64,000 nt of DNA from Rhizopus arrhizus (lineage: Eukaryota; Mucoromycota; Mucoromycetes; Mucorales; Rhizopodaceae). The stretch lies in NCBI GenBank assembly GCA_024220505.1, contig JAKZZE010000031.1:1-64000 (forward strand), in the 5' to 3' direction. Position numbers and translations under genes: made by a program. Within the stretch, counting starts at the first letter, position 1, and every line of letters starts with the position of its first letter. Positions 1 to 64,000 of the stretch are shown piece after piece. The notes below the pieces were generated by a model. That model was not told the DNA's origin. It did not search any database and saw only the letters and a list, made by a program, of their open reading frames with translations.

Positions 1-571
1 CACCAAATAGTAAAGGCAAGTGTACGTTATAAGAGAGTGAGTGAATAAACAAAGGTTTTAGAGAGAACTTTGATTATTCCAAAAGAAAAAATAAAATAAA
101 AAAATAGGTCGATTTTTCGATATCTTTATTTCATAACAAATTATTAGTCTTTATATACTTTTGCAAGCGCATAAAGTATTAACAGAGGATGAGTAAAAAA
201 AATAAAATAAAAACATGTCAGAACATTGACGAGGGTAACTGAGGATAAGAAAGGAAATAAAAAAAAACATCAGACAAGAGAAACATCCAACGGAAGAAAG
301 TAAAGGAACAAAAATATGATCTGAGCAAATGTCATCGGAAGAAGCACACAATACATCGAACCACCCAGCTAAACCTAGAACCTAACCGACAAAAAGGAAA
401 GTGCACCCCAACTGTATATGGCCATCAATTCACTTGAGCTCCGCCAGCAAGTTGCGGGTCACCTGATCAACTCCGGGGTTCTCTTCAGCTGGTGTCAACC
501 ATAGCCGCTTCCCACTATAAACTTCTCAGCCAATCATATTTCCCAAAGAGCTTCGCTTAAACATGTCCCCG
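1..571. other. Left-edge sequence with possible coding remnant
   Basis: No recognised gene. On the minus strand, bases 571 to 430 read as a protein-like tail in one frame. It begins MFKRSSLGNMIG, is broken by one TGA, and continues with motifs such as GKRLWLTPAEENPG to a TGA stop at 430-432. The remnant abuts the CACTG end of element A at 572. Minus-strand sequence on the far side of the A/B pair (5889-5930) also reads protein-like (VIVGDKLNSVRP), so the two elements may have landed in an old gene. This is weak evidence; no family was recognised. Confidence 0.25.
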
Positions 572-910
572 CACTGCAAATAATCGTGCAAACTCTGCAC
601 ACTGTTAATTTTTAGCAATATGCTTTTCTGTTTAACGATGCCAAAAGCTGTGATTGAATGGGTATTTATGCCGACGTCAATATCGGCACCCTTTAAGGAC
701 CTAAATGTCTGTCAATATATTCTGCGTCTCTGTATGGTGCCGATATTAACGAAAATGATGATCCATAGCTCTAAGTAGATTTATACAGACCCAATTGTCG
801 TTCTGCGAAGGCGTCTCTCTTGTTAGCTGCTTTACATAGTCTATTCTACGTTATAAATAATTTGGCAACCAATGATACTTTTTAAATCATTACTTTATTT
901 GTCTTTTTAC

Positions 911-1050
911 TCTTTATAAACCACTCATATTGCCTTATATACTTCTTTATGAACCACTCATATTGCCTTATATACTTCTTTATGAACCACTCATATTGCT
1001 TTATATACTTCTTTACCGACCATTCATATTGAAATAAATATTGCTTTATA
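911..1050. repeat. Subterminal tandem repeats of element A
   Basis: Four head-to-tail units of about 33 bp built on AACCACTCATATTGC and CTTATATACTTCTTTA, starting about 340 bp from the element end. Equivalent arrays sit in B (about 3487-3655) and C (about 50185-50335, reverse complement). In CACTA elements such repeats are usually binding sites for the accessory (TnpA-type) protein; that role here is inferred. Confidence 0.75.
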
Positions 1051-1404
1051 TATACAAAAAAATAGGGATTTTGTTTATAAAAAATACTTTTTTTATTTAA
1101 ATAAAATAATAATAATACATAGTATTTCTTTGCTTGTAGCGTTTTAACTGTGTACTTGACTTACCTAATGTCACCAGAATAGCAGCATCTAATCTAAAAA
1201 TACATCAATTAATCTCGTGGAACTCAAAAAGTTTTCAAAAAAAAAAAAAAAAGCCAAGCTCAAGGATTCAGAGACACAAGGATTCAAGGATTCAAGGATT
1301 CAAGGACTTGGGTAATTAAAGCAAAAGAAGGAAATACATCAGTACTTAAGAACTAAAGTAAAAACCATGATAGAAACAGAAAGAGGCCAAAGCAGAGCAG
1401 CACT

Positions 1405-1790
1405 CATCTATAATGATTATTAGCTATCGTGTATGTATCGTAAAAGCAATAGTACCTTTCTTTAGATAGACAAGGGGAAGAAAACTTGCTGAGCTTTTAC
1501 CAATAAGTAAAAAAAAGGAAGCAGTACGTATCTATAATAATTATTAGCTATGATGGATATGTAATAAAAGTAATAGTACCTTTAGATGGGCTAAGAGAAA
1601 AAAACTAGCTAAGCGTATACTCACAAGTAAAAAAAGCAGCAGGCATCTATAATAATTATTAGCTATGATGGATATGTTAAAAAGTAATAGTACCTTGCTT
1701 TAGATGGACCATGAAAAAAAAAAGAAAAGAAAAAAAGATACCAGTCAAGCCTATACCAACAAGTAAAAGAAGAAGCAATAATAATCCTGG
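1405..1790. repeat. Roughly 115 bp tandem repeats in element A
   Basis: Three diverged units, each opening with atctataataattattagc, then a GTAATAGTACCTTT-like box, then (a)ccaacaagtaaaa. A similar series is present in B (about 4020-4290) and, in reverse complement, in C (about 49440-49830). Function unknown; possibly further accessory-protein sites. Confidence 0.6.
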
Positions 1791-2153
1791 GAAAAAGACT
1801 TTATAAAGGCCATTTAGACTATAAAGAAAGAAATCAATACAATATTACTAAAGTACAAGTACCGTTAGAACAGGAATACAATTTATATAATATTAAGAAC
1901 TTACCTTTTATAAAAAAGAGAAGAAAAAAAAAAGAAAAAAAAAAAAAAGAGAAGTGCTTTTTTGTAGCCTTATTTTACCAATGTTACACTTATTCACTGT
2001 CTATCCATATTAGAAAACAAAAACAGTTGCTTTTCATGTAGTCTGTATTTAATGGTATCCCAAAAGAACTTATACATTGCTTGAGTAAGTTTTATTACTT
2101 GCGTGCAATATCTTTAACGTGGAGGATATTATTTTTTCTTTTCTTTTTTCTTT

Positions 2154-2196
<43 letters not shown>

Positions 2197-3221
2197 TTAG
2201 GAATTCCTAATGGGACACATTCGGATGACGAACATGAACCTCATGAGCAAAGTTGTTCTTTCCAACACGATAAAACTATAAGAATGTCAAACTTATATTA
2301 CTGCTTGTTGTTGAAAAGTTTTTTTTGGTAAAGGAAGTTGGCAATGTTAACATCTCTAATGGCTAATGGCTAATGGCAAATTACACCCATGTGCAAACAT
2401 AAAGTAAGTAATGAACTAGTATAAGCTTAAAACATATATTCTTTTATATTATTTGTCATAAAAAAAATATAAAGCACTTTATTTACTTGAAAAACAAAAA
2501 AAAACTGTGCATGTATCTATTAATTATAACTGCCTTGTAACAAGATGTTAACAAAGCCTCTTTTTTTTTATTCTTTTTAGAATATACACATAATCTTTTG
2601 TTACAATGTAAAAGCATTTGTATTTTTATAAAACATGTTTACTGTTAGGTTATTGTTTTCATTTGAATAAGTAACATTTTATTGCTATGCCCTTTTTTTT
2701 TTTTCACTAGGTCTTTTTTTTAACTTTGTCTTTTTTTTTTTACTTTTAATTTTTCAGCTTCTTTTTTTTTCCCAAACGCAACTATTTTGTTACATTCTGT
2801 TACACGTTTCTAATGAGCTAAGCTAAAAAGCACAGACTGCCTTCCTAATATGTATTCTTCTGATCAAAATAATCACAATGTGTTTTTGTTTTCCGCATTT
2901 TGCCCTCAAAATAAAAAAAAGAAGATATCGGTCTTTCAACGATAGAGGAGAACAAGCTTTCCAAAAAAAGATCATCTGTAAAAAAAAAGTCATTTTTTTA
3001 AAACGTGAATAACTTTATGAATATTTACCTTACAATGAAAAAAATAACATTACTTAATTTCTTTATTTTTTTCGCATCTAAATCTTTTTTCATATTTCGA
3101 AAATGACCAATACAGCAAGATATAATGTTTTTTTAAAAAAAAACTTTAAAATCTGTGGACCTATGACTGTCACCGATATCAGAATTCTACGTCAAAGGTG
3201 CAACATTATTTGCAGTGGGCC

Positions 3222-5888
3222 CACTGCAAATAATTGGAGATATTAAACGTAGTTTTTGAGCATAAATGAGCGCAACAACGCGAAAGTTAATGCAAATTAA
3301 CGGAATTTTATTGTTGTTTTAAACGATTTTCGCGGCAGTTCAGTAATCGTTCAGTAACTTTTAAGCGAGCAAGAGGAGATCGTTTAGCGTTCTCTTACCA
3401 AAACATTTTTTACGCTTTAATCAACACTAGTCAACGGTTGAGCAACGAATGATACGTTTTAAAACATTACTTTATATGTCTTTTTGTTCTTTTATCGACC
3501 GCTCATATTGCCTTATATACTTCTTTATTGACCGCTTATATTGCCTTATATATTTCTTTATGAACCACTTAATAGCTTATATACTTCTTTATTGACCACT
3601 CATATAGCTTATATACTTCTTTATTGACCATTCATATTGCAATAAATATTGCTTTATATACAAAAAAATAGGGATTTTGTTTATAAAAAACAGTTTTTTT
3701 TTTATTTAAATAAAATAATAATAACAATACATAGTATTTCTTTGCTAGTAGCGTTTTAAAAGTGTACTTGACTTACCTAATGTCATCAGGATAGCAGCAT
3801 CTAATCTAAAAATACATCAACTAGTCTCGTGGAACTCAAAAAGTTCTCAAAGAAAAAAACAAAAAAAAAAGCCAAGCTCAAGGATTCAGAGACTCAAGGA
3901 TTCAGAGACACAAGGATTCAAGGATTCAAGGACTTGAGCATTCAAAGCAAAAGAAAAAAGACATCAGTACTTAAGAACCAAAGTAAAAACCAGGAAAGAG
4001 AAAGACGCCAAAGCAGAGCAGCATCATCATATAATAGATGTTAGATATCGTGTATATATATAAAAGCAATAGTACCTTTCATTACGTAGACCATGGGAAA
4101 AAAAACCAGTTACGCTTATACCAACAAGTAAAAAAAGAAGGAAGCAGCATGCATATAATAATTATTAGCTATTGAGTATATGTAATAAAAGTAATAGTAC
4201 CTTTCTTTAGATGGGCTAAGAGAAAAAGCTTGCTAAGCTTTACCAACAAGTAAAAGAAGAAGCAATGATAATCCTGGGAAAAAGACTTTATAAAGACCAT
4301 TTAAACTATAAAGAAAGCAACCAACACAACTTTACTAAAGTACAAGTACCATTAGAGCAGGAATACAACTTATATAATATTAAGAACTTACCTTTTATAA
4401 AAAGAGAAGAAAAAAAAAAGAAAAAAAAAAAGTAAAGTGCTTTTTTTGTAGCCTTATTTTACCAATGTTACACTTATTCACTGTCTATCCATATTAGAAA
4501 ACAAAAACAGTTGCTTTTCATGTAGTTTACATTTAATGGTATCCCAAAAGATAATTTGTACATTGCTTGAACTAGTTTTATTACTTAAATGCAATATATT
4601 TAGGAGGAAGGTTGTTATTTTATTTTTTACTTGAAATAAAAAAAAAGGTCGGTATCAACAAATTACAGCAGAAAAACAACTTCTTTTTTTTCTCCCTTGT
4701 TTTGCTTCATGGAATATACTAGATGCCAAAGGCACAAAAGATAAAAAGAAAACTCAAGTATTGATCATATGTAAGTTGATAAAAAAAAAGGTAATAACCA
4801 AGTCTAATGTCGGATTCTTTTTTTTTTTTTTTTTTTTACATTAGGAATTCCTAATGGGACACATTCGAATGACGAACATGAACCTCATGAGCAAAGTTGT
4901 TCGTTTTAACACGATAAAACTATAAGAATATCAAACTTATATGCTACTTGTTGCTGAAAAGTTCTTTTTGGTAAAAAAAAAAGTTGGTAATGTTAACATC
5001 TCTAATGGCTAATGGTCTAATGGGAAATTACACCCATGTGTAAAACATAATGTAAGTAATGAACTAGTATAAGCTTAAAAACATATATTCTTTTATATTA
5101 TCTGTCATAAAAAAATAAGGCAATCTATTTACTTGAAAAACAAAAAATTGTGCTTGTATTTCTTAATTACAACTGTCTTGTAATAAAATGCGAGCAAAGC
5201 TTCTTTATTTTTATTCTTTTTAGGATATACACGTATTCTTTTGTTATAATGTAAAAGCATTTGTATTTTTATAAAACATATTTGCTCTTAGATTATTGTT
5301 TTCATTTGAATAAGGAACTTTTATTGCTATGCTCTTTTTTTTTTTTTTTTTTTTTTCGCTAGGTCTTTTTTTAACTTTGTTTTTTTTAACTTTGTCTTTT
5401 TTACTTTTAAGTTTCCAGCTTCTTTTTTTTCCCAAACGCAACTATTTTGTTACATTCTGTTACACGCTTCTAATGAGCTAAGCTAATGATCACAGACTGC
5501 CTTCCTATTATGTATTCTTTTGATCAAAATAACCGTATGGTACTTTTGATTTCCGCATTTTGCCCTTAAAAATAAAAAAAAAAGAAAATATCGGTCTTTC
5601 AACGATAGAGGAGAACAGGCTTTCCAAAAAGAGATTATTTGAAAAAAAAAGACACTTTTTTAAAACATGAATAACTCTATGAATACTTGCACCACAAACA
5701 AAATAATAACATTATTAAATTTCTTTATTTTTTTCGCATTTAAATCTTTTTTCAAAATTCAAAAAGGTGCAATACAGAGCATTTTAATTTTTTTCGTTTA
5801 TTCAATGTTATTCAAATCGTTGAAATTTTGATGTTTGAAATGACTGCCAATGACTGATAACGCTGAAAATTACCAATTATTTGCAGTG
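3222..5888 (-). mobile_element. Non-autonomous CACTA-like element, copy B
   Basis: Starts CACTGCAAATAATTGG and ends with the inverted form CCAATTATTTGCAGTG, giving a 16 bp perfect terminal inverted repeat. The interior closely resembles A, with the same subterminal repeats, poly(T) and TTAGGAATTCCTAATGGG block. About 230 bp at the left and 120 bp at the right differ from A and C, so B belongs to a sister subfamily. It carries no transposase. It lies 4 bp (GGCC) from A. Confidence 0.78.
3487..3655. repeat. Subterminal tandem repeats of element B
   Basis: Five degenerate 31-34 bp units (gaccNctcatattgccttat and variants), the same family as the arrays in A and C and in the equivalent position. 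Confidence 0.7.
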
Positions 5889-5946
5889 GGGCCGAACCGA
5901 GTTGAGTTTATCGCCCACGATTACCAGTCACCTGTCAAAGAAAAAA

Positions 5947-6020
5947 TGCTTCCTTGGCTCAGTCGGTAGAGCGTCAGTCTCATAATCTGAAGGTCGCCAG
6001 TTCGATCCTGGCAGGGAGCA
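5947..6020 (+). tRNA. tRNA-Met (CAU), elongator type
   Basis: A 74 nt cloverleaf. The acceptor arms TGCTTCC and GGGAGCA pair over seven bases with one G-T. The D-arm holds GGCTCAGTCGGTAGAGC, the anticodon CAT is at 5981-5983, and the T-arm reads GCCAG TTCGATC CTGGC. No intron is seen. The sequence resembles eukaryotic elongator tRNA-Met rather than the initiator. A T7 run follows at about 6090. The gypsy element G1 begins about 125 bp downstream. Confidence 0.93.
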
Positions 6021-6144
6021 TATATAACGTTGCCGTGAAGTTGTTACCGATGACATTATCGTCGCCACTAGCATGCTTGATGACGAGTAGTTTTTTTATA
6101 GTGTTGTGACGAAAATAGAAATTCTTTTAATCAAACTATACCAC
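6021..6144. other. Spacer between tRNA-Met and G1
   Basis: No gene. It contains a TGTGACGAAAA string near 6104 resembling the start of the 1.05 kb LTR at 11846, so it may be the stub of an older LTR interrupted by G1. Confidence 0.3.
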
Positions 6145-6636
6145 TGAAAGAAGACAAACAGTAAATATTTTGTCTTGTACCACGCCAGTTAGAAAATGAA
6201 CTTCTGCGTAACAATCTATTTGAAAACGGAGTATCAACTCTTTTGCTTGAAAACCAAAAACAACACAAAATCATAAAATCCAAAAACATATAAATACCCT
6301 CATATCTTATCCCTATTTTTACTTCACTTCACTTCACTTCACTTTACTTTTCTTTATTACAGAATATTATATTCTTTTTATCTTTTCTTTATTTTATAAA
6401 CCAATAAAACCATCAAGCGTTCAAAAGAAACCCTTTGGTCTGTGTTCTATTCAAAATACTGAAGTCCCTTGAAGCTAAATCAACTTCATTGTAAACCTAT
6501 TCCTAAACCTCAAGAGTTTAGCCTATTTTAACAAGTTTGATCTACTTAACAAGATCTGGTGGTCACTACCGACAATACTTATTTACTTACAAAAGTAAAC
6601 CCGCAAACAAGCATACATAAAAAAGAAAAATTTACA
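6145..6636 (+). repeat. G1 5' LTR
   Basis: A 492 bp TG...CA repeat paired with 11322-11815. It contains an ATATAAATACCC promoter-like box near 6290, CTTCACTTCA repeats and the motif GATCTGGTGGTCACTAC at about 6550. The same motif occurs in every related LTR of this window. Confidence 0.88.
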
Positions 6637-6638
6637 TT

Positions 6639-6656
6639 TGGTGGTCACTACGAGGG
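6639..6656 (+). other. G1 primer binding site (candidate)
   Basis: TGGTGGTCACTACGAGGG lies 2 nt after the 5' LTR and would pair with a tRNA 3' end reading CCCTCGTAGTGACCACCA. The same 18 nt lie at the matching place in G3. The primer tRNA is not identified here. Confidence 0.6.
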
Positions 6657-6758
6657 CTCAAAATCAAGAAACTACTTAAAACTATCAAGAAATCAACAAA
6701 CTTAGTCAAAAAAAATTATCAAAATCGAATCAACAATATCAAACACTTACTAGCAACA

Positions 6759-7966
6759 ATGACAACAACAGGACCTAACGTGTTGGCCTCACTTAACAAT
6801 CAAAGCACTATTCAAGGTTATCGACCAAGACTCATCGAATTCTATGGGTACGAAGGAGAAGACTTTCGTCACTTTCAAGAGATACTAGAGTCCTACCTAG
6901 CCATTAGCAATACTCAAAATGACTCAAGAAAACTCATTATACTCAAATCTCAATTAAGGCGCTCTGCTAAAGTTTACTTCGAACGTGTAATTCTGAAGGA
7001 ACAACCTGATATCAACTATGAACAAGCTATGGAAAAGCTTCGAAAACATTATATTACTCCCGAACTTATTCAAAATTACGAACTTGAATTCAATGAAATG
7101 TGTCAAGGAGAACAAGAACATCCACAATATATCTTGCAAGATTACGAGAAGCAGCAGATCTTGCTAATATCGATAACGAAGCAGTCATTGAAAGCCGATT
7201 CCGTGCTGGCTTACTAAAAGAAATCAAATTATTTTGCATACAAAGTAGCTCAAGAACTTTCAAGATTGGATTAATCATTCTGAAGGATGGTGGAATGCAC
7301 ATAGGCCACGAAAGATCGCCATGGTGGATAATCCATTCATACCAGAAACGTCAACAATGCACTTATCTATCACGACGACAACACCCAGTATTATCGCCAC
7401 TCCGCAAATAATCACAACATTGAATTAATAGATACTGAGGAACGACCGATTCAATATGTCCCTGTAACTGATCTGCGTACCAATGTAAACTACGAGCACT
7501 TGAACAATGCACCAAATGTTGTAACTGGTTCCCATCAGTTGTCAACTATGGACATTGTAGGTAGGCACGGTAGTATACCAGTACGGCAACATCATTATAC
7601 TAGGACAAATGAAGGTCAGACTATGTATCAAAATTCAACTGAAGACCTTGTTAACCTTATACAACAAACTATTCGAGATGAATTGAACATACCGCCCAAA
7701 CTATCCTATCCTAATAGAAGTTATCAACGCAATAACAGACCAAATTATAACAACAATCGAAATAATAATATCCATATTATAATAACTACGGTCAATACAA
7801 TCAAGATAACCGAAGAAATGATCAATATCAGCAAAATCAACCTCAACCGAGAAGAGAATATCCTCAAAATAACCAAATCAATCAACCACATCAACAATCT
7901 TCACAACACATCTATAATCACCAACCACCTTCTCAACAAACACAATCACAACCGTCAAAAAACTAA
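6759..7966 (+). pseudogene. G1 Gag pseudogene
   Basis: The structural protein of the particle. The start (MTTTGPNVLASLNNQS) and the core, with motifs such as RLIEFYGYEGEDF and YITPELIQNYELEF, align by eye with the intact G3 Gag at 38699-39934. The frame shifts near 7135 (into REAADLANIDNEAVIESRF) and again near 7270, so no full-length Gag can be made. The tail is Asn/Arg/Tyr-rich with no CCHC zinc knuckle. The gag frame ends at TAA 7964-7966 right after TCA-AAA-AAC, the same context as in G3. Confidence 0.8.
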
Positions 7967-10900
7967 ATGGGTCGGTTGCTTTTAATCAAAGAAATGGTCA
8001 ATCGAACACCCAACAAATCACTAAACCCATAAATCAACAAAGTAAACAACATCCTCTTAACGTCATCTTAAATTACAATGAATATGATGATAACACACAA
8101 TATAAAGATCTTTATTCTGCAGTTAGACCTGAACGTCCGCCTGAAGTACTGAACGCAACCCCATATCCAAAAGCAAAAGTCCCCAGAATTAAAAGAAAGC
8201 AAACTGAACCTACAACAACTAGAAGGATAACTACAAGAAACCATCTAGAAGAAATACCTATAACAACAAATCCTATAACAATCCCCCAGGATATTGAAAT
8301 GGAAACAGATGCATCAGTAAAAGGTACTACTCAAGAAAAACAAAAGAACCTAGAATAAAAAGAACACCACCCAAAATTGATTATCAAATTGGAAAAGATG
8401 TATTAGACCAAAAAGCAAACATATCAGTACGAGATCTCATAACTATTAGTCCTGCCATGCGAAGACAACTAGTAGGCGAATGTAGACCCAGTCACTCAAC
8501 AAAGATAAATCCAAATGATCAAACAATGGCACTCATAGAAGATGATGATATGGATACGACAGCCGTATATTCTCAAGTCTCTATAGAAAATAAACCAATA
8601 AGAGCTTTAATCGACTGTGGAGCAGCTAAAACCTGCATGTCAAAGAAATTAGCAGATGAACTTGGACTAAAATAGATGCCTCATCAGAAAGTGTGTTCAC
8701 ACTTGGAAATGGAACCAAACAACCTGCTCTTGGTGTAATTTATGATGTACCACTCGAAGTAAAAAGAAACATGACAATTCCTTGTACCATGAAGTACTTC
8801 CTATTTGTCCCAATCAGCTCATCATTGGAAACAATTGGTTGAGTAGAGCTAAAGCAAGAATCGATTTTAACAACTCCTCGCTAAAAGTCACCTACAAAGA
8901 AAACAAAGCTGAATTAAAAATAACTTATTTACAAAAAGATAACCGAGAGTAACCAGTTATAAAGAAACATATCAACAGCCAAAAAGCCTTACAAATTCTA
9001 AAAAGCACGTGCACTTTGAAGAAAGTACATCTGAAGAAGAAAATGAAGCCGACAACGAATCTGAAAGTTTTAGTGATGAAGAATCCTCAAGTGAAGACCA
9101 GTCAATCTACAGAAGAAGAACATGAACCAGAAACTCCATTATTTGTATTGGAAAAAAAAAAACAGAAGAAGTATCAGTAACTGAAAAAGATGATGGATAC
9201 ATCATTGCAGCTCAGCAGATGGATTAAGAATACAAGCCAATTCATCCAAAAGAATAACTCTCAATAAGCCAAGAAACCAGTAAAAAATATTTTTTTCAAT
9301 TTCGAGACAACAAATCCAAAACTTTTATATGCACTTGGATATTTTGATACATGTATCAACTTTATAGTCAACAAACGGAATGTGGAAATCAGAATATACA
9401 ATCGATCTAAGAAAGATATATTTATAAAACCTGACGAAAAAATAGGAATATTAGAAAAATTCAATACAACAAAAGATACAATAGTCAAAGCTTATGTATT
9501 TGATAAAAGACCACAATTGAATGTTATGGACATACAGCAGAAAACCGAGCCTCTAGAAATGCATTTATATTCCAAATTGGAAGTTGGAGAAGTTGATAAG
9601 AAAACAATTGTAAAACTAAGAAGATTACTCAAGAAATACAAAGAAATCTTTGATTGGGATAACGACACAATTGGTCATACAGAATTATTAAAACATAAAA
9701 TAATCATCGAAAATAATGCTCATCCAATTAGCCATCGCCCATACAGAATCAGTCCTATAGAAGCAGAATATCTTCAAAAAGAGTTAGATAAATATTGTAA
9801 ACTTGGTGTCATAACTCCCTCAAATAGTCCTTGGGCAGCTCCAGTAATATTAGTAAAGAAGAAAAATGGTGATTATCGTATGGTGATTGACTATAGAAAA
9901 CTGAACGCCATAACAAAAAAGATGCATACCCTCTACCTCGTATTGATGACTTACTTGATACACTTGGAAAAGCCAAAATATTCTCAGCTCTAGATATGCG
10001 AGCAGGTTTTCATCAAGTTCCCTTGGAACAAGATAGTAAAGAACTTACAGCTTTTACAACTAAGTTTGGCACATATCACTATAATACATTACCGATGGGA
10101 TTAGTAAATTCACCTGCAACATTTCAAAGATTAATTGATCTATGTTTTCGCCCCCTTATCAACAAATGCTTAGTAGCTTACATCGACGACCTCAACGTAT
10201 ATTCACTTGACCATCATCAACATCTAAATCATCTAGAACAAGTATTTCAATGTATTCAAATTGCAAACCTAAAACTCAACCCAGAGAAATGTTTCTTTTT
10301 CAAAGATCATCTGAAGTTCTTAGGGTACATGGTCACAAAAGATGGAATACAAACTGATCCAAGCAAAATTGAAAAAATTGTTAATTATCCAATACCCAAA
10401 TCTACTACTCAAGTACGAGCCTTTTTGGGATTAGCCTCATACTATCGAAGATTCATCAAGAACTTTGCCGCTATAGCACGTCCATTGCATGATCAAACTA
10501 AAACCTCTAAAATATCCCATGGACGCAAAAGACCACTGATTCATTTGAAAAATTAAAACAACTACTGACAACTGCACCTGTTCTAGCAAGACCCGATTTC
10601 AATAAACCCTTTTTACTCGTAACCGATGCATCAAAAGCTGGATTAGGCTGTATCTTGACACAGTTAGACGAAAATGGACATGAACATCCAATTGTATTTG
10701 CAAGTAGAGCACCAAGACAAACGAAGCAAATTATGCTGCAAACCAAACTAGAATGTTTAGCCGTAATATGGGCAGTAAAACAGTTTAGACCATATTTGCT
10801 AGGACAAAAATTCACTATTATCACTGATCATTCTGCGCTAAATGGATTACTTAAAACAAGCAACCCAACAGGAATTATTGCAAGATGGATAACAATATTT

Positions 10901-10982
10901 ATCAGAATACGAATTTGAAATCAAATACCGTCCTGGAAGAGTCAATGAAAGTGCTGACTTCTTATCAAGACTAGGATATTAA
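7967..10982 (+). pseudogene. G1 protease-RT-RNase H pseudogene
   Basis: Processes the polyprotein and copies the element's RNA. Visible pieces are an aspartic protease (RALIDCGAAKTCMSKK near 8600, with DCG in place of the usual DSG/DTG), an acidic linker near 9020-9130, and RT with VILVKKKNGDYRMVIDYR, FSALDMRAGFHQ, LPMGLVNSPATFQ and AYIDDLNVY near 10178. RNase H has VTDASKAGLG near 10620 and TDHSALNGL. The reading is broken by several 1-2 nt shifts (near 8665, 8790, 9920, 10520, 10895). The gene ends at RLGY and TAA 10980-10982, the same end as the G3 RT/RNase H ORF. Integrase is absent. Confidence 0.82.
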
Positions 10983-11321
10983 GCGTACAAAAAAAATATA
11001 TAACAATAATACAACAAAAAAAAAAAAAAATATTAACCACAAACCACAAACCAAACATTACAACATAAATCACATTACAACATCAATCATACCAAATAAC
11101 CAGCAGCAACTCGAAATAAACCAATACTCTAGATAAACAAACACAAGAATCAGGAAATATCCAAAGATACCTTACCTCAAAATACAAGCAATTAAAATCC
11201 CTCATACCAAAGGGAGAATAAATCCAAACATTATGAGAAGAATCAAAGAAGGCGACTACTGGACCCGCAAATTAAAGAATAATCAAACGTTCGAGGACGA
11301 CTTTTCCCCACCCGGAGGATC
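10983..11321 (+). other. G1 3' non-coding segment and PPT
   Basis: An A/C-rich stretch without an ORF, where an integrase would be expected. Near its end ATG 11233 opens MRRIKEGDYWTRKL, finishing in FEDDFSPPGGS-like codons typical of the 3' end of gypsy pol. CGGAGGAT just before 11322 could serve as a short polypurine tract. Confidence 0.45.
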
Positions 11322-11815
11322 TGAAAGAAGACAAACAGTAAATATTTTGTCTTGTACCACGCCAGTTAGAAAATGAACTTCTGCGTAACAATCTATTGAA
11401 AACGGAGTATCAACTCTTTTGCTTGAAAACCAAAAACAACACAAAATCATAAATCCAAAAACATATAAATACCCTCATATCTTATCCCTATTTTTACTTC
11501 ACTTCACTTCACTTGACTTCACTTTACTTTTCTTTATTACAGAATATATATTCTTTTTATCTTTCTTTATTTTATAAACCATAAAACCATCAAGCGTTCA
11601 AAAGAAACCCTTTGGTCTGTGTTCTATTCAAAATACTGAAGTCCCTTGAAGCTAAATCAACTTCATTGTAAACCTATTCCTAAACCTCAAGAGTTTGGCT
11701 TATTTTAACAGTTTGATCTACTTAACAAGATCTGGTGGTCACTACCGACAATACTTATTTACTTACAAAAGTAAACCCGCAAACAAGCTATATACATAAA
11801 AAAGAAAAATTTACA
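11322..11815 (+). repeat. G1 3' LTR
   Basis: 494 bp. It differs from the 5' LTR by small indels and substitutions (for example ATTGAA for ATTTGAA, and an extra TA near the end), so the insertion is not recent. Confidence 0.88.
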
Positions 11816-11845
11816 ACTGTAACACAATGCAGCAAACTTTTGCAG

Positions 11846-12891
11846 TGTGACGAAAACGGCAATCGGGTCGTACAAATCCCTTCCGATGCAAGTCGTTTTG
11901 GCGACTTGAGTCAACAAAATGACTTGAGTCGTTAGACCGAAAACTTTCGGTTAAAGGAAAAATTAATCCAACAAGGAGAATCAAGGCAACAAATTTTATA
12001 TAATATCCAGCAAACCCTTTTTATTTTTATTCTTATTCTTATCAATATCAATAAAAGAATCACTTATATCTTATATTCAGACTCTTCATTGAGCTCTTTG
12101 AACCCCTTTTTTATATTACCTTTTTATTTTACAACACACTTTTTATCGATCTTAACAAACAAGATCTGGTGGTCACTACCTATATCAAGCTTTCGCTTAA
12201 ACCTTATATCAAGAATAAGTTTATCTTACGAAACACTTCAAACAACAACTAAATACATCAAATCTACTCTATAACCTTACACTCAAATCACAAGTACCTA
12301 CTAAGTAACAGCAGCATTTGACTTTTCTCTCTCCAACTAATTCAAATCCAGGAAAATACAAACAAATATGTATGAATACGTATGAATACAGATAAATCCA
12401 GAAAAATACAAAAAAAATACAGAATATCTACAAAATCATCAAAAACAGCATATAATCAGAAAAGCCAAAAACATATAAATAACTTCAATATTTCTTATAC
12501 TTTTTCAAACTTACTTACTCATGACTTACTTACTTTCAACTTCATACTATTTTAACTACTACTTTACTTTACTTTTTGATTATTTAATAAATATCCTACA
12601 AAGTAAATCTCTTTTGTTTTCCTTTTATTTTATCTAATATCAAGAACAAGAAGTCCCTTGAAGCAAATACACTTCATTGTAATCCCTTTTTTTTATATCT
12701 TTTTACTTTATTTTATTCACAACAGTTTGATCTACTTACAAGATCTGGTGGTCACTTATTACAAGCGAACTTATATTCAAATTATTACTACTTTGGAACC
12801 AAACTCTATTCGAAACTTTGGTCTCACATCAAGAATCTTATAAAACAAACCTATTTTATACTATATAAACCCTATAAACTCCAATCTCACA
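11846..12891 (+). repeat. 1.05 kb LTR-like unit, left copy
   Basis: Starts TGTGACGAAAACGG and ends CCAATCTCACA (TGTGA...TCACA termini). It is repeated in inverted orientation at 16167-17215 with only scattered differences. It contains two copies of a core GATCTGGTGGTCACT (about 12165 and 12742), each preceded by LTR-like promoter and poly(A)-like sequence. It may be one composite LTR or two LTRs fused. No internal region or target duplication is seen. Confidence 0.6.
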
Positions 12892-13153
12892 CCTTTTAAT
12901 GAAGTTCGTATTCAACAAGTTATATACTATGGCTCACAAGAGAGTTGTTTATATCAATATCAACATGACTCATAGATTATGACAATACTTGTATATTGTA
13001 ACCAAAGAAGCTAAAAAATGAAAGAAGTCAAAAAAATGAAAAAAGTCAAAAAATGAAAAAGTCAAAAAGAAAAAGAAATTATTGCATATAAATATCCCAA
13101 CCATTTAGTCAATGAAAAGGGGAAGTAAAGTTCTACTCATATATTTTATTATA
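12892..13153. other. LTR-like remnant with short tandem repeats
   Basis: No gene. Bases 13015-13070 hold four imperfect copies of a 16-17 bp unit (aatgaaaaaagtcaaaa), followed by ATATAAATATCCC, resembling an LTR promoter. The remnant is cut by T1 at TA 13152-13153. Confidence 0.4.
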
Positions 13154-14784
13154 CAGTAACGGACAAAACTGGTGCACAAAACTTTTTTCCGGCTTTTAAC
13201 TACCAGTACTTGCTTATGTTAGTTGCGATAGCTATGAAACTATACCAGATAGAAGACATACTAAACCTTGCAACTTACGCGAAGTTTGATCATTGTATTG
13301 CTAAAATGAGGGAGTAACAGGTTTTTTATTTATAAGAATACATATTTTTAAAAAAAACCATAAAAATAGTTAAAACCTAAAAATTCGTATAATTGCCTCT
13401 TCGTTTGATACAGCAGCAATTTGCTTTGGCATGCTTTCGTGGTATGGCTGAATATCGGTTTTAGTAAAAGAGTTCCACTTTTTATCAATTCTTTCCCAAA
13501 GATCATCTATACTTTTGGGTCTGGTATCGTATCGAGCTAGCTTTGACTTTAACTGCCGCCAAACGCGCTGAATAGGATTTAGATTGGGACTTTGTGGCGG
13601 CCAATCTTTTAATACCGATATCCCATTATCAGATATCCATTTGGTGGTGTGCCTTGACTTGTGTTTTGGGTTATTGTCATACTGAAACAAGACATCACGA
13701 TGTTTCAGACCGTAATATGCTAGGCTATCTCGGTACGTAGTGGACAAAATATGCATGTAGACTTGTGAGTCCATTGCACCATCGTATACTCTACAAGCAT
13801 ATTCTGGTCCTCGAGATGTAATACAGCTCCAAAGCATCATAGAGCCTCCACCGTGCTTCATTGTTTGATCAACATGAAAAGATTGCCAAGGTTTCTCGAC
13901 TTGCTTCCAATAGTAGCGTATACCATCGGCACCCCAAACATTGATCTTTGTTTTATCACTGAAGACCACAGACTTCCAGTCCTCCACAGTCCATGATACT
14001 TTGTCACGACACCATTTTATTCGCTTTTTCTGGTTTGTATAGCTCATGAAAGGCTTGTGTGTCTTAACTTTAGACTTGAAAACTAGCTTTCGAAGAAGCC
14101 TTCTGACCGACCGTTTGCTAATATTGTAACCTAAGGATCTCAAAAAGAGCTGAGCATCGGAAGCTGTGCCTAAGAGACCTTGTCGAAACTTTAGGCGGAT
14201 GATTGCACTAGTTATTTTGCTGACTACAAGCGGTCGACCACCACGGTCATGAGTTTTCATGTTCTTTTCTTCCTTCCTTATCCTGTTGATCGTCCATTTA
14301 GAGACTCCCGCTGTTATAGAAATATCCATTGTCGTGCGACCTGAGCGTATTCCAGATTTCACAGCTTCTTTTTTATCGCGGCTAGTTTTTTTGGGCATAG
14401 AGTGCTCGTACTTTGTCATAATGGATAGGGTAAAAGCAAGAAAGTGAGATTCAATGAGAAATGCAAATTAAGCAAGGGTTAATATATTTTTTAAAAGCCA
14501 TCGGAATTCACTAGTGTACTATGAAATTTTACTGTGAACTACGAAGAAACGGATAAATTCGAAAGAAGGATAAACAGGTACTATATTTTGGCGAAACTGA
14601 AATATTCGAAAAAATCACTAAAAATGACCTTATGCCTGAAGGATGCCCGGCATAGTTCCGCTTTACATAGCATAATGTATATTTTAGACTGTCTTTCAGA
14701 TGGTATATGCCACAAAAGTCACAAACATGTAGCGGAGATGCAATGATGATTTTAATTTTTGTGCACCAGTTTTGTCCGCTACTG
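13154..14784 (-). mobile_element. Tc1/mariner element T1
   Basis: A 1631 bp element flanked by TA (13152-13153 and 14785-14786). The ends CAGTAACGGACAAAACTGG and the inverted CCAGTTTTGTCCGCTACTG form an imperfect terminal inverted repeat of about 27 bp. It carries one transposase gene on the minus strand. Confidence 0.92.
13370..14419 (-). CDS. Tc1-like transposase (T1), catalytic E replaced
   Basis: A 349 aa cut-and-paste transposase of the DDE family; an in-frame ATG at 14398 (MPKKTSRDKK) may be the real start. N-terminal helix-turn-helix (VSKWTINRIRK), a GRP linker (DRGGRPLVVS), a second HTH, then the catalytic core. The first Asp is in VVFSDKTKINVWG and the second in FQYDNNPKHK. The usual SPDLNPIEHVW block reads SPNLNPIQRVW, so the third catalytic residue is Gln instead of Glu, 35 residues after the second Asp. 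The ORF is open but the protein is predicted to be inactive. Confidence 0.9.
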   Translation of the reverse strand: MTKYEHSMPKKTSRDKKEAVKSGIRSGRTTMDISITAGVSKWTINRIRKEEKNMKTHDRGGRPLVVSKITSAIIRLKFRQGLLGTASDAQLFLRSLGYNISKRSVRRLLRKLVFKSKVKTHKPFMSYTNQKKRIKWCRDKVSWTVEDWKSVVFSDKTKINVWGADGIRYYWKQVEKPWQSFHVDQTMKHGGGSMMLWSCITSRGPEYACRVYDGAMDSQVYMHILSTTYRDSLAYYGLKHRDVLFQYDNNPKHKSRHTTKWISDNGISVLKDWPPQSPNLNPIQRVWRQLKSKLARYDTRPKSIDDLWERIDKKWNSFTKTDIQPYHESMPKQIAAVSNEEAIIRIFRF

Positions 14785-14856
14785 TAAATACTCTTAGAAT
14801 TTGGAATATCAATAAACATCATCTAATTACCGAATAATCTAAAGTCTTATTTTCAT

Positions 14857-15904
14857 ATTGTAACTTGTAGTATTTGGGATTTGGATTGTGTTAAAGTGTT
14901 GTAGATTTGTTTAGTTTGCAGTTTGAAGCCTTGAATGACTTGTATTTGATGACTTGAGTGAACGTTTAACAGTTCTTTTGATATAGTAATTGGTTTTAAG
15001 TAGTGACCACCAGATCTTAATAGATCAATAAGGTTAAGAGTAAGATTGTTTAGTAAAAGATAAAAATAAAAGGTGTCTTTCTTGATTCGTGATAAATCAG
15101 GTATCAGATCAGAAAGAATAAGTAAAATAAAAGAAAAGAAAAGGTAATTGTGACCCAATAAGAAACAATTGCTTTTTATGCCCAAGGAAGATATGATTTA
15201 TTGGATGTCTTTTATTTTGTTCAAAATATTCATCTTATTATATAAAAAAAGCGTGGCTTATTGTTTATGTCGAACGACATCAATGTCGCTGGACATCAAA
15301 ATTTGTTCTTGTGATCATCATTGTTCTCCAGATCCAAAATTTCATCATTTGTGCTACTGTAAATTTTTCTTTTTATACATATAGCTTGTTTGCAGGTTTT
15401 ACTCTTGTAAGTAAATAACTATTGTCGGTAGTGACCACCAGATCTTGTTAAGTAGATCAAACTTGTTAAAACAGGCTAAACTCTTGAGATTTAGGAATAG
15501 GTTTACAATGAAGTTGATATAGCTTCAAGGGACTTCAGTATTTTGAATAGAACACAGACCAAAGGGTTTCTTTTGAACGCTTGATGGTTTTATTGGTTTA
15601 TAAAATAAAGAAAAGATAAAAAGAATATAATATTCTGTAATAAAGAAAAGTAAAGTGAAGTCAAGTGAAGTGAAGTGAAGTAAAATAGGGATAAGATATG
15701 AGGGTATTTATATGTTTTGGATTTTATAATTTTATGTTGTTTTTGGTTTTCAAGCAAAAGAGTTGATACTCCGTTTTCAAATAGATTGTTACGCAGAAGT
15801 TCATTTTCTAACTGGCGTGGTACAAAATATTTACTGTTTGTCTTCTTTCACTACAATATCTTAAAAGTAAAGTACAAGAACAAGCACGACAACAATCAAA
15901 CACG
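14857..15904 (-). repeat. LTR remnant interrupted by a solo LTR
   Basis: Reverse-oriented LTR-like sequence starting TGTAACTTGTAGTATTTGG. It contains the core in reverse complement (AGTGACCACCAGATC near 15003) and resumes after the insert at 15851 up to about 15904. No internal domain is attached. Confidence 0.45.
15358..15850 (-). repeat. Solo LTR of the G1 family
   Basis: A reverse-complement copy of the G1 LTR, 493 bp, TG...CA ends, flanked by the 4 bp target duplication CTAC (15354-15357 and 15851-15854). A solo LTR implies LTR-LTR recombination removed the rest of the element. It also gives the family a 4 bp target duplication. Confidence 0.85.
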
Positions 15905-16166
15905 TGTCGTGTTTGATCACGAATAGTCTTTTTATAGTAATTAACAAAGGTACCGAGAACTTATTAAGTAGTAAAAGATTGATTGATTTTATTTAATAAA
16001 GATAATGTCTATTTATACTATTTTACATTTGCTGCGGAGGTGATGTTGTTATATTTTGTTCTAATGTTAATATTGAAAGTACTGCGACATTACTGTGACA
16101 TTGCTGCGACTATACTGCGGATGACAACTGTAGGTAGAAGTATCAAAAAAGTAATATTTGTAACAC
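15905..16166 (-). repeat. Truncated LTR of the G2 family
   Basis: Reverse complement of the G2 LTR (TGTCGTGTTTGATCACG ...), missing about the last 30 bp, where the inverted 1.05 kb unit begins. Confidence 0.7.
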
Positions 16167-17215
16167 TGTGAAATTGGAGTTTATAGGGTTTATATAGTAT
16201 AAAATAGGTTTGTTTTATAAGATTCTTGATGTGAGACCAAAGTTTCGAATAGAGTTTGGTTCCAAAGTAGTAATAATTTGAATATAAGTTCGCTTGTAAT
16301 AAGTGACCACCAGATCTTGTTAAGTAGATCAAACTGTTGTGAATAAAATAAAGTAAAAAGATAAAAAAAAGGGATTACAATGAAGTGTATTTGCTTCAAG
16401 GGACTTCTTGTTCTTGATATTAGATAAAATAAAAGAAAAACAAAAGAGATTTACTTTGTATGATATTTATTAAAATAATCAAAAAGTAAAGTAAAGTAAG
16501 TAGTTAAAATAAGTATGAAGTTGAAAGTAAGTAAGTCATGAGTAAGTAAGTTTGAAAAAGTATAAGAAATATTGAAGTTATTTATATGTTTTTGGCTTTT
16601 CTGATTATATGCTGTTTTTGATGATTTTGTAGATATTCTGTATTTTTTTGTATTTTTCTGGATTTATCTGTATTCATACGTATTCATACATATTTGTTTG
16701 TATTTTCCTGGATTTGAATTAGTTGGAGAGAGAAAAGTCAAATGCTGCTGTTACTTAGTAGGTACTTGTGATTTGAGTGTAAGGTTATAGAGTAGATTTG
16801 ATGTATTTAGTTGTTGTTTGAAGTGTTTCGTAAGATAAACTTATTCTTGATATAAGGTTTAAGCGAAAGCTTGATATAGGTAGTGACCACCAGATCTTGT
16901 TTGTTAAGATCGATAAAAAGTGTGTTGTAAAATAAAAAGGTAATATAAAAAAGGGGTTCAAAGAGCTCAATGAAGAGTCTGAATATAAGATATAAGTGAT
17001 TCTTTTATTGATATTGATAAGAATAAGAATAAAAATAAAAAAGGGTTTGCTGGATATTTATATAAAATTTGTTGCCTTGATTCTCCTTGTTGGATTAATT
17101 TTTCCTTTAACCGAAAGTTTTCGGTCTAACGACTCAAGTCATTTTGTTGACTCAAGTCGCCAAAACGACTTGCATCGGAAGGGATTTGTACGACCCGATT
17201 GCCGTTTTCGTCACA
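16167..17215 (-). repeat. 1.05 kb LTR-like unit, right (inverted) copy
   Basis: Nearly identical to 11846-12891 in opposite orientation, giving a roughly 1 kb inverted repeat around a 3.3 kb centre. Flanks (aacac, atatg) do not form a target duplication. Confidence 0.65.
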
Positions 17216-17442
17216 ATATGATTTATTTAAACTGACTGACAATTTCTTCACAAAAAGATGGAATATATATATGAATAATATTTTTTTTTTTCTTTTTAGC
17301 TTTTCTTATTTTTTTAGCATTTCTTATTTTGCGACTATTATTATTTCTTTGACAATGGTTGTTAAAATAACTTATATTATTTTAACAATCCATGTCGGAG
17401 TTGGTTTGCGTTTCATCCAAAAAGCGATCATTCTCACAACAG
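17216..17442. other. Unassigned flank of G2
   Basis: AT-rich, no gene seen. It contains a perfect 12 bp hairpin at 17359-17388 (TTGTTAAAATAA, loop CTTATA, TTATTTTAACAA). It ends with ACAG, the target duplication of G2. Confidence 0.4.
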
Positions 17443-17733
17443 TGTCGTATATTTTATTCTCATTTTGGATAGTGTTACAAATATTCCTTTTTTGATACTT
17501 CTACCTACAGTTGTCATCCGCAGTATAGTCGCAGCATAGTCGCAGCAATGTCGCAGTACTTTCAATATTAACATTATAACAATATATAACAACATCACCA
17601 CCGCAGCAAATGTAAAATAGTATAAATAGACATTATCTTTATTAAATAAAATCAATCAATCTTTTACTACTTAATAAGTTCTCGGTACCTTTGTTAATTA
17701 CTATAAAAAGACTATTCGTGATCAAACACGACA
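17443..17733 (+). repeat. G2 5' LTR
   Basis: A 291 bp LTR, TGTCGTATATTTTATT ... AAACACGACA, with an AGTATAAATAGAC promoter-like box near 17620. A TGGTAGCATCTGTTG stretch begins 2 nt downstream (17736) and may be the primer binding site. Confidence 0.85.
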
Positions 17734-17786
17734 ATTGGTAGCATCTGTTGTAAACAAGCAAGCTTTACAACATAGAAGAAAGTTAT

Positions 17787-20013
17787 ATGTCAAATCCAAA
17801 AAGGAGCCTATCACAAGAACAGAAAATATTTGAAATTGAAGAAAGAGTATACAGATTATTAGCACCAGAACTTAGAAGCAAATACACTTTATATCGTAAA
17901 GTACCTACATATCCCAAAGAACAGAGACAAGAGTTCGGAACCAAAACATCAGAATATTTAGACACATTAGCAACTCAACTAGCAAATAATTTTACGCTTA
18001 ACAGTAACAAACAACCTACATTTGAAGAAGATACAATATTAGAAGACGCAGAAATGAGTAATACCTATAACAATAACATTAATATGCAAGATTTGGCACA
18101 ATTAATTGCTTCGGCTGTAGCAACAGCAATCAATAATAAACCAGAAAAAGAACGGAATAATGTACGAATTCCAATGCCATCAACTTACAACGGAGAAAGA
18201 AATGCGGCCGTCATAAACTTATGGATTCAAGAAGTAGAAAGATATCTTAATTTTTATGATGTCCCCAAAACTAGATGGATCTCCTATGGTGTAACTCTTC
18301 TCCGAGATCGTGCACAAAAATGGTGGAACCAATTATCACAGAAAAATGAAGAATCAACAACATGGGAAAAATTTAAAGTTGATCTAGAATATACATTCAA
18401 GCCATCGTATTCGGAACATGCTGCAAGAGATCGACTAGCATCAGTAAAACAAACCCGATTGGTGGCCGAATATGTGGATGAATTCCAAGATATATTATTG
18501 GATCTGCCTAGAGTATCTGATGACGAAGCGTTGGATAGATTTGTCCGTGGATTGAAAGATGACGTTAGAATACATGTTATGACTAAGGATCCACGTTCAT
18601 TAGAAGAAGCAATGAGATTCGCTATTGCATATGATAGTGCCAAACAGACTGGGATGTTCATACCTACAAATCGTCAAGATCAAATACCAAACGATCCAAT
18701 GGATTTATCAGTATTGATACAACAACTCAATGCTATGAATATGGCAAACAATGGCCATCACCAGCGAGAACGAGTGCCTTTAAGAAATAACCGCAACATC
18801 ATTTGCCACTGGTGCAAGAAATCCGGTCATGTTATAGCTGATTGCAGAACTAGACTTCGTGAAGTAAGAGAGTTTGAGCAAAATAGAATGCGACAAAACC
18901 GAGGAAATAATAGACAACAATTCAACCGTCAGCGTGACTATCGTCAATATAACAGTAACAAAGTGTACCATGCTGATCTGATCGAATTTGAACCGAGTAA
19001 TGTTGACAATGCAAACAAACCACGTAGTAATTTTACTTCCATTGATAGTGTTAATAAAGATTCTCTACTTGAACTTTCCCCTTACCCTTTTGACTTTAAT
19101 TTGGATCGTGGCTTTCTAATGAATGCATCTTTGACTTCTTCATTATTACCTACCTATACTATTCATATTAATGGTCAACCTTTTCAAGCATTGATCGATA
19201 GCGGTGCTAGTGCAAACTATATTCATCCTAAGCTTTTAAAGGTTGTTGATTCATATCGCCCTGTTAGTAACCAAGCAGTGGAAACGGCCAATGGTGAACA
19301 ATCGATTATCTCTGGTGAAGCCACATGTACCATGGAAGTAAAGGGGGAGGGTAAGATCTTTATTAACACTTTCAAGGCTTTTGTCTTTGAATCTAAATTT
19401 GATGTCATACTGGGTACCTCATGGTTAAAACAAGTCAAACCGAAGCCAGACTGGTTCGATAGTACATGGACTATTACTTTGATTGATGGTTCAACTATGA
19501 CAATAGAACCTTACAAGAAAAATAATAATGATCAAAGAAAGCAAGAAGATATTAATGTAGTAATTTCTGCAAAACAATTGAATCGTTTAGCCAAGAAAAA
19601 ACAAATATCAGAATGTTACCTAGTACATGCTTCATTTGATGGAACTACATTAAATTACCTAAACAACATAAATGAAATCGATGTCAATTGGGCTACAGAA
19701 TTCAGCAAAGAATTTCCTGAAGTATTCAAAGGTCACATTTCTGGACTTCCACCTATGCGAGATACTCAAGAAATTATTGTCACAAGACCTGATGCTGTGC
19801 CTGTATCTAGACCACCGTACAAAATGTCGCCTTTGGAATTAAATGAATTACGCAAGCAACTTGATGATCTTTTAGCTAAGGGATTGATTGAGCCATGTGC
19901 TTCGGAATGGTCAAATCCTGTTCTATTTGTCCGAAAACCAAATGGTGATCTACGCATGTGTTGTGATTATAGAATGCTGAATAAGGTGACATTAAAGCAA
20001 AAGATACAATTAC
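17787..20013 (+). CDS. G2 Gag-protease-RT, 5' part (interrupted)
   Basis: Structural and enzymatic polyprotein in a single frame. The Gag domain (PSTYNGERNAAVINLW, DFQD-type retrotransposon gag core) is followed by a CCHC zinc knuckle (CHWCKKSGHVIADC, about residues 338-351). The aspartic protease has ALIDSGASANYIH (about residue 470), and RT opens with RPPYKMSPLELNEL and LFVRKPNGDLRMCCDYR. At codon KIQL the reading runs into the LTR of G7 at 20014, and a false stop follows at 20063. After the G7 target duplication the same frame resumes at 26020 (KIQLPRIDECLERL), so the interruption is the insertion itself. Confidence 0.88.
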
Positions 20014-20354
20014 TGTCATGTTTTGACATGTCAATAAGATACAGTCTTATCATTCTGGACTAAATCTTTACAAATGAGTTTGAATAAGAATAGAACCTGA
20101 TAATTATCACTGCCCTAAACAGCCAAGTTTCACTTTCATCTCAACAGTTGATTATTAACATCAGTCTATAAAATTTTTCTTATACATGTCAAATCATATC
20201 GGTCGTAACTATTTTTGTCATCTAATCTCAGGTCTTGCTCAATTAATATAAATAGCCTTGAAATCTTTCTTTAATAAAAGTATTCGACTTGAGAACTATT
20301 GTTCGGTCTCGTTAATTCTTCTTTTTCTTATTTTTGAATACTTAAAACACTTCA
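20014..20354 (+). repeat. G7 5' LTR
   Basis: 341 bp, TGTCATGTTTTGACATG ... AAAACACTTCA. Its first bases hold a near-palindrome (CATGTTTTGACATG). A TATAAATAG box lies near 20250 and AATAAAAG near 20274. Confidence 0.93.
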
Positions 20355-20388
20355 TTTTTTTTAACGAATTCTGAACTCTTGTTTAAAA

Positions 20389-22443
20389 TTGCAAAATATG
20401 GCTGACAACGATCAATCCACTCAAGTTCATTCCCTTAATGAAAAAGGTAACATTGATAAACAAGAAGAGACATCAAGAATCAGTGAAGACATAGAAATGG
20501 CTATTGTTGAAGAGGCTGCTTTTACTACTTCAAACCGTTTTGAATTAAAAGAAGATCCCTCTATTGATGCTGTTATGGGTCTAAGAGTTACGTTGACAGA
20601 CCTTCGACAACAGATCGCTCGTGCTGTGGTGACTGGAGCTCCTCAAGAAGAGCTAACCAAGCTACAAGAGCAAGCAGTTAATATAAAGAACTGTATCCAG
20701 TTTTTAGATGATGCTCAAGCTTTTTGTATTACTCCTCCTACACCGGTAGGTAATGCTGCTTTCAGTTCTGGACTCTCAAGTACTGCTTTTAACCCTCGGT
20801 CAGCTCACATTATCCCACCCGATCTTCCTGTCTGGCAATGGAGTGGTAATATCTGGAGAAAAGATGCCGATGTACACGACTCGGTAGAAGACTTACTTGA
20901 CACCTTCTCTTTAATCATTGAATCAAATGGTCTATCTGTTGATTCTAGTTGGTCTCGCCTGGTCCCAATCAAGATGAACCGAGATCAACGGTCATGGTTT
21001 AACGAGGTTCTAAAAGGGCGTAGTTTGACTTGGTCTGAAGTGAGAAAAATCATTATCAAGACTTATGCCGCTCAAGACGTAGCTCAGGAATTAGAGTACA
21101 TGGACCAGCTCTTATCTCTGAAAATGCTTTCAACCGAATCGATCGAAGCCTTTACTGATCGATTTCAACGTATTCGAAGGGCTGCTAAATGGGATGATGA
21201 CATCAGGACTGCTTCCATTTATAAACGTGCTTTACCAGGCTTTTTACGTCAGGAGGTCTCTCGTTCCTTGTTAAACCTTGGTCGAGATCAACAAGACTCT
21301 GTGGCAAAAGTTGCTGCCAAAGCACGAATGGTCCTGTCATCAAACCTTTGTTCAGAAACAGGCTCATCTAATCGTCAAGACTCCGGATTAAAAACTTCAT
21401 CCTCGCCTCTCCTTTCAAAAGGAACAGAAGCATCGAAGTACAATCCAAACAATTTGGAAATATCAAATAATCAACTTGCCAACCTTAAAAGAGTCTCTAT
21501 GGGTAGCATGAAGAACAAGTTCCGCTGCGCCATCCATGGTATTGCCAATCATCCCACTGAAAGGTGCAATAAATACAAGGACTTGCTGAAGCAAAACTCT
21601 TCCTCGGTTACCTCTCTTCCTGCTACATCCAGTCGACCTTTATCATTCGTCTCTGCCGCCAAAAATTGTTATCGTTGCTCTGGTAATGTTCCATGGTCCA
21701 AAGAACATGCTGCTCGCTGTCCTCGTGATAAGCCCTATCAAGGTCCAACTAAGGCCATACGTTCTGTTCGCTTGGATATCTCAAGGTCCAATGGTAACAA
21801 GCCCAACCTCACCATCACTCCTCAAGCTAGACCACAACAGGCATCTTCCAAGGTGTCTAGTGGTGATAGCAACTTGATGGACGTAGATGACGATGGTTAT
21901 CCAATTAATTATGATTGTAAGAAATTAACAAAACAGAATGAAGTATTTAAAAGTACTAACCATTCTTTAATTGTACCTATCACTATAGAAAATGTGAACA
22001 CTATGGCCCTGGTTGATAGTGGTTCCTCTTTCAGCTCGATAGACACAAACTTTGTTAATAAATATAATATTGCAGTTGATAGAAATGTATCTGGTTCCGT
22101 TATACTTGCTACAAGTGATAATGTTAGTAAACGTTTCGGTACAACCAAATTTCCATTAAGTGTTATTTACGGTGATAATGATAAAAATCTTATTCATACA
22201 TCCCATTCTTTTGAAGTCCTTCCTCTTTCTTTGGATACTGAAGTTGTAATAGGATTAGATCTGATGCACAAGTTAAACATTCTTGTTACCAACTTAGCTA
22301 TCAGACATCCTAATCTTGCACCAGTTATTGACAAAGAGATTACGGATGATACACCTGAACCTAACAAAGCTCCTTTCGGTACACCTGAGCAACAAGCTCA
22401 TTTCCATAATGCTGTTAACCATTTGTTGATCAAAATGCCTTAA
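20389..22443 (+). CDS. G7 Gag-protease
   Basis: A 684 aa ORF. The N-terminal part is coiled-coil-like (LRQQIARAV, EELTKLQEQAVNIK). It is followed by a gag core (WSRLVPIKMNRDQRSWF, VAQELEYMDQLLSLK, TESIEAFTDRFQRI). Two zinc-like motifs follow: CAIHGIANHPTERC and CYRCSGNVPWSKEHAARC. The C-terminus is an aspartic protease with TMALVDSGSSFSSID near residue 540 and VVIGLDLMHKL. It stops at TAA 22441-22443. The pol frame overlaps its last 25 nt in the -1 register, so Pol may be made by frameshifting. It packages and processes the element's particle. Confidence 0.92.
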   Translation: MQNMADNDQSTQVHSLNEKGNIDKQEETSRISEDIEMAIVEEAAFTTSNRFELKEDPSIDAVMGLRVTLTDLRQQIARAVVTGAPQEELTKLQEQAVNIKNCIQFLDDAQAFCITPPTPVGNAAFSSGLSSTAFNPRSAHIIPPDLPVWQWSGNIWRKDADVHDSVEDLLDTFSLIIESNGLSVDSSWSRLVPIKMNRDQRSWFNEVLKGRSLTWSEVRKIIIKTYAAQDVAQELEYMDQLLSLKMLSTESIEAFTDRFQRIRRAAKWDDDIRTASIYKRALPGFLRQEVSRSLLNLGRDQQDSVAKVAAKARMVLSSNLCSETGSSNRQDSGLKTSSSPLLSKGTEASKYNPNNLEISNNQLANLKRVSMGSMKNKFRCAIHGIANHPTERCNKYKDLLKQNSSSVTSLPATSSRPLSFVSAAKNCYRCSGNVPWSKEHAARCPRDKPYQGPTKAIRSVRLDISRSNGNKPNLTITPQARPQQASSKVSSGDSNLMDVDDDGYPINYDCKKLTKQNEVFKSTNHSLIVPITIENVNTMALVDSGSSFSSIDTNFVNKYNIAVDRNVSGSVILATSDNVSKRFGTTKFPLSVIYGDNDKNLIHTSHSFEVLPLSLDTEVVIGLDLMHKLNILVTNLAIRHPNLAPVIDKEITDDTPEPNKAPFGTPEQQAHFHNAVNHLLIKMP

Positions 22444-25253
22444 TACCAAAGAATTCATTCTGTACTGTACCAGAGTCAGTTATACGTTTAGATACTGTTA
22501 AAGGAAAAACTGCTTACCGTGCACCATATCGTACTCCTTTTAAATTACTACCAATCATGCGTGAATGTATTGACACTTGGTTAAAGGATGAAGTTATTGA
22601 ACGTGCATCACCTAATTCAGACTGGAATTCTCCTTTAACATTGGCACCTAAGAAAGACTTGCTTGGTAATCTCACAGGACATCGACCCTGTCTCGATCCT
22701 CGCTTGTTAAATTCTATTCTTGTGTCAAATGATAGACATCCTATTCCAAAGATTGAAGAGATTTTCGATCGATTACAAGGATCAACTATTTTTACCACTC
22801 TTGATCTTCGACAAGCATTTCATCGATTCCAAATCTATGAGCCTGATCGTATTAAGACCACATTCACTTTTGAAGGTCAACAATACCAATTTAGAGGTTG
22901 TCCATTTGGTTTGAAACATATTGCTTCCCGTTATCAACGAGTGATTAATATAGTGTTACGTGATTTACCTTATGCACAGGCTTTTGTTGATGATATCATC
23001 ATATTTTCCAAGTCTTATGAGGAACACATCACACATGTGCAAAACATAATTCAGAGATTAACTAAAGTGAATTTGATCCTTAACCCAGACAAGTGTCATT
23101 TTGCGCAGTCTACTGTTTACTTGCTTGGTTTCTGTGTTGAGGCCAAAGGGTCTCGACTCGATCCTCGTAAAGTTACAAACGCTTTGACTTGGCCTAGACC
23201 TGCATCTGGAAAAGAGATTCAACGCTTTTTAGGACTGGTAAATTATTTTAGAAAATACTTGCCAAATATTTCTGAAGTCACTGCACCTTTGGACAAATTA
23301 CGTTTCGAAGGTAAACTTGATAAACTTTGGACATCTGAACAAGAAAGAGCTTTTGAAAAGATCAAGGCATTATTGTCTTCTGCGCCACTTCTTCATCATC
23401 CAGATCTAGAACAACCTTTTTATGTTGCTACTGATGCTAGTAACTATTCAATTGGTGCTGTTCTTTACCAAGTTATCAAAAATGAGACACGATATATCGG
23501 TTTCATGGCACGCTCACTTTCTACATCTGAAAAGAATTATTCTACTACTAAACGTGAGCTATTAGCAGTGATATTTGCACTAAAGAAGTTTCATCCATTT
23601 TTGTGGGGTAATCCGTTCACCTTATACACCGATCACAAGGCCTTGACTTATCTCCACACTCAGCCTGTAGCTAACGCTATGATGATCAATTGGCTGGACA
23701 CTATACTGGATTATAACTTCAAAATCATCCATCGACCTGGTATTCAAAATATTCTACCAGATGCTTTGTCGCGTCTTTTTGAACCTGAAAAAACGCTGGA
23801 GGGGGATAATAAAACCATCAAAACAATCGTCACTTCCCAAATTATCAATTCTAACGGATCAATTCTTACATCCAGAATGATGATGCCTGCTGACTTGATG
23901 ACCCCAGCACCAGAAGACAGACAAAAGCTACTCATGGATACACATTTAGAAGGACACCGTGGAGCTCAAGCAATCGTAACAGCTTTACATAGTGATGGTA
24001 TTCACTGGACAAAGCTCAAGGAAGATGCACTTGAAATAATACGTAGTTGTCCTGATTGCCAAAAATTCAATATCGCAAAGCACGGATACAATCCCTTGAC
24101 CTCAATCTATGCTGATGCACCTTGGGATCACATCTGTATCGACACAGCCGGACCTTTCCCTACTTCAGTACAAGGTAATCAATACATCCTTCTGGTAGTA
24201 GACGTCTTTACACGATATTGTGTACTCAAAGCCTTGCCCGATAAATCCTCTCTCACTATTGCACTTGCATTAAGGAGTATCTTATCGCTCTTCGGTCGAC
24301 CAAAAATTATCCAAAGTGATAATGGTACTGAGTATGTCAATGAACTCGTCAGACTATATGTTGAATCATCCGGTATTGATCATCGTCTCATATCAGCTTA
24401 TCATCCCCGAGCTAACGGTATAGTTGAACGATGGGTTGGCAAAGCAAAAAATATTTTGCACAAAAGATTACAAGGCAGAACTGAGGATTGGGACTTGTAT
24501 GTTGACAGTACCCAAGAAGCCCTCAACAATACGCATACAGCTTTACACGGCACTAGACCTTTCTCATTGATGTTTGCAAGACGTCCCAATGAAAACAAGG
24601 ATTATAATAACGTGCTGGACAAAACTAAATCGCCTGAAACGATGAAACAGTTAGAAACTAGAATTAACGAGTTTAATGACACTGTCTTACCGGCTATTCG
24701 TGAAAAAATAAAAACTTCACAAGCTGCTTCTCGAGACAAGTTCAACCAAACTCACAGAATTCTAACCGATATCCCCACTGGTAGTCAAGTCACGCTCAAG
24801 AATGTAAACCGTGTTGCAAAAAGTGATCCCCTCTACGTTGGTAATTATACTGTCAAAAGAAAAACTCAAGGTGGTTCATATGTGTTGGTTGATGCAACTG
24901 GAGCACTCTTACCAAGAGATGTACCTCCATCGCAAATAAAGGTTATTTCCCAGGAAGTATCCTTATCCAATACTGATCAATCTGAATCATACGATGTTGA
25001 GGCAGTTCTACACCATAAGGGATCACCGGGTAATTACTTATATAAAGTTCGATGGAAAGGTTATGGAGAAGAAGATGACACTTGGGAACCGGCTAGTCAT
25101 TTCCATGATTACAGACCGATCCAAAAATATTGGTCACGTCTAAGTGAACAAGAACCAGCGCGCGAGGTTCAACTTGTTCCTAAAAAAGATACGACTAAGA
25201 AAAGAAAAAACGTGCATCGCAGTGTAACTAACTCTAAAAGAAACAGACGTTAA
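22419..25253 (+). CDS. G7 Pol: RT-RNase H-integrase-chromodomain
   Basis: The first ATG is at 22557 (898 aa), but the frame is open from 22419 and the stretch before the ATG encodes typical RT leader (ALIPKNSFCTVPESVIRL), so translation probably enters from gag by a -1 shift. RT: TLDLRQAFHRF and AFVDDIIIFSK (FVDD, about residue 141 from the ATG). RNase H: YVATDASNYSIG (about 290). Integrase: HHCC zinc domain (HLEGHRGAQ ... CPDCQ), then catalytic residues in CIDTAGPFP, QSDNGTEYVNE and RANGIVERW. The C-terminal chromodomain (YDVEAVLHH ... YKVRWKGYGEEDDTWEP, about residues 811-862) defines chromoviruses and usually directs integration to marked chromatin. No lesion is seen. Confidence 0.94.
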   Translation, partial: PFVDQNALIPKNSFCTVPESVIRLDTVKGKTAYRAPYRTPFKLLPIMRECIDTWLKDEVIERASPNSDWNSPLTLAPKKDLLGNLTGHRPCLDPRLLNSILVSNDRHPIPKIEEIFDRLQGSTIFTTLDLRQAFHRFQIYEPDRIKTTFTFEGQQYQFRGCPFGLKHIASRYQRVINIVLRDLPYAQAFVDDIIIFSKSYEEHITHVQNIIQRLTKVNLILNPDKCHFAQSTVYLLGFCVEAKGSRLDPRKVTNALTWPRPASGKEIQRFLGLVNYFRKYLPNISEVTAPLDKLRFEGKLDKLWTSEQERAFEKIKALLSSAPLLHHPDLEQPFYVATDASNYSIGAVLYQVIKNETRYIGFMARSLSTSEKNYSTTKRELLAVIFALKKFHPFLWGNPFTLYTDHKALTYLHTQPVANAMMINWLDTILDYNFKIIHRPGIQNILPDALSRLFEPEKTLEGDNKTIKTIVTSQIINSNGSILTSRMMMPADLMTPAPEDRQKLLMDTHLEGHRGAQAIVTALHSDGIHWTKLKEDALEIIRSCPDCQKFNIAKHGYNPLTSIYADAPWDHICIDTAGPFPTSVQGNQYILLVVDVFTRYCVLKALPDKSSLTIALALRSILSLFGRPKIIQSDNGTEYVNELVRLYVESSGIDHRLISAYHPRANGIVERWVGKAKNILHKRLQGRTEDWDLYVDSTQEALNNTHTALHGTRPFSLMFARRPNENKDYNNVLDKTKSPETMKQLETRINEFNDTVLPAIREKIKTSQAASRDKFNQTHRILTDIPTGSQVTLKNVNRVAKSDPLYVGNYTVKRKTQGGSYVLVDATGALLPRDVPPSQIKVISQEVSLSNTDQSESYDVEAVLHHKGSPGNYLYKVRWKGYGEEDDTWEPASHFHDYRPIQKYWSRLSEQEPAREVQLVPKKDTTKKRKNVHRSVTNSKRNRR

Positions 25254-25678
25254 TACATTGACCTTCTTCCACCAACTTTCATTAACTATACATATACGTT
25301 ACCAGCAAATTACGCAATTATAAAATATTTACAAGGATAGTAAAAAAAATGAATTTTTTTCTCATGCCTTAATATTTTTCAATATGCACATTTGTACGCA
25401 GTCACATTTACAGACAAACATCACTTTAGCAATAAATTCCTGTTTAGGGTTTATTATCGCCTAAATGCTTTGTTCCATTCTTGAACACTATACTTTATAT
25501 GTTTATATAAAGAGCCACTATACGTTATATGACTTAACCCTACCAAGCACCTATTTCTTACAACAAATAGAGCTCATCTTGACATCTCAAACCTCATTTT
25601 CGACATTCACTTAAACAAACATATTTTCACTTGCCACATTAATTCCAGAAAAGATAGTTACAACCTGGAAGGGGGCAA
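25254..25678 (+). other. G7 3' untranslated region and PPT
   Basis: No ORF. It ends with the polypurine tract GGAAGGGGGCAA (25667-25678) that would prime plus-strand DNA synthesis. Confidence 0.75.
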
Positions 25679-26019
25679 TGTCATGTTTTGACATGTCAAT
25701 AAGATACAGTCTTATCATTCTGGACTAAATCTTTACAAATGAGTTTGAATAAGAATAGAACCTGATAATTATCACTGCCCTAAACAGCCAAGTTTCACTT
25801 TCATCTCAACAGTTGATTATTAACATCAGTCTATAAAATTTTTCTTATACATGTCAAATCATATCGGTCGTAACTATTTTTGTCATCTAATCTCAGGTCT
25901 TGCTCAATTAATATAAATAGCCTTGAAATCTTTCTTTAATAAAAGTATTCGACTTGAGAACTATTGTTCGGTCTCGTTAATTCTTCTTTTTCTTATTTTT
26001 GAATACTTAAAACACTTCA
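25679..26019 (+). repeat. G7 3' LTR
   Basis: 341 bp; matches the 5' LTR with no difference noticed by eye. It is followed by target duplication ATTAC. Confidence 0.93.
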
Positions 26020-26154
26020 ATTACCTAGAATAGATGAATGCTTAGAAAGACTTCATAATGCTAAACATTTTACTTCATTGGATCTCACTAATGGTTTCCA
26101 TCAACAAAGATTGTCTGAAGCTGACTCAGCAAAAACGGCTATAAGTACCAGATA
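26020..26154 (+). pseudogene. G2 RT, middle fragment
   Basis: Resumes the G2 pol frame after G7 with LPRIDECLERLHNAKHF, then TSLDLTNGFHQQ (RT motif A) and KTAISTRY, and ends at the TA target of T2. The rest of RT (including the catalytic xxDD box) and all of RNase H are missing beyond T2. Confidence 0.85.
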
Positions 26155-27793
26155 CAGTAGGTCAAAAAATTGCTGCAAGGAATCCATTTTTCTCAGTTTT
26201 TGTAGCGTACATCCTGTCACAATGGTACAAACTGCTTCTGTTTCTACATAGTAGATTTCCTACATGTCTTGAAAAATCCGAAAGAGTTTAAGCCCCATTG
26301 GATAAGTATTGAAGGAAGTATGAGGCGCGCAATTTGAAAATTTGAAAAAACGAAAATTTGAACGAAATGGGTTTGTTTATTAATATTTAGTTGGTCCTCC
26401 TTTTTTATTAATAACCTCTTGAATTCTTGCCGGCATGCTATCGATATACCTTTGGCAAAGTTCTTTATCAAATTCATTCCATGCTTTTTCTACTCGTTCC
26501 CAAAGCTCATCCGTATTCTTTGCTCTACGTTCGTAACAGCTGAGCTTTAAATTCAGTTGATGCCATACATGTTCTATTGGATTTAAGTCCGGACTTTGAG
26601 CTGGCCAATCGCTAATATAGCGCACTTGATGATTATCTAACCAGGCTATTGTGGATTTTGCCTTGTGCTTTGGATCATTATCATGCTGAAAGTAAATGTT
26701 GGACCAGTTGAAATTGTAGTACTCCATAGTATCACGAAGTGTAGTGTCTAATATATGCTGATAAACATCCGCGTTCATGTTTCCATCGTAAATTTGACAA
26801 GCATATCCTGGTCCTTCAGATGTTATGCAGCCCCACATCATCAACTTGCCGCCTCCATGCTTGACTGTAAACTCTAGATGATGCGGTTGAAGAGGATCAC
26901 TTGGTCTTTTCCAATAATACTTACAACCATCAGAGCCCCATACGTTGATCTTGGTTTCATCAGAAAAGACGACTTTTCGCCATTCTTCCACTGTCCAATC
27001 CTGGTGCTTCTTGGCCCATTCTAATCGATGCTGCATATGAGCTTTTGTCAGAAACGGCTTCTTTTTTTTTATTGAAGAATGGAACTCCATTGATTTCAGT
27101 ACCTTAATTGCTGACTGGTATGAGATAGCATAGCCAAGTTGAACCAGCTCCCGGTGTACCTCTTTGGCAGTCTTTAGAACCCCTTCAATGACTTTTCTTT
27201 TGATTAGCCGCTTCGTCACTTTGGAGACTAATGTAGGTCTACCAGCTGAGCCCATTGTCCTATTTGAAAACAACCGCCTAGAGTATCTACTAACAGTTGA
27301 TTCATGTACTCCAACCTCCTTAGCAATATCGTACGTTGATGTGGATCCAGTTAATGCTTGCTTGAGATCGTTTACTTTTTCTTCTGGCAGTCGTTTAGGC
27401 ATGCGATTGGTAATAAGGTAAAAAAGAGAAATAATTTAAATAAGAAAATTTAAAATTTAGGATAAAGGAATTGTAAGCGCTTTTATATACTGGCAACATT
27501 CTAATCATGTCAAGAATGTGAAAAATTATGATAGCAACCGGTTGGGTCGTATTAAAATTTGTTATTCCAAACATATGTAAACAAGTAAAAAATGCCGGAT
27601 GTTTATAAAATTCCCTTTAACAATATCAAATTCCACCAATAACTATTGCCCATATCAGATAATCGACGAATAAATGCCCCTTCTAGTGAGGTACAAACAA
27701 TCAATGTTTGAGATAGTTTCATGCAGTATCCATAGACAACCAGCTGTAAAACCGGTATTTTGCAATTCCTTGCAGCAATTTTTTGACCTACTG
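26155..27793 (-). mobile_element. Tc1/mariner element T2
   Basis: 1639 bp, TA on both sides (26153-26154 and 27794-27795). Perfect 29 bp terminal inverted repeats start CAGTAGGTCAAAAAATTGC. The two flanks are not adjacent parts of the G2 pol gene: RT lies on the left, and the region just before the integrase zinc finger lies on the right. Confidence 0.93.
26380..27402 (-). CDS. Tc1-like transposase (T2)
   Basis: 340 aa, uninterrupted. N-terminal HTH (VGVHESTVSRYSRR), AGRP linker and second HTH (ISYQSAIKVLKSM). The catalytic core has VVFSDETKINVWG, FQHDNDPKHKAK and SPDLNPIEHVW. By my count 35 residues separate the second Asp and the Glu, one more than classic Tc1 (DD34E). All three acidic residues are present, so the protein could be active. 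A lysine-rich KKKK stretch in the middle could serve as a nuclear signal. Confidence 0.93.
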   Translation of the reverse strand: MPKRLPEEKVNDLKQALTGSTSTYDIAKEVGVHESTVSRYSRRLFSNRTMGSAGRPTLVSKVTKRLIKRKVIEGVLKTAKEVHRELVQLGYAISYQSAIKVLKSMEFHSSIKKKKPFLTKAHMQHRLEWAKKHQDWTVEEWRKVVFSDETKINVWGSDGCKYYWKRPSDPLQPHHLEFTVKHGGGKLMMWGCITSEGPGYACQIYDGNMNADVYQHILDTTLRDTMEYYNFNWSNIYFQHDNDPKHKAKSTIAWLDNHQVRYISDWPAQSPDLNPIEHVWHQLNLKLSCYERRAKNTDELWERVEKAWNEFDKELCQRYIDSMPARIQEVINKKGGPTKY

Positions 27794-28932
27794 TATCCTC
27801 ACAAGATAAATGGCCAGCTAAGGTTAAGGATGAATTAATTAAAAAGCAACATCATTTTATCATTAAAGATGGCAGTGTATACAGAAAAGAAAAGATTCCA
27901 AAAATTGAAAAATATGAAGAATGGAAATTTATACCTTTCGCCAAAAGAGCTGATTTAGTTGATAACTTCCACGTTGGATATGGTCACTCGGGTAAAACCA
28001 CTGTATACAATCTTATGAAGTCAAGAGTTTGGTGGCCAAGAATGAAAGAAGATATTGACACTTGGATTTCAAGATGCCCACAATGTCAAATGGCTGCTTC
28101 TCCTGACAAGATGGCTCATCATGCTCCTATGAAACCACTAGAAGTTCCCCGTGCGTTCTCTCGTTGGCATTTGGACTTCATTGGTGAGCTACCAACAACA
28201 AAAAATGGCAATCGTTGGTTATTAATGGCTGTGGACTACACTACCAATTGGCCAATTGCGAGGGCGTTAAAAGATGCTACGGGTGAAGAAATCGTGAAAT
28301 TCATATATGAAGAAATAGTGCTCAGATTTGGTTGTCCTGATGAAATCATAACAGATAGGGGTGCTAACTTCATGTCAAAAATTGTCAAACAGTATATAAA
28401 GAAGATAAAGAGCAAACACAATTTTACTAGTGCTTTTCACCCTAGGACAAATGGAAAATGTGAACGATTAAACCAAACATTCAAAAAAAATGTTGATCAA
28501 ATATGTTAAAGGCGAGGTCCATAGTTGGGATGAATACGTTGACGCTTCATTATTTGCCTGTAGAATCAGAAAGCATACCACAACTGGATTTAGTCCCTTT
28601 TTCTTGACTTATGGTGTTGATCCCCACATTCCTGGTGACTTCCATCGTCCTTTTATGAGTGAATTCGTAGAACAAGATGCAGAATTGATATCACAAGACA
28701 TCCTAACTCGCATGCGTGCTCTTAGAGAAAAGCGATTTTTAGCAGAAGAAAGGCTTCGCAAGCAAGCTCAGATTGACAAGGCTCGGTGGGACTCTTTACT
28801 CAAAGACTCAACAGTACAAACTTTCAACATTGGCGACTACGTATTAATGCGACATGAAAGCAAGAAAGGCTTAGAATTTCAATGGATGGGTCCCTACAAG
28901 GTGTTAAAGAGAAACTTAGACTTCAATACATA
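27794..28932 (+). pseudogene. G2 integrase, main part
   Basis: Inserts the DNA copy into the host genome. The linker (KDELIKKQHHFIIKDGSVYRK) and zinc domain (HVGYGHSGKTTVYNL ... CPQCQ) are followed by the catalytic core: HLDFIGELPTTK, ITDRGANFMSK and PRTNGKCERLNQTF. At 28483-28490 a run of eight A adds one base and shifts the frame. The second frame (KYVKGEVHSWDEYVDASLFA to MGPYKVLKRNLDFNTY, GPY/F module) continues to T4 at 28932 and resumes after T4 at 32189. The frameshift plus insertions leave no functional Pol. Confidence 0.87.
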
Positions 28933-29298
28933 CAGTGACCCGCAAAACTGTCCCAATGTTTCGTAATTTTCTCTTCTAGGGCTTGTATCACCATAGTTGT
29001 TAAGCTAATGTACACCTTATTGTATATCATTCGATAGCCAAAATCTTGTACTACCAAAAAAAGTAAAGCAAAAACAAATTCAAACCGCGCAGACGGAGAT
29101 AGAGGGGATAGAAAACAAGCGGTGCATTGGGACAGTTTTGCGGCACTTTTGAAAAAAAACAAAAAACGATGAAATAGCGACCCACAAGTTGTATAGATGC
29201 ACCAAACTGCTTACAAATGTGCACTGTACGTCTCGAAGTCGAACTTTACTCACTGCTGAAGTTTTAAACTCCTACTGATTTATTACTCGCTCATTATA

Positions 29299-30897
29299 CA
29301 GTGCCCCACAAAACCCTTCAAGTGTTTTGCTTTTTTTCGTTTTTTGCTTGTCACGAAGCATTGAGTACTACAATTGGTAGCATGCTATACCTTATTTGAA
29401 AGCTACGGTGGTAGGGTATTTGGATAATGTTTAAACTCCGAGATCCATGCAATGTCCGCGGAGTAATGACACTTTAAAAACAGACACACACTTGAAGGGT
29501 TTTGTGGAATTTTTGTTTAACAACAATTAATATTTAGGATGTCCTCCTTTTGCATTGTAAACTGCTTTAATGCGTTTAGGCATACTTTCTATGAGTTTTT
29601 GACACTCATTCTGAGTAATTGACTCCCAAGCATTCTCTACTCTTGACCATAATTCGAGCATTCCGTCAGGCTGCTTTTCATATTGTAATAAACGACGGTT
29701 TACGATTGACCATAGGTTCTCAATAGGATTTAAGTCAGGAGAGTGAGGTGGCCATCTTGATACAGTAATATTATTGTTTTCCAGTCATTCAGAGACTTTT
29801 TTGGCAGTATGGATACTAGCATTGTCTTGCTGAAATATAATATCTTCTTTTTGAAGCTCATACCAATCAATTGTTTTCATTAATTCATCTTCCAAAATAC
29901 CAATATAAACGTCAGAATTAATGCTTCCCTTGATATTCGATAGGTATCCAACGCCATACCATGTTAAACAGCCCCACAGCATCAATGAACCTCCTCCATG
30001 CTTGATCATATGCTGAACCTGAAAGTCTTTTAACTTGTCACCATTTGTCCAAGTCCATTGTAAACCATCTGAACCAATTCTATTCACTTTAGTTTCGTCG
30101 CTGAAAATGACCTTTTTCCAGTCCTCGATGGTCCATGATAGATGCGCACGTGCAAATTCATATCTTTTCTTCATACGGTGCTTAGTCAAAGGTAGGACTT
30201 TAGGCTTATGAATTGCTGCATAACCTGATTCTTTTAAAAAACGTCTAATAGTCTCAGCACTAATATTTTCATCATCTTCTAACAACTTTCTAGCAGCGTC
30301 TGAAGCATTTTTGTAATTGCCAGAGTTGAAGTTTCGCAAGATTCGACGACCTAGTAATGTCGAGATTACGAATGGCCTGCCTCCATTAGTTTTGAAATCT
30401 CCCAAATCATGGTTTTTTTCGGATTTTTGAAATAGTTCCAGTACTGACACCAGTCTTCGTTGATACTTCTTCTCCAGAAACTCTTTCTTTAAGAAGTTGA
30501 ACGATTCTGTTCTGCATGTCATTGCTAATTGGTCGCATGTCACTTAATTAGGTTATGTTATAAAAAAAGGCAAACAAAAAAATAGAAAGTTGTAAATAAA
30601 CAAAACGTTTTACACAAAAAGTTGACAAGTCACATTTTTGTGACGTTTATGATGATTTTTACGAAATTAACATGAGATTTTTTAAATTCCACAAAACCCT
30701 TCAAGTGTGTGTCTGTTTTTAAAGTGTCATTACTCCGCGGACATTGCATGGATCTCGGAGTTTAAACATTATCCAAATACCCTACCACCGTAGCTTTCAA
30801 ATAAGGTATAGCATGCTACCAATTGTAGTACTCAATGCTTCGTGACAAGCAAAAAACGAAAAAAAGCAAAACACTTGAAGGGTTTTGTGGGGCACTG
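29299..30897 (-). mobile_element. Tc1/mariner element T3, nested in T4
   Basis: 1599 bp, TA at 29297-29298 and 30898-30899, ends CAGTGCCCCACAAAACCC. Its terminal inverted repeats are about 218 bp. An outer CCACAAAACCCTTCAAGTG recurs inverted at the inner edge (29489-29507). It sits 9 bp before the T4 transposase start codon. Confidence 0.93.
29527..30538 (-). pseudogene. Tc1-like transposase pseudogene (T3)
   Basis: Start at ATG 30536-30538 (MRPISNDMQNRIVQLLKE, an HTH domain) in one frame. A shift near 30420 leads into the frame with GGRPFVIS, VIFSDETKVNRIGSDG and FQQDNASIHTAK. A TGA at 29785-29787 follows; the frame then continues with LENNNITVSRWPPHS, PDLNPIENLWS and the end GGHPKY. The TGA takes the place of a Trp conserved in most of the related copies here. 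The catalytic residues are present (DD34E spacing), but the gene is broken twice. Confidence 0.88.
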
Positions 30898-30906
30898 TAT
30901 CTCAAC

Positions 30907-31938
30907 ATGAAACAAGTCTCTCAAGATACCGTTGTTCAAGCAATTTCTTTACTTCAACAAGGTAAGTCGGTTCGGGAAGTGGAAAGGGTTACTGGTTTAA
31001 GCAAGAGTACTGTTGGGAGACTCCGAAAATCCCATTGCTTTGGACTTGGAAAGCCAAAAGGCGGTCGACCCAAGTTATTATCTGCGGCTGATGAACGCTA
31101 TTGTGTGCGCCAAGTGACCAAAAACCGCATATCCAGTGCAACAAAGGTGGCTAAGGAGCTAGAAAAAGACACTGGAAGAAAAGTAAGTGTCGATACCGTG
31201 TGCAGAACCCTTCGTAAGGCCGGTCTTGGTGCAATTGAGAAGCCGAAGAAGCCTTTGCTTAGTGCGAAAAACATTCGCAAGAGGCTTTCTTGGTGTATGG
31301 CTCACAAGGACTGGACAGTAGATGACTGGAAACGCGTTGTTTGGTCGGACGAGACAAAAATCAACAGATTTAATTCGGATGGACGCACCTGGGCATGGAT
31401 TCGATCAGGGGAAAGCCTGAAATCCCATCATGTCAAGATGACCGTTAAACACGGTGGAGGCAATATCATGCTGTGGAGTGCCATTACCTATGCTGGGGTT
31501 GGTTGGATGTGCAAAATCAATGGTAATATGGATAAAACACTGTACAAAGAGATTTTGGAGGATGAACTGGAGCGTACGATTGAGTTTGGAACCAATAAGC
31601 TAGGGCTAGAAAGACATCAGGTGATTTTCCAACATGACAATGATCCCAAACATACGTCCAAATTAGTCAAAGAATACCTTGAACAGCAATCCTACAACAT
31701 CCTAGAGTGGCCAGCACAGTCTCCTGACTTAAACCCAATTGAAAATATGTGGTCATTGTTAAAGAGAAGGTTGAATGATTATGAAACAGCACCAAAAGGC
31801 ATGAATGAACTATACGAACGAGTAACTAAAGTTTGGTACGACTTAATGAAGCCGGAAGAGTGCCAAAAAGTCATAGAAACAATGCCTAAGCGTATAAAGC
31901 AATGTATCAAGAATAAAGGACGCTGGACTGACTATTAA
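30907..31938 (+). CDS. Tc1-like transposase (T4)
   Basis: 343 aa from ATG 30907 (MKQVSQDTVVQAISLLQQG). An upstream ATG at 30835 lies in T3 sequence, so 30907 is chosen. HTH (KSVREVERVTGLSKSTVGRL), GGRPKLLS linker, second HTH, catalytic core VVWSDETKINRFN, FQHDNDPKHTSK, SPDLNPIENMW with 34 residues between the second Asp and the Glu. No lesion in the coding sequence. T3 interrupts the leader 9 bp upstream, which probably removes the native promoter. Confidence 0.92.
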   Translation: MKQVSQDTVVQAISLLQQGKSVREVERVTGLSKSTVGRLRKSHCFGLGKPKGGRPKLLSAADERYCVRQVTKNRISSATKVAKELEKDTGRKVSVDTVCRTLRKAGLGAIEKPKKPLLSAKNIRKRLSWCMAHKDWTVDDWKRVVWSDETKINRFNSDGRTWAWIRSGESLKSHHVKMTVKHGGGNIMLWSAITYAGVGWMCKINGNMDKTLYKEILEDELERTIEFGTNKLGLERHQVIFQHDNDPKHTSKLVKEYLEQQSYNILEWPAQSPDLNPIENMWSLLKRRLNDYETAPKGMNELYERVTKVWYDLMKPEECQKVIETMPKRIKQCIKNKGRWTDY

Positions 31939-32188
31939 TGTCAAATAAATAAACCATTTTGTTTTTTTTCAAAAGTGCCGCAAAACTGTCCCAATGCACC
32001 GCTTGTTTTCTATCCCCTCTATCTCCGTCTGCGCGGTTTGAATTTGTTTTTGCTTTACTTTTTTTGGTAGTACAAGATTTTGGCTATCGAATGATATACA
32101 ATAAGGTGTACATTAGCTTAACAACTATGGTGATACAAGCCCTAGAAGAGAAAATTACGAAACATTGGGACAGTTTTGCGGGTCACTG

Positions 32189-32345
32189 TATCAAGTTCAA
32201 GAAATTGCAGGAAAAACATATGCGTCTTGGGTACACACTGATCGACTTCATCCTATCAAACATGATGGTTCTTCCATTAATAAGCCTTGGTATATTCCTA
32301 GAATGGCTCGAAATACATCAGAATCAGATAGTATCTCTACTCAGT
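32189..32345 (+). pseudogene. G2 Pol C-terminus
   Basis: With one TA of the T4 target removed, the second integrase frame runs straight on (TYQVQEIAGKTYASWVH ... RLHPIKHDGSS ... SDSISTQ) to TAA at 32343-32345. It is the tail of the integrase; no chromodomain is visible. Confidence 0.8.
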
Positions 32346-32416
32346 AAGATTTTTTTTTCTTTTTTCTCTCTTTGGTTTTGTTGATCGGGTCTATCAACAC
32401 TTTGGAAAGGGGGTGT

Positions 32417-32594
32417 TGTCGTATATTTTATTCTCATTTTGGATAGTGTTACAAATATTCCTTTTTTGATACTTCTACCTACAGTTGTCATCCGCAGTAT
32501 AGTCGCAGCATAGTCGCAGCAATGTCGCAGTACTTTCAATATTAACATTATAACAATATATAACAACATCACCACCGCAGCAAATGTAAAATAG
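32417..32594 (+). repeat. G2 3' LTR, first part
   Basis: Preceded by a purine run GGAAAGGGGG (PPT). It matches the first 178 bp of the 5' LTR, then is cut by G3 at the ATAG target (32591-32594). The remainder is at 40628-40740. Confidence 0.88.
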
Positions 32595-33144
32595 TGTAAT
32601 TTTTTTGTTGCTTCAATGGCTTGTAAGAATTAACGGTTTTGAAATAGAGTAAAGTTGACGAAAGTGAATAAAAAAAAATAAGAGTTGGGTAAAGTATTGG
32701 TATTAAATTCGTTTGTAAGTGACCACCAGATCTTGTTAAGTAGATCAAACTTGCTTGTAATAAGGTAACTTGATAAGAGTTTTAAGAATGTTTACAATGA
32801 AGATAATTGACTTCAAGGGACTTGTCTTGCTTGTATTTTAAGAGTATTATACCAAAAGATTCAGGGATAAAGATACTTGATTTATTGGATAAAATATATT
32901 TAAGATAAGTAAAGTTAAAATATATATGTCAAGAGAAGTGAAGTAAAATAAAAATAAAAACTTGTCTATTTTATAGACAAAGAAAAATAAAGTTTCATTT
33001 TGATATAAGGTTTGATTTCAATATAAGGTTTGATTTCGATATAAAGTTTGATTTTGAAATAAAGTTCAAAAAAAGAATAAGGTTCAAAATTAAAAATCAC
33101 AAACCGCAGCCATTGCTGGTGTTTATGTTGTAATCTTCGTTACA
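32595..33144 (-). repeat. G3 3' LTR
   Basis: 550 bp, ends TGTAACGAAG ... AAAATTACA in element sense. The first 48 nt encode the C-terminus of ORF3. Near its start are four tandem 18-20 bp units around AATATAAGGTTTGATTTC (plus-strand 32993-33070). It carries the core motif GATCTGGTGGTCACT shared by the other LTRs. Confidence 0.94.
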
Positions 33145-33903
33145 GATGCCCGCTACAACCGCTTGCTCGTCCTCGAGCATTGAGACTCTTCCCCAGTCAT
33201 CCAGTTTTCTTATTTTTTTATACAAATTTTTATGAATCGTGCATCCATTCAACACAAACCTGAGTGCCTCGTTCCTAGCTGCAACATAGAGTTGTATACA
33301 TCTTTCATTGTTCCTTGGCTGTTCAAACTTGATGTGGCTCCAATCCACTATTGTTGTTGCCAGTCTATTTAGTACCTGTTCTCGGATATGTTCAAATTTT
33401 TCTTGTTCCTTCTGGTAGTGTTGTGACAATTCAAATTCTTCTTTGATGTTTTCTTCATAGAGAACAACAATGGGTTTCATGTCGGGCGTTTCCCAAGACC
33501 AGTTCTCAAGTTCAGTAAGTATATCCTCATTATAATTTACTCCATACTCAATAGGCTTTTCATGTTTCTCTGGATTAGCAATCATATCCTCGAATTCTTC
33601 TTTGTCCACTTCTTGCTGGATTTTCAATACCAGTTTATCAATATAGTCCTTTTTGGTTATAGCCTCTTCTCCAATAAAGAACTCGAAGTTCTTTAAGCCC
33701 TCTTCATTCTCCATGAAGCTAATATACATCTCCAAACCTTCTCTAAGACCATCTGCCCTTTTTGCAACATACAAAGTCTTGAAGTAGTCTTGTAATAACC
33801 ATTTGATATAATCAGCGGCATTGCCGTTGCCTTCTTGAATGTCTTTGGCCATTTTTTCGACAGTAATCTTGGCTTGTTCCTTGAGGTATTCTGTTTGGTC
33901 CAT
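33097..33903 (-). CDS. G3 ORF3, unknown protein after integrase
   Basis: 268 aa from ATG 33901-33903 (MDQTEYLKEQAKITVEKM), stop TGA at 33097. I do not recognise the family. It is acidic and Glu/Lys-rich with long predicted helices (NLKIQQEVDKEEFEDM-like stretches, HYQKEQEKFEHIREQV). It has no signal peptide or membrane span, so it is not an obvious envelope protein. One Trp/Tyr-rich part (LTELENWSWETPDMKP) and a C-terminal half with VDWSHIKFEQP and IQLYVAARNEALRFVLNG look like a folded domain. The last 15 codons lie in the LTR. It is intact in a young element, which suggests use. It could be an accessory retroelement factor or a captured host gene. Confidence 0.8.
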   Translation of the reverse strand: MDQTEYLKEQAKITVEKMAKDIQEGNGNAADYIKWLLQDYFKTLYVAKRADGLREGLEMYISFMENEEGLKNFEFFIGEEAITKKDYIDKLVLKIQQEVDKEEFEDMIANPEKHEKPIEYGVNYNEDILTELENWSWETPDMKPIVVLYEENIKEEFELSQHYQKEQEKFEHIREQVLNRLATTIVDWSHIKFEQPRNNERCIQLYVAARNEALRFVLNGCTIHKNLYKKIRKLDDWGRVSMLEDEQAVVAGICNEDYNINTSNGCGL

Positions 33904-33995
33904 TTCTTGATAGTTAATTGCTTGATATGATTTTTTTTTTCGATAATAAAGTCGATATATATATTGTTGAAAAACTGTTGTGTAACTTTTTGTTT

Positions 33996-33997
<2 letters not shown>

Positions 33998-34036
<39 letters not shown>
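33998..34036 (-). repeat. Poly(A) tract after G3 integrase stop
   Basis: About 36 consecutive T on the plus strand (A in element sense) directly after the integrase stop codon and about 95 nt before the ORF3 start. Such a run at a gene end inside an LTR element is unusual and may mark a junction made with a polyadenylated RNA. Confidence 0.7.
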
Positions 34037-34038
<2 letters not shown>

Positions 34039-35383
34039 GAAACAGTTCATTCGTTTCCTTGTCCAAAACCAAACTTGAAACATTTCTCTCATTTTCAGCG
34101 TTCCACATTGTATTTGGTATAACGTACGGTTTCAGTCTATTCCCATGAACTCTTCTTATCCGAGTATCATTTGGATTCGTATTTTTTATGTGATAAGTTC
34201 CTTTTCCTAAATTATTTTGAATGATGTAAGGTCCTTCCCATTTGTCTTGTAACTTTCCAGACCAAGATGTAGACATGTAATCTTTGTACAGGAGAACCAT
34301 ATCACCGAGTCTGAAAGGGGGCTTCAGTTCTTTTCGTTCATCTAAGATCTTGTTCTCTATAGCTTTCTTTTGAGCAGCCTGAGTTTGCTTAATGGCCTGT
34401 GCTGATTGCTCACGTACCCAATTAAGATTATGAATTTGGTGAGTGGTCCTGTGCCATAACACTGTTTCAAATTTGTGAGAGCTTTTCTCAAATATTCGGT
34501 TGTCTATATCAAACGGCGTTTTTGGTTCATAGCCATACATTAAGAAAAATGGCGACTGCTTTGTCGTAGCTTGTTTAATGGAACGATATGCAAATAAGGT
34601 AGCTGGTAGATAGAGATCCCAGTCTTCCTTTTCAGTGTCTGATCGTTTTTGTAGAATTTGACCAAGTGTTCGATTGAATCGTTCAATCAGGCCATTACTT
34701 TGTGGGTTGTACGGTGTTGTAGTCTTGTGAATAATAGAATAAGCTTGGCAAACTTTGCGTACCAAACCACTTAAGAAAGGTTTTCCGTTATCAGTAACCA
34801 TGATGGTTGGACATCCGTGTCTACAAATAATATCTTCGTATAGAAATAGAGCAATCTCTGAAGAAGTCTGAAATCGTAACGGTCTTGCTTCAACATATTT
34901 TGTGAGGTAATCAATTGCTGCGACAATATAGCGGTGTCCTGATCTTGAGGTTTGTACATGTTTCACGTCCAATGCTACTCTATCAAAAGGTTTTATGGAA
35001 ACGGGAACTGGATAAAGTTCTTCTTTCAATGATTTTTTCCCAAATACTTGACATCTAGAACACGTTTTGACGTATTCAAAAATATCCTTCGCCATGTTGT
35101 CCCAATAGTACCGAGTTGCAATTTTATGTAAGGTATTATTGTATGCTAAGTGTCCACCTAGAGGATGTTGATGATACGCATCCATCATTTCTTGGGCTTC
35201 TTGCTTGTTGAGAACCTTTCGTATGGTTCCATTTTCCGTATTGTATCTATATAATGTGTCTTTGTACAAAGTGAAATTAGGGGATTCCCTAATGAGGAAT
35301 TTTTGTAAGCTTCTTGTTTCATCTTCTGGAATTTGCATAGTTTGCAAATATGTTGCCATCTGATCGATTTTTCGTTGTTCCAT
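34034..35383 (-). CDS. G3 integrase as a separate ORF
   Basis: 449 aa from ATG 35383 (MEQRKIDQMATYLQTM). It starts with the RNase H-integrase linker (SPNFTLYKDTLYRYN), followed by the HHCC zinc domain (HQHPLGGHLAYNNTLHK ... CSRCQ). The catalytic core has VALDVKHVQ, MVTDNGKPFLSG and NPQSNGLIERFNRTL (D, D, E). A C-terminal GPY/F-like module (DKWEGPYIIQNN) and RVHGNRLKPY follow. No chromodomain. It lies 239 nt after the RNase H stop and in a different frame, so it must be made from its own start, by splicing or by reinitiation; the sequence does not show which. Confidence 0.92.
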
Positions 35384-35622
35384 TTTTTGATATATTATTA
35401 TTTTGTGTTACTGTTTTGAATTTTTGCAATCTTATTGTTTCAGGATTCTTTTTGTTGATGTGGAAATTTTTTTTTTCTGCTTAATTTGGTTTTGTACTGT
35501 TTTTAATGAATTTTTCTGGATTATTTATTTCAACTACCCCTCCCTGCCTCCATGTAGTTTGATAAAAATATAAAGTTGATAATATATACACGTTGTTAAT
35601 TAATTGTAAATGTTGAGTTTTT
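35384..35622 (-). other. G3 gap between RNase H and integrase, with purine tract
   Basis: Non-coding in the pol frame. It includes GGAGGCAGGGAGGGG (plus-strand complement near 35534-35550), the best polypurine tract of the whole element. The sequence just before the 3' LTR is not purine-rich. The tract could act as a central or former terminal PPT. Confidence 0.55.
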
Positions 35623-38600
35623 CTAGTATCCAAGTCGAGATAAAAAGTCGGCGCTTTCGTTGACTCTTCCAGGTCGATACTTCACCTCGAATTCATATTC
35701 TGATAAGATAGTAATCCATCTGGCGATTATTCCAGTGGGGTTTGGCGTCTTTAGTAACCCATTTAGAGCCGAGTGATCAGTAAGCACTGTGAACTTTTTT
35801 CCAAGTAGATAGGGACGGAATAATTTTACTGCCCATATGACTGCCAAACATTCTAATTTAGTGGGAGCGTAATTCGATTCAGTTGACTTGAGGCCTCGAC
35901 TTGCATAGACAATTGGGTGTTCATGACCATTTTCATCCAATTGAGTCAATATAGCACCAAGTCCTAATTTGGATGCGTCGGTTACTAGTATAAATGGTTT
36001 GTTGAAGTCAGGTCTTGACAAGATAGGTGCAGTAGTAAGTAATTTCTTTAATGTTTCAAATGATTCAGTAGTCAAGCTTGTCCAAGGGATTTTCTTTGTG
36101 GTTTTCGTTTGATCATGCAAAGGTCTTGCAATAGCAGCAAAGTTTTTAATAAAACGTCTGTAATAGGATGCTATTCCAAGGAATCCTCGAACTTGTTTAA
36201 TTGTTCTGGGTTGTGGATATTCAGCTATTTTTTGAATTTTACTGGGGTCTGTTTGCAATCCTTCTTTCGTAACGATATATCCAAGAAATTTAAGATGGTC
36301 CTTGAAGAAGAAACACTTTTCTGGATTTAATTTGAGATTCGCTATTTGGATGCATTGAAACACTTGTTCTAAATGTTGCAAATGATCTTGATGATTGAGA
36401 GAATATACGTTTAGGTCGTCAATGTAAGCGACTAAACACTTGTTGATAAGTGGCCGAAAACATAAATCTATTAATCGTTGAAAAGTTGCTGGGGAATTTA
36501 CAAGACCCATTGGCAGTGTGTTATAATGATACGTGCCAAACTTTGTCGTGAAAGCTGTTAGTTCTTTACTGTCTTCTTCCAGGGGAACTTGATGAAATCC
36601 AGCTCGCATATCCAAAGCTGAGAAAACTTTTGCCTTGCCTAATGTATCCAGCAAATCATCAATGCGAGGTAAGGGATAGGCGTCTTTCTTTGTAACTGAA
36701 TTTAGCTTTCTATAATCTATCACCATTCTGTATTCGCCATTCTTCTTTTTTACTAATATCACAGGGGCTGCCCAGGGGCTATTTGATGGAGCAATTACAC
36801 CCAACTTGCAATACTTATCTAATTCTTTTTGCAGATGCTCAGTCTCGATAGGACTCATGCGATAAGGTCGATGACTTATAGGCATAGCATCTTCTTTTAT
36901 CGTTATCTTATGCTTTATCAAGTTTGTGTATCCGATTGTGTTATTGTCCCAATCAAATATATTCTCGTACTTCTTTAGTAACTTCTGTAAGCATTGTTTG
37001 ATATCTTGATTTATTTCTCCGATTTCAAGTTTCGTATATTTGTCTGGTTCTAGCAGCGTGCCTTCTTCATTTTTTTCTTTATTATTTGATTCAGACATTT
37101 CCATCACACACAAGTGAGGATTCGTGTCAACATTATATGCTTGTACTATGGAATCTTCCTGTGGATTGATCTTTTCAATGATGCCGATTTCTTCATCAGG
37201 GTCCAATAATATATCTTTTGATGATCGATTGTATATTCGAATCTCTATACTTCTTCGATTTGTGATCAGATTTAAACAAGAGTCAAAATATCCCATGGCA
37301 TCCATTATTTTAGGGTTTGTTATTTCCAAGTTATATATTATATCCTTCCTTTCGTTCTTCAACTTTCTGATCCATATTGTTTTTGAAGTATTTGATGCTA
37401 TAGTCAATCCATGTGAAGGAGCTTTCAGTAGCATGTCATTTCCTTGACTTAATACTTTTATGTCGTCTTCTTTATCATTTTCCAATAATAGAAGCGATTC
37501 GTCTTCTTCATCTTCTAATTCTTCTTCTGCCGATTCTTCTGAGCTGTCTTCAGATTCTTCGTCTTGATCTGTGCTATCGTCATCATGTTGTGGCTCTGCT
37601 TCAAAGCGTACATGTTTGGTTTCCTTTGAGTTTGTTAGGCTGATAGGATGTTCATACTTCTGAGTATAGCTTGAGACTTTTGGCAATGTCGTATTTTTTC
37701 TTAAAAAGGATATCTCTAATTCAGCTTTCTTGTTTTTATATGCCACCTTTAATGTTGAACTATTGAAGTCAATTTTGGCTTTTGCTCTATTTAACCAATT
37801 GTTTCCAATGATAAGTGGATTTGGACAAGAGGGTAAGACTTCTACTGTGCATGGAATGATCATGTTGTCCTTGACACATATAGGTACGTCATATATAATT
37901 CCTAAAGCAGGCTGTTTGGTTCCATTTCCTAAGGTGAATATACTTTCAGAGGCAGCATCAATATATAAACCAAGTGTGTCAGCGAGAGCTTTAGACATGC
38001 ATGTTTTTGCTGCACCACAATCAATCAAGGTCTTGATAGATTTGTCTCCAATACTAACTTTAGAATATACTGCTGTGGTATTTATATCCTCTTCTTCTAT
38101 AACTGCCATAGTTTCTTCCGGATTGGTGACTTCAACAGGGATTCGTATGGGACGGCAAGCTGCGGCCATATTTCTTCGTAACTTAGGTGCTGCAACCATA
38201 AGGTCTCCAACAGTTATATCTGCTTTCTTATTTAAGACGTCCGACACAATGTCATAATTTAATGGAGGTGCCTTCGTTTTTCTTTTTGGTTTCTTGACCG
38301 TTCTGCTAGTTTGCATTATTCGTTCTGTTTCCATAGCTTCGGGTTGACGTGTGACAACAGGCTGATGTGAAACCAATGGTTGTTGTGTGATTATGGGTTG
38401 ATGCGTAATGATAGGTTGTGTAGTAGTAACATCATTTAATTTACCCTTGGCTTTTGTGGTTGATCTCCTAACTCTTTCTCGTGTGCCTTTGCTTGGTTTT
38501 TCGTATGGAATGCTTGTAGTGACTTCAGGTGGGTACTCTGGTCTTACAGCTGCATATAAATCGTGTGTAAAGGGTGGTGAATAAGTTTCGCTTTGAGTGA

Positions 38601-38701
38601 GGAGCGCATTGAGATTGTGGGGTTGATTATTAATGGTTTTGTTATATTTTTGGTTATTCGATTGACCATTACTTTCATTTTGAAAGCAACCGAACCAACT
38701 A
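35623..38701 (-). CDS. G3 protease-RT-RNase H
   Basis: The frame is open far upstream inside gag, but recognisable Pol begins near the gag stop. Aspartic protease: KTLIDCGAAKTCMSKA (DCG instead of DSG/DTG) and PLIIGNNWLNRAKA. An acidic Asp/Glu/Ser stretch (plus-strand 37480-37600) separates it from RT. RT: VILVKKKNGEYRMVIDYR, FSALDMRAGFHQ, LPMGLVNSPATFQ and the catalytic AYIDDLNVY. RNase H: VTDASKLGLG, LECLAVIWAVK and TDHSALNGL. It stops at RLGY, exactly where the G1 pol stops. The frame is +1 relative to gag; the gag stop follows TCA-AAA-AAC. No lesion is seen. Confidence 0.93.
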
Positions 38702-39934
38702 GTTTTTTGACTGGTTAGGTTGTTGTGTTTGAGGCTGTTGCGGGAGCGTTCTGTTATATTGCGGACGGTAAGTTTGATTATTAAAGTTATTTCTGTTTCG
38801 TCCTTGATTGCTATAGTCTTGTCTTCCGTAATTATTATCATTACGTTGGTAATCATTGTTATTATAAATATTATTATTGTAGTCGTTATTATTGTGACCA
38901 TTATTGTTGTAATCGTTATTGTTATTTTGGTGTTGATTCTGATAATTATCATTGTAGCGATTACGACGATTGTAATTTCTAACAGAGCTTTGATACTGCT
39001 GTTGATTACCCAATTCATTTCGGATGGTTTGTTGAATAAGATTGACCAGATCCTGTTGATGATTATGTTGACTAGGACATGTTCCATTGTTCCTTTGAAC
39101 TTGATGAGGATAGCTTTGGGCATGATAATTATTACGAGTGATCTCCAATGTTGATAGTTGGTTAGGACCAGTTACAATTTGAGGGTTAGGCATTACAGTG
39201 TTAACCATTCCGTAAGGATGTAAGTTAGAGATTGGGATTACTTGAGAAGGCCTTTCGTTTGCATCAATCAACTCTATATTATGATCATTTGATGGGTATC
39301 TCTGATGATAAACACCATCGTCATGATATATGAGAGCGTTGTTTACATTTCTTGGTATGAATGGGTTGTCGACCATTGCGATCTTGCGTGGACGATTTGC
39401 GTTCCACCATCCTTCTGCGTGGTTTAACCAATCTTGAAATGTTCTAGCACTGCTTTGTATACAAAATTGTTTGATATCTCTTAATAAACCTGCGCGAAAG
39501 CGGCTTTCGATTACGGCTTCACTAGTAATGTTGGCCAAATCAGCGGCTTCACGTAATCTTGAAAGGAATATTTGAGGATGTTCTTGATCTCCTTGGATCA
39601 TATCATTGAATTCCAATTCATAATTCTGAATTAATTCAGGAGTAATATAGTGACTTTTCAAATGTTCCATAGCTTCATCGTAAGTCACTTGAGGATGATT
39701 CTTGAGTATAGTTTTTTCAAAGTAGATTTTAGCAGCTCTACGTAATTGAGATTTGAGGATAGCGAGTTTGCGGTTGTCACTATGTGTGTTGCTGAGTACA
39801 AGGTAGGAATCCAGTAGCTCTTGAAAATGACGGAAGTCTTCGCCTTCATAGCCATAGAATTCGATTAATTTAGGACGATATCCTTGAATTTGGTTGCTGT
39901 TTTGCACCAACGCGATAGGTTCTGTAGTTGCCAT
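38699..39934 (-). CDS. G3 Gag
   Basis: 411 aa structural protein. The N-terminal part has a gag core (RPKLIEFYGYEGEDFRHFQE, LAILKSQLRRAAKIYF, IFLSRLREAADLA, FQDWLNHAEGWW). The C-terminal third is low-complexity and rich in Asn, Gln, Tyr and Arg (YNDNYQNQHQNNNNDYNNN type). It contains no CCHC zinc knuckle; basic Arg/Asn repeats probably bind RNA instead. It ends at TAG right after AAA-AAC. The ATG follows the 5' LTR and primer site by about 120 nt. Confidence 0.92.
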   Translation of the reverse strand: MATTEPIALVQNSNQIQGYRPKLIEFYGYEGEDFRHFQELLDSYLVLSNTHSDNRKLAILKSQLRRAAKIYFEKTILKNHPQVTYDEAMEHLKSHYITPELIQNYELEFNDMIQGDQEHPQIFLSRLREAADLANITSEAVIESRFRAGLLRDIKQFCIQSSARTFQDWLNHAEGWWNANRPRKIAMVDNPFIPRNVNNALIYHDDGVYHQRYPSNDHNIELIDANERPSQVIPISNLHPYGMVNTVMPNPQIVTGPNQLSTLEITRNNYHAQSYPHQVQRNNGTCPSQHNHQQDLVNLIQQTIRNELGNQQQYQSSVRNYNRRNRYNDNYQNQHQNNNNDYNNNGHNNNDYNNNIYNNNDYQRNDNNYGRQDYSNQGRNRNNFNNQTYRPQYNRTLPQQPQTQQPNQSKN

Positions 39935-40053
39935 TGTTGATAATAAATGTTTTGATATTGTTGATTCGATTTTGAATAAGTTCTTTTGATTAGTTTGATT
40001 GATTTCTTGATTTGGTTTAATTTCTTGATTAAATTCGATTTATTGATTTAATT

Positions 40054-40071
40054 CCCTCGTAGTGACCACCA
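40054..40071 (-). other. G3 primer binding site (candidate)
   Basis: In element sense TGGTGGTCACTACGAGGG starts 2 nt after the 5' LTR and is identical to the G1 site. It would pair with a tRNA ending in TAGTGACCA-CCA. Neither tRNA in this window fits. Confidence 0.6.
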
Positions 40072-40073
40072 AA

Positions 40074-40623
40074 TGTAATTTTTTTGTTGCTTCAATGGCT
40101 TGTAAGAATTAACGGTTTTGAAATAGAGTAAAGTTGACGAAAGTGAATAAAAAAAAATAAGAGTTGGGTAAAGTATTGGTATTAAATTCGTTTGTAAGTG
40201 ACCACCAGATCTTGTTAAGTAGATCAAACTTGCTTGTAATAAGGTAACTTGATAAGAGTTTTAAGAATGTTTACAATGAAGATAATTGACTTCAAGGGAC
40301 TTGTCTTGCTTGTATTTTAAGAGTATTATACCAAAAGATTCAGGGATAAAGATACTTGATTTATTGGATAAAATATATTTAAGATAAGTAAAGTTAAAAT
40401 ATATATGTCAAGAGAAGTGAAGTAAAATAAAAATAAAAACTTGTCTATTTTATAGACAAAGAAAAATAAAGTTTCATTTTGATATAAGGTTTGATTTCAA
40501 TATAAGGTTTGATTTCGATATAAAGTTTGATTTTGAAATAAAGTTCAAAAAAAGAATAAGGTTCAAAATTAAAAATCACAAACCGCAGCCATTGCTGGTG
40601 TTTATGTTGTAATCTTCGTTACA
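40074..40623 (-). repeat. G3 5' LTR
   Basis: 550 bp, matching 32595-33144 base for base as far as I could read. It is followed by the ATAG target duplication and the rest of the G2 3' LTR. Confidence 0.94.
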
Positions 40624-40627
40624 ATAG

Positions 40628-40740
40628 TATAAATAGACATTATCTTTATTAAATAAAATCAATCAATCTTTTACTACTTAATAAGTTCTCGGTACCTTTG
40701 TTAATTACTATAAAAAGACTATTCGTGATCAAACACGACA
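40628..40740 (+). repeat. G2 3' LTR, second part
   Basis: TATAAATAGACATTATC ... AAACACGACA, the last 113 bp of the G2 LTR. It is followed by the G2 target duplication ACAG. Confidence 0.88.
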
Positions 40741-40757
40741 ACAGGAAGGTCCAGATC

Positions 40758-40763
40758 AAAAAA
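40758..40763 (-). terminator. Pol III terminator of tRNA-Asn
   Basis: Six T on the minus strand, 10 nt after the tRNA 3' end. G2 inserted just beyond it. Confidence 0.7.
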
Positions 40764-40772
40764 GATAAAGAG

Positions 40773-40846
40773 CGCTCCTAGGTGGGCTCGAACCACCAAC
40801 CTCCTGATTAACAGTCAGACGCGCTAGCCAATTGCGCCATAAGAGC
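40773..40846 (-). tRNA. tRNA-Asn (GUU)
   Basis: A 74 nt cloverleaf on the minus strand. The acceptor arms GCTCTTA and TAGGAGC pair fully with one T-G. The D-arm is GGCGCAATTGGCTAGCGC, the anticodon GTT is at 40810-40812, and the T-arm is GGTGG TTCGAGC CCACC. The discriminator is G. No intron. Confidence 0.93.
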
Positions 40847-41684
40847 TGGTTGGTACTGACAGTACCCGGAAATGTGAGATAATAAACTCGATTTGTGTGG
40901 CAAAATTTTTAGTTCTTTTTAAAGAAGTTCTGGATAACTAAACTAGTTCCTTTGTGGTGCAGTAATACTCGCCTTAAAGAGGTGAAGCTTTGGGTCGTCT
41001 TCTTCTTGGGTCTAGCTCAACTTGGTCATGGCCGAATGGAATGAATAAGTCAATGTGAAAGAAATTCGAGAAAATGAAAGATGTCTGTTGGTGACCTGGG
41101 GGGTCGGTAGCGAGTCGATGACGGGGTGTAAGAAATCTGGGTTTGATTTCGGTGTTGTCTCGGCGGAGCTTCAACAGCATTAATCATTGCTCAAAGCTTA
41201 AATTTCTTTCCTTTGATTTACCATTTTTATTCTAGTATTTCCCTGACATGTTTGACGCTAAAATAGTTTATATTGTTCTAAATCTCCTTATGCCACAAAG
41301 TTTAGTTTACATTCACTCATTCCCACTTACATCATTTCCTTCAATTGTGTTATGTTTGATATCATTTGTTAATTTAGTTTATTTTCAATAATGTATAAAA
41401 GAATAACTTATGCGAATCAATAAACGATACCTTTTTTTGAAGGCCTAATTTTTTGTCTTTGGTTTTCTGTCTGGATAGACAGGGTTATTTTCTCTGGTGA
41501 ACTGCTGTTTTCTTTGGTATTCTTAAAATCTAACAAACGAACACTTACCGGTTTCTTGGTTAACGGTTTTCCTTATTTTTTTAACTACCCGCAAGTCCTT
41601 CACTTTCATAGTCTAAACTACCGCGTAATTCACAGTACTGTCGTCGTTGTCGATGGAGCCAACCAATGAGCAATCTTGGAATAA
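40847..41684. other. Unassigned sequence between tRNA-Asn and element C
   Basis: No recognised gene. On the minus strand 41180-40974 is an open 68 codon frame rich in Arg/Pro with no known motif. The last 90 bp before C (41595-41684) are open on the minus strand (LLIGWLHRQRRQYCELRGS), possibly a coding remnant. It may be host sequence or old repeat. Confidence 0.3.
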
Positions 41685-42718
41685 CACTGCAAATAATGTT
41701 GCGCCTTTGACGTAGAATTCTGATATCGGTGACAGTCATAGGTCCACAGATTTTAAAGTTTTTTTTTAAAAAAACAATATATCTTGCTGTATTGGTCATT
41801 TTCGAAATATGAAAAATGATTTAGATGCGAAAAAAATAAAGAAATTAAGTAATGTTATTTTTTTCATTGTAAGGTAAATATTCATAAAGTTATTCACGTT
41901 TTAAAAAAATGTCTTTTTTTTTTACAGATGATCTTTTTTTGGAAAGCTTGTTCTCCTCTATCGTTGAAAGACCGATATCTTCTTTTTTTATTTTTGAGGG
42001 CAAAATGCGGAAAACAAAAACACATTGTGATTATTTTGATCAGAAGAATACATATTAGGAAGGCAGTCTGTGCTTTTTAGCTTAGCTCATTAGAAACGTG
42101 TAACAGAATGTAACAAAATAGTTGCGTTTGGGAAAAAAAAAGAAGCTGAAAAATTAAAAGTAAAAAAAAAAGACAAAGTTAAAAAAAAAAGACCTAGTGA
42201 AAAAAAAAAAAAAAAAAAAAAAAGAGCATAGCAATAAAATGTTACTTATTCAAATGAAAACAATAACCTAACAGTAAACATGTTTTATAAAAATACAAAT
42301 GCTTTTACATTGTAACAAAAGAATATGTGTATATTCTAAAAAGAATAAAAAAAAAAGAAGCTTTGTTAACATCTTGTTACAAGGCAATTATAATTAATAG
42401 ATACAAGCACAATTTTTTTGTTTTTCAAGTAAATAAAGTGCTTTATTATTTTTTATGACAAATAATATAAAAGAATATATGTTTTTAAGCTTATATTAGT
42501 TCATTACTTACTTTATGTTTGCACATGGGTGTAATTTGCCATTAGCCATTAGCCATTAGAGATGTTAACATTGCCAACTTCCTTTATCAAAAAGGGCTTT
42601 TCAACAACAAGCAACAATATAAGTTTGATGTTCTTATAGTTTTATCGTGTTAAAACGAACAACTTTGCTCATGTGGCTCATGTTCGTCATCCGAATGTGT
42701 CCCATTAGGAATTCCTAA

Positions 42719-42753
<35 letters not shown>

Positions 42754-45203
42754 CCGACATTAGACTTGGTTGTTATTACTTTTTTATAAGCTTACATTTG
42801 ACCAGTGCTTGAGCTTTCCTTTTTTTTGTTTTGTGCCTTTGGCATCTAGAGTATTCCATGAAACAAAACAAGGGAAAAAAAAAAAGAAGTTGTTTTACTG
42901 CCTTATTTCATTGTTTAAGCACCGACTGTTTTTGCAAATTTACTACTCGTTTTTTATCAGGCGCATTTTTTTTTTCCTTCTTTATTTCTTTACAAAATAC
43001 TAAATTCTTCAAAATGAACAACATCAACAACATTAAAATCGCTTGCACTTGTACCGAATGCAGCATGCATCCCGGTGGATTTAGAAGACTTGCAAAGAGA
43101 ACTGTTCTTACTCATAAGCGTCTGGACAGATTCAGAGGAAGAGGTTATAGTTTTTATTTTTTCGTATAAACGCACTCGTGTTAATGTAAAAAAAAAAAAA
43201 AAAAAAAATAGAGTCCAGAAGACAAGTAGCCGAAGTCATGCAACAACCAACAGCCGTCCTTGAAAACGAAAGTGAGCATACCACCTTTGAAGGTATATTT
43301 TCAGTCGACAAAGCATTTTACATTAGAAAGGATTTATTTATTGAACTGTATTTTACAATTTGTTAGACCACATGAATGTTGATGGAGAGAAGGAATTGAG
43401 CCACGAAGAACAGCTCAAGCATCTTTTGGTGCTCTACGTGGTTCTTTTTCAAGCAAAGTACCTCTCTGTACAAGCTGGTGAAGAATTGTTGGCCTTTCTC
43501 TCTTTCTTTGTTCGTGCTCTTGGCCATGACATGGAGATACCAACAAAGATCTCCACGGCTCGTGTCATGGTCAACTACTCGTCTGCCAGCAGTGGTGTTT
43601 CTCGTTTTCTTGTCTGTTCCCTTTGCAGAAGCGTTTACACCACGGGAAGTTTGCATGCCCGACAATGCTCTTATGTCAGGTTTGCAAACAACCCTCACCG
43701 CCAAGAACAACCATGTGGTAATCCTCTTTTTGTTGGAAGCACCGTCAAGCCTGCTCTTGAGTACCCTTACAACTCAATTTTGGAAACGTTGAAGAAGTTT
43801 TTTGCTCGTCCTGCCTTCGAGTTCCAAATTGAGCAGTGGAGAAGTAGATCGGTGGAAGAGGATGTTCTTTACGACATCTATGATGGTAGAGTTTGGAGTC
43901 AGCTTGCCGACTCAAATGCTCAGCCATTTGTCAACAAAGAAAGGTCGTTGATGGTGTCGTTGAATGTGGACTGGTTTCAGCCTAGTGACGGTATGCACTA
44001 TTCTTGTGGTGGTGTGTACCTCACTATCAACAATCTCCCAAGAAGTTCAAGGATGAAGACTTCCAACGTTATTCTTGTTGGTATGATTCCTGGTCCTGGC
44101 GAGCCCACGGATGACCAAATTCAAAACTTCTTGCGGCCAATGGTGGATGAGTTGATTGTCCTGTACGATGGTGTGGTTATACCCACCTATCAATGCCCAA
44201 ATGGTATGCTTGTTCGTGTTGCTTTAATGTCAGTCAATTGCGACATACCTGCAGCGCGTAAAGTAGCCGGGTTTATGGGGCAGTCAGCTCATAAGGCTTG
44301 TAACAAATGCTCAACTGTCTTTCCTAGAATCAGTACTGGTGTGAATTCATCCAAGCCTGATTTTTCCAACTTTGATGATGAACACTGGATAATGAGGGAC
44401 AGTATTCAACAAAGACAAGAAGCATTTGACTGGCTGAATGCAACTCACATCACTCAGCAAAGAGCCTTACAGACGAGCACGGGGAGTAAATGGAGTGAGC
44501 TCCATAGACTTTGTTATTTTGATGTGGTGAGATTGACAGCTGTGGATCCAATGCACAACTTGTTTCTTGGTACACCAAAAAGAATGATTGAAGTTTGGGA
44601 AGGCCGTGGTTTGCTCACTGTAAATGATTTCAAGGCAATGGCTGATGAATCTAGCTCAGTTATCATTCCTTCTCAATACTGCAAGATATCTAGATGTATG
44701 TAACAAATATAAAAAACTTTAATTCATGTTCAAGCTAACAATTATTTTTTTTTTAAAAAAAAAAAGCCAAGATTGAAAGTTGTTTCAGTAACATGAAATC
44801 AGACGAGTGGAGAACGTGGTGCGTTGTGCTGTCGCCATTTCTCTTGAAACAGAAACTGGCAAGAGAGCACTTTGACAATTGGATGCTGTACGTTGAAGCG
44901 GTGAAATTGGTCACTGGGCCCCTTGTTACAAATGAAGACATAGACATAGCCCATTCACTCTTTAAAAATTTTGGCAAGACTTGTGTTCGACTATATGGAA
45001 ACTCTATGGCAACACCAAACATGCACATGCATATGCATCTCAAGGAATGCTTTTTGGACTTTGGTCCTTCTTATGCCTTTTGGCTTTATGGTTTCGAACG
45101 CCTTAATGGTAACATAAAAAATATAAACATTAATTTTAAGACAGGCTTCGAAACAACCTATGCAATTATGTTTATCCAAAATGTTCATACACAAGACCTC
45201 ATA

Positions 45204-46807
45204 CAGTAAGGGACAAAATCAGTCCGTTTTTTTGGTTTTTTCGCAATGCCTCGCCGGGAATTAAACTTAGGGCTTCGCTTTGCTGACGAAACATTTGCAC
45301 GCAAGCTAGACAAAATTATTGGTGTAACCTAATTGCTTCTACCACCATTTTCTCTGTAGTTATGGCGGAAAAAGTGATTTTCCGTGATTGTTGCTAACGC
45401 CCGATTTTGCATTAGACACCATATCTCCAGAAACAGTCACTGGACTGACTTGAGATTTAGTTTGGTACGTCTTATGACGTCAGTGAACGCTAACGTGTTC
45501 TCATATTTTAGCTTCTTTTATTTTTTTACATTTTTTCTTTTTCCTCATTTACCTCATCTCAGATTAGCCAAACACGCCATGACAGCAAAGAATGCCGACA
45601 AACATGCCCAAATTGAAAACATGTTGAACCACTCCATTCCATGGGATGTAACTAAAAAAAACGTAGGCTGTGGAAAGTCCATGATTCGAAGAATTTCAAG
45701 GAAAACCAAGTTGCAGTCAAAAAATAGCGCGGGTAGACATCGTTTACTCACACCTAGGGAGGAAACCAAAGCAGCTAGAGACATAAGACTTGGCTTATCT
45801 AAAAGCGCAGCCGATGCTTCCTTTGGTGTTAAAAAACCAGATCAAATGGTCAATCCAAAAACAATTGCTCGTACTTTGAAACGCAAAGGTCTAAAATCGA
45901 CCAAGAAAAAGACGGTACTTCCACTTAATAATGACAAGCAAAAGGCACGATATGATTGGGCAAAGGCTCATAAAGACTGGTCCGAGACTGATTGGGAACG
46001 CGTTGTCTTTTCTGATGAGACAAAGATCCAAAAAAGAGGGTCTAATGGCCTAGAATACGCTTGGAAAGAGGATAATGCACCTTATCGAGACCATCACTAC
46101 AAAAAGAAACATGCTTATGGAGGAGGCGGGATCATGCTTTGGAGTTGCATAACTATACATGGAGGGGGCTACATGTCCTGGCTACAAAGTAATGTAAATT
46201 GTGAGCTATACACGTCAGTACTTGAGGAGGAATACAAGGAGACATTGAAGTATTATGGCCTGCAAAGTAAGGACATGATCTTTCAACAAGATAATGCAAG
46301 CATCCATTGTGCTTCAGCTCCTTCAAAATGGTTCCAAAAGAACAAGATTAAACTCCTGAGTTGGCCAGCATACTCCCCTGACCTTAACCCAATTGAAAAT
46401 GCATGGTCCATGCTTAAAAAGAAGGAACAGATGACAAGACCACCTTCTTCTGTGGTTGAGACTGACCAAGCATTTTTTGACCGGGTTTCGAAGCTTTGGT
46501 ATGACCTAGCAACTCCAGAGTACTGTAGAAACCTTATTCACTCTATGCCCCGTCGAGTTCGGGACGTAATCCAGCGTAAGGGCCGCGATACCAAGTACTA
46601 ATCGAAATTCAAAAAAATAAAAATACATTATTTTCAATATATCTTCTTATAACATGGCGGAAAATAAAAAATACCATTTCCGACAAATATTGTCAACTTT
46701 GTTGAAGGAAGAGACAAATTTTTCGTCAGCAAAGCAGAGCTCTAAGCTTAATTCCCGGCGAGGCATTGCGAAAAAACCAAAAAACGGACTGATTTTGTCC
46801 CTTACTG
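45204..46807 (+). mobile_element. Tc1/mariner element T7a
   Basis: 1604 bp, TA target on both sides (45202-45203, 46808-46809), ends CAGTAAGGGACAAAATCAGT. Terminal repeats of about 100 bp or more are imperfect. A near-identical second copy, T7b, lies at 63051 to the right edge in the opposite orientation. Confidence 0.94.
45579..46601 (+). CDS. Tc1-like transposase (T7a)
   Basis: 340 aa from ATG 45579 (MTAKNADKHAQIENML); an upstream in-frame ATG at 45384 would add a hydrophobic leader with no family match. HTH (KNVGCGKSMIRRISRK), GRHRLLTP linker, second HTH with KSTKKKTVLP. Catalytic core VVFSDETKIQKRG, FQQDNASIHCAS, SPDLNPIENAW with 34 residues between the second Asp and the Glu. Ends GRDTKY. 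No lesion seen, so this copy could supply T7b. Confidence 0.92.
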   Translation: MTAKNADKHAQIENMLNHSIPWDVTKKNVGCGKSMIRRISRKTKLQSKNSAGRHRLLTPREETKAARDIRLGLSKSAADASFGVKKPDQMVNPKTIARTLKRKGLKSTKKKTVLPLNNDKQKARYDWAKAHKDWSETDWERVVFSDETKIQKRGSNGLEYAWKEDNAPYRDHHYKKKHAYGGGGIMLWSCITIHGGGYMSWLQSNVNCELYTSVLEEEYKETLKYYGLQSKDMIFQQDNASIHCASAPSKWFQKNKIKLLSWPAYSPDLNPIENAWSMLKKKEQMTRPPSSVVETDQAFFDRVSKLWYDLATPEYCRNLIHSMPRRVRDVIQRKGRDTKY

Positions 46808-47678
46808 TACACTCATTACATTCATTCATTAACACAACCAACAATGGCATGCTCCTATTAGTGAAATCTATAGAAAAGATAGGCGAGGTTACGAGTGATG
46901 AGAGTGGTTTAACGCCATTTGACTACTCTCGTTTCATAGACGGGCCTAGTTTATTCAATTCGACGATTACTGGTAGTGAGCCTCTGCCACCAACCTCCTA
47001 TCCTTTAAAATACAACAAAAAAACACACCTTATATGCCATGAACATTATGAAGCTTTAAAAGCCTATTATATCTACACCTATGCAACTAATACATACATC
47101 GATACTACTATACATTAATTTAAAAATATCACTTTGCTTGGACAACTTTATCAGCCAGCAATTAACAATTCCTTTTCATCATCACCTTCATCATTCATTC
47201 AGGCCATTGTCGACAATCAACTGCGCATTGGTCAAATATCATATCTTTTCACACATTCATTTAACAATATGACTCATTACTTTGCATTTGTCAATTGGTA
47301 CAGCCATGCGACCCAGCATTTCCCCACCTTCGATGGTACTGGCATCCAAGTGTGGAAGAATCAATATGAACCAGTGTCAAGACTTAGCATACTTCCAATT
47401 CATCGAATTTATAACCCTGTTGCTGTCAAATCATACATCGATAACCACATCCTCACTCTCTCTCTTCCAAGAAAAATTTATATGTAACAAATATGCAAAA
47501 CCATTAAATCATTCATTTATCTATCGATATTATTATTATTATTTTTATTTTATTACATATTTTACTAAAGAATCATTCAATAGACTAGCTTTTTTTTTTT
47601 TTAACAAATGTTTATTCAATTTGAAAAACGACAACAAAACAAGGAACAAAAAGGAAAGGAAAAAAAAAAAGTGGATGC

Positions 47679-48955
47679 CTATGGCATTGGGTTGACGGCG
47701 GCAAAGGAGGAAGAACCAGAAACAGAAGTTGGAAAGCCAAGAGCAGGGGAAGAAAAAGCCCAGGAAGGGTAATACTCATGGTCGAGCTTATCAGGGAACT
47801 CCACCTCAACATTTTCTATTCTTCTTCTAATAGCTGGTGGAGCCCCCTTTTTCTTTAACAAGTCTTTGTGCCCTTTCTGCAGCTCTTTGTGGAATTCCAC
47901 TACCTGTAGGCAATTAAGGTATATTAGAAAAAGAGGTTTATTGATATGTTATACTTACTCTTTCACTTCTGAATGATGGCCGCTTGACAATAAATGTACG
48001 GCCATCTTCATCTTCTGGGCCATCCTCCTCATCAGAGGTCCAAGCAACCGTCAAGATCTTTTCGGCAAATGGGAACCGGGCGTGGTATGCTGCTGCGTTG
48101 GCGTTGTAAGCAATCCTCCTGTTAAGGAGTTTCTATCATAAAGTATTGATATAAGTATTATAGGCATTTTATATTATGATTTTTTGAATATCAAGTACTT
48201 ACTGCATTTACGCGGCTGCGGCAGGCTGACGTTGGTGTCGCCACAGCTTTCCCATTTGCCTTATCCACCATGTAATAGAACTTACTTCTAATCATGGTGA
48301 ATATCTGCGAATCAGTCAGGCAATTGAAGCGTTGGTGCTTCCTGACTTCATCGCGCAACAGATTTTTTACTTTTCTGTTGGCCTTGTCGGTGATGGACTT
48401 GAGCGTATCAAACTTGATGCCACGGCCAACCAAGTATTCACGGTAGTGATCAGCTATGTGATCCTATAATGTAAGTGAAAAAATTAAGAAATAAAGTTAC
48501 TAAATTGAATTTACTAATTGATACTTTAATTTTTAGCTTACACTACACTGCTTTTTGATCTTGTTGATCTCAGCCACAGAAACATACTGCTGCCCTTGCT
48601 GTGGCTGTTGAACTGGATGTTGCTGCTGCTGCTGCTGCTGTTGCTGTTGCCACATTTGAGCAAAAAACTGCATTTGGGCAGCCATCATCTCTGGTGTGAA
48701 ACTAGAGGCTGCTCCAATAGCCTCTGCACCAGTATGGCTACCAAATGTTGCAACAGGAGCGGCCACAGGAGCAGAAACGGGAACAGGAGCAGAAGCGGGA
48801 ACAGGAGCAGGAGCGGGAACAGGAGCAGGAGCAGGGAAAAGAGAAGAGGAAGAAGGAACAACAGTGGATGATGATCCAGCGATATTTGAAGAAACTCTTG
48901 CCCTTTTTGGGGCATTGCTGGGAACGTTGATGGGTGTAGCGACGCGTCTAGACAT
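47679..48955 (-). CDS. Accessory gene of element C, four exons
   Basis: Exons at 48955-48542, 48463-48203, 48132-47959 and 47903-47679. Donors are GTAAGC, GTAAGT and GTAAGT, acceptors TAG/TAG/CAG, and each junction keeps frame, giving about 357 aa. The N-terminus is Ala/Pro/Ser-rich (MSRRVATPINVPSNAPKR, then PAPVPA repeats) followed by a Gln run (11 Q). The middle is basic and helical (KFDTLKSITDKANRKVKNL, SQIFTMIRSKFYYMVDKA). An acidic patch (WTSDEEDGPEDEDG) and an LLKKKGAPPAIRRRIE segment follow. I do not recognise the family. Position and element type suggest a TnpA-like DNA-binding partner, but no homology supports that. It converges with the transposase gene, about 190 bp apart, and appears intact. 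Confidence 0.8.
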
Positions 48956-49439
48956 TTTTTAAAATAAAGTATAAAGAAGAAGAAAAAAGAAGAATGTGCT
49001 ACATTGTTTTTATATTCTTCAGTTTATTTTGTACTCTTTTTTTTTTTTTTTTTTTTTTTAAAAAAAAAAGAAAAAAAAAAAAACACTATTAGGGTTGAAG
49101 ATGTTAAATTTAAATAAAGAATAAGTCTAACAATATATAAACAAGCTTTTTGAATATTTTAATAGCTGAACTGTGTTAAAAAATGCAGTTGAAACGAGCT
49201 TTCATGGTTATTAGAATTTACTAATACTGAATAATTGTAACACTTGTAAAATGAAGCTATAAAAAAAGTACTTTTTTTTCCCTTTTTTTTTTCCTTTTTT
49301 TTTAAAAAAAAAATCTTTTCTGAAAGGTAAGTTCTTAATATTATATATACTCTATTATTGCTCTAATGGTACTTGTACTTTAGTAAAGTTGTGTTGGCTG
49401 CTTTCTTTATAGTTTAAATTGTCTTTATAAAGTCTTTTT

Positions 49440-49830
49440 CCCAGGATTATAGTTGCTTCTTCTTTTACTTGTTGGTATAAGCTTGACTGGTGTCTTTTTT
49501 TCTTCTTTTATCTCGTGGTTCGTCTAAAGCAAGGTACTATTACTTTTACTATATACTCCATAACTAATATTTATTATAGATGCGTTCTGCTTCCTTTTTT
49601 TTTACTTGTTGGTAAAGCTTAGCAAGGTTTTTCTCTTAGCCCATCTAAAGAAAGGTACTATTACTTTTATTACATATCCTTCATAGCTAATAATTATTAT
49701 AGATGTCTGCTGCTTTTTTTACTTGTGAGTATACGCTTAGCTAGTTTTTTTCCCATGGTCTATCTAAAGAAAGGTACTATTGCTTTTATTATATATACAC
49801 GATATTTAACATCTATTGTAGATGAATGTT
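49440..49830. repeat. Roughly 110 bp tandem repeats in element C
   Basis: Three to four diverged units containing AAAGGTACTATTACTTTTA and AATAATTATTATAGATG, the reverse complement of the series at 1405-1790. Confidence 0.6.
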
Positions 49831-50184
49831 GCTCTGCTTTGGCCTCTTTCTGTTTCTTTCCTGGCTTTTACTTTGGTTCTTAAGTACTGATGTATTTCCT
49901 TCTTTTGCTTTAATTACCCAGGTCCTTGTGCCTTTGAGTCCTTGTGTCTTTGAATCCTTGAGCTTGGCTTTTTTTTTTTTTTTTTTTTTTTTCTTTTGAG
50001 AACTTTTTGAGTTCCACGAGACTAGTTGATGTATTTTTAGATTAGATGCTGCTATTCTGGTGACATTAGGTAAGTCAAGCACACTGCTAAAATGCTACAA
50101 GCAAAGAAATACTATGTATTGTTATTATTATTTTATTCAAATAAAAAAAGCTATTTTTTATAAACAAAATCCCTATTTTTTTGT

Positions 50185-50335
50185 ATATATAAAGCAAAAT
50201 TTATTGCAATATGAATGGTCGATAAAGAAGTATATAAAGCAATATAAGTGGTTTATAAAGAAATATATAAGGCAATATGAGTGGTTCATAAAGAAGTATA
50301 TAAGGCAATATGAGTGGTTTATAAAGAGTAAAAAG
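50185..50335. repeat. Subterminal tandem repeats of element C
   Basis: Four units of about 33 bp (gcaatatgagtggttcataa with aagaagtatataag), reverse complement of those in A and B, about 330-480 bp from the right end. Confidence 0.75.
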
Positions 50336-50666
50336 ACAAATAAAGTAATGATTTAAAAAGTATCATTGGTTGCCAAATTATTTATAACGTAGAATAGACT
50401 ATGTAAAGCAGCTAACAAGAGAGACGCCTTCGCAGAACGACAATTGGGTCTGTATAAATCTACTTATAGCTATGGATCATCATTTTCGTTAATATCGGCA
50501 CCATACAGAGACGCAGAATATATTGACAGACATTTAGGTCCTTAAAGGGTGCCGATATTGACGTCGGCATAAATACCCATTCAATCACAGCTTTTGGCAT
50601 CGTTAAACAGAAAAGCATATTGCTAAAAATTAACAATGTGCAGAGTTTGCACGATTATTTGCAGTG

Positions 50667-50909
50667 AGAGTATAAGTGAGAAAAAGAGATGATGTCTTTA
50701 TTTTATATCAAAAACGAGTATTTATCTTATTTACAAATGAAGTCCGAAAGGTTATCGAACCTTCAAGAAACTTTGTCGATCATCCAGTATTACGTCTTCC
50801 TTCCAAATTGGGCATCGTTCTAGAATCTTTGTTGCTTGAGGCTGTCCGGTCCGCACGTCTGCGGGCCGGAACGCGGGGAGAGAACTTAACCTTTTTTAAC
50901 ACGACAGTA
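50667..50909. other. Segment between element C and the LINE
   Basis: An 83 codon open frame runs through it (50676-50927; ILFTNEVRKVIEPSRNF part), without a recognised family. A GC-rich hairpin lies at 50846-50869 (CCGGTCCGCA, loop CGTC, TGCGGGCCGG; one G-T pair), unlike its AT-rich surroundings. Confidence 0.35.
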
Positions 50910-51242
50910 CTTCTTTCGCACTTTTGATTGTTACACCAATTTGCACGGCTAAACAATCATCCGTTCACACTTCTTTAAAGAAAAACAAAGCAATCCATCA
51001 TTAGTTCAATCAATCCATCCAAGATAAACAACAAACAACAACTCTCACCTTCTAAGATCGAAATTCCATCGAGAAATCCAACAAATACTCCTTTAGATAG
51101 TCAGAAGAACAGCAACAACAAAAGACAAACTTCCCCTGACCCTGAACCTTCTGCCGCCACTAAACGCACCCTCGCAGATCGTTCTCCGCCCTTCTTACCT
51201 ATTGATATTGATCGTCACCCAACCGGCAAGCCAAAGTACAAC

Positions 51243-52313
51243 ATGGACATAGCCAATATTACCAACCCTACTACCACCACCACCACACTGACAAGCGAGC
51301 CAGATTTTCATTTTGGCCCTGCCACTGCTCCTACCGCGCCTGCCCTCTCACTTAATGGGCCTCTTGACTTTGGTATCCTCCCTGGCATGCCCGATTGGTT
51401 TCAACCGATCATGGCCATGATTACAAGCCAAGGTCAACGCCTTGCACACCTGGAAGCTCTGACCAAAGAGAACCAGGACCTAAGAACTGACCTTGAGGCG
51501 GCTCATCGCCGCATCAAAGAGCTGGAGACTCTTAATACTACACACCCTGCAGCACCCAAAACTGCAGCAACTAACAAGCCTGCTGGATCTGAGGCCTCCA
51601 AGTGGAAGTCACCTCCCACTCCTACCCCCACTCCTGCACCTACCTCTTCCTCGTTCGCTTCTGCTGCTCGTAAGGGTATGCGTATCACGCAGCCATCCAA
51701 GCCCAAGGCTACTAACCGCACACGAAAGGCACCTTCCAAACGCCAACTTCAGGTCGCTGCCCGTACCTTTGCTCCTCCTCCTGCAAATAACGGGTTCCAA
51801 TACCTTTACCTTCCTTGTCGCTTCAGGGAGTCTATCACCAACGTTCGCAAGAAGGTAGGTATGCTTGGCCTGGAGAACTGGCGTATCCTCGACGTCTACC
51901 ACCCTACCACCCGCGTGGTAGCTCTCCTAGTCCACAACGAATACGCTTCGACTGCCACCAATAAGCTTGATACAGCTGGTATCAAGTTAATCAACGATTT
52001 TGATCCTCGCGATCCCACCAACCTACGCGATGCCAAATACAAAGACCTCTCAGAAAATGAGAAACAACAAAAGATGGTGCAGATCCACACCTCTCACCTC
52101 CTCACCGCCCTGGATCGTATGCGCCCTACTGTGCGCTCAGCTGTGGCTCGTGATTTCATTGCCAAGCAATGGATCACTACTCAAGCCTTTGCTGACCATA
52201 TCAAGACAGCCACCCTCACTCCTGTACAAGCTACTCCTGTTGATACCGACATGGACGAAGCACCTCAACCTGTTCCTGCTGGTAATGGCGAACCAGACAT
52301 TGAACAGTTATGA
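51243..52313 (+). CDS. LINE ORF1 protein
   Basis: 356 aa. A Thr/Pro-rich start is followed by a coiled-coil (GQRLAHLEALTKENQDLRTD, then LEAAHRRIKELE, about residues 62-98) and a Pro/Lys-rich linker. Then comes a compact domain (FQYLYLPCRFRESITNVRKK, WRILDVYHPTTRVVALLVH, about residues 183-240) that could be an RRM-like fold. A helical C-terminus ends in an acidic tail (DTDMDEAPQP). Coiled coil plus RNA-binding fold is the usual ORF1p plan; the second assignment is inference. No CCHC knuckle. Predicted to bind LINE RNA. Confidence 0.75.
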   Translation: MDIANITNPTTTTTTLTSEPDFHFGPATAPTAPALSLNGPLDFGILPGMPDWFQPIMAMITSQGQRLAHLEALTKENQDLRTDLEAAHRRIKELETLNTTHPAAPKTAATNKPAGSEASKWKSPPTPTPTPAPTSSSFASAARKGMRITQPSKPKATNRTRKAPSKRQLQVAARTFAPPPANNGFQYLYLPCRFRESITNVRKKVGMLGLENWRILDVYHPTTRVVALLVHNEYASTATNKLDTAGIKLINDFDPRDPTNLRDAKYKDLSENEKQQKMVQIHTSHLLTALDRMRPTVRSAVARDFIAKQWITTQAFADHIKTATLTPVQATPVDTDMDEAPQPVPAGNGEPDIEQL

Positions 52314-52342
52314 GTCAGGTAAACAACAATAATAATAACATA

Positions 52343-53978
52343 CAGTGGGTCAAAAAACTGCACCAACCTAACCTAATTTTTCGGAAATAAGAGCACAGAT
52401 CTGTCAGTTTTACAGCAAACATCATGAAACTTGAACCAAACAAAGTTAATACTATTATCATTTATTGACAAAAGTTTCAAAGTCAGACTCTGAGTATACA
52501 CTTAAAGCGCGCCGAGAAAAAAGCTGAGGTCGGTTGGTGCAGTTTTTTGACTTTTAAAATAAAAGTGGGTTTGATATGATATGCCCGGACTGAGACCTTT
52601 CCGGCAGATTTAAATTAGTCTGTGGAGTATCTAGTCACACTGAGGACCTTAAAATAAACTTTTTTGCAATTTGTTTTCTTTTTTTTCTTTCCTACTTTAC
52701 CCAAACGCATCATACATTGCCAGTGTCCATCCATCGTTAGAAATGCCCAAAACGCTTCCATCCGATGTTCAAAACAGTATCAAAGCTCTATTGGAAGGTA
52801 ACGTTGACCCTACAATCATTGGGAAACGAGTTGGAGTGCATAGAAATACCGTTAATAGGTATGCAAATAAGTGGATGCATATTAGAATACGTAAAAGTGG
52901 AGGTAGACCGAGCATTGTGACAGAATCAACGCGTCGATACATCAAGAGACAAGTACTCACGGGTTATTTGAAGACTGCCAAGGATGTGCAAATGAAGTTG
53001 GAGGAGCTTGGACACCCTATGTCGTATCAATCGGCCATCAATGTTTTACATTCAGTTGAAATTTATGCTGAGATCAAAAAGAAGAAGCCATTATTGACTG
53101 AAAAGCATAAGAAGGCTCGATTGGCATGGGCCAAAAAGCATCAATGCTGGACAGTACATGACTGGCACCGTACGATCTTTTCTGATGAGACCAAAATTAA
53201 CATTTGGGGCTCTGATGGTTGCAAATATTATTGGAAAAAAAGATGCGATCGTTTACAGCCCCATCATATCGACGTTACTGTGAAGCATGGGGGCGGTGGT
53301 CTCATGGTATGGGGTTGTATAACCAGCGCAGGGCCTGGATACGCATGTCAGGTCTATGATGGTACCATGAATTCAGAGCTATACCAAGAAATTCTTGCTA
53401 CAAGTCTGAAGGACACCATGAAGTACTATGGTCTGAATTGGAAAACATCGGTATTTCAGCACGACAATGATCCTAAACATCGATCAAAGTTCACAACGCA
53501 ATGAATGAAAGATAGTGGCATGGTTTACATTGACGATTGGCCATCACAAAGTCCAGATCTTAATCCTATTGAACATATATGGCATCATTTGAAGTTAAAG
53601 CTGAGCATGTATGATAATAGGGCGACTAGCATCCATGAGCTGTGGGAAAGAGTCGAAAATGAATGGAATTCATTTACTAAAGAACAATGCATCAAATATA
53701 TAGACAGTATGTCTGACAGAATACAAGCAGTATTAGCAGAAAAGGGTGGTTCCACTCGATTTTAAGAAAGTCAAAAAACTGCACCAACCGACCTCAGCTT
53801 TTTTCTCGGCGCGCTTTAAGTGTATACTCAGAGTCTGACTTTGAAACTTTTGTCAATAAATGATAATAGTATTAACTTTGTTTGGTTCAAGTTTCATGAT
53901 GTTTGCTGTAAAACTGACAGATCTGTGCTCTTATTTCCGAAAAATTAGGTTAGGTTGGTGCAGTTTTTTGACCCACTG
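52343..53978 (+). mobile_element. Tc1/mariner element T5
   Basis: 1636 bp, TA on both sides (52341-52342, 53979-53980), ends CAGTGGGTCAAAAAACTG. Terminal inverted repeats are about 210 bp; the outer GTCAAAAAACTGCACCAACC recurs inverted at the inner edge (52532-52551). It is inserted in the LINE spacer between ORF1 and ORF2 and spares both. Confidence 0.94.
52743..53765 (+). pseudogene. Tc1-like transposase (T5), one in-frame TGA
   Basis: From ATG 52743 (MPKTLPSDVQNSIKALLEG). HTH (VGVHRNTVNRYANK), GGRPSIVT linker, catalytic core TIFSDETKINIWG, FQHDNDPKHRSK and SPDLNPIEHIW. A single TGA at 53502-53504 falls where related copies have Trp; the frame is otherwise open through GGSTRF and TAA 53763-53765. 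Counting that codon, 35 residues separate the second Asp and the Glu. It is close to T2 in sequence. Confidence 0.9.
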
Positions 53979-54025
53979 TATACCCCCCTTCCACTCCTTC
54001 AAATACAACAACAAACAAGATTACT

Positions 54026-57000
54026 ATGTCCTTATGGAACTCCAATGGTTGTGGTCGCCACACCATTGAAGCTGTTACTAACGCCCTCCCTCCTACAGAT
54101 CTACTCTTCCTTACTGAAACGTGGCTTCTGCCACCGTTGAAGTTCCTTACAAATTGGAAGCAGTATCACACTTATGCAATACCAGTTGACAACGCTTTTC
54201 GTGGTGAAATGGGTATCAGCCTCTTAGTCCACCCGGATTGCCCTCATCAAGTCACTCATTTTCCCTCCTCCTCTCCTTATGTCCTCTCTGTTCAAGTCTC
54301 AAACCTGCTGATTCACTGTGTATACCTGCCTCCGGCACTATCAGTTGATGAAGCAATTGCAGTACTTGACAGTTTACCCGCTCAATCTCACCCCTCACAA
54401 CACAACACCATCATTTGCGGTGACTTTAATGCAAGACATCGTGACTGTTAGGTGATCATCGAACATCAACAAGAGGAAATGCCTTACACAGCTGGGTAGT
54501 TGAAAATGGACTCACTTGCTGGAACACTGAACTTGCTTACGGTATTCCCACTTATAATGCTCACACGCGGTTCAGTAGTCTTACAGGTAGCCATTATCGC
54601 AGTATCATTGACCTCTTTCTTAGCACTCAAGAGCTCCACAATGCACATCTGAGGGTCCATGACGACCTTTCTCTCGGGTCTGATCACAGTCCTCTGACTC
54701 TCTCTTGTCTTGTGCCTCCTCCACCTGCTCTACCTAACCATCCTCGACTACTCTGGAACCTAAGTAGACTATCCGAACATGATTGTACCTATGTGCAATT
54801 ATTCAAGGATAAGATACGACCGTTCCTTCAGTTGCTTCAAGAATATACCTCTGCAGATGGTGTCTACACCTCTGTACGTCCCGATCTTGATGCACTGACT
54901 CTTCAGTTCAACGAGATTATCCAGTCTAGTTTGGACCAGTCCGTTGGCCGCAAGAGCCCCAAAAGTCGTCACCATGCTTGGTTCTGGACAGCCGAACTGC
55001 AGGCCGCGTTTGACCATCGCGAGTCTTGTAGACGTGCTTGGAAAAGAGCCTCTGGTCCCAGCAAAGCAGCAAGATGGACTGACTATACTTTGGCATGCTT
55101 GCGGTACAAGTCAGAGCTTCGTCGTCGACGTCGTTTTACTTGGAAACAGTTTTGTCACAAGTTGTCATCTGGTCCTCTTGCTGATACTAACTCTATTGTC
55201 AGTAGGATTCGGCGCAACCGAGTGATCCAACCACAATTCTCTCATCCAGAAGGTCCTCGTGTTGCTGCCACAGTCATGGCGAGACATCTTCAACAGGTGT
55301 TCTCTGGTGCAAATCTGCCTGACACTCGATACCCTGCCCCTCCCATTCCTGACGGTCCTCATCCCATTGATGAAGCCAGCTGTCCATTTTCGACCAGTAC
55401 CGTACACCATGCTTTGTTGAAACGTCTTTCGAGACGCAAAGCCCCTGGTGTAGATCACATCCGTACTGAAATGCTGTTGCCGATAGTGGATGAGGTCGTC
55501 CCTGTCATCACTCTTCTCTTTCAACTCTGTTGGAAATGGCCAGTTATTCCTTCTGACTGGCGTACTGCCCAGGTAGTTCCTATCTACAAAAAAGGAGATG
55601 CCTTAGACCCAGGTAACTATCGACCTATCTCTCTTACCTCGATCATGCGTAAGCTGTTTGAGCTCTGTCTACAAACCGAGCTTGAATCTACTGCTCCTCC
55701 TCTGGATCCTGTACAGGGCGGTTTCCGCCATCATAGAAGTGCGCTCGATCAGGCTCTGTGTCTGCATGAATTGTGTCGTCAACACACTATCGACCACTCT
55801 GGCGAGCCTCCTGTACTTGCATTCCTAGACATCAAGTCTGCATATGATACCGTTGACCGTGCTATCGTGTGGCGTGCCCTCGAGACGCATGTGTCTGAAC
55901 CCATGCTTGGTATCTTACAATGCCTATTTGATCAGGTAAGTATTCAAGTACTACTCGGTGGTTACTCCTCTCCCTCCTTTTGGCCTCGTACCGGTGTATT
56001 ACAAGGTTCAATCCTCTATTCCATATACATCAACACTCTGCCAGCGGCTCTTCGTGATGTCCGTCTGCCCGTCTCAGCTCGGTATTACAGCTCTATGCCC
56101 CAACGTGAGTTCGGTGGCCTCTGGATCAACTGCTTACTGTATGCTGATGATGTGGTTCTCATTGCAGCTCCTGAGGTTATGCCAAAGTTGCTCATGAGAG
56201 CAGAGGATCACTCGCGCTCCCTTGGATACAGGTGGAATCCTGCCAAGTGTGTAGTGCTCAATTGCCCTAGCGACCATGGAGGACGTCGAATGAAGCTCTA
56301 CGGGTCTCCCATACCCAAGGAACCTTCGTTCTCTTATCTTGGCGTTCCTTTTAGTCCACAGGGAAAGATATCTACAGACCTCCTTCTTCGTAGGAACACA
56401 GCCTCTGCAGTATCAGCCATGCGTGCGACTCTGTTGCCCATCGGTATTCGATCTCCAAGCTTCTCTCGTCTCACTGCCAGCCGTCTATACTCTACGTTCA
56501 TTCGACCAAAGTTTGAATACAGTCTGTGCCTCTGCACCTTCCAGGTCAAGCAACTCGCCTTACTTGAAAAATCCCAAGACCTGTGTCTTCGTATGGCTTT
56601 CGGTGGTCATCGTACCTCATCAACCAGCGTTTACAAGCACTTGGTCAATCTACCATCAATGAAAGAAAGATCAGTTACACTGGTATTCAAGTTCATTTTG
56701 AGAGTCCACTTCCTCCCTGAAGACACATTACTTTCGATGATACTCTCATTCGTTGACAGCACTCCTATCATCACCCGTAATCGTTTTCGTTGGCCGGCCT
56801 TATTGAAGTCAAACTCTATCTGGTCCAACCCAACGTTAACAGATGGTCACGCTTCAACAGCTGACAAGCTCACTTATCTCTCTTCTCCTGCCTCTGTTCG
56901 TCGTACTATTGTCGCTTATCGCACGCAAGTCCTTACAAGCATATACCGAAAGCCGAATCCACCAGTCCTTCTCTCTGCCTGTCGGCCATACCTGGGTGTA

Positions 57001-57429
57001 GATCCCATTCTCACTCTGCCAATGACAGTGTATGATCGAAGTCGACTGGTTCGATGGCGCATGGGGTGGCTTCCCGGTCGCCCTACTGCCTGTCGCTGTG
57101 GTCATCCCCATGCTTCGCGCGCCCATCTGCTGAGCTGCCTTCAGGTAGCAAGGCGTTTGGGTGTTGCCTCAAACACACGACCGAATCCCTTAGATTACGT
57201 GCTGAATCAACTTCCTCATAAGCTTCCAGCTTATCACTCTCCTGCTCTCTTCTCTCGTTGGTCTACTTGGTGGCCAACCATCTGCGAAATCATGTTTGAA
57301 GTAGAACAAATCTGCCAGCCTGACGAAGAATTCACATCTGAAGCATCTGACATCACTGGCCAATTACTCCTTGACAAGCTCATGCCAGTTCCAACTGTGC
57401 CTCTTGCTCCTCTTATAGATCTCGAATAG
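54026..57429 (+). pseudogene. LINE ORF2: endonuclease and reverse transcriptase
   Basis: Begins MSLWNSNGCGRHTIE. The APE endonuclease has LFLTETWL, HCVYLPPA and IICGDFNARHRD, then a one-base loss near 54447 stops the frame at TAG 54449-54451. In the next frame the domain continues (GDHRTSTRGNALHSW, DDLSLGSDHSPLTLS). RT follows: SRRKAPGVDHIRTEM, VVPIYKKGDALDPGNYRPIS, FLDIKSAYDTVDR, VLQGSILYSIYINTLP and LLYADDVVLIA (catalytic ADD near 56150). The C-terminus has a Cys/His cluster (CRCGHPHASRAHLLSC). The protein would nick DNA and prime reverse transcription. A single frameshift is the only lesion seen. Confidence 0.88.
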
Positions 57430-58320
57430 CTTGTTCACTGTTCCTTTTCCCATATAGACTTCCACAAAAAGTTTTTTTTTTAAAAAAAAAAGTTTAAAAA
57501 AAAAAAAGACAAAAAGATAAAAAAAAAAAAAAAAACGAAGAAAACTATACTTATCTCACGCCATTTGGCCTTTATTCTTAACCCCGCCCAGTTTTTGACT
57601 GCTGGCCGTACTCTACTGTATACCAACAAAAAGAAAAAAAAAAAAAGAAAAATTAAAAATTACAAAAAAAAGAAAAATTAAAAATTACAAAAAAAAGAAA
57701 AATTAAAAAAAAAAAAATTGTTTATTGTATACCATTTCTTGTACACATCCCTGCCTACTAACATCTCTCCTGTAGCTTTCTGCTTTTGTTTTGTCTCTAT
57801 TGTTCTATGGTCTAGATTATATTACCTTTGAATCTGCCAGCATTGCCTTCGGTGCCCACTAGGCCCTATTTAACATCTACTTGACAATTATCAGCTCTTT
57901 GTTCTTGTAACCATCTATTGCTCCAACTACCCTCGCGCGTTCAGTCGCCTATCCACTGCCTTATGGCCTCCCACTGCTTCTTCTACCGATATTTTCTCTC
58001 GTGTAACAAGATTCTGCCCCTGACCTGCTTTGCCTACCACCGCTTTATGCAGCCATACACTTTTTTTTTTGGGATCAATCCTGTTTTTTTATACATTCCC
58101 ATATTATTCTTTTATAATATTCACTCCAAGGCGAGACATTATGCCCATACTGGCCCAGTCTCCATAGCCTTCTCTAATAAAAATCTTTTACCAAGAGCTA
58201 GTTGGTATTGTCGTGGCTAAAGGACGTAAGCCCTTACCCAACTCCCCGGCCCGGACAGCACGTGTAGTGCGGACCGAACAAAAGTTGAGACCCTGATGTC
58301 CCTGAGACCCTGTTCTCATT
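57430..58320 (+). other. LINE 3' region
   Basis: No ORF of note. It holds A-rich simple repeats (57470-57530) and three copies of AAAAATTAAAAATTACAAAA (about 57640-57715). Near 58230-58270 is a GC-rich stretch (CCCCGGCCCGGACAGCACG) partly resembling, in reverse complement, the hairpin at 50846. The exact end of the LINE is not clear. Confidence 0.5.
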
Positions 58321-59006
58321 ACAACCCCGCTATCTGGGACAATTGAGAAAATTCGAGAGATTTCTGGACCTCATCATAAAACATATAAATAGTTGTATTG
58401 TTTTGTAAAAAATAAAGAACAGCTTACCACACAAGTTCAAGCTTATTTTATTGTTTATTTCGACTTACTATTGGTTGGTTCTATTGTTAACAACGACAGT
58501 ATGAGAAATGGTATAGTAGGTGGAGTGCGCCTTTGCGGAGATGCTGCCGACGTCATCAAAAAGCTGAGTAGAAGAGGTGTGCTTAAAGGTGTGCTGAATT
58601 GAGAAGAGAATTTAGAATGGGGAATCTTAATCTTTATTCTAAAAACTTTATTTTTTATAAAAACAAAACTTTAATTCCATTTTTGGGTTATTGTAACAAA
58701 CAAATACTTATTGTCTCGATCCTTTGTGTTCACGTTCATTTAAATTTATATATAATCTTTATTGTATATTTTAACTGAACAATTCCTAAATACTACGTTT
58801 ATTCTATTACGACTCGTGAAGAATCTGTTGACTTAATCTGAAGGAAGAGATTATTTTTGACGAATATACTACAATATTATACTCAGAAGGAATTGGTGGA
58901 ATTATTGCTATATTCAAATCAATCACTACGTGTAGCAGTAGAGCAACAAATATATATATCGAAACCAGTAATATTATAACACCCAAGTACCAATTGTCTC
59001 AGGTAT
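58321..59006. other. Unassigned, LTR-like promoter sequence
   Basis: ACATATAAATAGTTG (58380) followed by AATAAAG and a short ORF (ATG 58501, MRNGIVGGVRLCGDAADV, 33 aa) resembles an LTR and the start of an internal region, but no partner LTR or polymerase is present. The rest is AT-rich without a gene. Confidence 0.3.
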
Positions 59007-59419
59007 CTTCTTTCGCACTTTTGATTGTTACACCAAGTTTCACGGCTAAACAATCATCCGTCCACACTTCTTTAAAGAAAAACAAAGCAATCCATCATTA
59101 GTTCAATCAATTCATCCAAGATAAACAACAAACAACTACCCTCACCTTCTAAGATTGAAATCCCATCGAGAAATCCAACAAATACTCCTTTAGACAGTCA
59201 GAAGAACAGCAAAAACAAAAGACAAACTTCCCCTGACCCTGAACCCTCTGCCGCCACTAAACGCACCCTCGCAGATCGTTCTCCGCCCTTCCTACCTCTT
59301 GATATTGAGCGTCACCCAACCGGCAAGCCAAAGCACAACATGGATATAGCCAATATCACCAACCCTACCAGCATCACCACTACATTGACAAGCGAGCCAA
59401 ATTTCCATTTTGGCCCTGC
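59007..59419 (+). mobile_element. Second LINE copy, 5' part
   Basis: About 95% like 50910-51325: the same 5' leader, and the ORF1 start (ATG 59340, MDIANITNPTS). It breaks at GGCCCTGC, where the LTR of G8 starts; the first LINE copy continues there. The rest of this copy should lie beyond the right edge, past G8. Confidence 0.85.
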
Positions 59420-59659
59420 TGTTGTAGAAACAGCGTCTGATCATAACGGACATTGAATAATCACAACTAAAAGAAGTATATTAAAATTGATAAAAGATGA
59501 TTTATCCAAGAATAGAAAGGAACAAGAGAGGACGAGACTCGATGAAGAGATTGCTTTGTTTAATAAGAAAATGATACTCTATTTATACTTTTCATACACG
59601 TATAATATTTCATGTCATGGATTAATAATTAATGAGTATGATATAACTGATGACAAATA

Positions 59660-61299
59660 CAGTGGGTGGAAAAATGGTTCCAATGTTTTCGTCTCGCAAC
59701 TTCAACGCTTTATAACTTTTGAACTACAAACGGTAACGACTCACAAAAACATGCATTTTGTAGCGCTTTTGTAGCTTATATTAGTGAAAAAAAAATTTGT
59801 TTGCACTGTTACACAATCGGGAATAAACTAACATTAAGTACAAAAACCAACATTGGAACCATTTTTCCACTACATGCTTTATTTTATTAATATCTTGTAT
59901 GACCGCCCTTGGCAGCAATTATAGCTCTACAACGATCAGGCATACTGTCTATGTATCTCCTACAGTCTTCTGCTGTAAAAGTAGACCATTCTTTTTCAAC
60001 ACGATCCCATAATTCATGCACACCTTTTGCCCTAGTATCATATGCACTTAACTTGAGCTTAAGGTGGTGCCAGATGTGCTCTATTGGGTTTAGATCTGGA
60101 CTTTGTGATGGCCAGTTGAAGGTATGGTCACACTTGAAGTTGTTGTCCTTGAACCATTGCCTAGCTAGCTTTGATGTGTGTTTAGGATCGTTATCCTGCT
60201 GAAAATAGATGTCCTGAGGATTGTAATCATAGTAATCAAGGCTATCCATGAGAGTTGTACTAAGAATTCCGACATAATCAGAAGCCTTCACTGTGCCTTC
60301 ACTAATCCAACATGCATAACCAGGCCCGTCATAGGTAATACAACCCCATACCATGATGCTACTGCCCCCTCCTTTAACTGTCAAGTCGAGATGATGGGGT
60401 TGAAGTTTATCATCTGGTCGACTCCAAAAGTATTTGCAACCATCTGACCCATAAACGTTGACTTTTGTTTCGTCACTGAATACCATACGTCTCCAGTCAT
60501 CGCTTGTCCAGTTTTTATGCTCTTCCGCCCATGCTAGTCGTCTTGCTTTCTGAACCTTAGTCAATAAAGGCTTTTTTACCTTTATCTTAGCATGGAAGTT
60601 CATGCTTTTCATAACCTTAATGGTGCCTGAGTAGCTAATCTTATGGCTAGTGTACACTAGATACTTATGGACAGCCTTCGCAGTCTTGAGTGTACCATTG
60701 ACAATCTGCTTACGTATATAAGGCTTGGTGGTAACGCTTAGAACAGCCTTTCTACCAGGATAATACTTGTTGACATATCTACTTAAAGTAGATTTTTTTA
60801 AATTAGGGATACGTTTCATTATCACTGAGTATGGCTTGTTTTGTAAAACCAATGATTTGATGCTTTCTTGCTTGTTTTTAGAGAGAGCGCGAACCATATG
60901 TGTAGTGATACCCCAAATCTTTGATATGTGGAAAAAGAAAAGGAAAAAAAAGCTTTGACCGGGGATAAATTAATTTTATAAGTCACGTAGACTTTTTCGG
61001 CGATAGTCGGAATGGTATGACTCATAGTTAGCTGAAAAGCTCTAGTGAAAATTCCACCAAATAACAAATAAACTTATCTGCAGTTGTAGTGGAAAAATGG
61101 TTCCAATGTTGGTTTTTGTACTTAATGTTAGTTTATTCCCTATTGTGTAACGATGCAAGCAAAATATTTGTTCACTGATATAAGCTACAAAAGCGCTACA
61201 AAATGCATGTTTTTGTGAGTCGTTACCGTTTGTAGTTCAAAAGTTATAAAGCGTTGAAGTTGCGAGACGAAAACATTGGAACCATTTTTCCACCCACTG
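59660..61299 (-). mobile_element. Tc1/mariner element T6
   Basis: 1640 bp, TA on both sides (59658-59659, 61300-61301), ends CAGTGGGTGGAAAAATGG. Terminal inverted repeats are about 213 bp; the outer GTGGAAAAATGGTTCCAATG recurs inverted at the inner edge (59851-59870). Confidence 0.94.
59887..60897 (-). CDS. Tc1-like transposase (T6)
   Basis: 336 aa, uninterrupted (MVRALSKNKQESIKSLVLQ). N-terminal HTH-like region (LKKSTLSRYVNKYYPGRK), second HTH (ISYSGTIKVMKSM), catalytic core MVFSDETKVNVYG, FQQDNDPKHTSK and SPDLNPIEHIW. By my count 37 residues lie between the second Asp and the Glu (extra residues in FKCDHTFNWP), so it is DD37E-like. The glycine loop reads VKGGGSSIMVWG. It looks active. Confidence 0.93.
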   Translation of the reverse strand: MVRALSKNKQESIKSLVLQNKPYSVIMKRIPNLKKSTLSRYVNKYYPGRKAVLSVTTKPYIRKQIVNGTLKTAKAVHKYLVYTSHKISYSGTIKVMKSMNFHAKIKVKKPLLTKVQKARRLAWAEEHKNWTSDDWRRMVFSDETKVNVYGSDGCKYFWSRPDDKLQPHHLDLTVKGGGSSIMVWGCITYDGPGYACWISEGTVKASDYVGILSTTLMDSLDYYDYNPQDIYFQQDNDPKHTSKLARQWFKDNNFKCDHTFNWPSQSPDLNPIEHIWHHLKLKLSAYDTRAKGVHELWDRVEKEWSTFTAEDCRRYIDSMPDRCRAIIAAKGGHTRY

Positions 61300-61924
61300 T
61301 AGATAATGGTTACGTGTTCTTCCATTGTTATCTTTGTCATCATAAGCATTTATCCATATAATACTCGTATATGATTGACTGCAATTGACTGTGATTTAGT
61401 CCCTGGATTTAATATAATTTAACCGTGCAATTACGCAGCATCTTATCCTTAATGAAGATTATCCGAATTAACCTGTAGCCTATCTATTGGATATATTTTA
61501 CATGTAGCTTATTAATACTGTTTTCATATCGAGTTATGAATGATGGATACATCAAAAGATAATAATTTAAATCTTTATCAAATAAAATATATTCTTCTTT
61601 TTATATAAAACTATCACTATTAGATTCATTCTATAAAGTAAACATGAACAATAAATAAGTCATAACCTTTGTCGTATTTACTCTAATAATTTCCTTAATG
61701 TCGTGTGAGATCACTGAAAAGATTCTTAAAACTAATAATTTGACTGTATATCATATATAGCACTTCGTGCTATGTACGATAAACAGCCCACACAATTTAT
61801 ACTGTACTACCTCGGACCCTAAATCATATTGTTATATTCTGTATTATGGGACTGCGTAGGACTTATAAGTAGTAGAGAAAAAGGTAATTTATTTATATTT
61901 TAAGTTCAGATAATTCTTATAACA

Positions 61925-61936
61925 CATTCCCCCGTT
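61925..61936 (-). other. G8 polypurine tract
   Basis: In element sense AACGGGGGAATG directly before the LTR start TGTTATAAG. Such a tract primes plus-strand synthesis in LTR elements. Confidence 0.7.
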
Positions 61937-61978
61937 GCCTGAGAGAAGTGATATAATGATAAAGATAAGTAAACAATT

Positions 61979-63048
61979 TCAATCGAGTAAATTACATTCA
62001 TAGAAAGGCTTGATCAAGGATACATGCATGTTAGAAAGTTTCTGTCCAGTTTCTTCGTGCTTCAAATTGAACCTAGTGTTTGATAGGACAGATTCAATGA
62101 TAAAAGGACCATACCAATCAAAATCTAGTTTTCTTGGTTTCTTGGACGTGGAAAGTTGCATGTTAAATAAAAGGACCTTGCCACCTTGCTTGAACACATA
62201 ATGGTCTTGAGAGCTTTCATAGGATTTCATTTCATTATATACGATCTTGAATGCATCGTTCAGCTTTGAGAGAAGTTCCTTGGCAAAATGTAATTGTGGA
62301 GTATCCATGTTTTTATAACTTGCAGGAAACTTGATATCTTCTTCCCCATCCGTGACGAAAACTGGTTGTCTTGCTTTTCTTCCATGTACTAGTTCAAAAG
62401 GACTTGTCTTGATAGATGAGTGATACATGTTGTTGTATACAAAACGAATAAGTCTTAATTGCATATCCCAGGTAGTCTTAATGGTGTCTTGGTTACAGTA
62501 GATAAGTAACATTTGTCTTAAAGTTTTCATAAACCTTTCAACTAATCCATTTGATGAAGCAACATAAGGAGGAGTGAATTGCAATTCAATACCGCAGAAA
62601 ACAGCGAGTTGTTGATTAAATTCACTTGCAAATGAAGAGCCATTGTCCTGTAAGCATATTTCAGGAATTCCGTGCCTCAAAATGAAACCATGATAAAAAG
62701 TCTTGGCTAATTCCATTGAACTAGTGCTTTCTAAAGGATACAATTCTACATAACGAGTAAAAGTGTCAATGATAACCAAAATATACTTGTTATTGGAGTC
62801 GCTTGTAGGTAAGGGACCAAAGTAGTCGAAAGCAATTTTTTGAAATGGAAAAGAACCGACAGTAGAAGTTAATGGAAATTGATGAGAACGATCGCCTTTG
62901 ATTCTTTGACAAACTAAACAAGCTTTGGTAAACAAACTGATTTTCTTGTCCATGCCAGAGAAGTAAATTCTTGAGTTTTGAATCGATTTCTGAGTCTTGT
63001 TGGATCCACCATGACCAGCAAATTGAGAGCTGTGGTGATATTCAATAA
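61979..63048 (-). pseudogene. G8 integrase (C-terminal part of pol)
   Basis: The frame enters from T7b with AGHGGSNKTQKS, then GMDKKISLFTKACLVCQ (zinc domain), and the catalytic core IAFDYFGPLPTS, CLQDNGSSFASEF and ASSNGLVERFMKTLR (D, D, E). The C-terminal part (KPRKLDFDWYGPFIIE, GPY/F-like module) ends MHVSLIKPFYECNLLD. No chromodomain. The gene is cut at TA 63049-63050 by T7b; the upstream part lies outside the window. Confidence 0.87.
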
Positions 63049-63050
63049 TA

Positions 63051-64000
63051 CAGTAAGGGACAAAATCAGTCCGTTTTTTGGTTTTTTCGCAATGCCTCGC
63101 CGGGAATTAAGCTTAGAGCTCTGCTTTGCTGACGAAAAATTTGTCTCTTCCTTCAACAAAGTTGACAATATTTGTCGGAAATGGTATTTTTTATTTTCCG
63201 CCATGTTATAAGAAGATATATTGAAAATAATGTATTTTTATTTTTTTGAATTTCGATTAGTACTTGGTATCGCGGCCCTTACGCTGGATTACGTCCCGAA
63301 CTCGACGGGGCATAGAGTGAATAAGGTTTCTACAGTACTCTGGAGTTGCTAGGTCATACCAAAGCTTCGAAACCCGGTCAAAAATGCTTGGTCAGTCTCA
63401 ACCACAGAAGAAGGTGGTCTTGTCATCTGTTCCTTCTTTTTAAGCATGGACCATGCATTTTCAATTGGGTTAAGGTCAGGGGAGTATGCTGGCCAACTCA
63501 GGAGTTTAATCTTGTTCTTTTGGAACCATTTTGAAGGAGCTGAAGCACAATGGATGCTTGCATTATCTTGTTGAAAGATCATGTCCTTACTTTGCAGGCC
63601 ATAATACTTCAATGTCTCCTTGTATTCCTCCTCAAGTACTGACGTGTATAGCTCACAATTTACATTACTTTGTAGCCAGGACATGTAGCCCCCTCCATGT
63701 ATAGTTATGCAACTCCAAAGCATGATCCCGCCTCCTCCATAAGCATGTTTCTTTTTGTAGTGATGGTCTCGATAAGGTGCATTATCCTCTTTCCAAGCGT
63801 ATTCTAGGCCATTAGACCCTCTTTTTTGGATCTTTGTCTCATCAGAAAAGACAACGCGTTCCCAATCAGTCTCGGACCAGTCTTTATGAGCCTTTGCCCA
63901 ATCATATCGTGCCTTTTGCTTGTCATTATTAAGTGGAAGTACCGTCTTTTTCTTGGTCGATTTTAGACCTTTGCGTTTCAAAGTACGAGCAATTGTTTTT
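63051..64000 (-). mobile_element. Tc1/mariner element T7b (partial at edge)
   Basis: Begins CAGTAAGGGACAAAATCAGT after TA 63049-63050. It is the inverse-oriented near-identical sister of T7a, covering about 950 of 1604 bp before the window ends. Confidence 0.92.
63257..64000 (-). pseudogene. Tc1-like transposase (T7b), frameshifted, partial
   Basis: Matches T7a from KTIARTL to the end (GRDTKY, TAA at 63257-63259), with the catalytic boxes VVFSDETKIQKRG, FQQDNASIH and SPDLNPIENAW intact. A run of six T in T7a is five here (about 63380), which shifts the frame after VETDQAF and removes the normal last 60 or so residues. The start lies beyond the right edge. Confidence 0.88.

Follow-up and report, generated by a model that had tools for sequence, protein, structure and literature searches.

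An additional gene downstream of integrase in a clade of Rhizopus Ty3/gypsy retrotransposons found on the 3′ side of tRNA genes

According to a 2018 review, retrotransposon insertion behind tRNA genes had been found only in dictyostelids (PMC5911963). There, Skipper-2, a Ty3/gypsy chromovirus, is described 7–136 bp downstream of tRNA genes across species (PMC5006619), and TRE3 lies 40–150 bp downstream of tRNA genes in the same orientation (PMC5911963). The Ty3-type elements DGLT-A.1-3 of P. pallidum are reported to possess an integrase extension of 264–333 aa, poorly conserved and with no known relatives (PMC5006619), a feature likened by description to the gene considered below, while the LTR retrotransposons of bdelloid rotifers carry extra ORFs after pol, of several kinds and common to different element types (PMC5408684). 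Yeast Ty3, also of the Ty3/gypsy group, targets tRNA genes. Ma et al. (2009) reported for R. oryzae that Ty3-like LTR elements make up 8% of the assembly and are often co-localised with tRNA genes, with 239 tRNA genes in strain 99-880 (PMC2699053).

The whole stretch analysed here (64,000 nt, contig C25:1-64000 of a searched genome of 50.26 Mb; hereafter the window) holds a full Ty3/gypsy element on the minus strand in the order gag, protease-reverse transcriptase-RNase H, integrase (IN) and ORF3, and all features of it given with coordinates below are on that strand. The 5′ LTR (40074..40623) and 3′ LTR (32595..33144; TG...CA, read from the sequence as TGTAAC...TTACA) are each 550 nt and 100% identical, and the element is flanked by the target-site duplication ATAG, also read from the sequence (32591..32594 on the left, 40624..40627 on the right). 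TG/CA LTRs with a target-site duplication, together with the Pfam domain order protease, RT, RNase H, integrase, identify it as Ty3/gypsy. Two nucleotides past the 5′ LTR lies the putative primer-binding site TGGTGGTCACTACGAGGG (40054..40071), whose 18 bases are identical in all seven stretches printed, the window among them. The first frame (38699..39934, 411 aa) is presumed from its position to be gag and had no Pfam match above cut-off; it is overlapped by the protease-reverse transcriptase-RNase H frame (35623..39171; Pfam gag-asp_proteas, RVT_1 and RT_RNaseH). Integrase (34034..35383, in the open frame 35407-34034; Pfam Integrase_H2C2 and rve) is a separate ORF with its own ATG, and no chromodomain was found in it by Pfam scan at E <= 1 of this one lineage. 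After a tract of 36 A in the IN-ORF3 gap (33998..34033), the length of which differs among copies, comes ORF3 (33097..33903), encoding 268 aa plus stop (M-D-Q-T...N-G-C-G-L). A tRNA-Asn gene (40772..40846), on the same strand and 148 bp upstream of the 5′ LTR, is the presumed insertion target.

Throughout 34034-35623 and in related loci, the integrase and RT-RNase H cistrons are separate, and A-tracts occur in each of the two gaps between cistrons; an integrase cistron apart from RT-RNase H is unusual for Ty3 elements. The sequence-only reading of the window had called the frame under study a third ORF: it is indeed an extra ORF after integrase but, since IN is itself separate from RT, it is strictly the fourth cistron. 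The RT-IN gap also contains a conserved purine-rich element, TACATGGAGGCAGGGAGGG (35538..35556), conserved among related loci as CTACATGGAGGNNGGGAGGG(G)TAG; its core has 91 exact matches in the genome versus 0 for the reversed pattern. This element was present in 15 of 21 stretches (two copies each in L048 and L050) and was not seen in the remaining ones (L035, L036, L040, L043, L045 and L047). A hairpin at this site was considered and rejected, as nine sequences gave no compensatory change and an energy near 0, so that the element more likely acts through its primary sequence, for instance as a central primer tract, than by folding as RNA; judged from sequence, it is possibly a central polypurine tract.

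Elsewhere in the window, nested elements that have inverted ends and contain mariner-like transposase frames were recognised by eye at 26151-32191, comprising 26151-27797 (33-nt ends) and 28930-32191 (235-nt ends), the latter enclosing 29296-30900 (217-nt ends). They adjoin or lie within a second Ty3 element, whose IN frames are at 27787-28966. A further mariner-like transposase frame (45378-46601, by eye) is preceded by a large unidentified frame (43345-44703).

ORF3 had been described from the sequence as a 268-aa, acidic and helix-rich protein without a membrane span, intact after IN and ending within the LTR, and each of these points was borne out by the translation, by the identity of the LTRs over 550 nt and, for the helices, by structure prediction. 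The window protein has a pI of 4.75 and a maximum 19-residue Kyte-Doolittle hydropathy of 0.69; across 21 copies the pI is 4.3–5.7 and the maximum 19-residue hydropathy 0.22–0.97, and by this measure none of the 21 has a membrane span or hydrophobic stretch. When the ORF3 stretch was shuffled 2000 times with dinucleotides preserved, the longest open frame averaged 62 codons and never exceeded 142, versus the 268 observed. The AlphaFold2 model (11 sequences; pLDDT 70.1, pTM 0.41) is predicted to be helical and in two parts, residues 1–110 (33574..33903; pLDDT 62–85 by blocks of ten) and residues 143–240 (33184..33477; a long helix, then two short ones, from the model and the alignment), with low confidence for the stretch joining them and for the tail. 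Within the C-terminal part W188, H190, P196, Y206, L214, K230, D235 and W237 are invariant among 12 aligned members, as are G252, C254 and the first Met (window numbering). The model of a relative about 22% identical had a similar helix order and was weak (pLDDT 62.5, pTM 0.32).

Profile and structure searches with ORF3 gave no confident family or fold match. No Pfam model exceeded the cut-off for the window protein and, across 12 members, the best E was 0.0066 with no family matching more than two; there was no Pfam match to a DNA-binding or chromatin-reader domain. A PDB sequence search with the single protein returned only chance-level hits (best E 0.35), and a fold search of PDB and viral structures with the window model found nothing at E <= 0.001. 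The best row of the PDB profile search, a stretch of terminase (E 0.0062), was likewise dismissed as chance-level, its aligned residues 78–169 lying outside the conserved C-terminal motif. Derivation of ORF3 from a piece of IN or of gag was rejected (HHalign probability 0.1% in both cases), the gag comparison being a rough test with a profile built only from L040, L044, L045, L049 and L050, after a filter that caught 11 of 21 stretches, two of them ORF3-like by length. Protein searches yielded 15 distinct database proteins, of which the 11 with a named source are all from Rhizopus (R. arrhizus, R. delemar and R. microsporus, the nearest being from R. arrhizus and R. delemar) and four are unnamed (lgn, ena); no relative outside Rhizopus was found in these databases. 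A literature description of this ORF was not found among titles and abstract starts in open-licence PMC.

Other copies besides the window's have an intact ORF3, which is a general feature of a clade. When the genome was searched in six frames, with 143 of 191 candidates scored, 141 ORF3 matches were obtained; the open frame is 200 aa or longer for 125 of them and shorter for 16. Three further copies equal the window copy in score (100%, whole length), others are 93–100% identical, some 63–80% and the rest 19–46%. Among 93 scored integrases of this Ty3/gypsy clade (of 703 candidates), 87 are followed within 2.6 kb, on the same strand, by an ORF3 match; of the other six, one is at a contig end, two have a match at 2,673 bp and at about 5 kb, respectively, and three are unexplained. 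Copies lacking ORF3 or carrying it in decayed form are therefore the minority, with 87/93 integrases keeping a match and 125/141 matches open. Twenty stretches of 9.5 kb, chosen for an ORF3 match so that ORF3 is present by construction, were fetched and, with the window, make up the 21 copies compared here. A recognised IN end is present in 20 sequences (window included); ORF3 begins 75–202 nt after it in 18, and for L047 and L048 more than 3 kb separates ORF3 from the end of the closest recognised IN frame. Elements were also observed repeated at a spacing of about 7.5–7.8 kb (G000:C4:12814-22660, C37:2375676-2385504 and C16:416020-433952), and L034 has a 1315-nt repeat at a spacing of 7515, which suggests tandem arrays with shared LTRs.

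In six of the 93 cases a single open frame of 809 codons joins IN and the ORF3 match, the two always 661 codons apart and in frame (from coordinates and frames only); the open frames around two more ORF3 matches with the same score as these copies are shorter, at 456 and 351 codons. Among 18 loci with a short IN-ORF3 gap, the longest A-tract measures 7–69 nt, and frame offsets of 0, 1 and 2 all occur. A fixed frameshift joining IN and ORF3 is consequently ruled out for the separate-ORF copies, the offset taking all three values, and the varying offset and A-tract length make independent starts on one RNA likely. Many IN and ORF3 AUGs in the fetched loci have a purine at −3, and ORF3 is likely to be translated from its own AUG on a polycistronic RNA. 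A database protein (P0005) that apparently joins IN to ORF3 across the gap was set aside, since by our reading such a junction would be out of frame in the window copy.

Comparison of 13 ORF3 pairs by the Nei-Gojobori method, with the last 25 codons excluded, indicated that ORF3 is under purifying selection. Six of the eight measurable pairs gave dN/dS of 0.048–0.145 (window-L036, 0.086; L036-L037, 0.048; L040-L042, 0.109; L040-L046, 0.145; L045-L047, 0.083; L044-L050, 0.143), with L036-L037 and L044-L050 near saturation (dS 1.9 and 2.7). The other two gave 0.30 and 0.51, on seven and three differences, and five pairs have no value (three saturated, two lacking synonymous change). In the six pairs with enough change the ratio is thus far below 1, which, together with the predominance of open frames of at least 200 aa (125/141), agrees with the earlier view that ORF3 is not debris; the debris reading was accordingly rejected.

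Despite this, ORF3 shows the lowest conservation among the three proteins examined side by side. Between distant lineages (eight representative loci) identity is 22–32% for ORF3, versus 69–76% for IN and 63–68% for RT, ranges that leave out the close pairs window-L038, window-L039, L038-L039 and L044-L050, as well as the RT of L038 and L040, which is too short. For L044-L050 the values are 49% (ORF3), 85% (IN) and 70% (RT), and for window-L039 they are 42%, 90% and 78%. We also observed that IN (69–76%) exceeds the whole RT frame (63–68%) between the distant lineages represented by the window element, L039, L044, L045, L049 and L050. Greater conservation of IN than of RT is the reverse of the expectation for Ty3 elements.

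Along the element, identity between some copies drops in ORF3. In 200-nt bins, the window copy is 94–100% identical to L037 and L038, compared over the part from within gag onward, up to the region of the IN end, 74–87% in ORF3 and 92–94% in the LTR. In 100-nt bins versus L038, identity is 94–100% before position 7400 and 62–88% in ORF3, the first LTR bin being at 83% and the further LTR at 93–98%. Synonymous divergence in this comparison is 0.12–0.13 in IN and saturated in ORF3, a pattern that points to sequence replacement and not to accelerated amino-acid change. The same pattern, weaker, is seen between L040 and L042 (IN bins 97–100%, ORF3 bins 75–98%; dS 0.05 vs 0.59). Taken at the sequence level, ORF3 is swapped as a cassette between elements that are 94–100% identical upstream.

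The 3′ end of ORF3 also appears to serve as a DNA signal. The 3′ LTR starts at the Cys codon of ...AGIC-NED, leaving 15 ORF3 codons and the stop encoded by the LTR, just as had been read from the sequence. In ten stretches for which both LTRs were compared, the LTR start coincides exactly with the Cys codon in the G-I/F-C motif, which is present in twelve loci; in L049 and L050 the longest repeat found started elsewhere. The 3′ motif CGAGGAC ... GGGCATC followed by TGTAAC (33139..33175) is in frame in the lineages compared, and C-GAG-NNC and GGGCATC, or close variants, recur upstream of the LTR at a fixed distance. The Glu site is encoded by GAG in 8/8 lineages with Glu (nine compared), whereas the ORF bodies have 163 GAA and 49 GAG; third-position G+C climbs from 0.32–0.41 to 0.50–0.75 in the last 12 codons before the LTR. 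These biases argue that the LTR terminus and the bases preceding it are overprinted with coding sequence, presumably where the plus-strand primer tract should lie, so that part of the apparent protein conservation at GIC is attributable to constraint on the DNA.

ARAGORN detected a tRNA gene in 10 of the 21 stretches, each upstream of the element and on the same strand, representing nine types (Asn, Val, His, Gly, Ile, Tyr, Leu twice, Ser and Asp). The distance from tRNA end to 5′ LTR is 66–171 bp in nine measured loci, the tenth (L050) having no measured distance; the other 11 stretches gave no tRNA with ARAGORN, including L041 and L049, where a 5′ LTR copy was seen. A genome list of 78 tRNA genes, which is partial (63 of 2878 Rfam candidates scored, and 15 from a pattern), placed a tRNA gene within 8 kb of 19 of the 93 clade integrases: 16 upstream on the same strand, none upstream on the opposite strand and three downstream on the opposite strand, two of the last being 4.5 and 6 kb from IN and perhaps not insertion targets. 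All 19 integrases are on the 3′ side of the tRNA gene and none on the 5′ side, so near listed tRNAs the insertions of this clade are concentrated behind the genes; the remaining 74 have no tRNA within 8 kb in this partial list of 78. As controls, 68 integrases of two other Ty3 groups were picked from 150 listed. The first group (43, mostly single-pol) gave two tRNA genes upstream on the same strand, three upstream opposite and one downstream opposite, and the second (25, in open frames of about 330–530 codons with no ORF3 match nearby) gave five upstream opposite; that is, 11 of 68 are near a listed tRNA, eight on the 5′ side and three on the 3′ side. An ORF3 match lies less than 4 kb from four control integrases, on the opposite strand in every case. 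The difference in side between the ORF3 clade and the controls gave a Fisher p of 2.8e-5, although copies are not fully independent and the ORF3 elements make up a single clade.

The two other Ty3 groups were themselves observed mostly 5′ of tRNA genes in divergent orientation (8 of the 11 that have a listed tRNA within 8 kb), and the two tRNA flanks may thus be divided among different clades. To the co-localisation described by Ma et al. (2009), the present analysis adds the insertion side, the orientation and ORF3.

We tentatively favour, as possible though not yet probable, the reading that ORF3 is a genuine fourth cistron and its product a separately made partner of integrase that helps direct integration behind tRNA genes. 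The protein would be an accessory subunit of the integration complex working beside integrase, a separately made counterpart of the C-terminal extension carried by other Ty3 integrases, and would help place new copies about 70–170 bp behind tRNA genes in the tRNA direction; the steps we infer are a physical partnership of IN and ORF3, contact with a Pol III factor and a part in site choice. This reading is favoured because ORF3 follows IN nearly everywhere, shares a frame with it in six copies, and is found in a clade whose elements take a specific side of tRNA genes. Against a targeting role, integrase alone could do it, ORF3 is acidic and has no DNA-binding Pfam match, and elements without detected ORF3 are also near tRNA genes, mostly on the other side, so that the tRNA association has one clade as its unit. 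A fuller form of the proposal, which we advance with greater reserve, is that ORF3 may be a trans-acting, exchangeable target selector that recognises Pol III genes on their 3′ side, is swapped as a cassette, shares in one lineage a frame with IN and overprints the primer tract and LTR end. The strongest rival, unlikely in our judgement, is that ORF3 antagonises host silencing or restriction, as a suppressor of RNAi or of chromatin silencing, its divergence and swapping reflecting an arms race. Its far faster divergence (22–32%) than that of RT (63–68%) and IN (69–76%), its replacement as a cassette in elements 94–100% identical upstream, its small, acidic character without a membrane span, and the RNAi control described for transposons in the relative Mucor (PMC11943222) are all consistent with such a factor; however, one open frame with IN in six copies is odd for a free cytoplasmic suppressor, and dN/dS of 0.048–0.145 in 6/8 pairs gives no sign of positive selection averaged over the gene.

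A function in particle assembly or copy-number control, as a Gag helper or self-restriction factor of which related elements gain from having different versions, seems to us less likely again. Here the model is the truncated Ty1 Gag, a self-restriction factor. The predicted helical, two-part architecture would suit this role, and cassette exchange among near-identical elements fits avoidance of cross-interference, but ORF3 has no profile similarity to gag (five loci, HHalign 0.1%, a rough test) and the frame is shared with IN and not with Gag. It is most improbable that ORF3 is kept mainly for its 3′ cis-acting DNA (primer tract and LTR terminus), with the protein doing little: GAG in all eight Glu lineages and the rise in third-position G+C before the LTR speak for such a constraint, but the dN/dS estimates are still low without the last 25 codons, so the other 202–271 codons are themselves under strong purifying selection and the cis-acting DNA is refuted as the sole explanation. 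Nor do we accept an env-like gene for cell-to-cell passage, a reading rejected as very improbable, which has in its favour the env-like position after IN and against it a maximum 19-residue hydropathy of 0.22–0.97 in 21 copies and a predicted helical structure with no membrane segment.

Should ORF3 prove to be the selector, a Ty3-type element would have its target choice entrusted to a separable protein, one for which variants and a frame shared with IN occur in nature; should it prove to be an anti-silencing factor, it would represent a new class in early-diverging fungi. In either case it is an abundant Rhizopus protein family with no family model in the libraries searched. We know of no ORF of the ORF3 kind in yeast Ty3. 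That element also differs in inserting on the 5′ side, through TFIIIB and IN (PMC5911963). The R. oryzae Ty3 elements of Ma et al. (2009) are probably a set overlapping with the ORF3-clade elements, and the text examined of that paper makes no mention of insertion side, orientation or an extra ORF (PMC2699053). TRE3 resembles the Rhizopus elements in position and orientation and differs in being a non-LTR element with APE, RT and zinc-finger domains and no integrase. DGLT-A.1-3, as described, have no tRNA preference, and their extension is part of IN (PMC5006619). The ORF3s of bdelloid rotifers are reported to include env, a GDSL esterase and a DEDDy exonuclease, with no significant departure from neutrality according to their authors (PMC5408684), in contrast to the dN/dS of 0.048–0.145 in 6/8 Rhizopus pairs. 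Skipper-2, likewise Ty3-type and behind tRNA genes, is described with a diverged chromodomain in its integrase extension (PMC5006619), whereas no chromodomain was matched in the Rhizopus integrase, which is followed instead by the separate ORF3. The Rhizopus elements form a fungal Ty3 clade that, where a listed tRNA gene is near, is positioned behind it, and that possesses an extra gene clade-wide.
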